From assembly GCA_963402885.1 (NCBI GenBank), contig OY727094.1, positions 35,528,501 to 35,592,500 of the forward strand: a DNA stretch of 64,000 nt, read 5' to 3'. This stretch comes from Antedon bifida (Eukaryota > Echinodermata > Crinoidea > Comatulida > Antedonidae). Below, one piece after another: positions 1 through 64,000 of this stretch (positions are counted from its first letter, which is position 1; every line of letters begins with the position of its first letter). A program made the translations under genes and the position numbers. The notes beneath the pieces were generated by a model. It did not search any database. It was not told the DNA's origin and saw only the letters and a program-made list of their open reading frames with translations.

Positions 1-325
1 AATAGTTTGGCATGATCTAATAAAACTGTTTTGTTTTAAAAATTATTACATGGTCTGAATACAATTCAATTGTTTATAGTACACCGTACACATGTAATCA
101 AATCAAATCTTTATTTGTTCTATATATAAAATGTGTACATGGAAAAATTGTTTTCCTCCTCGACAGAAAATATGGTAAAACATTCACAATTATTTTGAAT
201 GAAATTACAATTAAAAACATTCAAATAATGTACACATGTACTGTACACACGTACTTGTACACGTGTTCTAGTATTTCAAAAGTTCACATTTTGCATAATT
301 ACTGTATTTGCTATGTTTTTTTCAG

Positions 326-3300
326 AGATGCCATCCTGAGAGATAAGCAGCGTTTGATCCTACTACAAACACTAGTGTCAGGCTTGGACTTTGTTCAGTT
401 TGATCCAGAATTAGTAAGTGGTTTTACAGTACTTTATGTCATTCATATCTTAGTTCTCAAATTTAAAGTAAATCTTACTAATTAAGTATGATATGTGTTC
501 TCTAAAGCGTGGTTCCTACTAGTACGCAACGCAAGGACGTAACGCAACACAAAGTGATCGCAAGCGATGGGTTATTCGAACAGTTACGTGTGATTGGTCA
601 ACTCGCTTGCGTTGCATCTAATTCCTTGTGTTGCATCTACATCCTTGCATTGCATCTACATCCTTGCATTGCATCTACATCCTTGCATTGCTAGTGGAAA
701 CCACGTTTTAACCATCTAAACAGTGTAGCAACAATGTGCATGTAAATTGGAGAAGTTTAATTACAAATTACATTTATAAAAACACCAAATGCGTAATAAA
801 CTTTCCCATGACGTTAAAAAATATATTTTAATCATATTTTATCATAATCAATGAAGGATAACCCACTGCTTGTATTGAATTGTATCCTTCATTGAAAAGG
901 AAAATTATAGGTTTTAATTATAAAACTAATAAAATAAATATTAAAGTCTATGCAAATTTTGCCAATAATCACTCTGATTGGAGAAGTCTTGTTAAGTGTG
1001 CTATGTCACAAGACGTTCAGCGTTTGTGATGATTTTCTGATGAATTGTAATAACTGATGCAGTGTACATGGTTTGTTTGTCTCTAGAACAATGCTTACTT
1101 GGATTTGGTTAGTCACATGCCACGCTCCGCAACTAAATTAGATGAGGAAAAAGAAGACAATTATTTTAACTATGATACCGCCTCGATCGGAAGTAGTGAA
1201 TCGGCGTGTGCTACAAACAGTCCAATAGAAAGCAGAGTAAGAACAAACTCACAATGTATAGAATGCAGCGGAGAAACTATTGTCTACGGCGATGATGATG
1301 TGGAGACAGACGGTGGAATCACAGAAGAAAGATCAATTAATCAAGAATTGTTAAGAAGTTCATCTATAAGTGATGGAGAATGTAATGTAAAAACTGTAGA
1401 AATTACATCAAATCTATGTGAATATGACCAGAACCATGCAATAGACACACAACCAATTGAAGTACTAACACAGTGTTTAAATATTTCAAAGGAGGAGCCA
1501 TTTAAACCAGTTGATAAACCAGATGCCTTATCTGAGAAAAATGATTTACCGGTTGAAGTGTCAAATACTTCAATAGGAGTTGATAAACCAACACAATGTT
1601 TAGATGCCTTATTAGAAAAAAATGATTTTTCCGTTGATGTCTTGGATATCTCAAAAGAGAAACCGTTGAGAAGGGTTTTCAGAGAGGAATCTATTACAGA
1701 TGATCTCAACGAAAGTCTGGAAGTTATTCATATTTTTCAGAAAAAAAGTAAAAAAGGGAAGCGTAAGAAAAGAAGAGCATCTAAGACTCCTTCCAACAAA
1801 GAGACTGTGAGCTTAAACTCTGAAGATGGTACCGTTAGTATGACCAGTGAGGAGAGCTGGTCCAGTACTCCAATGTCTTTCAGTGACAATGTCAGTTTTT
1901 CATCATTAGGAGACTCTATACGTGCGGACGATCATTTAAACAGTCCATTTATTCGTAGTGAAAATCCTTCACCCAGCCAATTATCCTTCACAAGAGATAA
2001 TAATATATTAGCAGGACACTTAAATTCACCAGTAATCATGACAGAAGAAACAAAAGAGAAATCATTTAGTACAGACTTTACAGATTGCAATAATCCTGAG
2101 CTTCCCAGGAGATTCAGCACAGAACAAATTAAAGCTGATGAAACAAATAATTTATTAGAAAATAATGTTAATAAAAATAAAAAAATATCAGATGGGGATC
2201 ACATGCTAGTGGATGGTGGTCACATGCTAGCAGATGGTGGTCACAGGCTAGTGGATGGTGATCACATGCTAGCAGATAATAAAATAAAGACTGATTCTAG
2301 ATTTGGATATGCTTCCAGTGATGCTAAAACAGATGACAGGTTGGAAGATGAAAAGTCCCAACCAGAAAGAGCAGATACATCATTTGAGCATCTTGTCGAA
2401 ACATCATTGCAACAGGAGGTTGATAAAAGTCTTCAAGATGGCAGTTATGAAAGCCTCTTTTCAAGTCCAGTTCATCAGAAGTTTGATGAAACTGATAAGC
2501 CTTTGAAGTCATCTGAGAACGTTGTTTCAAGTCCAGAACAATCTTCTCCATCTCAGAGCTTCTCTGATAAGGAGTCTTTGCAGGAATCCAGAACAAGTGT
2601 TGGCAATGAATCCAGTGTGATGGAACCAAGTGAGACCAGTGATTGTGGAGAATTGAATCAGGATTCTGTCAGTGCATCAGGTGCGGCATCAGTTGCCATC
2701 AGCATGCAGCCTGAACCAGACATTGAAATGAAGTAAGTTGATTGCTGCAAATAGCATTCACTAAATATATATATATATAAATATTTTGTTGTTTTTAGTT
2801 TCAAGGTTAGTTTTTTTTCATGGTTTTCAGAAGTGCCTTGAGCACTTTGTGGATATGTGCGCTTTATAAATCTTATTATTTTATCTTATCATTTGAGCTT
2901 TTGATTTTCGTAGGACCTACCGTAAAACCTTGAAAGGAAGCCAAGTTGTAAAAAGAAGCTCTTTGATTTTGATTTTTTTATTATTTAATTTCTAATCAAC
3001 AGACTTGACAACAACAGAAAGCTATTTCTTATGCTGGAGATATTCAAGAATGAAAGTGAAGAGTTTAGGAAGGTGAGTACAAGTTTGTATTTTCAATAGT
3101 AAAACAAATTTTATGAAATGATATCATGAAATGATGTATGATATAAAGCTTGCTTGCGTTACAATCCCACCAGACTCAAAAGTAATTGGGTTTGGGTATA
3201 AGGATTTGATTCGTGTGTTTCTCTTGTGTGTAATTTCTTGTTATGGATCATGTTATGCAATTATTTAGCAAGCATTTTTTGATAATAATACATTTTTGGA

Positions 3301-6300
3301 CAATCATACAAAAATGTTTGAACAGGAATTTCTTTATTTTTTTACAATACATAATTACTACTGTAACTACAGTAAAGTAATTTTTACATGATCCCTTTGC
3401 TAGAATGTGTGTTTTCGATGCAAAGATAATTTGAAAAAAAAAAAGTTGATGATGATCTTTTTTATCGTCTTAGATGTTTCACCTCACTACTGGTCATTCT
3501 GAGGGCGACATTCAACCAGTCTTTGTTCTACTCACGGACCAAGCTTTGTACTTATTAAGAAAGGGTAAGAATTGCGACGACCTATGACCTATGATCTAGT
3601 TTAGACATGCCTTGCAAAGCTTGAAAATATTGACAAATTATTTAGATGATATTTTGGTATTTTGTTTTTCAGGAGACTCTGACTTGTCGTATTCTGTGGA
3701 ATCAAGAATTCAATACAATGATTTAGATTATATATCGGTAAGTTTAATACTATCCTAAAACTAAAAACATGAAAAAAGAATTCCTCATATTAAAAGGAAT
3801 TAAATCATTTTATTCATATAAACGATTCATTGAAATATAATTGTGTTGTTAGGTGAGTTTGAATTACCAGATAATTCAGCTGGTCTGTGTGAATAGAAGG
3901 AAGCAATACTGGCTGTCAAATGGATGTGAATCAAGCACTAAGTAATCACTGTTTATTTTAATTCTATAAATAGAAATATTATTACAGTCAACTCTCCCAA
4001 TACCGGCACCTTTGGACTGGCCAAATAGGCCTTGTTTTCCAAAGTGTGGTACAGTCAACTCTCCCAATACCAGACACCTTTGGGCTGGTCTAATATTTCT
4101 AGCTTTCCGTAAAGTCTGGTATTCGGAATGTGTTTTAATGGTTACAAAAAATAATTTGGGATCTTTTGTTTCTCAAGAAAACTTGGAAGAGAATTTCTGG
4201 TTTTCAGTATTGGGAGAGTTGAAAATATTTGTTTATCACTACTGTCCAGCACCTATTGAGGAGTTCAAAAAGAGGACTATTAAAAATGCATTAAATAAAC
4301 AAAGCAAAATATTTGTTTTAATGCAATGGCTACACCTATTAAACTGAAACTTGGTTGGGTTACACCTCAACCTTTACTATTGGTTAGTTTGATGCATACA
4401 TTCTTGTTTTTGAGTCATTTTGGGCTAGGCTGACTAAAAACAATGTATACATTTATCTTTCTATTTCTTACCAGAAAATGTGCTTTTTCAGATATTTTTT
4501 AGATGAACTTAAGCAAATCATGAAAGGAGGAAGTCGGACAAAGGGTTTACCGAGTGTTCTCACGGATGCCACCACGCAGAAGATTATGCTTTGCAAGTTT
4601 GTTGCGCAACAATCAGATTGTGATGTAAATAATCTCATATTATATCTTAACTTTATACGATAAGCTCCACTATTTGTGTTTAATTTCTCTTGAGTAGTTT
4701 CTTTTTGCTGTCTGGGTTTGTTTGGTTCTAGAAATACATCATAGATTAAAAATATTAGTTTAGAATTAAATGTCAAACTGTCATAGGAAACAAAAACTTA
4801 TATTCCCATCCTTCTTGACTCTCTGAAATCTTACTCCTTAGGACGATCGAAGTATATTGAAACGTCAAGAAACTCAACAGTTCTTTTCAGACCTAATACA
4901 CATGGTCTACCGCAATGTCAGAGTCTGTAAATAATATGTAAACTTAATCTTTATATATCAACATAGGAAATAAATTGTTTTTCATTTTGTATCAATATAA
5001 AATATAATTGGTGAGCAAAATGACCAAATACTAATAATAGCAAAATTACTTCAACAACATTCATAATTGGTTTTTTTTTCTCTTAAAACTATTCCAAAGT
5101 ATTAGTATAAAATCAATACTCATTCTGCTATTTAATAACAGGTCGCAGATGTTCAAATCCTTCTCTACTCATTGGTCCACTGGGAAGACTTGACCAATTC
5201 TCTTGCAGCTGCTGACCTACAGCTATACCGGTCACCTGTGGTCAAGGAGGGCAAGCTAGACTGTAAGGTTCCAAGTTCCAAATTGTTCTACGCCTACTGG
5301 AAGCCTTGTTATTGTCTGCTCAAACACGATACGTTTCATAAGTTTGCTCAGAAAGATAGTGATGAGCCTGAGTTGTCGGTGCAATTACGGTAAGTTGAAA
5401 ATTACTGTATTGGCTGCAAATTACTGTATTGGCTGCAAATTACTGTATTGGCTGCAAATTACTGTACTGGTTGCAAATTTCTGTATTGGCTGCTACTATT
5501 GTATTGGAAGAAAACAAACCAATGGTAATGTGTTTTTCTGAAATATAAAATATTGGTATCAATGTTTAGGTCAAATCGTTTCGGCGGATGTCGGCGAGTG
5601 CGTAATGGAGATCGACCGTATGCCTTTGAACTCATTCTGGATGATGGCTCCTCACTGCAAGTTGCCTGCGAAAATGAAATGGAAGTCTCTGATTGGCTAC
5701 AAGCCATCTGCACTATAGTTGCACAAAGTGTACGTTTTTTTTAATTGGGTAAAATATATATATACTGCTGAATGATATATTTTGGTACAGTACAATATTT
5801 GTATGTAAAAAGAAAAATTCACATACATTTTTTGGTTTAAAAAAAGAATGAAACATCAAAATTATTCTTATTTTATTTATTATTAATGGTGCATAGAAAA
5901 ATAACAAGAAACTACCAGTAATATTGGATTTTCAAGAAGAAAAACCCACGGGCAAAAAAAAAAAAATAAAAATAAAATAATGTATCCATCACAACTCTTA
6001 ATTCTCACAGATGACGTCTAAAATTGAGGGTAACGCGCCTTCTCCCTGCCAGCCTTGTTGTCTAGTCGTGTCGGATACCAAGCTGTTTCTTTGTCACGAA
6101 GACTGTCAAACGCAATTCTACCGCATTCTTGGTAGCTGTAATATATGTGACATCACCAGTCTACAGATGGACTATGCACTACAGTCTTATTCAATAGTTG
6201 TAAGTATTATATAATAGTTATGTTACATGTTTATTTATTTTGACTATATTTTATATGGGTGATCCATCCAGCTGAAGCTGACCATTAGACAGTACACACA

Positions 6301-9300
6301 CTATGACAAGATAATTAGATCACTGAAAATATAACAGTATAATATATTTATATTTTTTTTTTTATTTTATTCCTTTCATATAATAATATTAATTAATGCA
6401 ATGATAAATTTAAAAGCAAATTACTGAGGAAATGACAATGCTGTGGGTATTAGTGGCTAGATATCAATGGAGATACAATTAAAATAAGCACTAAAAATGA
6501 CAATGCTGTGGGTATTAGTGGCTAGATATCAATAGAGATACAAATAAAATAAGCATTGAAAAAATGACAATGCTGTGGGTATTAGTGGCTAGATATCAAT
6601 GGAGATACAAATAAAATAAGCACTAAAAATGACAATGCTTTGGGTATCAGTGGCTAGATATCAATAGAGATACAAATAAAATAAGCATTGAAAAAATGAC
6701 AATGCTGTGGGTATTAGTGGCTAGATATCAATGGAGATACAAATAAAATAAGCACTGAAAATGACAATGCTTTGGGTATTAGTGGCTAGGTATCAATGGA
6801 GATACAAATAAAATAAGCACTAAAAATGACAATGCTGTGGGTATTAGTGGCTAGATATCAATGGAGATACAAATAAAATAAGCACTGAAAAAATGACAAT
6901 GATGTGGGTATCAGTGGCTAGGTATCAATGGAGATACAAATAAAATAAGCACTAAAAATGACAATGCTGTGGGTATCAGTGGCTGGATATCAATAGAGAT
7001 ACAAATAAAATAAGCACTGAAAAAATGACAATGATGTGGGTATTAGTGGCTAGATATCAATGGAGATACAAATAAAATAAGCACTGAAAATGACAATGCT
7101 TTGGGTATTAGTGGCTAGGTATCAATGGAGATACAAATAAAATAAGCACTAAAAATGACAATGCTGTGGGTATTAGTGGCTAGATATCAATGGAGATACA
7201 AATAAAATAAGCACTGAAAAAATGACAATGATGTGGGTATCAGTGGCTAGGTATCAATGGAGATACAAATAAAATAAGCACTAAAAATGACAATGCTGTG
7301 GGTATCAGTGGCTAGGTATCAATGGAGATACAAATAAAATAAGCACTGAAAAAATGACAATGATGTGGGTATCAGTGGCTAGGTATCAATAGAGATACAA
7401 ATAAAATAAACATTGAAAAAATGACAATGCTGTGGGTATTAGTGGCTAGATATCAATGGAGATACAAATAAAATAAGCACTGAAAATGACAATGCTTTGG
7501 GTATTAGTGGCTAGATATCAATGGAGATACAAATAAAATAAGCACTGAAAATGACAATGCTGTGGGTATCAGTGGCTAGATATCAATGGAGATACAAATA
7601 AAATAAGCACTAAAAATGACAATGCTGTGGGTATCAGTGGCTGGATATCAATGGAGATACAAATAAAATAAGCACTAAAAATGACAATGCTGTGGGTATC
7701 AGTGGCTAGATATCAATAGAGATACAAATAAAATAAGCACTGAAAATGACAATGCTGTGGGTATCAGTGGCTAGATATCAATGGAGATACAAATAAAATA
7801 AGCACTAAAAATGACAATGCTGTGGGTATTAGTGGCTAGATATCAATGGAGATACAAATAAAATAAGCACTGAAAATGACAATGCTGTGGGTATTAGTGG
7901 CTAGATATCAATGGAGATACAAATAAAATAAGCACTAAAAATGACAATGCTGTGGGTATTAGTGGCTAGATATCAATGGAGATACAAATAAAATAAGCAC
8001 TGAAAAAATGACAATGCTGTGGGTATCAGTGGCTAGATATCAATGGAGATACAAATAAAATAAGCACATACAAAATGACAATGTTATGGGTATCAGTGGC
8101 TAGATATCAATAGAGATACAAATAAAATAAGCAACAAGCTAAATCAAAACAATAAAGTAAAAATGCCAGAAACCTTCGGAAAACACTATTCCATCATCTT
8201 ATTCAATAAGTTATAGTTTAATGGTATAGTTAATTTAATGTATATTACTGAAGTAAAACAATGAATCTACTGCAGTATTAATATTAATCTTGTAAATTTT
8301 CTGCTAGAAATTTAATGACGGTGAGGGCGACAATCCATGGGTGTTTTATTTCATGAGCGCAGCCGAGAAACAGAAGTTTGAACTTGCGGTCAGTGATGCG
8401 TGGCAGAAATCAAAACAGGTTTGTACACGTTGAAATCCTCTTTTGTCCACACTGCAATATGCCCATATATGGATACGATGATGTCATATCACTACCATAT
8501 TTAAGCATATCACCACCATATTTGGGCACATCACACCTTTTAGGTCAAACTAGTTTGATAGTGTAGACAGAGCTTTACATTGAGCAGTGTTTTACCAGTT
8601 GCAGCAACAGCAGGATGTGCATTATTTATCTGTAGGTAGGCGATACAGAAATCATGAATTGATTAGTTGTGGGTTAATTTTTACTTCATTTTTCATGTAA
8701 TTCAATATTTAGTACGAAAATATAAAAAATTATCAATGTATGTTTTCTGTATTGTTTACCTACAAAAGAATATATTTCATAATGATGGAATGATTGCAGG
8801 AATATAATTTTATTTCAAACTAATTTTTTTTTTTACTTTTAAAATTGTGATTATATTGAACATTTTTGTATTTGTTTTTCTTTTTTGTAATTGCATGTAA
8901 TGTATTTAATGTAAAGTTCCCTATTTTACAATACATCCATATTTTATATCTGCTATTTTTGTAAGCCTGTTTTATCATGTGAGCATGCTCAAATCAAGAT
9001 GTCTATATAACCACTTAGGCTGCTGTCTTAAGACACTAAAGTTTGTGCTTAATAAAGTAATATCTATAGGTGCATTAACGCCTTCTGATTGGTCAGTGCT
9101 TGCTGGATCCATATCACTATATCCATATATATCGAATGTTGATCTTGTCATCTACTCTGCTTTTAAGTTTGTGTCTTAAGTTTGTATCTGCTTGTAGACC
9201 TAATTGATTTTCTATGCCTGTAACAAGATTACATATAAATTTGTTGGATCCATTTATTTAAGTAAGGGGTTAACTTCTTATCCTAAACAAATATTGCATG

Positions 9301-9707
9301 CTTTAGATTCTAGCCTTTGTTTTCACAATAGATACAGTAACAGTAACTTACGACATAGTTATTACAATATGTTTTAAACAAAAAACACTTTAAGCAACAT
9401 TACCATAACCAAGAAGCCAGAAGTTAAAGAACATTAGGTTTAAGTTTAGAACTTAATTTCACCATTTTTTAGGCCGTCAACCTCATCCCCATTTCTCCCA
9501 ATTTTAAAAGCCTAGATCCACGACTGTACCTATAAACAAGATTCATATTATTTTTAACTACACCTTTTTCAGGCTGTTTTGCCTATTAAACCCATTGATG
9601 AAGACAAAGTCAAACAACGTTGTCAGGAGTGCTTTTTATTAATCCAGTCGTCATGGCAACGAAGTGATAGTTTACTTCGGGGAAGAGTGGGTGGTAATAT
9701 ATGGTGA
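326..9707 (+). CDS. PLEKHM2: PLEKHM2 (SKIP) orthologue, 5'-truncated by window edge
   Basis: Adaptor that in vertebrates links Arl8 on lysosomes to kinesin-1 light chain and drives lysosomes outward. Coding exons, phase-checked: 326-413, 1087-2732, 3003-3072, 3474-3564, 3673-3737, 3853-3941, 4492-4624, 5142-5389, 5570-5729, 6011-6199, 8308-8418, 9573-9707 (TGA). About 1007 residues lie in the window; most of the N-terminal RUN domain (roughly 125 residues) lies upstream. The first exon is the RUN end (LVSGLDFVQF) and continues into YLDLVSHMP. A long disordered exon 2 follows, then the conserved C-terminal half: VLLTDQALYLLRKG, CVNRRKQYWL, a PH domain, APSPCQPCCLVVSDTKLFLC, and the C-terminal LIQSSWQRSDSLLRGR. 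These match vertebrate PLEKHM2 nearly motif for motif, so the family call is firm. Oddities: the W-acidic kinesin-binding motifs are not found, and one intron holds a 1.7-kb tandem array. Confidence 0.93.
505..712. mobile_element. MITE family B copy with expanded right end
   Basis: The ends 'gtggttcctactag' and 'ctagtggaaaccac' form inverted repeats. The interior has CGCAACGCAAGGACGTAACG and GTGATTGGTCAACTCGCTTGCG, seen again in many family B copies. The right side carries about four copies of the 17-bp unit 'gcatctacatccttgca'. Non-coding, in a PLEKHM2 intron. Confidence 0.75.
1087..2732 (+). other. PLEKHM2: PLEKHM2 exon 2: long disordered linker between RUN and PH-like regions
   Basis: A single 1646-bp exon encoding an acidic, Ser-rich linker. 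It opens with NNAYLDLVSHMP, the conserved end of the RUN region. Near 1720-1790 lies LEVIHIFQKKSKKGKRKKRR, matching the LEVI plus lysine-rich patch of vertebrate PLEKHM2 and showing that the linker itself is orthologous. The only Trp in the exon is in EESWSSTP; there is no Trp-Asp/Glu motif. An internal 7-residue repeat (D-G-[DG]-H-[MR]-L-[VA]) occurs four times at 2191-2274. A looser duplication (TQCL...EKND...SKE.P) spans about 1470-1665. Confidence 0.88.
2191..2274 (+). repeat. 21-bp x4 in-frame coding repeat in PLEKHM2 linker
   Basis: Four tandem copies of a 21-bp unit encode D-G-[D/G]-H-[M/R]-L-[V/A]. The unit is in frame and lies in a disordered part of the linker, so copy number could vary without breaking the protein. 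Confidence 0.9.
2828..2889 (+). mobile_element. Short retroelement-like 3' tail (CR1/L2-type or SINE fragment)
   Basis: The stretch from 'gccttgagcactttgtgg' to 'gctttataaatcttattatt' is repeated in reverse complement at 45885-45937. The 'GCGCT(T/A)TATAAAT' plus short AT-repeat ending resembles CR1/L2-like 3' tails and their dependent SINEs. It lies in the PLEKHM2 intron after exon 2. Family assignment is inference. Confidence 0.5.
3983..4222. mobile_element. mariner/Tigger-like MITE with duplicated left end
   Basis: The left end 'tacagtcaactctcccaata' recurs after 64 bp (4047 onward), and its reverse complement 'tattgggagagttga' closes the element near 4221. A start of TACAGT..AACTCTC is typical of Tc1/mariner (pogo/Tigger) ends. 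No transposase ORF is present. It lies in a PLEKHM2 intron. Confidence 0.55.
5142..5729 (+). other. PLEKHM2: PLEKHM2 PH domain exons
   Basis: Two exons (5142-5389 and 5570-5729) encode a pleckstrin-homology domain: KEGKLDCK at its start, YWKPCYCLL as the second strand, then GGCRRV..DRPYAFELIL, and the invariant Trp of the final helix in SDWLQAI. The order and spacing match the PH domain of vertebrate PLEKHM2. Confidence 0.85.
5399..5495. repeat. 19-bp minisatellite just after a splice donor
   Basis: About five copies of a 19-bp unit 'aaattactgtattggctgc' begin within 10 bases of the donor of the first PH exon (exon end 5389). The last copies are diverged. Confidence 0.85.
6414..8137. repeat. 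65-67-bp minisatellite, 26 copies, in a PLEKHM2 intron
   Basis: I count 26 copies of a unit that reads 'aaatgacaatgctgtgggta', then 'ttagtggctagatatcaatg', then 'gagatacaaataaaataagc'. They fill most of the intron between 6199 and 8308. Variants (aatgctttggg, aatgatgtggg, ctaggtatc) recur in blocks, pointing to spread of multi-unit segments. One unit of the same sequence occurs alone at about 12717-12790 inside a longer element, so the array probably grew from that element's internal segment. Confidence 0.95.
8436..8576. mobile_element. MITE family A copy, left end eroded
   Basis: The core 'gatgatgtcatatcactacc' and right end 'gtttgatagtgtagacagag' match family A copies elsewhere in the window. 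It begins about 18 bp after PLEKHM2 exon 11 (ends 8418). No coding capacity. Confidence 0.75.
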
Positions 9708-9909
9708 AGAAACAAGAAATGAGGTATTCTTCTTTATTTGATTACTTATTGATTTTATCTTATGCATATTATATATCAACAATATGTCACATTTTGATTT
9801 TTTAAAACATGTTATCGATTTTATTCTTCTGCACATTAACAGACAAATTGCAGCACTTAACATTTACATTGTGTGTTGTGATTTTATGCATAATGTTGAA
9901 TACCTTTTG

Positions 9910-9915
9910 AATAAA
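9910..9915 (+). terminator. Candidate PLEKHM2 poly(A) signal AATAAA
   Basis: First good AATAAA after the TGA at 9705-9707, giving a 3' UTR of about 200-230 bp. The choice rests on motif and distance only; no transcript end is visible. Confidence 0.4.
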
Positions 9916-10171
9916 TTATATCTACAAATGCAGACGTCTGTTGCATCTAGAATCTCAAAGATTTCTGTCTCTAAAAAATGAACATGTTGCAATTATTAAA
10001 AGATTTAATGCCTAATTGTAAAAACTAAAATAGTATTGTACTGCAAATATTAATAATAATTATTATACAAATAATGAATGTTTATGAGTGTAATGTTACA
10101 AATAATGCCATGAGGTGAATTGGTTTATATTTCAACGAGGTGAAATATAACTACTGTAGTAGTAGTACGAC

Positions 10172-10388
10172 CAAACAATCCTAGGCCTAGCTAGGCTCAT
10201 GTGACCCACAATCGTCCAATCAGAGGTCAAACAATCCTACGCCAGGCTCATGTGACCCACAATCGTCCAATCAGAGGTCAAACAATCTTACGCCAGGCTA
10301 GGCTCATGTGACCCACAATCGTCCAATCAGAGGTCAAACAATCCTAGGCCAGGCTAGGCTCATGTGACCCACAATCGTCCAATCAAAT
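10172..10388. repeat. 51-57-bp tandem repeat x4
   Basis: Four copies of a unit containing 'gctcatgtgacccacaatcg' and 'tccaatcagaggtcaaacaa' follow PLEKHM2. Copies differ by small insertions in the CCTAGGC portion. Confidence 0.9.
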
Positions 10389-10837
10389 GACTGGAATTTA
10401 TGTAGGTGTTATATAATATTTATTAGAACATACAGTACTTTATTCTATTGTCAATTATTTACTAGGTATCACACAATAATTTGAAGAATGTATTGAATGT
10501 TTTTTTTCTTTCCATTTTGTAGTAAATGCAAACAACGCACAGAGTACTGAGTAATGATGAGGAAATCCTGCATATTATCCAACACACCTTTACATACATC
10601 ACTGTGTAGTACAGCTACGGATTGTTATTTATAATTTATAATAGGTGCTATATAAATATTTAAATCATGCCTTCTCATTACCAAATATTGCTCTTTTTGT
10701 GGCAATAAGATATCTCGACTAGAAAGTTTAAAGAATTATCAAGAATAATTATTTAATTCATTTTTTTCTGTGTATGTAACTCTTGGCATCGGTTGCATCG
10801 GCAAGATTTATCAGTATGAATAGCTTCCAACTGGTGT

Positions 10838-11045
10838 TAAGCTCTGTCTACACTATCAAACTTTATGTGACAAAAAAATGTGATGTGCCCATATATGGAC
10901 ATGATGATGTCATATCACTACCATATTTAGGAATATCACTACCATATTTAGGAATATCACTACCATATTTAGGAATATCACTACCATATTTGGGCACATC
11001 ACATTTTTTTGTCACATAAAGTTTGATAGTGTAGACAGAGCTTTA
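10838..11045. mobile_element. MITE family A, complete copy with TTA flanks
   Basis: Inverted ends AGCTCTGTCTACACTATCAA and its complement at 11020-11042, with TTA on both outer sides. A TTA target duplication fits PIF/Harbinger-type transposition. The core carries three extra tandem copies of 'catatttaggaatatcacta'. No ORF of meaningful length. Confidence 0.85.
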
Positions 11046-11339
11046 AAAATGATAAAAAACAAACACTTGTCTAGTCTTGGTAGGCTAGGCCTAGCCACTA
11101 GAAATATTAAACAAGAGAAAGTATAACAAATATATATGTTGTGAATTTGATTTATTTTTAGATACATCTTACAGTATACCATTATTATGATATTATGATT
11201 AATATTGTTGATTTCTAGATAATGGAGAACACTGCCCTCAACTCGTAGTATAATTTATTTATTTCTTGTATAAAATTAACAAAATATCGACTTACTTAAT
11301 ATGTATTAAGGGAGCATGAGCAAAACAGATTATGTGATT

Positions 11340-12690
11340 CTGCGCTTTTTTTAAATATAAGGGTCGAAATTTGGCCATTTTTGAAAAATATCCTGTACTT
11401 AGTACAGGGATTTTTTTTTAAATGGCCAAAATATGAGGTTTTTAAAATTCAATTATTATGCAATAATATGGCTATACATGTGCATATATTGCTTTGTATC
11501 ATCTTATAGAGCCATATTAACCAGTTTTGTCGAAAAATAACAAGGTCGAAATTGAGCCATTTTTGGAAAAAATCTGTACAGGAATTTTTTCAAAAAATCC
11601 CCAAAATACCGACTTTTTGAGGTTTTTAAAATTCAATTATTATGCAATAATATGGCTATACATGTGCATATATTGCTTTGTATCATCTTATAGAGCCATA
11701 ATAACCAGTTTTGTCGAAAAACAAAAAGGTCGAAATTGAGCCATTTTTGGAAAAAATCCCTGTACTATAGTACAGGGATTTTTTCCAAAAATGCCCAAAA
11801 TACCGACTTTTTAAAATTCAATTAATATGCAATAATATGGTTATACATGTGCATATATTGCTTTGTTTTATCTTATAGAGCCATATTAACCAGTTTTGTC
11901 GAAAAATAACAAGGACGAAATTTAGTCGTTTTTTGGAAAATCCCTGTACTATAGTACAGGAACTTTTGCGAAAATTGCCCAAAATATCTACTTTTTAAAA
12001 ATCAATTATTATGCGATAATATGGCTATACATGTGCATATATTGCTTTGTATCATCTTATAGAGCTATATTAACCATTTTTTTTCGAAAAATAACAAGGT
12101 CGAAATTTAACCGTTTTTGGGAAAATCCCTGTACTATAGTGCAGGGATTTTTTCAAAAAATGCCCAAAATACCGACTTTTTAAAATTCAATTATTATGTG
12201 ATAATATGGCTATACATGTGCATATATTGCTTTGTATCATCTTATATAGCCATATTAACCAGTTTTGTCGAAAAATAAAAAGGTCGAAATTGAACCATTT
12301 TTGGAAAAAAATCCCTGTACTATAGTACAGGGATTTTTTCAAAAAATGCCAAAAATACCGACTTTTTAAAATTCAATTATTATGTGATAATATGGCTATG
12401 TATGTACATATATTGCTTTATATCATCTTATAGAGCCATATTAACCAGTTTTGTCGAAAAATAAAAAGGTCGAAATTTATTCATTTTTGGAAAAAATCCC
12501 TGTACTTATAGTACAGGGATTTTTTCAAAAAATGCCCAAAATACCGACTTTTTAAAATTCAATTAATATGCGATAATATGGCTATACATGTGCATATATT
12601 GCTTTGTATCATCTTATAGAGCCATATTAACCAGTTTTGTCGAAAAATAACAAGGTCGAAATTGAGGCATTTATATATTTCGAAAAATAT
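11340..12690. repeat. About 185-bp satellite, 7 copies, each centred on a palindrome
   Basis: The landmark 'ttgctttgtatcatcttata' recurs near 11489, 11671, 11858, 12040, 12226, 12413 and 12599, giving a period of 182-187 bp. Each unit also has CCAGTTTTGTCGAAAAATAA and, in most, an inverted repeat built on 'ccctgtactatagtacaggg'. In the copy at 11742-11793 the palindrome is perfect over 52 bp. A further diverged copy at 13075-13240 lies beyond the Penelope-like fragment. Confidence 0.93.
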
Positions 12691-12702
12691 ATATATTTTA
12701 TA

Positions 12703-12885
12703 TATAAATCCAAAGGCAAATTACTGAAAAAAATGACAATGCTGTGGGTATCAGTGGCTGGATCTCAATGGAGATACAAATAAAAAAAGCGAAAAGCTAA
12801 ATCAAAACGATAAAGTAAACAGCCAGAAAAGTTAGCAGAGCTTTCGGGCAACACTAGCCCTTCATCAGTGCAAGTGAGGGAATTT
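12703..12885 (-). mobile_element. Penelope-like element end fragment (candidate) with hammerhead-like core
   Basis: Read on the - strand, 12868-12842 gives CTGATGA, then a GGGC...GCCC stem, then GAAA. This is the conserved core order of hammerhead ribozymes, which are known from the terminal repeats of Penelope-like retroelements. The rest of the segment matches the minisatellite unit and right flank at 6414-8195. It sits between AT-rich stretches and interrupts the 185-bp satellite. Stem I pairing is not evident, so the ribozyme may be dead. No reverse transcriptase is present. Confidence 0.45.
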
Positions 12886-13019
12886 GGATAAAGTCATAGC
12901 ATATGAGTTGGCAAGTGCTGCCTGGGTGGACAGGAATAAAAGAAATATAACAATAGAAACAGCGTGTTGAATAGTGGGTGGAGACTGAATAAGAGTAGAA
13001 AACAAAGAAGGTAGCTTGG

Positions 13020-13240
13020 TAGAGATATAAACAATTTATATATATATATATATATTATAATATATATATATATATTTTCAAAAATGGCCAAAATATCATT
13101 TTTTTTTATCATTATGCGATAATATTGCTATATATGATCATTATATATCATTATCATCATCTTATAGTGCCATAGAAACCAGTTTTGTCGAAAAATAAAA
13201 GGGTCGAAATTTGTTCATTTTTGAAAAAAAATGTTCGAAT
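13020..13240. repeat. (TA)n tract and outlying copy of the 185-bp satellite
   Basis: An AT dinucleotide tract at 13036-13076 is followed by a diverged satellite copy (gccatagaaaccagttttgtcgaaaaataa split by changes). It appears to be the distal end of the 11.3-12.7 kb array, cut off by the Penelope-like fragment. Confidence 0.7.
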
Positions 13241-13559
13241 CTTTCACTAACCACTTAATAATAATACTATCCTGGATTTATATAGCGCCTAATCAAGCTC
13301 TTCTGTCAGCAAAAATTTTACGCTAAAACGACAAGTCAAAAAATAACGCAAATCAAAAAACGCAACAAAAAAAAAGAATAGAAAAAAACCAATTTTTAAT
13401 TTCGGTACAAAAAAAACGAGCGCAGTGTTTTATCTTGTAATCTCGAGGCGACGCGTTACTTAATAATCTAACGTAATTGCCATGTCGCTACTTCCCAGCG
13501 CATCCAATATTTTACAATGTATTATCTTGATGTTAGTCATCTCATTACCTGATATAGGA

Positions 13560-13792
13560 ACGGAAGATGAAGAAAGCCGCTCGTCGTCAGATGCACTACT
13601 ATAGTAAAAACGCCCGCGCCGCCGCCGCCGGCAGCGATATTATGGCAAAATGCAAACATGTTTAGCCATAAGAAATACAACTACTGTACTCTACGGTACT
13701 GGTGAATCCTATGCTGCAATAGCTTGGATATAGATACTGAACGTAGACGGTGGAAAAAAGAAGAATTAACACAATTTTCTCGAAGAGGTGAG
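13560..13792 (+). promoter_or_regulatory. GC-rich patch with candidate untranslated first exon
   Basis: A short GC-rich island with a GCC run (cgcccgcgccgccgccgccgg, about 13610-13631) stands out in AT-rich DNA. About 160 bp on, TTCTCGAAGAG is followed by GTGAGTTT at 13788, a strong donor. This could be the promoter and untranslated first exon of the VWA5B gene, whose coding exon begins after an acceptor at 33195. Purely inferential; no transcript evidence is visible. Confidence 0.25.
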
Positions 13793-14600
13793 TTTAAATT
13801 AATTTTAGTAATTTTATTTATTGTTTTATCTAACAAATGGCACTTGCTCAGTATCATAAACACATTCCCTGATTATAGAGTGGCATGTGTATCACATATG
13901 ATATATGTGATGACTGTATTCTGAAAGGGAGCCGGTAAGAGTTGGCAAACTTGACAAAATTGTAAATACATTGACCATATTAATCTAAATATCACAAAAA
14001 GTGATACTGATAATAATAATCTATATTGTCTGCTATAATAATATCCGTAGACACAAGAATACCAGATGTGGTCCATATAAGAGGGCACTAACACGTGAAT
14101 AAAAAAAAATAACATTTAAAAATACATAATATAAAATGAATGTAACACAAAACGTCATTTAAAACTTATAATCATTAACCTGAAAATTAGAAATAAAAAA
14201 GAAAACGGCTCATGAATGTGGAAATAGTTGAGTGACGTCATGGTTATATTGTTGGTGAATGTAAGATGTCGATAACACTGTTCCAATGTATTTATAATAA
14301 ATATTACTATTGTTATTAATAATAACAACATCGACATCATTTATATTCACTATTGTTTGAAATCCGTGGTTGTTGCTATGGTAACCTTGTATAAATAATG
14401 TATCAGTCTCGTTTCTGTGTTTTGTAATTGTATACTGCTTGTCAGGGATTTTATTTAATGTTTTAATCCAGATATATTGTTTTTGAAGCTATGTTAAATC
14501 CCGCCCACCCTATAAACGTAAAATAATATAAACAATAGGTTCTATTGAGATTAGGCCTACTTACTTGATCGGCAGAACACATACGGTGATTCAACAGGCC

Positions 14601-14772
14601 TTAAGCTCTGTCCACACTATCAAACTAGTTTGACAAAAATAGTGTGATGTTCCAAAATATTGTAGTGATATGCACAAATATGGTAGTGCTAAGATTTCCT
14701 TCATCTTGTCCATATTAAAGCACATCACACTTTTTTGTCACATAAAGTTTGATAGTGTGGACAAGGCTTTAC
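14601..14772. mobile_element. MITE family A copy, TTA flanks
   Basis: Left end AGCTCTGTCCACACTATCAA and right end TTTGATAGTGTGGACAAGGC are inverted, with TTA outside on each side. Non-coding. Confidence 0.82.
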
Positions 14773-15167
14773 AACAGATAAGATGTACGTTGTTTTTTTT
14801 GTGTGTAGACAATCCCAACAAACAACATTGATAATGGTCTTTTTAAACAGTCATATTTTGAAACACTCTTAGGGGAACATTTTGTTGGGTACCGAAAGTG
14901 CCTCGTTAAAGGCTCTAGTCTGACTGTATAGGAAATGCACCAGAAAAAATTAACATACGTCTACCTTTAGTACATAAACACTAATGCATTTGGCATATGG
15001 AAACATATCGCTGTAACATATGGTATCTCTCGCAATGGTAATCTGTAATATAACTGTAACTATTATTGCAGTAACTCAATGAATACATTATGTTAAACAC
15101 TATATCGTCCAATTCAGCATAATTGTAAATGTATCCAATGTTTTTTATTCTCTTCATTATGTTAAAT

Positions 15168-15328
15168 AAGATCGCGCGGTTTACATAAGATCGCGCGGTT
15201 TACATAAGATCGCGCGGCTTACATAAGATCATGCGGCTTACATAAGATCGCGCGGTTTACATAAGATCGTTGGATAGCACAAAATCGTTGGTTTACATGA
15301 AATCGTTGGTTTACATAAAATCGTCTAT
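15168..15328. repeat. 20-bp array 'ataagatcgcgcggtttac'
   Basis: About eight copies of a 19-20-bp unit. The first six carry CGCGCGG or ATGCGG and the last copies drift to 'aaatcgttggtttacat'. The CpG cluster is unusual for this AT-rich interval. Confidence 0.9.
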
Positions 15329-16036
15329 CGAAACGCATGTATTCTACCAAATCTATACATCACGTCATTTGCTAAACTCCTCTTTTCTGCAGCGACACAC
15401 CGACATCCTGCCACACACCTTCTACCTGCTACCACCTTTCCACACTAAACTCTTTCTTCCTGTACCAACTCCCACACTCCAGCTTGAACGCTGTCTTCCT
15501 ACACAGTCAAAGCCAAACGTCATGGCCACGTTATTATATAAATACATTGGCTATTTAAATTACCGTAAATTGAAGTTGACTTAACTGATTACCGTATTCT
15601 TATACTAATCCATCCGTAAATGCATTTATGTGACAAGAATAAGAGGAAATAAAACCATTGTTGCCGATTCGAGTTTAAACTATACTTACTAGTGTTGCAG
15701 TTTCATAGGCCTAAATATTAAATCTTAATCATTCCTGAATAATTGATCTTTCTGCTTATTGTTTCTAAAATTGATGACGTAAAAACAAACTCGTAGGAAG
15801 AATAACAAATCATAAAGGAAGATATCTCAATGATTGATCGTTTTCATTTTAATACTGTTAATAAGTTAATCAAACTTTGAAACTACTAAGTTATTAATTT
15901 CACTTGAAGTTTCTAACATTGCGTTAACTTAATTAATTAGTTGTTAATAATATATGTTGTAAAATTGCAGTTACAGATAATATCACTATTATGAAGTTAT
16001 TGGTACACGATTATGATGTGACAGGGATAACATAAT

Positions 16037-16172
16037 GCTTAGTTCCCACTATAGGGACGACACGTGTAAGTGATTTGAAAAATGATTCGCACATTCGGTT
16101 ATTGTCATTGGTCAACTCACTTGCGTTGCGCTTACGTCCTTGCGTTGCATTCTAGTGGGAACAAAGCTTAAC
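16037..16172. mobile_element. MITE family B copy
   Basis: Ends 'cttagttcccactata' and 'ctagtgggaacaaagctta' are inverted. The interior has ATTGGTCAACTCACTTGCGTTGCG. Non-coding. Confidence 0.75.
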
Positions 16173-17137
16173 ATAAGTTTACTTGGACTGTTTCAAAATG
16201 ACTGTCAATAGTCAGTTACAATCTACCTTAGTGACAGCTCGCGTATCGTGTTTTGGTAACGCTTTCGATCTAACGACGTACTGTGTCCCTATAATGGATA
16301 GAATTTCACTGACACCCGATCGTTGTATGCGCTGAATTCTAAAATCGCACGATTTTCAGTTCCAAAATTCACAAATAATTTTAATTTTAAAAAAATATTA
16401 CAAAATGTGAGTTTTATATAAATACAATCTACAAAATGTCTTACTGTACTTACAATAAACTAAATTAATTTAAATTTTTTAAATTAAGTAAAACGGATAT
16501 GTGTTACATAATCTTATCATCGAATGCTTGTTTCTTAAATACACATTTAAAAGCTTACATTTAAGTAATTATATTTTCTAAGCAAGATATCTTTAATTCG
16601 TTTTCTAAATGTTGAAGTATGTTAGGCGCCTGGACGCTGTTATCATTCGTCGTCGTCACTGATCCATCGAGTGGCAATATATCACACAATTTCTTTAATT
16701 TACTTCGAGTTCATTAATTACCATTAGATACCGATTCTGGCATCCTTTCATTCGTTATCACCTCAGGTCTGGTATAATAGAGCTGCTAAGATTTGAGTGC
16801 ATTGCGGCATTTGGTTGTTGAGATTTGTGTTTATATTTGTTGAAGTGTGTTCACACGGACGTTTCAGTATCTCTATATCAACACGTCACAAGAGCATCTT
16901 TAAGTTTAATATTCTAAATTTCTAAAATGCAATTATTTTAATATTATTATTAACTGTTAAGGTGCAATAAGATTTAGTTCCTATTATTTATAACCAACTA
17001 TTGTTATTTGTAAATAAATTATTTCAATTTTTTTTTACCATGAGAAAAACTATCAAACGTTTTTTTTTATTAATTTTATTTTTTTATTTTTTCTGTGGAC
17101 TCTGTAGCAGCTAAAACGTTCATTACACCATTGATCT

Positions 17138-17304
17138 AGGCTCCAACTTGGATGCAACGCAGTGACGTAGGCGCAACGCAGTGATGTATGCGCAACGCAA
17201 ATGAGTTGAGCAATCACACGCGACACTCGGATCCATCGTGTCGTGATTGGTCAACTTGCGGTCGTTACGTCCTTGCGTTGCGTCCAAGTATGAACCAAGT
17301 TACG
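17138..17304. mobile_element. MITE family B copy
   Basis: Left 'caacttggatgcaacgcagt' and right 'gcgttgcgtccaagtatg' are inverted, with the family's CAATCACACGCGA and TGATTGGTCAACTTGCG interior. Confidence 0.7.
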
Positions 17305-17811
17305 CATTGCAAATTATATTTTTCACGAACGGTGTGATTTTCAAACCAGCAGTGCATCATTGATTCAGTTGAAATAGCGTTATCGTCGTACAAACCCGAA
17401 GTATCACTGCTACATTATCGATCAATTCTATTCATACGTACACACCACAATCTTAATAATTACACTAAGATATTGAGAATAGTGCTCGGTTTACAATCGG
17501 GATACTCGGTTCAATAGTCACGGTAAACGCGTTATCGATACGCGAGCGTCCCTCGAGAACGCGGTGTTCTAATTGCAGACGAGACGCTGCTAAAAGTAAC
17601 CGCGTAATTTATATCTTCATTAAGATTTACAAAGATTATAGCAGAGAGCTAGGCATGATGGTACTATGTAAGTAATGTAACCAACTTGGGAATATCTTAT
17701 TATTGAACACAATAGCAATCAAGCCAGATCTGCAAACGTAAATTTACCATCCAATTTGGATAATGTTGAGAGGCCAAACAATGTTGATGACATCACCATA
17801 ATTATTCTTAT

Positions 17812-17964
17812 TTAAGCCTTGTCTACACTATCAAACTTTATGTGACAACATAATGTGATGTGCCCATATATAGAAATGATGATGTCATATCACTACCATA
17901 TTTTGAAATATCACTACCATTTGTTGGCACATTACACACACTAGTTTGATTAGATAGAGCTTAA
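17812..17964. mobile_element. MITE family A copy
   Basis: Left end AGCCTTGTCTACACTATCAA, the shared core 'gatgatgtcatatcactacc', and a shortened right end 'tagtttgattagatagagct'. Confidence 0.78.
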
Positions 17965-17999
17965 CATAGGCCTATAAAATTGTAATATTTTCCCGACTA

Positions 18000-19560
18000 C
18001 CTTACAGTATATCCTTTTATTTGACCTCTAACAATGTTCGTCAACTTACAAATCAATTCCTGCCTTCGCCCATCGTACTATTATTTTTTTTAAAGACTTT
18101 TAATTAATTGTCACTGTTTAATATCGAATTGTTTCTTTGCTTATTTGAATACATATTAAAAATAGAAAAATCGATGAAAACTGAATGACTTTCCTGCCGG
18201 TAATTTGTCATTTAATCTATGGTCGGTTAGGTGATAATGCCATAATAGAAGCGCCATTAAATTATTAAATTTAACATGAACTAAATGATAACACAATAAG
18301 AACTATAATGACAAATACAAAAGTTAAGTTCTTAACAAAAAATACTAGTAAACAACTAAGTAGAATATGACTACGTTTTTATTCAAGGAAGGGAAATCCC
18401 CCATTATACATTTACTCCTGAAACTTTTACTAAAAATGATTAAAATGGATTCGAAATACAATGATGATTGTACATTTTGTTTGTAGACTTGTTTTCATTT
18501 GGAAGTGAATAATGCACAATATTATTATAGTGTTGATATTTTTGCTGTAAACTATTTCTCCTTTTTGTCGTTTATGTTATACCATATCAAAGAATATTTG
18601 AAAATATGATAGCACAATGGTTTGCATTGTTTGATGATTTCCATGAATATCAAGAAAACATTTGAAAACTCATAAAACTGTTTTAAATCACAACAGATTC
18701 ATTTTATCTCCACCAATCACAGTCATACTATTGATTTTTTTGATAATTATATTTTTCTTTGGCCGTTTAATGTTTTTCACATAGATTGGTGAACCGATTA
18801 AACAGTAAACAATTCAATTCAACATTTACGTTTACGTTTTCAAACGTTAACATGATGTACATAGACTAAACAATTTGGACGTAGTCCTTCACTGTCGACC
18901 CTCCTTATATACAAAAGTACACATATACAAAAGTTGGTAAGTGAACATGTAGGTTTAATTTAAAGAGCAGATTTTTTTTTTCAAAAGAAGACAAGAGATC
19001 ACGACAGAAGGAATTTCTGGCTGATAACAATAATGAACATTGACAGATCTACGAAGAGAGACTGTTAATTAAGGCGCATTCACAAAACTACACCCCAGAG
19101 GTCATAGATGCATAGATGGACAAATACGGGCCAGGAAAATACATGATACAGTTGTATTTTTTACATTCTATATGCTACAATTATGTTTTGTTAAACATGT
19201 TTTTTATTAAACTGAAATAAAAATGGGTGAAATCCAGGGAGGGAAAAAATACAGGGCAGGATGAACTTTTTGAATTTAGCTTTTTTAAAAATTGAAAATG
19301 ACTTTATTTTTGCATTTCACATCATTATGGTATACAAAGCTGCATTCAGTATTAACTTAAATGTAAAACGTCGATTCTGCGTCGATTATGAGTTTTGACT
19401 TAATTGCTCGTTATCGTTCAACGTGCTTTTCTACTTTGTACAGACGTAATTATACCCGGAATACAACAACTTGATAGGAAGCAATAAACAGTATTTTTTA
19501 TATCATTTTTACATAATTACATATTCAATAATCAGTAGAACTAGATCACAAATAATCATT
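18000..19560. other. AT-rich intergenic DNA, nothing recognised
   Basis: I see no coding exon with usable splice sites, no RNA gene and no long repeat in this stretch. Only short ORFs with no recognisable domain occur. Confidence 0.5.
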
Positions 19561-19574
19561 ACCTGGATAATGGA

Positions 19575-19712
19575 CGCATGCGCAATGCATGTAAATTAAC
19601 AAATTACAAGCGACAGTTAGTTAGATAATTCGTCGCTCTGATTGGTCAAATTGTTGGCGTTGCGCGTACGTGTTTTTTGTTCGTGGCGACCCTTGAGAAC
19701 CAAGCTTGATAA
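19575..19712. mobile_element. Degraded MITE family B copy
   Basis: The right half 'ctctgattggtcaaattg', 'gcgttgcgcgtacg' and 'gagaaccaagctt' match family B; the left end is eroded. Confidence 0.5.
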
Positions 19713-20190
19713 ATAAAAACATATTGGTGTAAAAATGGTAGTTTTATTTTCTAAAACATTTTGTACAATACAGATAGCTACCAGTATATTAAAACAACAG
19801 TAAGACCACAGAGGACGTACATCTCGACACATAGGAATAGAATGACGTCATTGTTGTACAGGGAAAACTCTATTTATATTCATGAGCGTACACTTTGTGA
19901 ATATGTTATTTGTGTTTATGAGGCAATATGGGGTATTTTCTGGATTATTTCTAAATATGTGGTTTATTGTGATTGACTAGAGTATTTTAATTTGTATTTG
20001 AACACAAAGTTAGAATTAGGCCTACAAACAAATTAGGAGAGACTTTTTAAATATAATTATGTTCAAATATTAATTTGAGGCTTTAATTAAGTGCCAGCTC
20101 TAGAATAGTTTATTAAAATTATACCAATCAAAACAATAAGAGCTAATTAATTAATTATTCAATCAATTTCACAGCTCATTCCATGGTTTC

Positions 20191-20289
20191 TTAATGTTTC
20201 TTAGTGTAGACGGAGCTTAAGAAGAGAATCCTCCGAAAGCTTAATATTTCTTAGTGTAGACGGAGCTTAAGAAGAGAATCCTCCGAAAG
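20191..20289. repeat. 50-bp direct duplication
   Basis: Two almost identical copies (20191-20239, 20241-20289) contain 'ttagtgtagacggagcttaa', which resembles a family A MITE end, so this may be a duplicated remnant. Confidence 0.85.
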
Positions 20290-20662
20290 AAACTCTGTTT
20301 CAAGTCAGTATAATATTATGAAGATATATTTTTATTGCTTTTTCGAACCGAACATGATTTCACAAACAGTCCTACATTGTAATGTACCTCGTCGATGATA
20401 TGTAATTCATAATACTTTTGTAAGTTTAGTACTTTTTGACGTCAATGTAAACATCTAACAACAATGCTTGTTTATTTTCTAACAACAAACACTGTCAAGT
20501 TAATAAAATAAGACCATTCACCACTCACAAAGCAAGTTTTTTCAGCAAGATTTGATGGTTTAAATTGTCTTACAAATATTACATATTACAAAATTGTGTA
20601 AGAAAATTATATATATTGGGAGAACACTGAAGATGAAACTCATATTCATATCATAAACTTTA

Positions 20663-21583
20663 TAATGTTGTAAACACGTTTATAATAATGTTGTAAACAT
20701 GTCTATAATAATGTAGTAAACATGTCTATAATAACGTAGTAAACATGTCTATAATAATGTTGTAAACATGTCTATAATAATGTAGTAAACATGTCTATAA
20801 TAATGTAGTAAACATGTCTATAATAACGTAGTAAACATGTCTATAATAATGTTGTAAACATGTCTATAATAATGTAGTAAACATGTCTATAATAATGTTG
20901 TAAACATGTCTATAATAATGTTGTAAACATGTCTATAATAATGTAGTAAACATGTCTATAATAATGTAGTAAACATGTCTATAATAATGTTGTAAACATG
21001 TCTATAATAATGTTGTAAACATGTCTATAATAATGTTGTAAACATGTCTATAATAATGTTGTAAACACGTCTATAATAATGTTGTAAACACGTTTATAAT
21101 AATGTAGTAAACATATCTATAATAATGTAGTAAACATGTCTATAATAATGTAGTAAACATGTCTATAATAATGTTGTAAACAGTCTATAATAATGTTGTA
21201 AACATGTCTATAATAATGTTGTAAACATGTCTATAATAATGTTGTAAACATGTCTATAATAATGTTGTAAACATGTCTATAATAATGTTGTAAACATGTC
21301 TATAATAATGTAGTAAACATGTCTATAATAATGTTGTAAACATGTCTATAATAATGTTGTAAACATGTCTATAATAATGTAGTAAACACGTCTATAATAA
21401 TGTTGTAAACACGTCTATAATAATGTTGTAAACACGTACGTTTATAATAATGTAGTAAACATATCTATAATAATTTTGCAAACATGTCTATAATAATGTA
21501 GTAAACACGTCTATAATAATGTAGTAAACACGTCTAAATAATGTTGTAAACATGTCTATAATAATGTAGTAAACATGTTTATC
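20663..21583. repeat. 23-bp minisatellite, about 40 copies
   Basis: The unit 'aataatgt[t/a]gtaaacatgtc' plus 'tat' repeats for 0.92 kb with few changes. Point variants at two positions (tgttg/tgtag, acatg/acacg) are interspersed along the array, and a few units lack or gain 2-4 bases. The contiguous repeats have no unique spacers. Confidence 0.95.
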
Positions 21584-22202
21584 CATTGTTTCAATAGTTT
21601 AATGACCTCATCGTGTTATATTGTTAATTCATTCAAATTTAGAATCACTGCCTTAAGATGTCGAAGATAAGAATTCCCAAATGTAAATGAATAAGCTTGA
21701 TCATGTGAAATTTTGAGTAGGCATGGAATACTTTGATAGTAATTGTCATATTTGGTGACATTTAACAAAATTCATCATCTGTGACATTTACAGTAACAAA
21801 ATTTGTCAAGTGTGACATTTAGAATTATTATATTGTGGCATTTAAGGTTGCCAGTCTTGTGTCTGTATCATAATAGAAATGATATCATTATGATTATTGT
21901 GTAGTTCATTTTATAAAGGTTCAAAAACGATATGATGATAATTAAGAGTGATGGGTGCTGATGATGGAATTTAAATGAAGGAGATGAATTTGATAATGAT
22001 ACAATTATATGCTCATGACGACAATGATCATGACGTAATAATGTTAACTGATCCAATTATTTCAAATTGGATTAATTTAATGTAGTTTACGACGATATGA
22101 CAAATACAATAATAAGGATGTAGTGATACCATAATCCTAGCAATCAGTGAGTGATACAATTAAATGGAATGCTGCTGTAACCGCAATCACCATCCACCTA
22201 CA

Positions 22203-22390
22203 TTAAGCTTTGTCTACACTATCAAACTAGTTTGACAAAAAAAGTGTGATGTGCCCAATTACGGTAATGATATGCCCAAATATGGTAGTGATATGCTTAA
22301 ATATGGTAGTGATATGATATCATCATGTCCATATATGGGCACACCACATTGTGTTGTCACATAAAATTTGATAGTGTAGACAGAGCCTTA
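22203..22390. mobile_element. MITE family A copy, TTA flanks
   Basis: Ends AGCTTTGTCTACACTATCAA and TTTGATAGTGTAGACAGAGC are inverted. The core carries repeated 'aaatatggtagtgatatgc' units in the orientation opposite to the 10.8-kb copy. Confidence 0.83.
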
Positions 22391-23434
22391 GTCAGATTGT
22401 GTCCGTAATCAAGCTAAATAAAACTGCTGATCACATATTATGAGCCTATCTTTATTTAAATTGTCGTATTCTTTCCACAAGGGATAAACAGGAGGTGATC
22501 GCCGCCCATACGGTGCAGCTCACTTTGATATGTTATCTAATATTATAAATGTTTTATTCTATTATGTTATTATACAGATATTGCCTGCTTAGAGGTGCAT
22601 TATAACATTTGAGATCCTCCGAGGGTCAGGTTATAACGTGGATTGTCAATTTGATGCCATTTCGACCAATCAGGTTCATGTGCATCATTTTCTAATAGAA
22701 ATGATAAATTGATAATAACAACACTTAATTTCTAGCGGCCGACTTAGAGGTTCCAACAAAAAAAACCCACTCGAATTTAGAAGGAGAACATTCTAGCGTG
22801 TCAACACAATAAATCGTTTATAAACATTTTAAGTGCATTCATAATAAATATGTCTCACGTCCAATGACGTAAAATCGATGACCAAGCTATTTCTTGAGCA
22901 AACAAAATATACGATTAATTTCCAGATATTTTCTCACCCAGACGATAAGATGAACTGAGAGTCCAATTAATCTTTATTATTTTGATGTCGAAGAAAGGTG
23001 TTGGAATTAGCCTACAGGGTCTTCTGTACTCCCTCATTGGGCAGAATAACAGCTAGCTTTACGCAAAATTCGATTTGCTTTTCGTATTAATTTATTAACT
23101 TATCGTTTGGTATCCACAAATTAAAGGTTACAGATACATGTACAACGATTTTCTCAATTATGAATTTGGCAGATTTAAAGCTGAGAAACCAAAACATGAG
23201 AGTAAAATGTTATAGACGTTTGCTCAAGCTGCAGTTGTTAGTTAAAGTCCCATTGTGGGCCTATTGGTGGACCAGTGGAGCATCACTTGGCTGTATTCTG
23301 AACGTGGATTTAAATACAAATATCTTATGTGAATGATTATGTAGGTCTCAGCGGTAGATGATTCTCTTGTGGACTTTGTACGAATTAGTCAGTAACTCCT
23401 TCGTCATGATTATTAGAAATATTATCATAATGTG

Positions 23435-23567
23435 TTAAGCTCTCTACACTATCAAACATTATTGTGACAATGTGATGTGCACATATACGGACACGATGAT
23501 GTCATATCACTACCATATTTGGGCATCTTATACTTTTTTGTCAAACTAGTTTGATCACAGAGCGTTA
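23435..23567. mobile_element. MITE family A copy
   Basis: A family A element with shortened ends ('agctctctacactatcaaac' and 'ctagtttgatcacagagc') and the 'gatgatgtcatatcactacc' core. Confidence 0.75.
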
Positions 23568-23587
23568 TGCTTCAATCAACTTCCGTA

Positions 23588-23742
23588 AACTTGATTCCCA
23601 CGCAACACAACGACGTAGGCACAACGCAAGTGAGTTGACCAATCACAAGCAGTTCGGAAGACCCATCACGTCATGATTGGTCAAATTAATTACGTCCTTG
23701 CGTTGCGTCCAAGTGGCAACCAAGTGGCAACCAAGCTTAGCA
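23588..23742. mobile_element. MITE family B copy
   Basis: 'cttgattcccacgcaac' at left, 'tgcgtccaagtggcaaccaa' at right (with 'gtggcaaccaa' duplicated), and the family's GAGTTGACCAATCACAAGC interior. Confidence 0.75.
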
Positions 23743-23749
23743 TGACTCA

Positions 23750-25540
23750 CACAACGATATTTAGTATAGGTATTAAATAGAATAACTTACGGATGCATTT
23801 GTGGATTTCCTCATAATAACATTTAAAAATATATTTTTTGTGATGATTTTCCATATCCTAATAATCATCATTGACGTTACCAATAGACACGTACACAAAG
23901 TGCGCTCACGTGCAAAAGTAGTCACATTGCCATCAATATGACCATGCATGTTAAACTATGTATCATTGACGGCATGTAACTAAATGTCCAATGTTTAATT
24001 ATAAAATAAGTATATTTCTTTGTAACATTATGTATGCTTAAGTACTTAAAAAAATTACTTAACCTGGTAAAATCAATCATTATTGAATATGTTTACCGTG
24101 TCACAAGCCCAGTCATAGATCAATCTATTGATCCGACAACAAAGGGCGTCACGTTCATATTATTATGTATACATAATATTATGATATAACCATTTTCTGG
24201 GTCAATGTTTTGTTTTGAGAATTTAGTGACGTCACACTGCGTCGTACAAGCGTGCCGCTTGCTGCGATATGAATGAACGCGCGAACATTTCTGCATGGAG
24301 GAAACGTTCATTTTAACGACATGTGTCTATAAAACATATTTGCCCATTTATGCAAATTAGGAATCTCTCTAATGAATCTGTAACTAATGAAATTCTCAAT
24401 AAGACGTGTAATCGTAAAAGCTACTTCAAAACATCGTTAATTGACGTTAAATTAATTGCTACCTTGATCATATTTAGACATCTGCGCTGAAAACGAGTCT
24501 TACTCATCATTTCGGCATCAGTTAGCATACGTTACTCAATCAAACGCCCCCTAATTGCATCACATGTTTAAAGAACAATTATTCATCAGCTCTGTTTCAC
24601 GAAAAAACGAATTAACTGCGAGGAGACAGTTGCAACTAAAAGCTTTTGATGACCACGTTCAGATGTACTAAAAGATAAACATTATTATATAGGCCTAGCT
24701 GAAGCTTGATAAATTACTACTGCGAACATACGCGCACTTAGTGATGATGTCACGAGGAGGTCAATATTTTACGGTTGATTAGTCATTGTATGGCCAAACA
24801 CAATAGATATCCTCGAGTCACTAGTGCAGTAGACGTCTTCTCAATGAACACATTCATTCATTTTCTAGTAGTAGTTGGATATTCTATTGTCAATATTAGG
24901 CTGTCAAGGTAAGACGATATTAAGAATACATTCTTATTTTAGGCCTAATAATAATTAATATTTCCAGTATTTATTTAAAAAAATTATTTTAACTCTTTCG
25001 GATCGATGATGGTTTTAAAGAAGCTATAGTCTAAACAAATGTGTTTAGCTACGATATTTACTGGATGTATTCATAAGGGTAATTAAGAGCATATTATCAG
25101 TGCAGTGTTGCTAAGGTGTGCTTATAACTATTGCATATGAAGAGATACAAGCATGTGGACGAAGTATCAATATGGTACTTACTACTACTAGGATATCATT
25201 ATAATCATCTTCGCTGTTTAATGGTTATTGTCGACATCGTCTCCGCATAAGATAATAATAATATTATCACCATTAGCGATAGGCTTAGCAATCTCATTAA
25301 ACTATAGTATTACTTAGAAATCTTGATATGATTTAAACGCACATTAACAACACAGAATATGTACGTTCTTCTGTTCACGAATTAAACTGTATTTTTTAAA
25401 ATTCTAGATATTATTCCTCAAGCCATTCAAGATTTGCATCAAATTAGATTCAGATCAATGGTTTTCAATTAAGGGTATTTGTTGTGCTCAAATTAATTAT
25501 CATGAATTCCTCATCATGAAATTAATCAACCTACCGCTAA
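23750..25540. other. Intergenic DNA, nothing recognised
   Basis: No exon, RNA gene or long repeat could be supported here. Short ORFs on both strands lack family motifs. Confidence 0.5.
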
Positions 25541-25549
25541 GTTATATAG

Positions 25550-25675
25550 CGCGCTGCGTAATGTCTGCCTAGCGACGACGCAATACAAGGACGTAGCGCG
25601 CAACGCAAGTAATTTGACCAATCACACCGAATATCCGATCTGCTGTCCTTGCAATTGGCGTTACTTTGTGAGAAG
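25550..25675. mobile_element. Degraded MITE family B copy
   Basis: 'gacgcaatacaaggacgtag' and 'gcaagtaatttgaccaatca' match the left half of family B; the right half is eroded. Confidence 0.55.
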
Positions 25676-25679
25676 TAAC

Positions 25680-27857
25680 GAGAACAAAGAATATCTATTA
25701 TACCTAATTGGCTAATCAGTGAATGACGTAGAATAAAACTGTACATCAAAAAATACTTCAGCTCTTACTGGTTTTTATTTCTATATGTCAGATTGGTAGG
25801 CCTACATGGATGGATGCTGAGTTGTAAATGTTCTAGGGACTAGGTCCAAATTTATTTTTTTTAAAGAAGTCCTACAATTATGGGTTTTCTTTCATTTCTG
25901 TCAAAGTTTACATTAATATTTTTAAGAAGAAGGAAGGCTTGTTTGTTTTTTTTCTTCTTCATGCTAATATACCATTCATACGTCGGTAGGTTTTGAACAT
26001 CGATTTGACTTACAATTGGTTAAAAGATAAATATTTTGGCACACATGTCGTTTCATACAAACAAAAGTGAAATGCGAAACATAGAACAGACAATAACTTG
26101 GGAAAGGTTTATATTGTATAAATGTTATTTTGCTACAGATCAATTTGGAAATAACATGAACATAATTTCCATTTATTTCACAATGTTAACTCTATGTATG
26201 TAGCCTTATTTTTTTCAGTAAATGATGTAAGCTTAAATCGTAGATTCATAATATAGTGATGGTTCAGGATCATTTCCCTTCTAATAAACAGCTTAATCTC
26301 AATTTCTTGCTCAATGGACCAGGCATACTTTAATGTAAGAATATTCTACACACTGAATACATTAGGCCTAATATGCGAAAATACATGATGCTTTTTTCAA
26401 TTCTGCACAAATAAAAAAAAAATTGAGTGATATGTTACCACAATCTTCATAAGAAACGATTAATATTAAGACTAAATTTATCATGTAACATTGCCCAATG
26501 TATTGACGTGTACTTACTGCGTCATTTGTGTTCTAAATTCGTCAACAAATTCACAATATAAAATACTATGAATAGATTTTAGACATAAGTTTTTGTAATT
26601 TGCATTTTAATTCTCGAATTTGATACTTTATATTCACGTATTAAAATTAGCAATGATGCAAAATGCATGAAGTATTTTATTACACCCAGAGGTAACGATA
26701 GCGATTACAAACCTGATATTAGCGACATTTCGTTGTTAACCACACTACGCGCAACGCGCAAGGTGAAATGTCATTCTGCGCATTTGTCAAAGCCAAGCGC
26801 ACGCGCAGATCAATAGCTGCGTAGTCGCTTGCCGCGTAATGAAAACAAAAGGTCGATATTGATAGTAATTAAAACGTAAGAAAGTATTTTACACCGTGGA
26901 GAGAATTAAGTATAGATTTCTGAAGATACATTATTATTATTATATGTAATTGTGTGTGTCTGCTAGCTACGCTGTTTACTGAATATATAGATTCAAGTTA
27001 TTATTCAAGATCATTAATGGCGCAGCGAGAGTAAGGACGCTTTCAGTTGCCTTGGTAACAATTTATGAAATCACGTTTAATCAATACAATATTTTACAGT
27101 AATAACAAAATAATAAAAATTAAAAAAAAACAGTTGAAATAATGATATAATATTGCGACTACATTAGCGGCCCATGACGACACATTATGGAGTAAATCTT
27201 TTAGCAGTTTGCGAGGGTTGCGTGGGGGAAGTCAATCTAGCATGGCTTGTTGCAGGTCGTTCAGCCAAATCCCAATAGTAGACATTGGTGGTCTAATCTG
27301 AATAGGTCGTAGTTCATAGGTCATTGATCGAAAATATAGTATAGTACTATAATATCGATAGTATACTATAGACCTATTACTTATATAAGTACTTATATAT
27401 AGTTCAATTATAGTTATTATGCTCAATGGTTCAAATAGAATCTTGCCATTTATTTAAAATATAAAGAAAGACTGATAGCTAAGTAAAGATCGATGCATTT
27501 GCACATGATTTATACATTTTTGTAAAATATATAACATTTTCCACATTAGCTGGCGATAGTAACTACATAAGCTGGAGTTTTCTACATTACCGGTTGTAAC
27601 AAACGCCTTCTATCATCAATTAATGATAGCACTGAATGGAATGCCGACGCGGATGATAGTGCAGATACACGTACTCTTACTAACGCATACTATATACAAT
27701 CATCATTTATTTCAAATAAAAAAAACATAAGAATGTAACAAACAAATAAAAAAACACTTAAAATAAAAAGGAAAATGGAAGAAAACACATTACATTCATA
27801 TTTAATACTATAAAATGCGATTAATCTGAAGTTGTTCTATGACGATTTGAACTTAAC
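25680..27857. other. AT-rich intergenic DNA, nothing recognised
   Basis: I find no supportable gene or repeat array. One CpG-richer patch (about 26740-26850) holds several GCGC/CGCG sites without a recognisable structure. Confidence 0.45.
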
Positions 27858-27860
27858 TTA

Positions 27861-28476
27861 AGGCAGGCATACACAGTCATACATTTGTCTGTCATACACA
27901 TCATACAATGTATGATCAGACAAAGTCTGAGCATACATTGTCACATACACACACATACATTTGTCTAGGCTAGGGCCTAATGTTTTTAAGTGGACTGAAG
28001 CACTTCTGACAGGCTTTAAAATTTAGTTCTAGCCTAGGCTAGGTCTAAATAGTAGGCCTAGCTTTAAACATACCTTCTGATTCCAACCGTTCAGTTACTG
28101 TAGGTGAGAGTTTTGAGAGTTTTATTGTGATATTCATGGGATTTGACATTCCATAAACATGGGTTCTCTTCAAAAGAGATCAATTAAATTGTTTGTGTCA
28201 AAATCCTCGCGCTCAACCATCTTGATCTTTTTGCAAAAATAAATAATAGTCTGTCAAAATCTCTGTGCTCTGATTGGTCAATAGTGAATATTGTCTTCAG
28301 ACATTCATAATACATGTATTATCAGTAGAGCATTGTTCTACTCTCATCAGACACTGACAGACACATAAAATGGCAATCAGACAAAGTCTGATTTAGGCAT
28401 ACACGATCAGACTTTGTCTGATCATACATTGTATGATGTGTATGACAGACAAATGTATGACTGTGTATGCCTGCCT
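27861..28476. mobile_element. 616-bp non-autonomous DNA element with 70-bp terminal inverted repeats and TTA target duplication
   Basis: The first 70 bp, beginning AGGCAGGCATACACAGTCAT, are the exact complement of the last 70 bp ending ATGACTGTGTATGCCTGCCT. TTA flanks both sides (27858-27860, 28477-28479), fitting PIF/Harbinger-type insertion. The interior has no ORF of note, so it depends on a transposase elsewhere. Perfect long ends suggest recent insertion. Confidence 0.88.
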
Positions 28477-28689
28477 TTAGGGTCAAATTTCAAATACTAA
28501 CATCTCATCAAAATCTTGTATAACACGTTGGAGATTAATGGATATAAGAAGTGTTTGAACAACGACCGATGAGAGTAATCTAAACCCAATGAGTGGATAG
28601 TGCACACATTTACACGGATTACAATTTGATGTAAATTAATTTCTACTTTTGTAATAACATTATTCAATTTTTTGACTAATAAACTAGAG

Positions 28690-28856
28690 TTAAGCTCTGT
28701 CTACACTATCAAACTTTACGTGACAAACAAATGTGATGTGCACATATATGGACATGATGATGTCATATCACTACCATATTTGGGCATATCACTACCATAT
28801 TTGGGCACATCACACACATTTTTATCAAACTAGTTTGATGTGTAGACAGAGCTTTT
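28690..28856. mobile_element. MITE family A copy
   Basis: Left AGCTCTGTCTACACTATCAA and right 'actagtttgatgtgtagaca' are inverted, with the family core and two 'catatttgggca' units. Confidence 0.83.
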
Positions 28857-29104
28857 ATTTTCAAAATACTACCTTCTGAACTCCTATAATTTCATTTTTT
28901 CTTTCAAGTTTATAGCTTACACAATTTCAGTAAAATATTCCTATTGTATTTAAAACCATTAGGTCCAAACTGTGGATTGACATGATAGCTATACAGAGCT
29001 TCTTTTACCTTTTTTATTAACTCAAATTCAAAATTCAAAATCTGTTATTGTCCAATAATCATAATACAATAATAAAATTGGAAATTTGTTGTTTGATACA
29101 CTAC

Positions 29105-29270
29105 TAAAGCCCTGTCTACGCTATCAAACTAGTTTGACAAAAAAGTGTGATGCACCCAAATATGGTAGTGATATGCCCAAATATAGTAGTGATATGACAT
29201 CATCATGTCCATATATGGGCACATCACATTTTTTTGTCACATAAAGTTTGATAGTGTAGACAAAGCTTAA
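29105..29270. mobile_element. MITE family A copy
   Basis: Left 'gccctgtctacgctatcaaa' and right 'gtttgatagtgtagacaaag' are inverted, with the 'atgacatcatcatgtccata' core. Confidence 0.83.
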
Positions 29271-30005
29271 GATAACACAAATGAAGTGTACAGAACAAGT
29301 AAACATTAATAATATTAATTTTATATACAATGGACTTTATAAGTGGATCATCGACTTTGTGAAACTCTTCTAAAAACAAATATTATTGCAAACACAATCA
29401 TTACTCAATTAGATTAAGAACTCTTTTTTTGTTTGTTGTCTGTTTGTATTATCTTTTTCTTGATTGTCTTTTCATCTTCTCGTAAAATTTCCCTCTGTCA
29501 ATGATTCTATTATTAAAAACATTGATTTTACATTTAATAAATGTAAAGAAGTAGGCCTATAGTCCATTCGCAAATGTTCTATCAAAATCATAAATAATTT
29601 ATGTAATAATTCAAAAACCGGAAATGTGTTGCTTTAGAATGAACAGATTCTGTTTATTGCGCATGCGTATTTATAATGTTTTTAAAAATCAATGGCGGAA
29701 GTGTAGGAGTGGTTTATATAATATTTTAATTGTTTCTCGTGTGTAACGGTTGATTTTACGACCGTTTAGGAGTTTCTAATGTGAGAATATCATATATATT
29801 CTCATAAGTGTGGCTATTAATCAATATAAACTTTCTAAACCGAATATTTAGATACAGTCGTCATTCTGGTTGAAAAGAAATTAGGAAAGAATATAATGCC
29901 GTATTATTATTCATTTTATATATCATACTTGGTGGACAATGGTATGTTAAAAAATAAAGGACTCTAAGAATAGATTAATATGCGCGCCTAACTTACGAAA
30001 AGTCG

Positions 30006-30163
30006 CCAAGCTGGACGCTAGTGTCCCTGTATCAGTCGTAGGCAACGCAAGTAATTTGACCAATTACGACATGATGGACCATCCGAACTGTCGCATGTGA
30101 TTGGTCAACTCACTTGCGTTGCGCGTACGCCATTGTGTTGCGTCCAATGGGAACCAAGCTTAG
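30006..30163. mobile_element. MITE family B copy
   Basis: 'tgattggtcaactcacttgc' and 'gttgcgtccaatgggaacca' mark the right half. The left half is diverged but keeps 'gcaacgcaagtaatttgacc'. Confidence 0.7.
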
Positions 30164-30176
30164 GGAATTAACTCTT

Positions 30177-30305
30177 AATGTGATGTACATATATATGGAC
30201 ATGATGATGTCATATCACTGCCATATTTGAGCATATCACCACCATATTTGGACACATCACATTTTTTTGTCAAGCTAGTGTGATGTGTAGGAGACAGAGC
30301 TTTAA
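30177..30305. mobile_element. MITE family A copy, left end missing, abutting a family B copy
   Basis: The core 'gacatgatgatgtcatatca' and right end 'gtgtaggagacagagcttta' belong to family A. It starts about 14 bp after the family B copy ending near 30163. Confidence 0.7.
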
Positions 30306-30309
30306 ATAT

Positions 30310-32690
30310 TCTAAATTGAAATGCTGTATTTATAATAAAATAAAATACATTTTTTCTATAACACTTTTCTTTGTTTAAACCATGTTGTCAATTGTACACT
30401 TTCCATACATTTAAGTTTCTCTATATCTCCAAGTTGGGCAAGAAAATTATCAGAATACAAATGCTAAGCAGTCCATTACAATTATTGTTAGAAGTCATAG
30501 ATCAAAGCAATTATCTCTAATGGTATTCTTCATCCTTGTGTGGTTTTATCTAAACGCAGATCACGTCTATAATCTTTAGATAATATTTCTGTTTTAAACT
30601 ACTGTGACGTGGCCAGCATTCCCAGTAGTATGCGGTGGGATTACCTCGTTATGTCGACTTTTCGTTTCCACGTGACTAGGCTATCGAGTAATTGTCATTA
30701 TGCGCATCCTCATGTTTGAGAGTTGGTAGAAATACCTTTCACAGCTCCGTAGTCGTCAATACGAAAGGTATCCATTCAACAAACTGTATTTGTAGTGGAT
30801 TTCTTCAACAATATTTAAAAATGTATTTGCCTTTATTTGTAGATTAAGTTAAGAGTGACCCGTCACGCAAACCCCTTTCGACGTCGGTGCAAGTTAAAAG
30901 GCTGACTATATTACTGTTTTGTGTGTTTTACGATACGACTGTAAAAGTAGCTATAAACGTGTAAAGATACAATAATGCTACTAGAATATAAATTTGCATC
31001 TAATGATGACGTCATACCATTTATAACATCATTTTATGTGATGGAATGATTATACAGGCGTCAGTGAAGTTCTTTCAAAAATAGACATTTCACAGACACA
31101 CGTCATCATTGCATATGTGTAAGCCTAAACACACATCCCAAGGCACATTCGATTTATAAACGATTTATTTGGTGGAATAATGTTACCCGAGAACCTATGA
31201 ATACCAAATAATAACATTTGTCTGTGTTCCCTTGGGCCAAATGATCTTCATCACATGACAGTACTATTTCTGTTCGAACTCTCCCATCAGATTAGGAATT
31301 TAATTTTAGACTTTGTTTCTATTCATGGATTTTTAATGTGTATACAAGCGTGAGACATATATAAATATTTTTTAGTTTAAACTATTTATTAAGAATTCTA
31401 CTGTAGGCCACATTGCATTATTATTTTATATCTCTTATTTTCTCACTTTAAATCCTGTGGATTTTTGAAATCTTTCTTATGTTCTTTGTTATTGTACGTC
31501 TTAAACATTTCTTGACGAAATAAATAAAATGAAACATGAATCACTCTAAATCAAAAAATGCTAATCGGAGGCAGGTCTGCGCATGTAATACTAAAGTAGG
31601 CCTACATTATTGTTATAACTAAATGTAACTTTTACTTAAATCAAAATCTTACAACATAAGATGGCGTTTGTGTTATTATGAGTCTAGGAGTTGCAGCAAA
31701 TTTGAATAAATCCATGGACAACATTCACGCCAGTATACAATTCTACCTTTATATTATAGGTGAATACAAATTATTCGTCTAAATTTAAATTTATTATAAC
31801 CATTAACGTAATCCACATTCCATTTATATATTAAGATTTTAGTAAGCCTTTCAAATAATTTCTCAGTGTTCGATTTAGCTCTGTAGTGTTTGTTAGTCAT
31901 TTAAGAGGTTGTTGAGCTTTTGTTGAATCATTCACACCACACATACACTCTTGATCGATACATTCCCATTGACAAACAAAAAGAATATCGAAGTCTTATG
32001 AACGTTGCTTAACATAAGGCGGATATATTTATACGACGACCCCAATGCTAACTGAAGAGCCAATTTATGCGAAATAATAATTGTATGTGTTTATTTTTAG
32101 AGCAGGAAGCCAGAAATACTTTGGAAAATATTTTCACAGAAATGCAATTAAAAACACTTCCTGCTGCATATCTGAAAACATTAATTCTGGTCATAAATTA
32201 ATTTCACAATGTGCACTTAAGTGAATATGTTATAACTTACACCAAAAACATAATCCTATGTTATTTAACTTTAGAAAAAAGCTCAAGAAAACACTACATA
32301 TTAATATAGAAAATTATAATTGTTTTCATAGGCCTATTTTTACAAAATATAAATCGTCGGTAGTACTATTAAAAGCTTAAGTTATATTTAAGGTAACGTA
32401 GTAGACTGCTGGAGTTTTCTTTGGTGAACCTTGTACACGCCTAGCCTACTTCTTCGCCACTGACGTACATTAGATTCATCTAATAAATTATAGCACACAT
32501 CAGGTATTGATTATACTTCTAGTTTGAAATCAGTAGAGATATGGATATTATTAATACAGTAATGACGGTATTCATAATGGATACCGTACGATATACGGTA
32601 TCCATTATAGTTAAATGTTGACCTATGCTCTAATACCAACGATCAAATATTTATAAGAACTTTAATGATACATTTTAGTGATATGTATAA
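30310..32690. other. Intergenic DNA upstream of VWA5B, nothing recognised
   Basis: No supportable coding exon. It may contain promoter or enhancer sequence for the downstream gene, but nothing in it is diagnostic. Confidence 0.4.
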
Positions 32691-32740
32691 GGAGACACAA
32701 AGTGCACGCGCGCGTACACATATCGTATAATTATTATCAA

Positions 32741-32946
32741 AGTTGGAACGCGTGCGTGTATATTCGCACGTACTATGTACGTATGGAAGAGTACGGGTTG
32801 TAATTAATAAACACAATATAACACCAAGTCTTCATGTCAAAACAAGTTGGAACGCGTGCGTGTATATTCGCACGTACTATGTACGTATGGAAGAGTACGG
32901 GTTGTAATTGATAAACACAACATAACACCCAGTCTTCCTGTCTAAA
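32741..32946. repeat. About 105-bp tandem duplication
   Basis: Two copies share 'gttggaacgcgtgcgtgtat', 'attcgcacgtactatgtacg' and 'tatggaagagtacgggttgt' with few differences. It lies about 300 bp upstream of the VWA5B 5' UTR acceptor. Confidence 0.9.
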
Positions 32947-33265
32947 CAATTTCAATAAATTAATGTGCTTCAATTAATATTGATAATATAATCTTTTGTT
33001 GCACCGCCTAATGAAGTGTCCCTTCCAGTGACTTGAACAATGTCGTCTGCAACATTCAGCCTAAACCGATTTTATACTTTAAGTCAATCAATATAATACA
33101 ATTTCCTCTATTATAATGAATGCAAAACTACGAAGAAGCAAACAAATATTTGTTGTTGTTGAAGTTTCTCTAAACAATTACTTTTTTACTTACAGACTAT
33201 GGATTTAAGGATGAACAGTTTGCTGAACTGAACATTGTTTTGTGAAATTTAAAGTGAAAAACATC

Positions 33266-36200
33266 ATGCCGGGTTTGATAAACCGTCACACACGCACGAA
33301 AATCCCACTTCAGGGTATTCGCGTATCATCGTGTGTTAACGGACAGTCCTTAGCAACCACGTCTGCGCTTACGTATTACAATGACGAAGATCACGTGGTT
33401 GAAGGATTCTTTGTTCTTCCATTGGACGAGGCTAGTTCTTTGGTGGGATTTGAAGCCCACCTTCAAACTCGTAACATTACAATACAACTTAAAGACAAAA
33501 CTGATATAGATCATTTTAACGAGCACTTAGGTGGAGGAAGCCAAACTTATTTAGTACAAGGAAAGTTTACTCTCTCTGAAACCGAAGAACAGACTATATT
33601 CTGTGCGAATATTGGAACGATTCGACCTTTTGGATCTGTCACACTTTTATTGAGTTTGGTTTCTGAATTACAAACGAACGTTGAGGGTGGTGTAGTTGTA
33701 AAATATCCATGTGTGTTAACTCCACGGTTGCAAACGGATTTTCGAACGAATTCCACAAAAGATTCCGATTATCAGTCTGTCTTGAATGATGATTTTCAGG
33801 AAATTCTACAAACAGACGAAAATATAATTCCAGAACAAACGTTTAAAAAGTTGTCAGAAATTGCAAATGAAACGCCGTACAATCCAATGGAATACAACTT
33901 TGAATTTCAACTGGAAGTTAAAGCGCCAACGTTATTAGCTGGTGTATGGAGCTCGAGTCATTCGATACGTGTTGACGCGGATCCGTTTGCAAAAGACGCG
34001 TCGTCAGTATTTGTAACGCTTGCCGAACCACATCCAATGGACAGAGATCTTGAAATTACAGTTTTCCGAAGAAACATAAGCGAACCTGTAGTTATTCTTG
34101 AACATGGGAACATGCGTCCCGAAGAATACGAAGTGTTTGTTAAATCAGAAAACGAGTTTATCCGAGAAGCCGATCTTGGTGACGAAAATGAACGAAATGT
34201 TTCTTATATAAAAAATCGACTTCATAAAGATATTATGCACGTTCCAGTCCTTATGTTAAACTACTTTCCAAACTATGACGATTTTAAAAAGAAATTCCAA
34301 AGAGATGAATATGAAGTTCCTGGGGAATTTGTTTTTGTTGTAAACCGAAGTAGCAGTATGTGTGGTGACACCATCGCTAACACTCGGGAATCTCTACTAT
34401 TATGCATAAAAAGTCTACCTTTCTCATGTCGCTTTAACGTTGTTGGATTTGGTTCCACGTGTAAAACCGCGTTTGAACAAAGTCGGCCATACACGCAGGA
34501 CAATGTAAAAGAGGCTAGCAACCACATTCGCACGATTCGTGCAGATCTTGGTGGGAACAACCCGGACCTTCACACTGCTTTGTCGTGGGTATTTGAGCAC
34601 CCTGTGGCAAGGGGATGGCCTAGACAAGTGTTTATCATAACTGACGGTGGAATTTCGAATTCTGGTCAAACAATTGAACTTATAAAAGCAAATTGTAACA
34701 ACACGAGGTAATTACTATAACAAAAGTCGTGACATATTCCTTTTCAGTAATAACTCATACTTGTACAATTAATTCTTAAGTGGGTCTATATTAAATAATG
34801 AAACTGACAATATACATTTAAAACACATCTTGTTTAACAATCTTTACTGGTACTAATATATCTGTATATATTTGTTAGCCTATACATTTATAAATGCGTG
34901 AAATAACCTATGGTTTTCTAGTAAAAGTTACTGAGTTTATGGTGTTTCTGTAGGGTGCACGTTATAGGTGTTTGGTACAGGTCTTCCACCTCTTCTTTAA
35001 CAATATTTAAATATTAGCTTATACGCCTATAAATGCGTAAAATAACCTTTAAATTTTATGATTTTATGGTGTTTTTGTAGGGTGCACGTTATAGGTGTTG
35101 GGTACAGGTCTTCTACACTACATCTTGAAACCATGGCAAGTGTTGGTAGAGGGACAGCGGTGATGATCAACAAAGAAGACAGAATGCATAAAAAGGTATT
35201 ACATTATTTCTTTTCCAATCTAGTTTATGACTAATGTATTCCTTTTGTAAATCCTCCCCATGGAGCTATTAGGTATTCCATTTACTAATCATCCGTCGGT
35301 GCATTTTAATACAAAGTAGATGTTGCAGTTCAATATATATATATTTCCTTTCTCAAACATGCTCAATCAATCTATTTCTTTTAGTTCGGAATATTTTATC
35401 CATATAAAAAAACACGTACAAACAGAAAAAGAAAAAAACAAAATTCGCAAACTCTAAGCTTAAATATAAGTTAGAAAGATTAAAGAAAAAAAGAAATTTC
35501 TGATCATAAAGAAATAGCTAAAAGAATGCTGCCAAATATAAAGTGGAGACAGAACAACTAGAGTAGAGTAAATCTAGCGGAATATCTAGTTGAAAACTTT
35601 TATCATTTCAGGTTCTCGAACTTTTAAAGAGCTCTTTACGACCATGCATTAGTGACATCACCTTCCAGTGGTCTCTTCCATACGGTATAGAGTTGTGTCA
35701 GACACCAACACACCATCCAACACTACTACAAGGAGAGTCAATCGTTGTATACGGAATTCTAACAGATACAGCTGGAATGAAAACGACGGTTGGATCGTTC
35801 CTGAAGGAAGAAAGGCATAATCCATTCCTGGACAAGAATCTATCAGACGATCAAAGTGTTGATATGGAAGATGATCGAAATTCGTCATTTTCTCCTCAAC
35901 AGGATAGTCAGTCCAGTAACCGGTCGTTTATTGGAAGTAAGTTCTGGTTTATGTGTAACTTAAGCTCTATGAAAAAAGTTTAAAATACCAAATATGGTAA
36001 TAATATGCCAAAATATGTTAGTGGTATGACATAATCATGTCCATATATGGGCACGTTTTGTTGTCACATAAAGTGTGATAGTACATACGTGACAGAGCTT
36101 TATATCTAAAAATAAATCGTACTGAAGGAAAGTAATTTCGGATTATTTAAGTGTATCTTATAGCTTAAAAAACTCTGGAATTATGGCAAGTCATTTTAGA

Positions 36201-39200
36201 AGAATCTAACTGGAAATTATACCCAAGCGCTTAATTTTTGTTGAAATCCAGTACATTGTCAAAACCTTGATTTCACCTCTTGAAGTTGAAAATTGTTTTT
36301 AATGTCAAGGATATATATTTTAGATTAATTTTCTCATAAAATCTATCAGAATATTACGACTTTTAGAAATAATCATCGGGAATTATTTTCACCATGATTA
36401 GTACGCAACTATCTAACTACCTAATGCAGTATTTATAACGCTCAATTATTTTGTATTCATTAAGTACGTCATGCAACATGTACTTGAAATTGCCAAGATA
36501 GATAAGTATTGCTTTATGATGAGATTGAAAAACAAGACATCTATTAAAATTGTAATACAGCTTTATTCTTAGTTTAATATTTCAACACCTGGCTTAGAAA
36601 TATCTATCAACTTTTCTGAGTTTATATTCAGATTATGGTAAACTTATCATACGGTATAACCAATACCAAAATGATAATCTCAAGATAACTTTAAAGTTAC
36701 GTAATTCTGCATCCTCTATAAAAAGGACGGTGGTTGAGCTTGATTTGGTTTATTTTGATGCCATATAAGAAAAAAGCACATGTAAAAGCGGACCAAAAAG
36801 GCAATTATTAATTTGCATGGTACATCCCTCTAAATCCCCAAATTGGGATTTACAATCCTGAGGATTACCCGCAAACATAACCTAATTCAAATCCGTCTCC
36901 CTTCTAGATATACACCAATGTGTTATGTTCTATTACACGAATATGGACCGTTGAGTAGTATGTATTATATTGCAATGTCTTTAAATGTTTTTTAACTTTT
37001 ATTGAAAGGTGCATCTCCTGTCAGAACACTTTCATCGTCACCAAGATCAGATTCTCGAGTTGAACAAGAAATAAATGAACAATTTCCAAGACATTTATCA
37101 AACGATGATTCGGTGAGTAACTTTTTGAACAAAATAGAAGCAGTACGAAAAGGAGTATTTTTACTAAAAACAGGAAAAATTAATAAATTTAAAAAAAAAT
37201 TTTAGTTTGGTAGGAAACTTGTAGAAATTATTATTTAGATTAATATTTTTTTATTTTGAAGATGAAACATCGTAGAATTGAACTTCTCACAAAGCGAGTA
37301 AGAGCAAGTTCTCTAACAGAAGCATCTGACGCCGTCGATCCGGGTACGTTACGTACAATGCTGTCTCGCCTGTCGTATCACGACCGACGGAAATCGTCCA
37401 GCCCTACACATGTCTCACGCACGCGACCGAAATCAGAAACGGATCGTCGCCCACCGAAACTATCATTTCTGAAACAAGAAGAGCAGCTTAGCATTGAGCT
37501 AGGCCCAATGAGTCCTGTTTGGGATAACTTTCTAGAGGGCGGGCGTAACGATTTTAACTTTGATGTCGATCTTGAAAAGGGACTTGACGAATCGTGGATA
37601 CTCGATGGGGATAATCTAATAGATATTAAAGCGCGGTCGACAATGTGTTCACTTACTATCTATGGGCTATTTTGTGGTAAATCAATTGAATGTCACGTGC
37701 CATTTGATATACGCAAGTTATTATGTAGAGGAGCAAGGGTGCAAAATGAAGATGAAGACGTCTGGGAGGACACTATTCACCAACTTGCCGCAAAAACCCT
37801 GATAAAGGACTTGGAACTATTAGAAATGCAAGCAATTCGAGATGAAGGTAAATATAAGCTTCAACTTTGAACTATTTTAGCGCCCGTGGTTGGGCCACCC
37901 GATCACAAATAATGTCATTTATATTGGGCTATGTTTTGTGAACTGAACATTTCTAAAACAGGTAAACCCTTTCTAAAAGTGCAAATTTGAAGATGTTAAA
38001 AAGAAGTTTTCGATTGAGAACTATAATGAAAGCAAATTTAACTACTAAATAAAACTATCTTTCTAAACATTCTAAAATAACTACCTTTCATATGAGTATA
38101 GACCTATAATAAACATGATATTAGCAAATGCTCTGATTTCTTACAAAAGTTTCAAGAACAAGTCTGAGTGACATGCCAAGTGATGAGGCTTTCAAACTTC
38201 ACACAAAAGTGGTTGACGTCAGCCAGTCTGCCAACGTCATCTCCAAACATACGGCTTTCATATCAGTCGACCAAGAGACGGATGAACCGCTTCCATGCTT
38301 GGTACAGGTAAGCATCCCCTCCACACACACACACAATCCCAACCCCTCTACTTTCAAACCCACCTCCCAGATCAATTAACACTCCATGTCTGATTTAAAC
38401 CAAACCCAACTTAAAACTGTTTAATCATCTTAATATCCTACAAGCCTGACTCCATTAAATGTTTAAACAGCAACAAAAACAACTTTGTTACACTTTTACA
38501 TGTTGCCACTGTCATTTAAATTCTTGTAATAATAATAATTAGAATAACAACGTGTTCGCCTTCCTCAATAGGTACAATCAAACTCTAAAGCACTGAAGCA
38601 ATGTTCTGCCAAAAGGCACTCAATGCAGCAAAGTCATTCCAGTGGATTTGGAGGAAAGTTTTCAAATTCATTCACAGAATCTGAAGACGATGCATTCTCA
38701 TCAGGCTATGGTAAGTCTAATTGTCTATCATCGTAATACAACTATTGTTTCCCAATAAAAAGAACATCATTATTAATAGCTACTACTTGATTCGAGTAAG
38801 ACAGAACTAATGATGTGTCTACAAACTATTAAACACATTTTCCAGAAAAAAAAACTTAAAATATCAGATCATACACAAATAAAAAGTGTATTGATGCATA
38901 ATATGAAAATTCATATCTCATTAAATAGTCTATAATTATATAGATGATGATATAGTCTAATGATGAGAATAGTTTCTCGAAACATGTCACATTTTAAGGC
39001 AGTTTGCCTTTTTATTAAATGCCTCCTCGCAATAGTCATTTTAACTCTATAATTAGCCTATATGTTCTGATTTAAAGTAATAGTGCAGTGTATTTAATAG
39101 ATGTAGCATTCAGCACATTAATCTCATCACAGTTTACTTATACTTTCCATTTATCTAAAATTGTATTTCATCAATAAATAAAACCGAATTTATGTTCTAT

Positions 39201-42200
39201 TAATAGAGACGGGTGTAATTCCACTAAACAATGCGCATGCGCAGTGGTTTATTAGTTAGTAGTATAGTATAGTTTAGTTTCGACTGCACTTAGAAATAAT
39301 CGTTTTATTCGAACAGTAAACGAAATACAGTTGTTTGTTTCTTTAGATTTAGTTACTAGATCATATTATTAGCGATACAAAAAAGCCCGAACCCCTTCTT
39401 TAAATCTTGGAAATGTTATCAACGTATACTGTAATAATAAAAATGGAAGAATTTAGGTCAAGCTTGGTTTTGTTTATAGAAAGAATTTTAAAGCATTTTT
39501 ATTGGATTTTTTATTAATAAAAATAAATGTTACTACATTTGCATTTTGATATTAATTTATACACGCTGAAATGCATAGCAAATAATTATTAATGACAACA
39601 TGTAGCACGTATTATCTGTACTGGAATGTTTACAATATTAATGACGTCATTAAACTATAATGACGTCACTCACAAAACACTATGACGCCACTTCTAACCG
39701 TCTGTCAAAACATCATTTGAATTAATTCGAAATTAAATTTAAAAAAAATCATCATTACTTTTTCAAGTGGTAATCACATCTCAATTTAGATATACTTTTT
39801 AGTACGGCTTTAAGTAGCGTCATTTCGCCAGTGACATCACACATACTGCACGTCACAAAGTATACACGTGCGTACAAACACGGATACGAATTAACGCCGG
39901 GTGTACGCACGCGTAAACTTTGTTTCTGCCGTCTCACGTGGAAATGACTTATTTCCAGTGTTAGTTTGATTCACGGTGTTTTCGTCTTGTTTTTAAATAG
40001 TTTGATGTTTTTACTATCTATTCTTTCCTGATAATAGTCTTGACTTGGATATCAGGCTTCGAAGTAGAAGGTATGCATGATATAAATTGAACTTCAATAG
40101 TTGCACGTAGCATGTTATTCTGCATTTTGCTTGTCTAATTTATGTTGTACGCACACATTATACGCCATGTATTTTTGCGCGAGGAATGTCGTTGCACAAT
40201 GCATGGTGGGAAGAAATTTAGGGCAGAAAGTAAGCAACAAATCCCGTAAACACAATGCGCGTACGTGCCTCCATTTCCTTCCCATCATGCGTCCCGCACG
40301 CTATTTATTTGCAATCAACCTAATTATTAGATTACTTCATATCTGTCTATTTTAGTTTCAATTGAAAATAGAATACATATTATTATAATCATAACGAATA
40401 TAATTCTTACGAATATGTAAATATAAACATTGATAATGATTTTGAAAACAAATTATTAGTTTGTTATTATTACAAGAAAGCGGTATATAAATATCTGATT
40501 AAATAGTCAACGATAATGCAAAATGAAATAATTAAAACGTTATTAACAATACTAATATAAAAACGTCAATGATGTATTCATATTTTCAATTTAAGCCAAA
40601 ATAATTGTTTTAGTAAGTAGTTTGAGTGCGTTAGTCACCGCTGTTCTTCAATTTGGTGTGCTTTCTATCCTACTAAACTCTCTATGCTAATTAAACTTTT
40701 ATAGTTATATTTAATTACATTGCAAAATTAGAAAAAACAATTATTAAAAAAGGTATATATCAAAAAATGTAGTAGCTTAATTATGAGTTGATTGTGTAGA
40801 ATAATCAGAGATTATACCGCCCCCTATAATATGTTACTTTACACAACCGCATTCGGCGCTATAACACAGACCTATCATACGGGTTGCTAATCTTCCTTTA
40901 TATTATGGTGAGGTTACATTCCATCGCTAAAGCTCTGTCTACACTATCAAACTTTATGTGAAAAAAAGTGTGATGTGCCCAAATATGGTAGTGATGCTTA
41001 TATATGATATTGATATGGTAGTGATATGACATCATCATGTCCATATGGGCACATTTTTTTGTCACATAAAGTTTGATAGTGTAGACAGAGTTTTACACAC
41101 AAGCACCCTAAGCCAACATTGTACCGCCTAAGTCAGACATAATTCAATAGATTAAATTATCCGCGATAAAACCAGACAATATGGAAATATCTGTAGGCAT
41201 ATACCACTTCTGTTCCTTAAATATTTACCGAATTTTTGAACGTTTAGCATTATTTTTTTTGCGGTGGGCAACATATAACCACAAATCATCTGGAAAAATT
41301 AGGCCTTAATGTAATTGAAATCTTACATAATGTTGTCAGTTTGCCCTACATTAGTACCGTTTTTTTTACCACAAATTATTTTTCAGAAACTGAAAGTTCT
41401 GCAAATTTATTTCATCAAAGGCATGTTGTTTCTTATGACTAACAACATACTCTTGTATATTATGTATTATCTTATCGTGCTAAGATTTCTATCAGCGTGC
41501 ATTTTGTGTTCCCTTACATAGGTCGGCCTCCTAGTCCAGTCGGCTCTACAATATCAGAACCAGTACGCTGGAACGGAGCCTACGTATCCCAAAAAGGTCA
41601 TATATATGACCTGGCAACATCTAATAGTGAGTCATATGCTCTTTTCTGTTTGTATATCATAGTACTTAACAAAACTAGTTGAGCAATCATCTATTCTAAT
41701 GCTATTCAATGTTCATTAGTTGTCTATGTTATTGTCAATAATAATGAGAAATGAATTAATTCATGTTATATGCTGCTAAAGTCACATTTGTTCCGTTTTC
41801 GTTGCAACATTAAAAACGACATTATAACAAAAATAAGTATTGTTGCGAAACTTTTTACAAATTGTCACGTAGTACATTGACGTGAGCTAAGAATGGTGAA
41901 TGAACACTCCAATAGAACCAAACCTAACTATCTATTGTATATGTATTTTATAAATTTGTATCGTTGTCTATGTGGACGGTTGGAAAGAACAACCACGTGT
42001 TGGATAAATAAAGTTGATCTTGAAAGCTTTCTTAACGATGTAAACGGAACAAATGAATGCTTAATATATATAGCAACACATTCCTCTGCTTCGCACTATT
42101 CTCTATCCATGGAGTAAACAATATCATTGTATTTTTTCCTCCATGCTCTAACTTTGCTCTCATAAACATTATTTTTTTAAATAGTACGATTACTATAATA

Positions 42201-43981
42201 CAAACTTATATTAGATTTGGGAAAGTATATATTTATTGTATAACTGCTTGTAGAGAGAGATTATCAGTATCGATTTACCGATAACATTTCCAAAGAATAA
42301 TTAAATTGACATTAGTTTTATTGATTTACAAAATCTTCATAGATTGTACAAAATCTTCATAGATTGTTAGATTGTTAGATGTAACAGATCAATGCACTAT
42401 ATTTTTATTTACTTATTGCACACGTGACGTCATACAAGATTGAAATACATTGTTAGTAAAGGTCATTTTACATACGAGCGGTAACGGTAAGCGGCAAAAA
42501 CCGCGTAGCTTGTTCTACGTAGAATCTGTATCTATCATGAGCGGTAACCGCCCGTCCGGTCCGCGTTGTGTGTAAATGGTCATATGGAATAACATAAATG
42601 TTATAATTTTTTTACCGTTACCATCCGTCTTTGTTATATTGGTTAATTACAGCTAAGAAGCAGAGCGGTATAAGGCCCAGAGTATTATGTTTCACGGATG
42701 ATGTTATAATAATATTTGAAACCGGTTATTGTGGAATACACTATGCTATACGATTGTAGTCATTGATGATAAACTAGGCTAGAAAAATATAAAGATGATT
42801 TTGTCTGCTGCTCGAACCCACAATATATCGTTTATCTTAATTCAAACGTGTTATTTATACGTGTGAATTGATTCAAATCATGGAAGTATCATCTTCAAAA
42901 CAATTATATATTACAACACATTTGTGTATCATTATTTGACATAGTTGACGTCATTTTGTGAATGGTCATTTGGTGAATGGTCATTTTGTGAATGGTCATT
43001 TGGTGAATGGTCATTTGGTGAATGGTCATTTTATGTTGAACTACATCATTCCTCTAATTTGTCTTATGAATCAGAAATTACAAACTTGCATGTAAAACAC
43101 GTTCTAGTTATTTGTAGCATGAGCATTGCCTCTTGCATGTCGACAATAGAACAATATTGTAATTAACGACTCATATAAACATGTGTATATACATTTTACC
43201 GTCTGAGACTGTTTCTTCTTTTACAGAGTCGTTGTACAGGCCGATTTCAAGCATAAACATACCATTACCAAGACCGAAGTTTGCCAATATTAGCGCTAAA
43301 CTAGGAAAGATTCGCCGACGCCTTGGTACACCGACTAAACGCCCGATATTCGCAAATATACAAAACACACGCGCGCGTACAGCGAGCCTTGAATGCGTCG
43401 AGCTGTTTTCGTTAGTTGAGCAACAACTGGCCTGTGGAGCTTGGAACTTAAATGCAAATCTTGCAGATATAATGGAGATTCCACTTGAAAAACTAAGAAA
43501 CGCGTCGCCACTGTGTATGGTAGAAAGTCGATTGGAGTGCGAATGCCCGCACGATACATTCACAACAGATGGTGCTGATCTGCACGATTCCGTATTTGGA
43601 AATGAGATTCGCACTTCTGATAGTGGTTACAAGTCTTTTATATCGGCAAATACGTCACCAGATGGAGGGAACTCTTTACTCATGTTAGGATCTGGTATTC
43701 AGTCAAAGAATGCCACAGGACCGGTTTCCGATCCAACGTCGCCCAACTCTGTTGAGTCTGGTGGCGTGTTTGTGCCCGATTTAGAATTGGAACAGCGATT
43801 GTGGGGTACTGCCTTAGCTGTCATTTGGCTACATCATAGTTGTTCTAATCTAAAAGCTGAATGGGATTTGATTTATCATAAGGCTCATCGATGGTTAGCC
43901 AATCAACGACTTCCAATGGGGTATGACGTACCTGCTTTGAAAGCTGCCGCTTACCAGGTATATTTACTACTTAAAAGGTAA
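33266..43981 (+). CDS. VWA5B1/VWA5B2: VWA5B1/VWA5B2-family protein (VIT and vWA domains)
   Basis: Coding exons, phase-checked: 33266-34707, 35081-35195, 35612-35936, 37009-37112, 37262-37847, 38150-38307, 38572-38710, 41522-41626, 43227-43981 (TAA), about 1242 aa, close to the vertebrate paralogues. The ATG at 33266 is chosen because MPGL begins the family's proteins; a 5' UTR acceptor lies at 33195. The VIT domain occupies roughly residues 8-140. A vWA domain follows from about 355 to 520. Then come a Ser-rich middle, and the characteristic C-terminal block LWGTALAVIWLHHSC..EW...HRWLANQRLP...LKAAAYQVYLLLK. There is no signal peptide or membrane segment, so it is probably intracellular. Function is poorly known. 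The MIDAS Asp is Asn here (residue 360). An alternative last exon may exist at 46294. Confidence 0.9.
34325..35195 (+). other. VWA5B von Willebrand A domain with altered MIDAS
   Basis: The strand-one sequence GEFVFVVNRSSSM holds the position of the MIDAS DxSxS motif, but the Asp is Asn (AAC at 34343-34345, residue 360), giving N-R-S-S-S. Downstream are LGGNNPDLHTAL (the Thr-loop region) and VFIITDGG (the conserved Asp-Gly). The domain continues into the next exon with VHVIGVG and ends in the VGRGTAVMI block. The fold is intact; metal binding may be weakened. Confidence 0.82.
34875..35110 (+). repeat. Tandem duplication covering an intron end and exon start of VWA5B
   Basis: The segment around 34880-35000 is repeated at about 35020-35120. 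Both copies contain 'tataaatgcgt.aaataacc', a T-rich tract, TAG and then GGTGCACGTTATAGGTGTT. Only the second copy (exon start 35081) stays open and reaches a donor (35195). The first, starting at 34954, meets TAG after about 20 codons and has no donor, so it is a decoy acceptor. Confidence 0.85.
35960..36103. mobile_element. MITE family A copy in VWA5B intron
   Basis: 'taagctctat' at left and 'aaagtgtgatagtacatacg' plus 'acagagctt' at right are eroded ends; the core 'atgtccatatatgggcac' is typical. It starts about 23 bp after the exon ending 35936. Confidence 0.7.
38711..41521 (+). other. Large VWA5B intron
   Basis: A 2.8-kb intron, AT-rich, holding one family A MITE near its 3' end. CpG-containing stretches at about 39640-39960 and 40090-40300 carry no supportable exon. 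Confidence 0.5.
40929..41095. mobile_element. MITE family A copy in VWA5B intron
   Basis: Ends AGCTCTGTCTACACTATCAA and TTTGATAGTGTAGACAGAG are near-perfect inverted repeats with the 'gacatcatcatgtccatatg' core. It lies in the large intron 38711-41521. Confidence 0.85.
42463..42590. mobile_element. Small MITE-like element in VWA5B intron
   Basis: Left 'aaggtcattttacatacgag' and right 'gtgtgtaaatggtcatatgg' are imperfect inverted ends, with GC-rich inner parts (gcggtaacggtaagcgg / gagcggtaaccgcccg). Family not recognised. Confidence 0.5.
42951..43032. repeat. 17-bp minisatellite x5
   Basis: Five copies of 'tcatt(t/g)(t/g)gtgaatgg' lie in the last VWA5B intron, about 195 bp before the acceptor of the final exon. 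Confidence 0.9.
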
Positions 43982-44355
43982 CGTGGTTATTAATGTTCTT
44001 GTGACGTCAGATAATACGATGATATAGAGCGTATAAAACAATCTGCGCATGTCTATACACAGATCTGTATTGATATCTTTGATGACTACGCGCACTTTTA
44101 CATTTTCGTAAACGACGTCGTGAACGCTTACGTAACGACATTCAGTTTGTATGTGTGAGAAGAAATTACTTTCAATTGTCGAAGATAAATCCCAAAAAAC
44201 ATGTCATTAAACATTTGAAGTTCACACATGTGCTTGTAAATGTTTAAAATGAATTGTATTATTTATTATCAACTTAAATGTGTTATTGTATATGTATTGG
44301 TAGCAATGTTTAGTTTTCCTGAAATCATAACGCGTTGGCAAAGTATTTCTACTTT

Positions 44356-44520
44356 AAGCTTGGTTCCCACTAGGACGCAACTTAAGGACGTAGACGCAAT
44401 GCAAGCGAGTTGACCAATCACACGCGATTGTTCGAATAATCTATCCCGGCCTTGTGATTGGTCAAATCACTTTACGTTGCGGTACGTCCTTGCGGTGCGT
44501 CGCTAGTGGGAACAAGTTTA
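44356..44520. mobile_element. MITE family B, well-preserved copy with TTA flanks
   Basis: AGCTTGGTTCCCACTAGGAC at left mirrors 'gctagtgggaacaagt' at right, each bounded by TTA. The interior pair GAGTTGACCAATCACACGCG / TTGTGATTGGTCAAATCAC is also inverted, so the whole element folds into a hairpin. Confidence 0.85.
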
Positions 44521-44527
44521 AGTGTGC

Positions 44528-44664
44528 TTGCTCCTGCCTGTGTGAAATCAAACCTGCGATGTTTGCAGCACTATTGCGTCGTTGGTTCCCACTTGTGATT
44601 ACGCAATACAGCACTTTGCGTCGATAGGTCGTTGCGTTGCGTAGCTAATGGGAACCACGCTTAC
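44528..44664. mobile_element. Family B-related remnant, uninterrupted version
   Basis: 'gtgaaatcaaacctgcgatg', 'ttcccacttgtgattacgca' and 'gctaatgggaaccacgctta' recur at 45795-45974, where the same sequence carries an insertion. Confidence 0.7.
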
Positions 44665-45281
44665 ATTTTGTTGGGTAATATGACGTACTAATCAACATTG
44701 TAACCAATGTTTCCAAATTATAAACACAATTTCAAACAAAACAAATTCACTGCGTGTCTGTACAATCATGTTTCCATAGAAACGCGTTAACGTCGTTATG
44801 ATTTGAAGATTGATATCAAATGTTGACTAGTTTTAGCTAATTTATTGATTAAATTACAGACTTTGTTGTTTGTTTAATATAACTACATTAATATAAAAGT
44901 GATATAATAAAATGAATGAAATGAAATATATTATTTTGATGACAATTGCAACATATTCAATTAATGTGTGTATGAGTTGGAGTGAGTGACAGGTTTGGCA
45001 ACCGAACCCAATGTATTGTATAGAATATTGTAGTGGTACAGACTAGTTAGACTTATAGGATCCAAAGACAAAACAATGATTAAACAAGGGAGAGTAACGC
45101 TACGGTACATAAAAAAGACACATTTTCCCCTGATTACGTCAAATTCAGAAAACGTTTAAAGTAATTACATAGATTACAATGCTAGACTTTGTGTTTATTG
45201 TTGATATTTTAATATTAGTTATTATAGAAGTATTATTCATGTAAATAAGGAAACGTGTGCAATTGAACAAATTAAATATAA

Positions 45282-45606
45282 AGCTTGATTCCCACTAGAG
45301 AGATAACGCAATGACGTAGACGAAACGTGAGCAGGTGGAACAAGCGACAGTTTGAATAATCCATCGCTTGTGATTGGTCAAGTCACTTACGTTGCGTTTC
45401 GTCTTTAAGCGTGGTTCCCACTAGCGACGCAACGCAAGAACGTAACGCAACGCAAGTGAATTGACCAATCACAAGCGATGGCTTATTCGCTTGTGATTGC
45501 TAACTGTCTATAACTTCGCTTGTCATTGGTTAAAACGCTTGCGTTGCGTTTACGTCCTTGCGTTACGTTCTAGTGGGAACCAAGTTTTAGTGAGAACCAC
45601 GCTTAA
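45282..45606. mobile_element. Cluster of two or three adjoining family B MITEs
   Basis: A copy at 45282-45412 is directly followed by another at 45413-45606. Each has the 'ttcccactag' ends and the CAATCACAAGCGATGG / CTTGTGATTGGTCAA interior. The second contains an extra internal 'cttgtcattggttaaaacgc' segment. Confidence 0.8.
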
Positions 45607-45640
45607 CACGCAAACCTACACACTGATTTGGTGTGTAGCT

Positions 45641-45974
45641 TAATGCTTCCTTCTCACTAAAGACGTAACTCAAGAACGTAACGATTTGACCAATCACAAG
45701 CTATGGATTATAAAAATGTCGTTTGTCTTTGGTCCACTAACGCTTGGGTTCTCCCAACGTAAGAAAATGCTCTTCTAATAATTGTGTTTGCCCCCGCCTG
45801 CGTGAAATCAAACCTACGATGTTTGCAACACTCTGTTGCGTCGTCGGTTCCCACTTGTGATTACGAAATACAGTACTTTGCGTCAATAAGATAACATAAT
45901 AAGATTTATAAAGCGCACATATCCACAAAGTGCTCAATACGTCGCTGCGTTGCGTTCTAGTGGGAACCACGCTT
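45641..45974. mobile_element. Family B remnants with nested retroelement-like insertion
   Basis: 45641-45760 is a left-hand fragment. 45795-45974 matches 44528-44664 except for about 53 extra bases (45885-45937), the reverse complement of the CR1/L2-like tail seen at 2828-2889. The insertion therefore came after the duplication. Confidence 0.7.
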
Positions 45975-46293
45975 AAACCAGCGTTTGAGTCTACATTCTT
46001 GCGTTGCGTCTCTACAGAAACAATCTTTAGAACTAAATATATAGTAGATGCTTTGTATTAGCAAAATGTTATTCTACTTATACTCTGTAATGGAATAGAG
46101 TTTATTTATTATCCGTATTTATAGCAATATTATACATTTTAGTACATTACCTAATGTATTACGTAACTGTTCTAATTAACCATTGCGGTAACAACATTAT
46201 TTAGATAATAAAATCCTTTAAACTATTATAAAGAAGTGAAATAAATATGAAATAGTCTACAATGGTAATGTTTGTGTGTTTTTTTATCTTCAG

Positions 46294-46313
46294 ATTTGAT
46301 TAATCAAAATAAA
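46294..46313 (+). other. Candidate alternative VWA5B last exon with poly(A) signal
   Basis: A T-rich tract and CAG at 46291-46293 precede A-TTT-GAT-TAA. Joining from AAAAG|GTAACG at 43977 would replace the final Arg-stop by Arg-Phe-Asp-stop in frame. AATAAA follows at 46308-46313, and a GT-rich stretch (about 46342-46360) lies beyond it, as at a real 3' end. The simpler reading is the stop at 43979-43981. Confidence 0.3.
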
Positions 46314-47424
46314 TGAAGTAACACTCTCACTGATTGAAATATGTAGTGTTGGTGTTTATGCGATGGGTCGACTACTACCTCTTCTGGGACACCTCTATTA
46401 AGGGGACGGGGAGACTAAGATCTGAGTGTGCCAAAATGGTTGATTCAATCCTATCACACCAACCCATATATCGTAATAATTACGTTTTCACTGGCAAAAC
46501 GTTGGCTGATAAAGTTTAATTTCTTGAGATCAGATCATTTTTAGTGGTCATTGTGGAATATTCATTTTTTGGTTTCAGTGGACACCCTTATTAAGGGGAC
46601 ACTTTGCTGGGTCTTGAAATTGCTCTACTGTAAATATTTTGTAACCTCTTCTCCAGAATACAGACACGTACAGTATACACTTCTGTATTCGTAACAACTA
46701 CGTCATCATTTATTAGTAACAACTACGTCATCATGGAGGCGCAGAAATTTTGTTTCTTATTGTATTGATAAAACTTAAAGAAATTCAATATGTTCACTTC
46801 AATTCAATAGCTTTATAATTCAATTATACAATAATCATTATCAATACAATTAAATTTATTTCCATTTAAAATTGCTAATGGAATTATTCAGCAAAATATA
46901 ATAAAATGTATGGAAAAGATAGTGAAGCCAAATACCATGAAAACAACAAGGGGACCAACAGAAAAACAATGTACGGAAAAAAAACAAAGACAGCATACAA
47001 AGTATTGTGAATTATTAAATTATATTTGTATTACTATATATTGCAAAATGTCCACAAGAAGTACGCCACCCTATCTACTCTACATTTTGCTTTAATTCAA
47101 TAAACTCAATAAAATTTAATTTTAGTCGATTAAATTAAGAAGTTTCATATAATTTAAAACAAAATGTTTCTTTTTACCAAACGTTATATAAATATCGAAT
47201 ATCATATTTGGAACTGTAATTTGAGACACTCTTGTTAAACATTTTAAATGGACAAAACTCAAGCTTGGATTTCCACTAAAAGAAAGTGTATTCGTAATAA
47301 TTGTCAGATGAACTACAGTACAGAATGGTTGAAGTATATAGCAGTACTGCATCGTCAAATAAGAGATGAATTACAGTACAGCATCGTTAAATTAACTACA
47401 ATACTACATTCTACATCGTCTGAA

Positions 47425-50400
47425 ATGGGGAAACTGCAACTAACGCTACTTGGTTTGTTTTGCGTATCAATAATACTCAAAGAATCACGTATGTATTTTA
47501 TTTTAAATAATAGTAGTGCTATCGTTATAATCACATGTTATTTTGGGCTTTAAATGCTTTTAAATTGCCCGAATGGAATGACCCTTGACCCTCAATAGCA
47601 ACGACAATGCTACAAAGAACTACGGTACTGTAGTAAAACAAAGAGAAAGTTACTAACCAAATTTTGTTTTTATATCTACATTTTTTACATTTATTTATTT
47701 GGCATGGTATGACTATTATCTACATATATTTTGTTTTATATTAGGGTGCAGAAATAATCCACCACAACAAAAACTAGGACTATGCAAAGAAGAACTTGGT
47801 ATGACGTCTGGTGAAATCCCAAGCAGCAGTATAAATGTATCTAGCGAAATAGTCAACTACACTTCTGCTTACTCTCGATTGAACTCCGCTGGTTCTTGGT
47901 GTTCAGGAAGGTCAAATTCGACAATTCAAATAACTTTTGATCGACTGACAAACGTCACAGGCTTCAAAACAAAGAGTACACAAAATACGGTGTTTACTGT
48001 TAGCTATATAGGCCTATCTAATAAATCGAATGAATGGCAAAGCATTCTTAATAGACCAATGGTTAGTTTTTTTTATCTACTTAATTCTATGTCAATTACC
48101 CACTGGAACATCGTATTAGTAATAATGATGATTTAGCGAGAGAGAGGTGGTGAAGGGAGGGGAGGGGGGGAGAGAGTGGGGCTTGGGGAGGGAGAGAGAG
48201 AGTGGGGCTTGGGGAGGGAGAGAGAGAGTGGGGCTTGGGGAGGGGGAGAGAGAGTGGGGCTTGGGGAGGGAGAGAGAGAGTGGGGCTTGGGGAGGGGGAG
48301 AGAGGGTGGGGCTTGGGGAGGGGGTGGTTAATACAGGTAACGCAAGTTCTTGCTTACATTTTCTAATGCATGCAAAGTCCAAAATGTTTCTTTAAATATT
48401 TAAAAACAAGCCATGGTTATATAGTCATTAGTCAACTAATTTGTCGCTACTTTCAAAATGTGTTTGTATTTTTTTTGTCAAAGGCCGTGTTTCCGCGCCA
48501 AAAATAACCGATAATTAACCAATAAAAATTATTCGATAAACTGCCTGTGGAAACGGGGTTGAACCGATTCCACTCTGGAAAAATTAACCGATCATTCAAA
48601 TCAGATAATTATCAGATAAATGCGATAATTGTTTACCTTTTACCTGAGGACAAATTGTTGAGATGTAATTGGGAATCTGTTTTTTTGGTCATGACTGATC
48701 ATGCGCACTTTATTGGTTAAAAAAGTAATTAATAATTTTGTTTTAGCTGCGGAATAACGGCCAACGGAATTACCTATATCATGTCATTCTTATTTTTCCA
48801 GTCTGAACAATACGATCACAAAATGTCTAAACATTTCTTTTTATCACAAGTCGAAATGTCAGTTGTTAATATAAGAATCACTGCGAACGAAAATATATGC
48901 ATCGGACTTGAACTGATGGGTTGCAAAGGTAATTTAATAAATAAATAATAAATAATTTCGTCCACTTACAGGAAAACAGAATATAGAATTGAGTGCATCA
49001 CAAGTTATTCTCAAACGTAGGCCTGCTTAGTAGCAACAATTACGTCAGAGAATGCAAACATGTGACTAATGAACAAAGCTGAAGATTACGATTACCAACA
49101 ATGGATCGGCGTCTATTTCAAATAGCGAAAGCATAAACAGACTAGAGAGTATTTATACTTCTGTCTTAAATAGGCCTAATTTCCCTACATACAACTCTTC
49201 CCACCCCGCTATATCTTATTTATGTGTCTTTAGTACTATGTGTGATTAGGCTATTATATTACTATAGGACCGGTGAATGGGTATATGCATTTAGCTTCCG
49301 GTTAAATCCCAGCATGAGGCCTTCATTATTAAATTAATTTACAAAATTAATAATTGTGGACTTTTTAACGAGCAACTCAATCTCCAATATTTGTCTGTAT
49401 TTCATTATTATTTTGCCTTTAATGACACTTAGTCACTATGTACAGTAAAATAACACTAATAGTAATTGTATAATAATAGTATTGGTACTTTCTTTGTGTA
49501 CAGAACACGTGTGGTGTGCTGAACAATTGTTAGAGTCAAAAATTATAACCGAAAAGCAGATAAAGTTTTGCCCAGACGACGTGGAAGAGCCACATGAACA
49601 CGTGCAACTAAATTCCGATACTGGTTGGTGTGGTTACAACAAGTCTGTAATCCACGTGAATTTTGTTGAACCCACAAACGTAACCGGAATAATTACCCAG
49701 GGTGCATTTCGTTCAAATAATTGGGTTACAGGATACCATGTCTACTGCAGAAGACCTGGTGGCAATTGGGAACACGTGACATCGGCGTACAATTGGAACG
49801 CAACTGAGGTTTGTCACTTGATCTACTAGTAGGAGGAATTGTAACTAACAAACAATACCACCTTACCAGTGACCATGGTTGGAAGAAAGTTTTTTGCATT
49901 CCTGGTTGCATTAATTTTTCTCCAATCAGGTTAAAGGAAGAAATCAGAAATAACATACAATTGGTACATCATATAAGGTGTTGAAATATCTAATGTCAGG
50001 TTTCGCCAAGCCAAATGTTTGGCCGTGTGGTATAGGCTTCAGACGAAGAAATAAAGCACTGGTTTCAATTGCCATCAACATTTCAACATCATCATCAGAT
50101 ATTATTTAGAGCGTTAGGCTCAGTTTTATTTAGGAAATAGATCAAATCTCTTAATTCCTTATCATAGAAAATAATTAACGCTCGTGCGTATTTATGATTT
50201 CTGCCTTTACTTCTTTCTCCTGCTGCCCACTTACATTCTCTCGACTCAATGAAACATAATTGTATTAAAATAAAAACGTCATTAGCGTGGTACGTGTCAT
50301 GTGTTTGTTGTTATTGCATGATGCATAATTTCCACAACAATATACAGTTCCTCCTGAGTTTTTTTTAAAGAATTGTATTTTTTTTTTTTTTGGCTTGATT

Positions 50401-53400
50401 TATTTTAGCCTTTTCTTTTCAACGGCAACAGTGATTCTGAAACACCAGTGATGAACACGTTCTCAGATGTTATTTATGCGTCATCAATTATCATCCATAT
50501 CCAAACTTGGAATAACCAGCCGTGTTTGCGATTTGATCTACTCGGCTGCTCTGGTAATTTGTTTTTCCTAAGTATTCATTTTTTTTTAATAACTGTAGTG
50601 CTTCGCGTAGAAAAATGTGCTCAAACTGACTAAGGTTCTGTCTACACTATCTAGTTTTACAAAAAAAATGTGATGTGCCAAAATATGGTAGTGATATACC
50701 CAAATATGGTAGTTATATGACATCATCATGTCCATATATGGGCACATCACATTTTTCACATAATGTTTGATAGTGTAGACAGAGCTTAAGCGATACTCCG
50801 ATTTTAACAAAGTATAAATCAAAAGCACTATAGAGATGTAGTAAATAGATTTTTATTATATTGTGCTTTTAGATTACACATCGGATGAAATCGCAGAGAA
50901 AACTGATGGATTCGATGATTGGTGGTCTGAATATTATGATCATCTCAACGACACATTTCAAAACAGTAGTCATTGTCGTTTTCCTGTAATTAATTACAAC
51001 TGGCTCCTCAACAAGATACAAACACATGGTAAGGGCTATCAAAAAGTAAACCGATTCTGTACGTAGAATTAGTCATCTATATATATACATCTGTTTTGCA
51101 TCGTAAAGAAATATTCGTTTCTAATCACAAAGGTGGCGGAAAGATCGGAAAAGAAATGACACAAAATACTTCAGACTACGGATATACTCATGCTACGTTG
51201 GCTACTATCTACAGCACAAACACCGATAGAAACAACACAACAGGTAACTCTGGTGGTGAAAAGCAACAGCAATATCCTGCACGTACAGAAGGTTCAAGAC
51301 TCAGCACCGTGACGTATGACGAAGATGACATTTCAAATCGGCTAACATCCAGTGCAAATGAGAAAATAATGGTAACACATATAGATAATGCTACTAATGT
51401 GTCAACACATCAAGCTGTACGTACGACTATAGAAACAAAACTCAACTCAGTAAGAGGTGGATCAGAGATGGGACCATTCAAGGAAAATAATGCAGACGAA
51501 CTGACAACACCTAGTTACAGTAAAACATTAACTACAATACACGGGAACAATGTTACAAATTACCAACAAGTTACTCCACACAATGAGACTGGGAAAAGCT
51601 TATCAGAAATTAGTATTGTTGACAACTCGACAGGTAGAACTATGATGAGTGACAGTCCTGTATGGTCAACGCCATCTCCAAATGAAGACAATATTAATCA
51701 AGTGAGAGCAAACACCAGTGCAGTTGGCACAACCGATACATTAACAGAACACAATGAATACCAAAGCGAAAAAAGTACTGGAACCTCAGAATTCGTAGGT
51801 GAAAATGAAAAAAGCAAGGTCACAACCAATTCAGACGATTTAGAATTTACTTCAAAGCAAGAAATATTGGATGATAAAGCTACCGATGAACAAGATTTGA
51901 CAACTAATACTGACGTCAGAATCAAAGAAGATACTACTGTAACAACTGGTGATTTACTAACTACCCAAAATCTCGAGTTATTGGAAACTACATCTAATGA
52001 TGGTAAACAGGTTCCGACAACTGATACTGACGTCATATCAAACGAACGAACTCCTGTAACAGGCGATTTAGCAACTACCCAAAATCCGGAATTGTTGGGT
52101 TTTACTTCTACCGACGGTGAACAAGATGCTGAAACTAATACTGACGTCATATCAAGCGAACGAACTCCTGTAACAAGCGATTTAACAACTACCCAAAATA
52201 CTGAATTGTTACATTTTACTTCTACCGATGGTGAACACGCTGCTGAAACTAATACTGACGTCATATCAAACGAACGAACTCCTGTAACAAGCGATTTAAC
52301 AACTACCCAAAATACTGAATTGTTACATTTTACTTCTACCGATGGTGAACAAGCTGCTGAAACTAATACTGACGTCATATCAAACGAACGAACTCCTGTA
52401 ACAAGCGATTTAACAACTACCCAAAATACTGAATTGTTAGAGTTTACTTCTACCGATAGTGAACACGCTGCTGAAACTAATACTGACGTCATATCAAACG
52501 CACGAACTCCTGTAACAAGTGATTTACTAACTACCCAAAATCTCGAGTTATTGGAAACTACATCTAATGATGGTAAACAGGTTCCGATAACTGATACTGA
52601 CGTCATATCAAACGAACGAACTCCTGTAAAAAGCGATTTAACAACTACCCAAAATACTGAATTGTTAGAGTTTACTTCTACCGATAGTGAACAAGCTGCT
52701 GAAACTAATACTGACGTCATATCAAACGCACGAACTCCTGTAACAAGTGATTTACTAACTACCCAAAATCTCGAGTTATTGGAAACTACATCTAATGATG
52801 GTAAACAGGTTCCGATAACTGATACTGACGTCATATCAAACGAACGAACTCCTGTAAAAAGCGATTTAACAACTACCCAAAATACTGAATTGTTGGGTTT
52901 TACTTCTACCGACGCTGAACAAGCTGCTGAAACTAATACTGACGTCATATCAAACAAACGAACGCCTGTAACAGGCGATTTAACAACTACCCCAAATCCT
53001 GAATTGTTAGATTTTACTTCTACCGACGGTGAACAAGTTGCTGAAACTAATACTGACGTCATATCAAACGAACGAACTCCTGTAACAGGCGATTTAACAA
53101 CTACCCAAAATCCTGAATTATTGGATTTTACTTCTACCGATGGTGAACACGCTGCTGAAACTAATACTGACGTCATATCAAACGAACGAACTCCTGTAAC
53201 AGGCGATTTAACAACTACCCAAAATACTGAATTGTTAGATTTTACTTCTACCGATGGTGAACACGCTGCTGAAACTAATACTGACGTCATATCAAACGAA
53301 CAAACGCCTGTAACAGGCGATTTAACAACTACCCAAAATACTGAATTGTTAGAGTTTACTTCTACCGATAGTGAACAAGTTGCTGAAACTAATACTGACG

Positions 53401-56400
53401 TCATATCAAACGCACGAACTCCTGTAACAGGCGATTTAACAACTACCCAAAATCCTGAATTGTTAGATTTTAATTCTACCGATGGTGAACACGCTGCTAA
53501 AACTAATACTGACGTCATATCAAACGAACAAACTCCTGTAACAGGCGATTTAACAACTACCCAAAATACTGAATTGTTACATTTTACTTCTACCGATAGT
53601 GAACACGCTGCTGAAACTAATACTGACGTCATATCAAACGCACGAACTCCTGTAACAAGTGATTTAATAACTACCCAAAATCCTGAATTGTTTGATTTTA
53701 CTTCTACCGATGGTGAACACGCTGCTGAAACTAATACTGACGTCATATCAAACGAACGAACGCCTGTAACAGGCGATTTAACAACAACCCAAAATACTGA
53801 ATTGTTAGAGTTTACTTCTACCGATGGTGAACACGCTGCTGAAACTAATACTGACGTCATATCAAACGAACGAACTCCTGTAACAGATTCTTTAAGTAGA
53901 AATGACGTCACGCTAACTTCGTCGTCGTCGTCGTTTTCTCCAGCTGCTGAACATATCAGAACCAAAACTTCACAGAAAGTTACTGGATTATATTCAACCG
54001 AGGAAAAAAGCCTGCTTAACACACACACCACGTTAAAGTTTGCTGAATCATATTCGTCCTCCTCTTCGAGAGAGGAAACTACATCGAATAGAATAGAGAA
54101 TGTTATCAAATCGACAGCCAGAAGCTATATGACTTGCAGTTCTGAACAACTTGTTACAAACATTTTATCTAACGACGCTAATGGTCCAGTTGGCTGTAAA
54201 ATTGTAGGTGTTGCTTATTACTTTCCTCTATAATTCGTTAAGCATGGTTCCCACTAAAGACGCAACGCAAGGACATAAGCGCAATGTGACCAATCACAAG
54301 CGATAGACTATTCAAATTGTGGCTTGTCATTGGTCAGCTTGCTTGTGTTGCGTCTATGTCCTTGCGTTGCATCTCTAGTAAAAAAACTAAGCTTTTAGTA
54401 GTAGTTTTGTTACGGTAGTTCAGGTTACAGCATAATTATCGCAGCGGCAGTAGCACCATATGCAGCAAAATATTAAAGTAGCAACCATGATGTTTGAATA
54501 AATAATATCTTTATGAATCTTTGTTTCAATATCTGAAAACATTTATATAAATAAAATATATCACCGATCGCTAACACTTCACTTTTAAAATACCATTATT
54601 ATTTTTATTTTAGACGGATAAATCTATTGCCGAGTCGGCAGAAACGATTGAGCGGGAAATGATTGAAATGCTACACACGTCATCAATCGATTACATATCA
54701 ATAAAACAACATAATATGTGTAAGTAATTTGTCTTCAATGTTTAATACATGAATGTTCTTATTTTGCAATGTAGGAGGATATACAATATTATGCCTTAAA
54801 TACAAGACCATATCTCAGGACCAATATCTAAGTATCAATAGCTCATTCAAAATAATACTAAACACAAATGTGCTAAATGTATTCAGTTAAATGATTTTTT
54901 AGGAGTAGGAATGTAATCTTCAGTTAAGGTAAAGGTATTTATTCCGGTCCTCAAGTTTAACCGGAAACATTCGGATTAGGCTCTCTACAGCGACTGTCAC
55001 ATCAGCACACCGGGACACGATCCCCCACCCTTATTTGAATAGTGTACCAAGTTATTTTATGTTTTCTTGTTCTTAGATGGAATTGCTACTCTCATTTCCA
55101 AAGAAAGGAGCAACATAAGTTTATCAACTGGCGATCATGATATATTCATTTCATTCGTCAACGCAACGTTGATGTCTTCTGGTAATATCATAGTTATTAA
55201 AGTTTGCTTTCCACTTGGATGAAACGCAAGGAAGTACGCGCCGCGTAGTTACCAGTCACGACGCGACGAGATGGATCATCCAAGCTACGGCTTGTGATTG
55301 GTCAACTAAGTTGCGTTGTGCCTATGTACGTCGTCGTCGTTTTGTTGCGCCCAAGTGGGAACCAATTTTTAACACTCGTCTACCCTAGCTTACAAAGGAT
55401 GGAGTCAGCGTTAGACTCGTCTGCCCTAGCTTACAAAGGATGGATTGATTGAATTGATTGAAATTTATATTTATACTGGGTAACCTCTTCAGTCAGCTTT
55501 ACACTGGTCTGCCCTAGCTTACAAAGGATGGAGTCAGTAAAATGACCTATCGTTGCAATTACGATAATCACGTATAATAAAAAAATACTTATACGTGAAA
55601 ATGTAACACTTAAGTAAACGCCCAAACTTACAGTATCAAATGATCATCTCTCTTTTCTCTCTAATTTTCCTTTTTAATTCCTTTTTTTTTCGGTATGTCT
55701 TTGCAAATTACAAGTGTTTAATTTATATTACAGCTAATATGACTGCAGTGGTTTCCTATATGCAGCCTGATAATGATGATGTTGATCCAAGTCAGATTTT
55801 ATGGTTAGTTCCCTAAAGTTATCTAACCGTCTAGTATTTTAGTATATGTTGATGCATAATATGATCATTAAAGTTATCTCATTATATATTTTCAAAATAT
55901 TATAAGAAATTAAATTTCAAGATTAACAAAATTGTATTATTTAGCCATCAGTAACAACTTCATAAGGTAGGTGTTCATTTAATTTCTTACAGGCCAAACA
56001 ATTCCAGTTCTGTTGGTGGCGATTATAGCATTATAGGCGGTGTAATCTCAATCACACTTTACACGTTAGGAGTTAAAACCAACGCTCCAGTTAAATTTAA
56101 GGTGTATCGAACAATTACTGAAGTAAGTAACAAATTGAGTTAAATAATCTTCTGATTGTGCGTATGCAGCACGTAGAGTATTAATGAATTATAATTATTT
56201 ATAAATCAAGAACATATCTATCATATTACTGTACTAATAAAATGATATTAATGAATGTTAGTCACTAGATGAGGCTTTGATGGTGAGTGAGAAAGAAATT
56301 TGCACATTTTTCAGCCTAAACCAAAGGTAAGGACATTCTTGATAAATAATTCGTATGTGTTATTTAGGCCTAATATTGGAAATTAATCGATGTAATCTTG

Positions 56401-59400
56401 TATCAGGTGTTCGTGATAATATCAGACTTTAATATTCTCTCTAAGCCTGTGGTCAACTTCTGGATGCACAACTACGTCATCAAATGAGTACGTCAATTGT
56501 GTATGTAGTCACATGACAAGTTTTGCTGTTCTGATGCAAGTTTCGTCAAAACCGGTATGAAGGTTATTGTTTAAGATTTTACCAACAAATCAGTGACCGA
56601 AGACAACCTCAAACAATACTGCAAATTGATGGAATCCAACCTGTTTAGAAATAGACTATCTATTTAAAACTATTAAAGATGTATTGTCCCCCAAAGTCAT
56701 GAAAAATAAAGATTTTTAAAATCGGACTTTGAATAGGCCATTTTGCAGTTTCAATGAAGTTGTTCACTACCATAAGAAAAAAAACGGGGGAAAAAATTAT
56801 TTTACCTATAAAAATACAAAATAGTTAAATTACCCAAAAAACTCATTGTCTTCCAGACAATTTGACCATTTTTTGCTTTAAATTACATTTTTCTCTGGTA
56901 AATAAATTTTTTTCAGACCCAATTTTTTGTGAGAGTGAATAACTATTATGTGACATTAAAATAACATATTCAACAAAAAAATTAAAAAAAATATTTTTTT
57001 AGGGGGACAATATATCTTTAACTGCTAAGAAAATACTGCTTAAGACATTCAACCTTATGTTTACGAACAGACTACCTAACTTAAGACAAGACTACCTGCT
57101 TAAGACATTCTACCGTGTGTTTACGAACAGACTACCTAACTTAAAGATATATTGTCCCCCTAAAAAAATATTTTTTTTAAATTTTTTTGTTGAATATGTT
57201 ATTTTAATGTCACATAATAGTTATTCACTCTCACAAAAAATTGGGTCTGAAAAAAATTTATTTACCAGAGAAAAATGTAATTTAAAGCAAAAAATGGTCA
57301 AATTGTCTGGAAGACAATGAGTTTTTGGGTAATTTAACTGTTTATTTTTTCTTTTTATAGGTGAAATAATTTTTTCCCCCGTTTTTTTTCTTATGGTAGT
57401 GAACAACTTCATTAAAACTGCAAAATGGCCTATTCAAAGTCCGATTTTAAAAATCTTTATTTTTCATGATTTTGGGGGACAATACATCTTTAAGACAAGA
57501 CTACCTCCAGTTTAGACAGAACAATATTCTTCACAATTAGTCCATCAGTATATTATATTAAGAAATCTTTTTAGACATGATCCCCCCCCCCCCCCCCCCA
57601 TCCATAACATTACTAGTTTCAAACATACAACAAGAAGCTCCAACGATTACAGCATAATTGAACATACTACAGAAAGAAGTACATTTAAAACAACTTAATA
57701 AACCTTCCTTTCAGATTGATGAAACACATGGCAAGATAATAAACGTCATCACATCAATTGGTCTTTCACTGTCTTTGGCATCATTAGTTATTACGTTTAC
57801 TCTTTATATAGTTTTACCGTAAGTTGAACAAAAATAGCACAATAGTATAAAGTGAGAATGTTCCTTTTACACGTATTTCTAAACAACAATTCATGAATTC
57901 CTTTTTAACTTTTAACGAAATTAACTTTAATTTTAGAGGCCTTTGGAAATCGCTACGGAACAACATTCACAAACACCTTATTGGCAACATGATTGTATTT
58001 TACTTGGTATTTCTTGTTGGCTTAGAGAATGTGTACAATGAGGTAAGTAGGATAGAACAATCCAATTCTTTCAAACTACAATTTGCACTTGAAAACTATG
58101 TACAAGTATGCCTAAATATGGCAATGATATTCCCAAATACGGTAGTGATATAACATCATCATGTCTATATGGGCACATCACATTTTTTTTAAAAATAAAG
58201 TTTGATAGTGTAGACAGAGCTTTAGAAACAAGTTTACACTTGAAAATTAACACATTGTAAAATCAAGTTGGTCAGGGTATACACTTCGAATGAAAAAAAA
58301 AACCAACTACGCATACAAGTTATGCAAAACAAATAACATTTTGCAGACATTAACATTTATTTTAAAACACATATTTATTCATTAAAATTTCCAAACCGAA
58401 GTCATTTTGCAGTACACTCAAGGGCCATGAAAACAAGGACATTAATGTTTGTACATTTCCATTCTGCTTCAATAGAAATTTACGGCATATTGTTTGACTA
58501 TGCTTAAAAATATACATATTGCTAAATCATGTATTCTGCTTATGCAGATCTTTGGGATGATACAGTATGTATTTTTAATCTACAACAAACATCATAGACA
58601 TTAACCTAACCCTTCACCTAACATTCCATGATGCAGGGAATTGATACTACTAACTAATGGTCATATGTGGAGATACAGAACTGAGAATCGGGCGGGATGT
58701 TTACCATCTATAGACATTAAGTATTGTCTGCAGATTTTGTTATGTTTTCAGGGACTTTGTAAGTTCACAGCAGTGTTGTTGCACTTTGAGCTACAGAACG
58801 TGTTTATGTGGATGTCAGCAGAAGCTATTTATCTCGTATTTAAAGTTGTCTGTAGAACTCCTAGTAAATACAATAAGTTACGTAATTACTTGTGTATGTG
58901 TTACATTGGGTCTTTCACAATGGTGAGTCTAACGATTGCAATCAACATGGACTGCTATGGAACGCCAAACTTGTAAGTAATACAAAAGTGTTTAATAATT
59001 GTCATTATACAAATGTATGTATATGTGTGTATGTCAATTTATATTTTATTTATTAATCAATGTTTGAGAACTTGTTGTGTTGAAACTAAAAGTGTGTCAT
59101 TTCAAGTACTGTATAATAATTGAAAATCAAAACTTACAAGCTTTGTGAATTAAAATGATTTTTAACATACAGCACTTTATGATTGACTTTACAAATAATA
59201 ATAATTTAATTAGGTGTTGGTTGAAGAGAAGTTGTCGTTGGGCTGTCGTTATTCCACCCATGTTGATTGTTCTAGTAAGTAATACTACCAAGTTAACTAA
59301 ATTGCATTATTAGATAAACACAAGGCGGCCTTCTTTCTAATTGCAGTTTTAAATGGAGAAATCTGAATTGAAACAGTTATTTTTTTTTTAAATATCGGAG

Positions 59401-62400
59401 TAAATAACAAATTTATATTTCAACAGCTTAACACTGGAGTTTTGTTAAAGATGGTATATATTATCTACACAAGAACTGGTTCTATGACAAGGCAAAATGG
59501 TAAAAAAAGAACTACAGTCGGTGAAAAAGATAAACAAATACGGTTAGTGTCTATATCTATGTAATATATGTATGTTTTTAGTGGGAATCATTGAGGAAGT
59601 GCGTTCGGTAATGTTCTCTAAGGCTTGGTTTCCACTAGGACGAGATGCAAGTGAGTTGACCAATCACAATCCAAAGATTGGAAGGTCGTGACTGGTCAAA
59701 TTACTTGCTTGTGCTTGTGTTGCGGCCAATTTCAGAATGGAGTTAGTAGCGGTAGGCGTTCCAGTGAGCACGAAAAAGGTTCATTTTATGATAAAAGCAT
59801 CAGATTTGGCATACAAAATGTGAATAAACAAGAAATATTTATTACAAAAAACGCTGCTCAATATTTTAAAATTAATCATTGTTCTTTCTTCAGATATATT
59901 TATGATTAATTATTAAAAAGATGTCCTTTAATCGCAAAAATACATACAGATCAAAGATAGTTCTTTAATTATGAATCACATGCCCATTTAAAAATGGTCA
60001 GTTTTGAACTTTAATGTGCTGTGTGTGTGTGTGTGACCTCAACCTTAGGCATGCAACTGAATACCCTCTAGAGACAACGTGACTTCACAGTGGTACAAGT
60101 GTGAAATTATTCCCTTATTATATTGAATAATTTGACTTACTGAACTGAATTTTGTATATTTATCCAAATTTGATCAATCAATCAATCAAATCAATACAAA
60201 ACAATAATTCTTGCTACACTTTTCCATGCCAGTAAAGACAAGTCACACTTAGTGTGAACCAAGAACAAATTTCTCTCAAATCACTCTTTCAAACTAGTTT
60301 GACAAAACAAGTGTTATTTGTCCTAATTTCATTGTATTATACAATTATATTATGTTGGCGACGTCTGGGTACCAAATGCTTTATAGCGTTTAGCAGTTTA
60401 TATTAGAAATGAAATTACAAATTATTTTTTTTATTAACTACAGTGAATGAAATAAAATTTGTCCAAAAAAATTGATTATAAAAACAGTGTTAAGAAACCA
60501 ACAGAATTTGGATGTTCGATGTTTTCATAACAACCGAACCAAACAAGCATTCGCATGATCCTCGCCTTTTATTTCTTCGAAAAAGATTAATAAATATACA
60601 ATAGTTAGTTGTACCAAGGCAATCTATTGCTTTGTTTGTACATTTTAAAGTTTCCTTATATGGATAATGTTGTCAACAGATAGATTGCTATTTGTTTCAT
60701 TTTTCTTTTTAAATCCCGATATGTCGGGAAAGAATCAATTGAGTATTGTTCTTTGTTGTCAATTTGTTTTCTTCGAAAAAGAATGATAGAGTTGTTTGTA
60801 CACCACTTGAATTTCCTTATATGGATTTTAATTACCTCTTTCCCGCTATGTTGGGAAAAATCAATTAAGTGTTTATTGTTATTTTTTGAAAATGTTATTT
60901 TTATTATTTCTAAAAAATAGTTTACTTCATATAAGTCCTTGTAATACGATAATTTATAAACGTAAACATAATATAATCTAGAGTATCGAATTTGTTTCAT
61001 TTTTCTTTTTTCTCACTTCTATCACCAGAAAAAGACAATTTATATCAGTTTTTATTTATATAATATGATTACGAGTTGTATTATATTGTTGACTTGATAT
61101 TTTATATAGTTTTATATGCCTATGTTTTGAAATTGTATCCAGTTCTCTGCAATAACCATCAACCAATGTTGGCTGTCAGACTGAATATTGACTGATATCA
61201 ATAAATATTTATTTTGATATTTCTGGCCATTTTTGAAAAAAATGCAGATAATATTTTATTCTTGTTACTAATTATTCTACAGGCCTAAACTATTAAACAT
61301 CCAGCTAAGTAAAAACACTTTAAAATGTACAATAACCTGATATTTAGAAAACAAATCAGGCACTTTGAATAGTTGCCACACAAACTTATAATTATTTTCT
61401 TTTTATTTCATGTCATAGGATATGTCTATCAAATTTGGTGCTTTTATCACATTTTGAACAATTGGTTTTTGTATGTGCTTTAAACCAATATAAACAAATT
61501 GAAGAACATATTAATTTGTTCTTTTAATACAAATTGTGATTTTCTTTTATTAGAACTGCTGTGAAGGGTAGCCTATTGCTTCTACCTGTCTTGGGCATCT
61601 CCTGGATACTGGGTCCATTTGTTGATGGGGATAATTTGGTTGTCACATATTTGTTCGTTATCATAAACTCACTTCAAGGCGTGTTTATCTTCATTGCTTA
61701 CTGTGTGTGTGATAAAGATGTATGTATGATGCTTTTTAATTTGCCACAATGGCATTTGTGTCTAAATAATGTATAAGTAGTAATAATTATTATTGAACAT
61801 ATTTAAAGGGTTTTTCACACCTTTTCCGGCACGGTTCCGGTCTGGGGCCGGCATATTAATTCGAACGTCAATGTTTCATTTTCATGCAACTACGCGCATA
61901 ACGAGAGGCGCAGAGTCACGTGTCACGTGCCGGTCCGCCGGGCCGCCGGAACTGCGCCGAAACAGGTGTGAAAGACCCTTGAAACAGTATTACTACAACT
62001 TCATGATGAAACAAATGATAAGATCTCTAATAATTCACTTTTCTGTTGTTTTATCCAACAAACATCTATTTCATTTTTTATATTCCTTACCATTTTTGTT
62101 TATTATTTTGTACTGTATTGCTATGGAGGAAAATAAATGTCTTTTGAAATGAAATGAAAATACAGAAAGTCTTTATCAAGGATAACTCAAATACAAAACA
62201 CCTTTTTGGCTAAAGTAAAACATGTCAATTAATTTTTTATTCGTTATTTGATAAAAAGTATCTGAATTTTAAATGTTTTCGTCAATTTAATAAATACTGA
62301 CCATTAACTTAACTTACAGGTGAAAGAAGCTTACATCAAATTTAAAAAACGAAGATCATCGAAAAATCAAGTAAATGCCTCATTTGGTGAAACTGAGGTA

Positions 62401-62868
62401 AAAGTTGTAAAATGTGTACAATTTATATGTACTGTATGTTTTGCATTTGTCAAACAAACTGTAAAAATTACTGTTTAATCAGTCACATCAAGTTATCAGT
62501 TACATCCATTTAAAAAATAACTAAAGTTGACCAAAATATAGCTAAAAATGAATAAACAGAGGATGGAAACAACAATATTGTTTGTTAGCATTTAATTGAC
62601 CTCATTTTCCCTTTGCCCTACTGCTTGTGCTATTAATCTGAGGTAACCTATTTTCAGTGATTAACACTAAATGAATTAAAGATAACCAAAAAAATGTAAT
62701 AGTCTAGTTGAATTAAAACACATTTTGCAAATTCTAACAATAATTCACAATTCACTGCTTACATTTTACATCATGTAATTATTCTTAAATTAAAACAAAT
62801 TCTACTTTTTTTTTCAGACTGGAAATAGCAGCAGTCATTTCAAACTCACTACTACAAGTTTCATGTAA
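47425..62868 (+). CDS. Adhesion GPCR with two discoidin domains and a repeat-rich mucin-like stalk
   Basis: Cell-surface receptor, about 1879 aa. Exons, phase-checked: 47425-47488, 47745-48061, 48802-48928, 49504-49808, 50409-50553, 50873-51028, 51133-54203, 54614-54719, 55077-55181, 55734-55803, 55993-56122, 56315-56326, 56426-56554, 57715-57818, 57937-58042, 58752-58972, 59214-59274, 59427-59542, 61554-61719, 62320-62397, 62818-62868 (TAA). Order: signal peptide (LQLTLLGLFCVSIIL), discoidin 1 (about 22-169), discoidin 2 (170-319), linker, Ser/Thr-rich stalk (372-1395), GAIN/GPS (1396-1579), 7TM (about 1588-1830), basic tail ending TTSFM, a possible class I PDZ ligand. An in-frame ATG at 47248 would add 59 residues ahead of the signal sequence; I prefer 47425. 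The 12-nt exon is the least certain part. No named orthologue recognised. Confidence 0.85.
48130..48332 (+). repeat. G-rich 28-31-bp minisatellite, quadruplex-prone
   Basis: Seven or so copies of 'gagagagtggggcttgggga' plus 'ggg' lie in the intron inside the first discoidin domain. The + (transcribed-sense) strand has repeated runs of 3-7 G spaced by short loops. Confidence 0.92.
48483..48620. mobile_element. MITE-like fragment ('gtgtttccgcgcc...')
   Basis: 'ggccgtgtttccgcgcc' and 'ctgtggaaacggggttgaac' form imperfect inverted parts, with internal 'aattaaccgat' and 'ttatcagataaa' repeats. Family not recognised; limits uncertain. Confidence 0.35.
49504..50553 (+). other. Second discoidin (F5/8 type C) domain
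   Basis: Exons 49504-49808 and 50409-50553. LNSDTGWCGYNKSVIHVNF matches the conserved Trp-Cys strand; VTGIITQGAF and WVTGYHVYCRRPGGNWEHV follow; the domain closes at CLRFDLLGC. The exon split falls at the same place as in the first domain, suggesting duplication of a two-exon module. Confidence 0.82.
50631..50790. mobile_element. MITE family A copy in receptor intron
   Basis: Left 'ggttctgtctacactatcta' and right 'gtttgatagtgtagacagag' are inverted, with the 'gacatcatcatgtccatata' core, between discoidin 2 and the linker exon. Confidence 0.82.
51133..54203 (+). other. 3.07-kb exon encoding Ser/Thr-rich mucin-like stalk
   Basis: One uninterrupted exon gives residues 372-1395, rich in Thr, Ser, Asn, Asp and Glu with many possible O- and N-glycosylation sites. 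The first 256 codons are unique; the middle is the 38-residue repeat array; the last about 105 are unique again. It would hold the discoidin domains far from the membrane. The donor is ATT|GTAGGT at 54204; reading through would stop after a few codons. Confidence 0.85.
51903..53885 (+). repeat. 114-bp coding tandem repeat, 17 full units plus a partial
   Basis: The consensus 38-residue unit begins TNTDVISNERTPVTGDLTTT and ends QNTELLEFTSTDGEHAAE. The first unit is 39 residues and most diverged (TDVRIKEDTT). Units 6-7 and 8-9 are near-identical pairs marked by LLETTSNDGKQVP, so a 228-bp two-unit block was duplicated. Most changes are single codons, indicating recent homogenisation. Confidence 0.95.
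54240..54398. mobile_element. MITE family B copy directly after the stalk exon
   Basis: 'agcatggttcccactaaaga' to 'ctctagtaaaaaaactaagc', with the CAATCACAAGCGATAG / TGTCATTGGTCAGC interior, begins about 36 bp after the stalk exon donor and has TTA on both sides. Confidence 0.78.
55200..55372. mobile_element. MITE family B copy in receptor intron
   Basis: 'gctttccacttggatgaaac' and 'ttgcgcccaagtgggaacca' are inverted ends, with 'gtgattggtcaactaagttg' inside. It starts about 19 bp after the exon ending 55181. Confidence 0.72.
55383..55540. repeat. Direct repeats of 'ccctagcttacaaaggatgg' around a retroelement-like tail
   Basis: The 20-mer occurs three times (about 55384, 55422, 55511). Between the second and third is 'gattgattgaaatttatatt' with 'atactgggtaacctcttcag', which looks like a short interspersed element's end. 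Class uncertain. Confidence 0.6.
56673..57493. mobile_element. Large inverted repeat: two opposed copies of a 350-bp MITE
   Basis: 56673-57021 and 57141-57493 are near-perfect reverse complements separated by 119 bp. Each arm itself begins TTAAAGAT(G/A)TATTGTCCCC and ends with the complement, so each arm is a complete MITE. The spacer and arm edge hold a 47-bp direct repeat ('gacattc.acc.t.tgtttacg', 57036 and 57098). It lies in the intron between the GPS and first-helix exons. Confidence 0.9.
57582..57599 (+). repeat. Run of 18 cytosines
   Basis: An uninterrupted C run about 115 bp before the acceptor of the first transmembrane exon. Length is likely to be polymorphic or uncertain in sequencing. 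Confidence 0.9.
58105..58226. mobile_element. MITE family A copy, left end missing
   Basis: Core 'taacatcatcatgtctatat' and right end 'gtttgatagtgtagacagag' lie 63 bp after the helix 2 exon. Confidence 0.75.
59621..59745. mobile_element. MITE family B copy, right end eroded
   Basis: 'ggcttggtttccactaggac', 'gcaagtgagttgaccaatca' and 'gtgactggtcaaattacttg' match the family. It lies in the receptor intron after the exon ending 59542. Confidence 0.7.
59760..61553 (+). other. Long receptor intron before helix 6 exon
   Basis: AT-rich. An imperfect direct repeat is visible: 'cgaaaaagattaataaatat' / 'cgaaaaagaatgatagagtt' and 'tttccttatatggat' twice (about 60576-60870). Nothing coding is supported. 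Confidence 0.5.
61805..61980. mobile_element. GC-rich MITE in receptor intron
   Basis: 'aagggtttttcacacctttt' and 'caggtgtgaaagaccctt' are inverted ends of a 176-bp element with a GC-rich centre (gccggtccgccgggccgccg region). It lies just after the helix 6-7 exon. Family not recognised. Confidence 0.7.
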
Positions 62869-63242
62869 ACTGGAACGCAATCTGTGGTTGTTATTTCATC
62901 TGACATTACAGTTTCCTGTGATGGTTGAAGCTATAACTATATAACAGTCGCTTAATTATTAATTATTTATCTTAGCTTTGACAACACCTCTAGGGCAGTA
63001 TATTTTACCAGGTCCATGCGAATTTGTATAAAAGTACAGGCCTTGTTTTTTGAGAAATTGTAGGTGCATGGCATTGCAATGGCACTGCACTCCTCAATAC
63101 ATTCAGGGATGCTTTAGGTGTGCTGTTTGTATTTTGTTGTGTAGAAGTTTACCTAATTTAAGCGTGTTTTAAATTGCACTCCTTAAGTGTAGTTTAGGAG
63201 TGTGTGAGTGATCACATTCGCCCACCTCAAAGAACAGGCCTG

Positions 63243-63880
63243 AATGTACTGTATATATTGATATTAGCTACGTCAACACCTGTACGTATAGTATATTTCA
63301 CCATGGGGATTTGTATAATGTACTGTATATGATTGATATTAGCTACGTCAGCACCTGTACGTATAGTATATTTCACCATGCAGATTTGTATAATGTACTG
63401 TATATGATTGATATTAGCTCCGTCAACACCTGTACGTATAGTATATTTCACCATGGGGATTTGTATAATGTACTGTATATGATTGATATTAGCTACGTCA
63501 GCACCTGTATGTATAGTATATTTTACCATGGGGATTTGTATAATGTACTGTATATGATTGATATTAGCTCCGTCAACACCTGTACGTATAGTATATTTCA
63601 CCATGGGGATTTGTATAATGTACTGTATATGATTGATATTAGCTACGTCAGCACCTGTATGTATAGTATATTTCACCATGCAGATTTGTATAATGTACTG
63701 TAAATATTGATATTAGCTCATCAACATCTGTACGTATAGTATATTTCACCATGGGGATTTGTATAATGTACTGTATATGATTGATATTAGCTACGTCAAC
63801 ACCTGTACGTATAGTATATTTCACCATGCAGATTTGTATAATGTACTGTATATGATTGATATTATTATTAGCTACGTCAA
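63243..63880. repeat. 76-bp minisatellite x8 downstream of the receptor stop
   Basis: Copies contain 'gattgatattagctacgtca', 'acacctgtacgtatagtata' and 'tttcaccatggggatttgta'. Two alternating forms (ATGGGGAT with one neighbour, ATGCAGAT with another) suggest a higher-order unit. It may lie in the 3' UTR. Confidence 0.93.
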
Positions 63881-63923
63881 CATCTTTTATTTCATTATGT
63901 ATTTACTTGCTTGTGTTTGATAT

Positions 63924-63929
63924 AATAAA
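63924..63929 (+). terminator. Candidate receptor poly(A) signal AATAAA
   Basis: AATAAA followed by a T/G-rich stretch (about 63938-63957). If used, the 3' UTR is about 1.1 kb and includes the 76-bp array. No transcript end can be seen directly. Confidence 0.35.
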
Positions 63930-64000
63930 CAATATGATTGATGATAGTTTCGTTGTTTAATAACAAACTGTATATGATTAATGCTCATCTAGATTTCACT

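Follow-up and report, generated by a model that had tools for sequence, protein, structure and literature searches.

A putative adhesion GPCR with a tandem discoidin head and a long repeat stalk in Antedon bifida

This locus of Antedon bifida raised the question of whether two discoidin (F5/8C) domains, an exceptionally long repeat exon and a seven-transmembrane (7TM) receptor part are encoded by one gene, and whether the product would be a cleavable receptor. Within the window, i.e. the whole stretch of 64,000 nucleotides that was analysed, a model of 21 exons was rebuilt on the forward strand between 47425 and 62868. It encoded 1874 aa, with the ATG at 47425 and a stop codon ending at 62868; all 20 introns displayed GT-AG borders with compatible phases, and no internal stop was encountered. 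These limits, and the 1024 residues of exon 7, coincided exactly with those given by the first-pass annotation. The features are as follows.

47425..47488, + strand: exon 1, carrying the start codon and a putative signal peptide (aa 1-22), end phase 1 (model; hydrophobic stretch aa 1-19)
47745..48061, + strand: exon 2, N-terminal part of first F5/8C, phase 1 to 0 (model, Pfam)
48802..48928, + strand: exon 3, C-terminal part of first F5/8C, phase 0 to 1 (model, Pfam)
49504..49808, + strand: exon 4, N-terminal part of second F5/8C, phase 1 to 0 (model, Pfam)
50409..50553, + strand: exon 5, C-terminal part of second F5/8C, phase 0 to 1 (model, Pfam)
50873..51028, + strand: exon 6, linker, phase 1 to 1, without Pfam match (model, Pfam)
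51133..54203, + strand: exon 7, 1024-residue stalk (aa 372-1395), its end being the putative GAIN start (ORF, model)
51902..53886, + strand: tandem array in exon 7, period 114 nt (38 aa), 17.4 copies (TRF)
54614..54719, + strand: exon 8, putative GAIN (model; by position)
55077..55181, + strand: exon 9, putative GAIN (model; by position)
55734..55803, + strand: exon 10, putative GAIN (model; by position)
55993..56122, + strand: exon 11, putative GAIN subdomain B (model; weak ADGRF1 alignment)
56315..56326, + strand: exon 12, 12-nt micro-exon, PKPK (model; ADGRF1 alignment)
56426..56539, + strand: exon 13, GPS, putative cleavage site HM/T, tethered agonist TSFAVLM (model, Pfam, ADGRF1 alignment, passages of PMC13197933)
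57715..57818, + strand: exon 14, TM1 (model, solved-sequence matches, hydropathy)
57937..58042, + strand: exon 15, ICL1 and TM2 (model, solved-sequence matches, hydropathy)
58752..58972, + strand: exon 16, TM3, TM4 and ECL2 start (model, solved-sequence matches)
59214..59274, + strand: exon 17, ECL2 and TM5 start (model, solved-sequence matches)
59427..59542, + strand: exon 18, TM5 and ICL3 (model, solved-sequence matches)
61554..61719, + strand: exon 19, TM6 (LGISWILG) and TM7 (INSLQGVFIF) (model, solved-sequence matches, hydropathy)
62320..62397, + strand: exon 20, cytoplasmic tail (model)
62818..62868, + strand: exon 21, tail end and stop codon (model)

The locus is best read as a single gene for an adhesion GPCR (probability roughly 0.78), composed of a signal peptide, two F5/8C domains, a linker, a repeat stalk of about 1000 residues, a GAIN/GPS region and an adhesion-type 7TM. 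Order, frame and identity of the F5/8C, GPS and 7TM parts are established. That all exons are joined in one mRNA is suggested by phase and anatomy: the 20 GT-AG introns keep a consistent phase, a hydrophobic leader occurs at the 5' end only, and the end of exon 7 runs in frame into exon 8. The domain search proposed by the first-pass annotation pointed the same way. Submitted as aa 1-372, 320-731 and 1374-1874 plus each discoidin domain singly (the repeats, aa 732-1373, being left out), the protein matched the Pfam families F5_F8_type_C (twice), GPS and 7tm_2, well beyond chance level; three unrelated families (DsbD_N, Cyt_b-c1_8 and GAD-like), all under their own cut-offs, were set aside. A tblastn comparison of the model with the window, aimed at a second copy, gave 23 matches, of which the 21 listed comprised 20 of the 21 exons and one weak match of the stalk (1966-2148, E 0.58), while the other two started within the stalk array; micro-exon 12 is too short to appear in such a comparison. 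Scanning the window for Rfam families and tRNAs yielded no hits. With 205 aa of the 7TM as query, 31 pattern matches were obtained in prokaryote contigs, of which tblastn confirmed none, and no pattern match in viral contigs; as these collections hold prokaryotes or viruses, such results are uninformative about animals.

Both discoidin domains announced earlier exceeded, when taken alone, the gathering score of PF00754 (28.2 bits), with 36.3 bits (E 7e-09) for the first and 55.7 bits (E 7.2e-15) for the second; the joined head reached E 7.9e-23. Each unit was a phase 1-1 module with a phase-0 intron inside, and an alignment of the two showed their relatedness (26% identity, E 2e-08), which supports the one-gene reading. 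Cysteines at both ends are a usual feature of F5/8C domains and were found here as C35/C168 and C174/C318, probably forming disulfides. The nearest solved sequences of the head (best 60 of 61) were the C domains of coagulation factor V/VIII and neuropilins, also in keeping with a single gene; these proteins have F5/8C domains in common with the head and are not known as GPCRs. The discoidin domain receptors DDR1/2 are signalling receptors with a discoidin head as well, but they are receptor tyrosine kinases, carrying a kinase where the present model has a 7TM; no kinase was matched by Pfam in aa 1-731 and 1374-1874.

The claim of an adhesion GPCR with a full 7TM was borne out by a near-complete match to 7tm_2 (PF00002; E 2.5e-38, profile positions 4-250 of 250). 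The solved sequences nearest to the C-terminal part, GPS and 7TM (best 60 of 72), were adhesion GPCRs, led by latrophilin-3 (ADGRL3, 8.9e-44) and followed by ADGRD1, ADGRL2 and ADGRE5, which again argues for one gene. ADGRL3, ADGRD1 and ADGRE5 are not known to carry F5/8C domains. Six of the seven membrane helices rose above the threshold of 1.5 in a plain hydropathy scan, TM3 lying under it. The segment LGISWILG of TM6 contained a tryptophan, probably the W6.53 named in passages of PMC13197933.

The GPS itself was matched partially (Pfam E 1.2e-08, profile positions 15-45 of 45). Upstream of it, the putative GAIN region displayed no Pfam match, a point against the main reading, and its alignment with solved GAIN domains was weak (ADGRF1, E 0.0018); NCBIfam gave for this piece one unrelated match only, to an ice-binding protein, which scored 17.1 bits where the cut-off is 400. 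With micro-exon 12 included, the alignment with ADGRF1 was free of gaps as far as the GPS. The sequence TSFAVLM, following the cleavage site, fits the tethered-agonist consensus TxFxxLM given in a 2026 review (passages of PMC13197933), so that a GPS with tethered agonist, as previously claimed, was recovered; together with the TM6 tryptophan, it supports the one-gene reading.

The description of this agonist as cleavable stood only in part. According to the same passages (PMC13197933), adhesion GPCRs typically, not universally, display a cleavage tripeptide H-L/I-S/T, and four GPS cysteines forming two disulfides are highly conserved; the four-cysteine GPS was treated here as non-defining for the family. 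The locus encodes His-Met-Thr, with His at P-2, Met at P-1 and Thr at P+1, and three of the four cysteines (aa 1550, 1561 and 1563), the first being replaced by Pro in the alignment with ADGRF1. Self-cleavage is thus plausible from sequence, not assured. A receptor whose diverged GPS does not cleave itself, the 7TM being tuned by movement of an intact GAIN and not by shedding, would be compatible with a single gene and differ solely in the activation step. The partial GPS match, the Pro and the Met speak for it, whereas His, Thr and the tethered agonist are all retained, and we consider it somewhat unlikely, though the strongest of the alternatives.

Exons that might restore the first GPS cysteine were sought across intron 11. 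Nine candidates of 6-240 nt (phase 0-0) were obtained, one of them falling within exon 11, and none encoded a cysteine; among them, the stretch ahead of the acceptor was richest in pyrimidines for PKPK (56315), whose donor is gtaagg. The only other acceptor in 56380-56430 was out of frame, and an upstream extension in the frame of exon 13 was blocked by TGA and TAA.

The stalk corresponded to its earlier description as a 1024-residue repeat stalk in one exon, with 38-residue units in the array detected by TRF. The non-repetitive 5' part of exon 7 was open for 257 codons (chance ~3e-8 by single-base composition). Repeat units differed at pN/pS ~0.75, as expected for a length-keeping spacer and hence in line with one gene; as its tandem units are weakly constrained in sequence, the stalk may vary in length. 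An 808-aa antisense frame over the stalk was rejected as a gene since, with a period divisible by three, openness in one unit tends to extend to all. Of the "long glycosylated spacer" proposed previously, the long repeat spacer was confirmed, while dense glycosylation is possible as judged from composition: Ser and Thr made up 31%, but Pro only 3.4%, and the array held just one of the ten N-glycosylation sequons of the stalk.

The end of exon 7 also bears on the number of products. Three AATAAA/ATTAAA sites in intron 7 (54472, 54497 and 54550) would permit a soluble head-plus-stalk transcript, polyadenylated just past exon 7 and made alongside the full receptor; its frame stays open to a stop codon ending at 54233, adding VGVAYYFPL, and the secreted protein would serve as decoy or matrix linker. 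We consider this improbable, for the donor gtaggt leads in frame to exon 8, and by chance alone an intron of this length and base composition should contain roughly one hexamer of this kind (an estimate). A split into two genes, one for a secreted discoidin-stalk protein terminated by its long low-constraint stalk exon and, downstream, one for an adhesion GPCR driven by a separate promoter, is very improbable: exon 8 takes up the phase of exon 7 cleanly, and exons 8-21 start inside the putative GAIN and contain no further hydrophobic leader ahead of TM1.

For the single receptor, a mode of action can be proposed. Membrane phospholipid, collagen, glycan and protein are known kinds of F5/8C ligands, and the discoidin pair might hold such a ligand, be it part of the matrix or carried by another cell. 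The stalk would keep the head off the membrane and transmit tension; pulling, or a ligand-driven rearrangement, would free TSFAVLM from the GAIN, presumably after cleavage, and the freed segment would enter its own 7TM bundle and might activate a G protein. Still more tentatively, and on balance rather unlikely, the receptor might be a lineage-specific mechanosensor. Its tandem head, gained as phase 1-1 modules, would bind matrix or membrane lipid. Unequal crossing-over of the 114-bp repeat would alter stalk length, so that tether length would differ between alleles or species, and a GAIN with fewer disulfides would let the agonist go at lower force.

The novelty of this architecture, suggested by the first-pass annotation, has to be restricted. 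A limited literature search, whose yield for F5/8 names may have suffered from indexing and whose hits did not include a sea-urchin adhesome survey, returned no report of the order discoidin-discoidin-repeat stalk-GAIN-7TM. Discoidin (DS), however, figures among the domain types that the legend of Fig. 2 of PMC2246102 gives for amphioxus adhesion GPCRs; by that legend, these receptors combine an adhesion-type 7TM with discoidin as the present model does, with domains lying C-terminal in two marked cases. The passages of that paper make no mention of a repeat stalk, a feature of the model. The architecture is therefore new at most as a tandem form with a repeat stalk. A long spacer is also found in ADGRG4, in which a flexible glycosylated region of ~2000 residues links head and GAIN; ADGRG4 differs by its pentraxin head and by SEA and HormR near the membrane (passages of PMC13197933).

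The observation is real: the locus departs somewhat from the usual build of a familiar receptor family and represents neither a new system nor a new receptor class. If the transcript is confirmed, adhesion GPCRs would gain a tandem-discoidin, repeat-stalk build, and with it natural tests of how tether length relates to activation and of whether cleavage persists in a GPS that has HM/T and lacks one of its four cysteines.

The receptor locus is a real, well-formed adhesion GPCR gene. Rebuilt from the DNA, it comprised 21 exons on the + strand (47425-62868, the same coordinates as in the first-pass annotation), the 20 introns of which all displayed GT-AG ends and compatible phases; there were no internal stops, and the product was 1874 residues long. 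The Pfam scan covered aa 1-731 and 1374-1874. Both discoidin domains proposed in that annotation were recognised as F5_F8_type_C (E 7e-09 and 7.2e-15 singly, E 7.9e-23 in the joined head), and the adhesion-type 7TM as 7tm_2 (E 2.5e-38, profile positions 4-250 of 250). The latter match covered all seven membrane helices; a hydropathy scan marked six of the seven, TM3 remaining under its threshold. The proposed GAIN/GPS was recovered in part: the GPS motif was matched (E 1.2e-08, profile positions 15-45 of 45), while the region above it was not recognised by Pfam. Given its position, the GPS and a weak alignment with ADGRF1 (E 0.0018), we call this region a putative GAIN domain. The C-terminal part was nearest ADGRL3 (E 8.9e-44), followed by ADGRD1, ADGRL2 and ADGRE5, among the best 60 of 72 solved-structure matches; for the head, the top matches were coagulation factor V and VIII C domains, and neuropilins came next, among the best 60 of 61. 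Searches of prokaryote and virus sequence collections, which exclude animals, yielded no relatives.

On sequence grounds, a single gene uniting head, stalk and 7TM exons is favoured: the exon phases connect throughout, the only hydrophobic leader lies at the 5' end, and the putative GAIN region extends over both exon 7 and exon 8. Intron 7 contains three poly(A)-like hexamers, and a soluble head-plus-stalk isoform would therefore be a live possibility. If exon 19 (TM6 and TM7) is read on (61720-62160), a short alternative tail, VCMMLFNLPQWHLCLNNV and then a stop, is obtained, with AATAAA at 62132; a short-tail isoform from this read-through is possible.

The GPS is slightly degenerate. Three of the usual four cysteines were present (aa 1550, 1561 and 1563), the first GPS cysteine of ADGRF1 being aligned with Pro, and the missing residue was not supplied by any of nine candidate exons of compatible phase listed for intron 11. 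Micro-exon 12 (12 nt), encoding PKPK, is supported by the ADGRF1 alignment, which passed through it without a gap. The predicted cleavage tripeptide was His-Met-Thr, the typical form being His-Leu/Ile-Ser/Thr in the text consulted of a 2026 review (PMC13197933); TSFAVLM, starting at the cleavage-site Thr, fits the tethered-agonist consensus TxFxxLM from the same text.

Exon 1 ends in phase 1, linker exon 6 is phase 1-1, and each discoidin domain is encoded by two exons, the first of phase 1-0 and the second of phase 0-1. The two domains displayed 26% identity (E 2e-08); their introns split them 8 (domain 1) and 13 (domain 2) residues past a shared Trp, both in the gapped part of their alignment. 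Exon shuffling and a later tandem duplication would be expected to leave such an exon pattern. A G-rich 26-bp minisatellite (6.4 copies, 48159-48324) sits in the intron that interrupts the first domain.

The ectodomain is unusual, though not unprecedented. Discoidin is among the domains listed for amphioxus adhesion GPCRs in the Figure 2 legend of a 2008 survey (PMC2246102), so that its joining to an adhesion 7TM is already known. The earlier remark that no characterised vertebrate member is known to carry tandem discoidin domains on a repeat stalk still holds, being restricted to characterised vertebrate receptors. Figures and supplements aside, the word discoidin was absent from the main texts of the choanoflagellate (PMC12716839) and sponge (PMC4302439) surveys and from the first 300,000 of 412,533 characters of the 2026 review. 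Among the papers listed in a literature search that covered few subscription papers, none reported the exact discoidin-discoidin-repeat stalk-GAIN-7TM arrangement. The long spacer has a precedent in ADGRG4, whose own flexible spacer is of ~2000 residues (PMC13197933, part consulted).

Other features of the window were the following.

1087-2736, open frame of 549 codons that looks acidic and rich in Ser when read by eye
33227-34711, open frame encoding VIT_2 (E 1.9e-22) and VWA_3 (E 1.6e-17) domains
35594, 37244 and 43163, + strand, further open frames
6430-8133, large tandem array, period 65 bp (or multiple)
11353-12672, large tandem array, period 186 bp (or multiple)
20662-21582, large tandem array, period 23 bp (or multiple)
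63243-63864, large tandem array, period 75 bp (or multiple)
8485, 10912, 22246, 28764, 29147, 30211, 50670 and 58107, both strands, dispersed 21-bp motif resembling CATATCACTACCATATTTGGG, copies alike by eye

The frames from 33227 to 43163 may constitute one VWA5-type gene ending near 43981; that at 43163 gave no domain match above the cut-off. The 549-codon frame had no NCBIfam match and a single Pfam match, under the cut-off. Two copies of the 21-bp motif, which may be the signature of a family of repeats, lie inside receptor introns.

The one-exon stalk (exon 7) encodes exactly the 1024 residues claimed previously (aa 372-1395). Its tandem array displayed a 114-bp period and 17.4 copies (TRF), with 38-aa units starting at aa 670, preceded by a divergent unit of 39 aa at 631. 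Pairwise identity averaged 76.7% for protein and 85.4% for DNA over 17 units, the decayed last unit included and the 39-aa unit excluded. The non-repetitive 5' part of the exon held 257 open codons (chance ~3e-8) and the 3' part 105 (chance ~1e-3). An 808-codon open frame opposite the stalk (51698-54124, - strand) is probably a side effect of the repeat period being a multiple of three. The palindrome TGACGTCA, which we take to be a CRE-type sequence, occurred 19 times in the stalk exon (51133-54203), mostly because the repeats encode T-D-V, and 11 times elsewhere in the window. Ser and Thr together made up 31% and Pro 3.4% of aa 377-1400; of 27 N-glycosylation sequons in the protein, ten were in the stalk exon and only one (aa 1152) in the array. 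Among 16 units, pN was 0.092 and pS 0.122, and the ratio of 0.75 indicates weak sequence constraint on the repeats, as expected if order matters less than the length and composition of the stalk.
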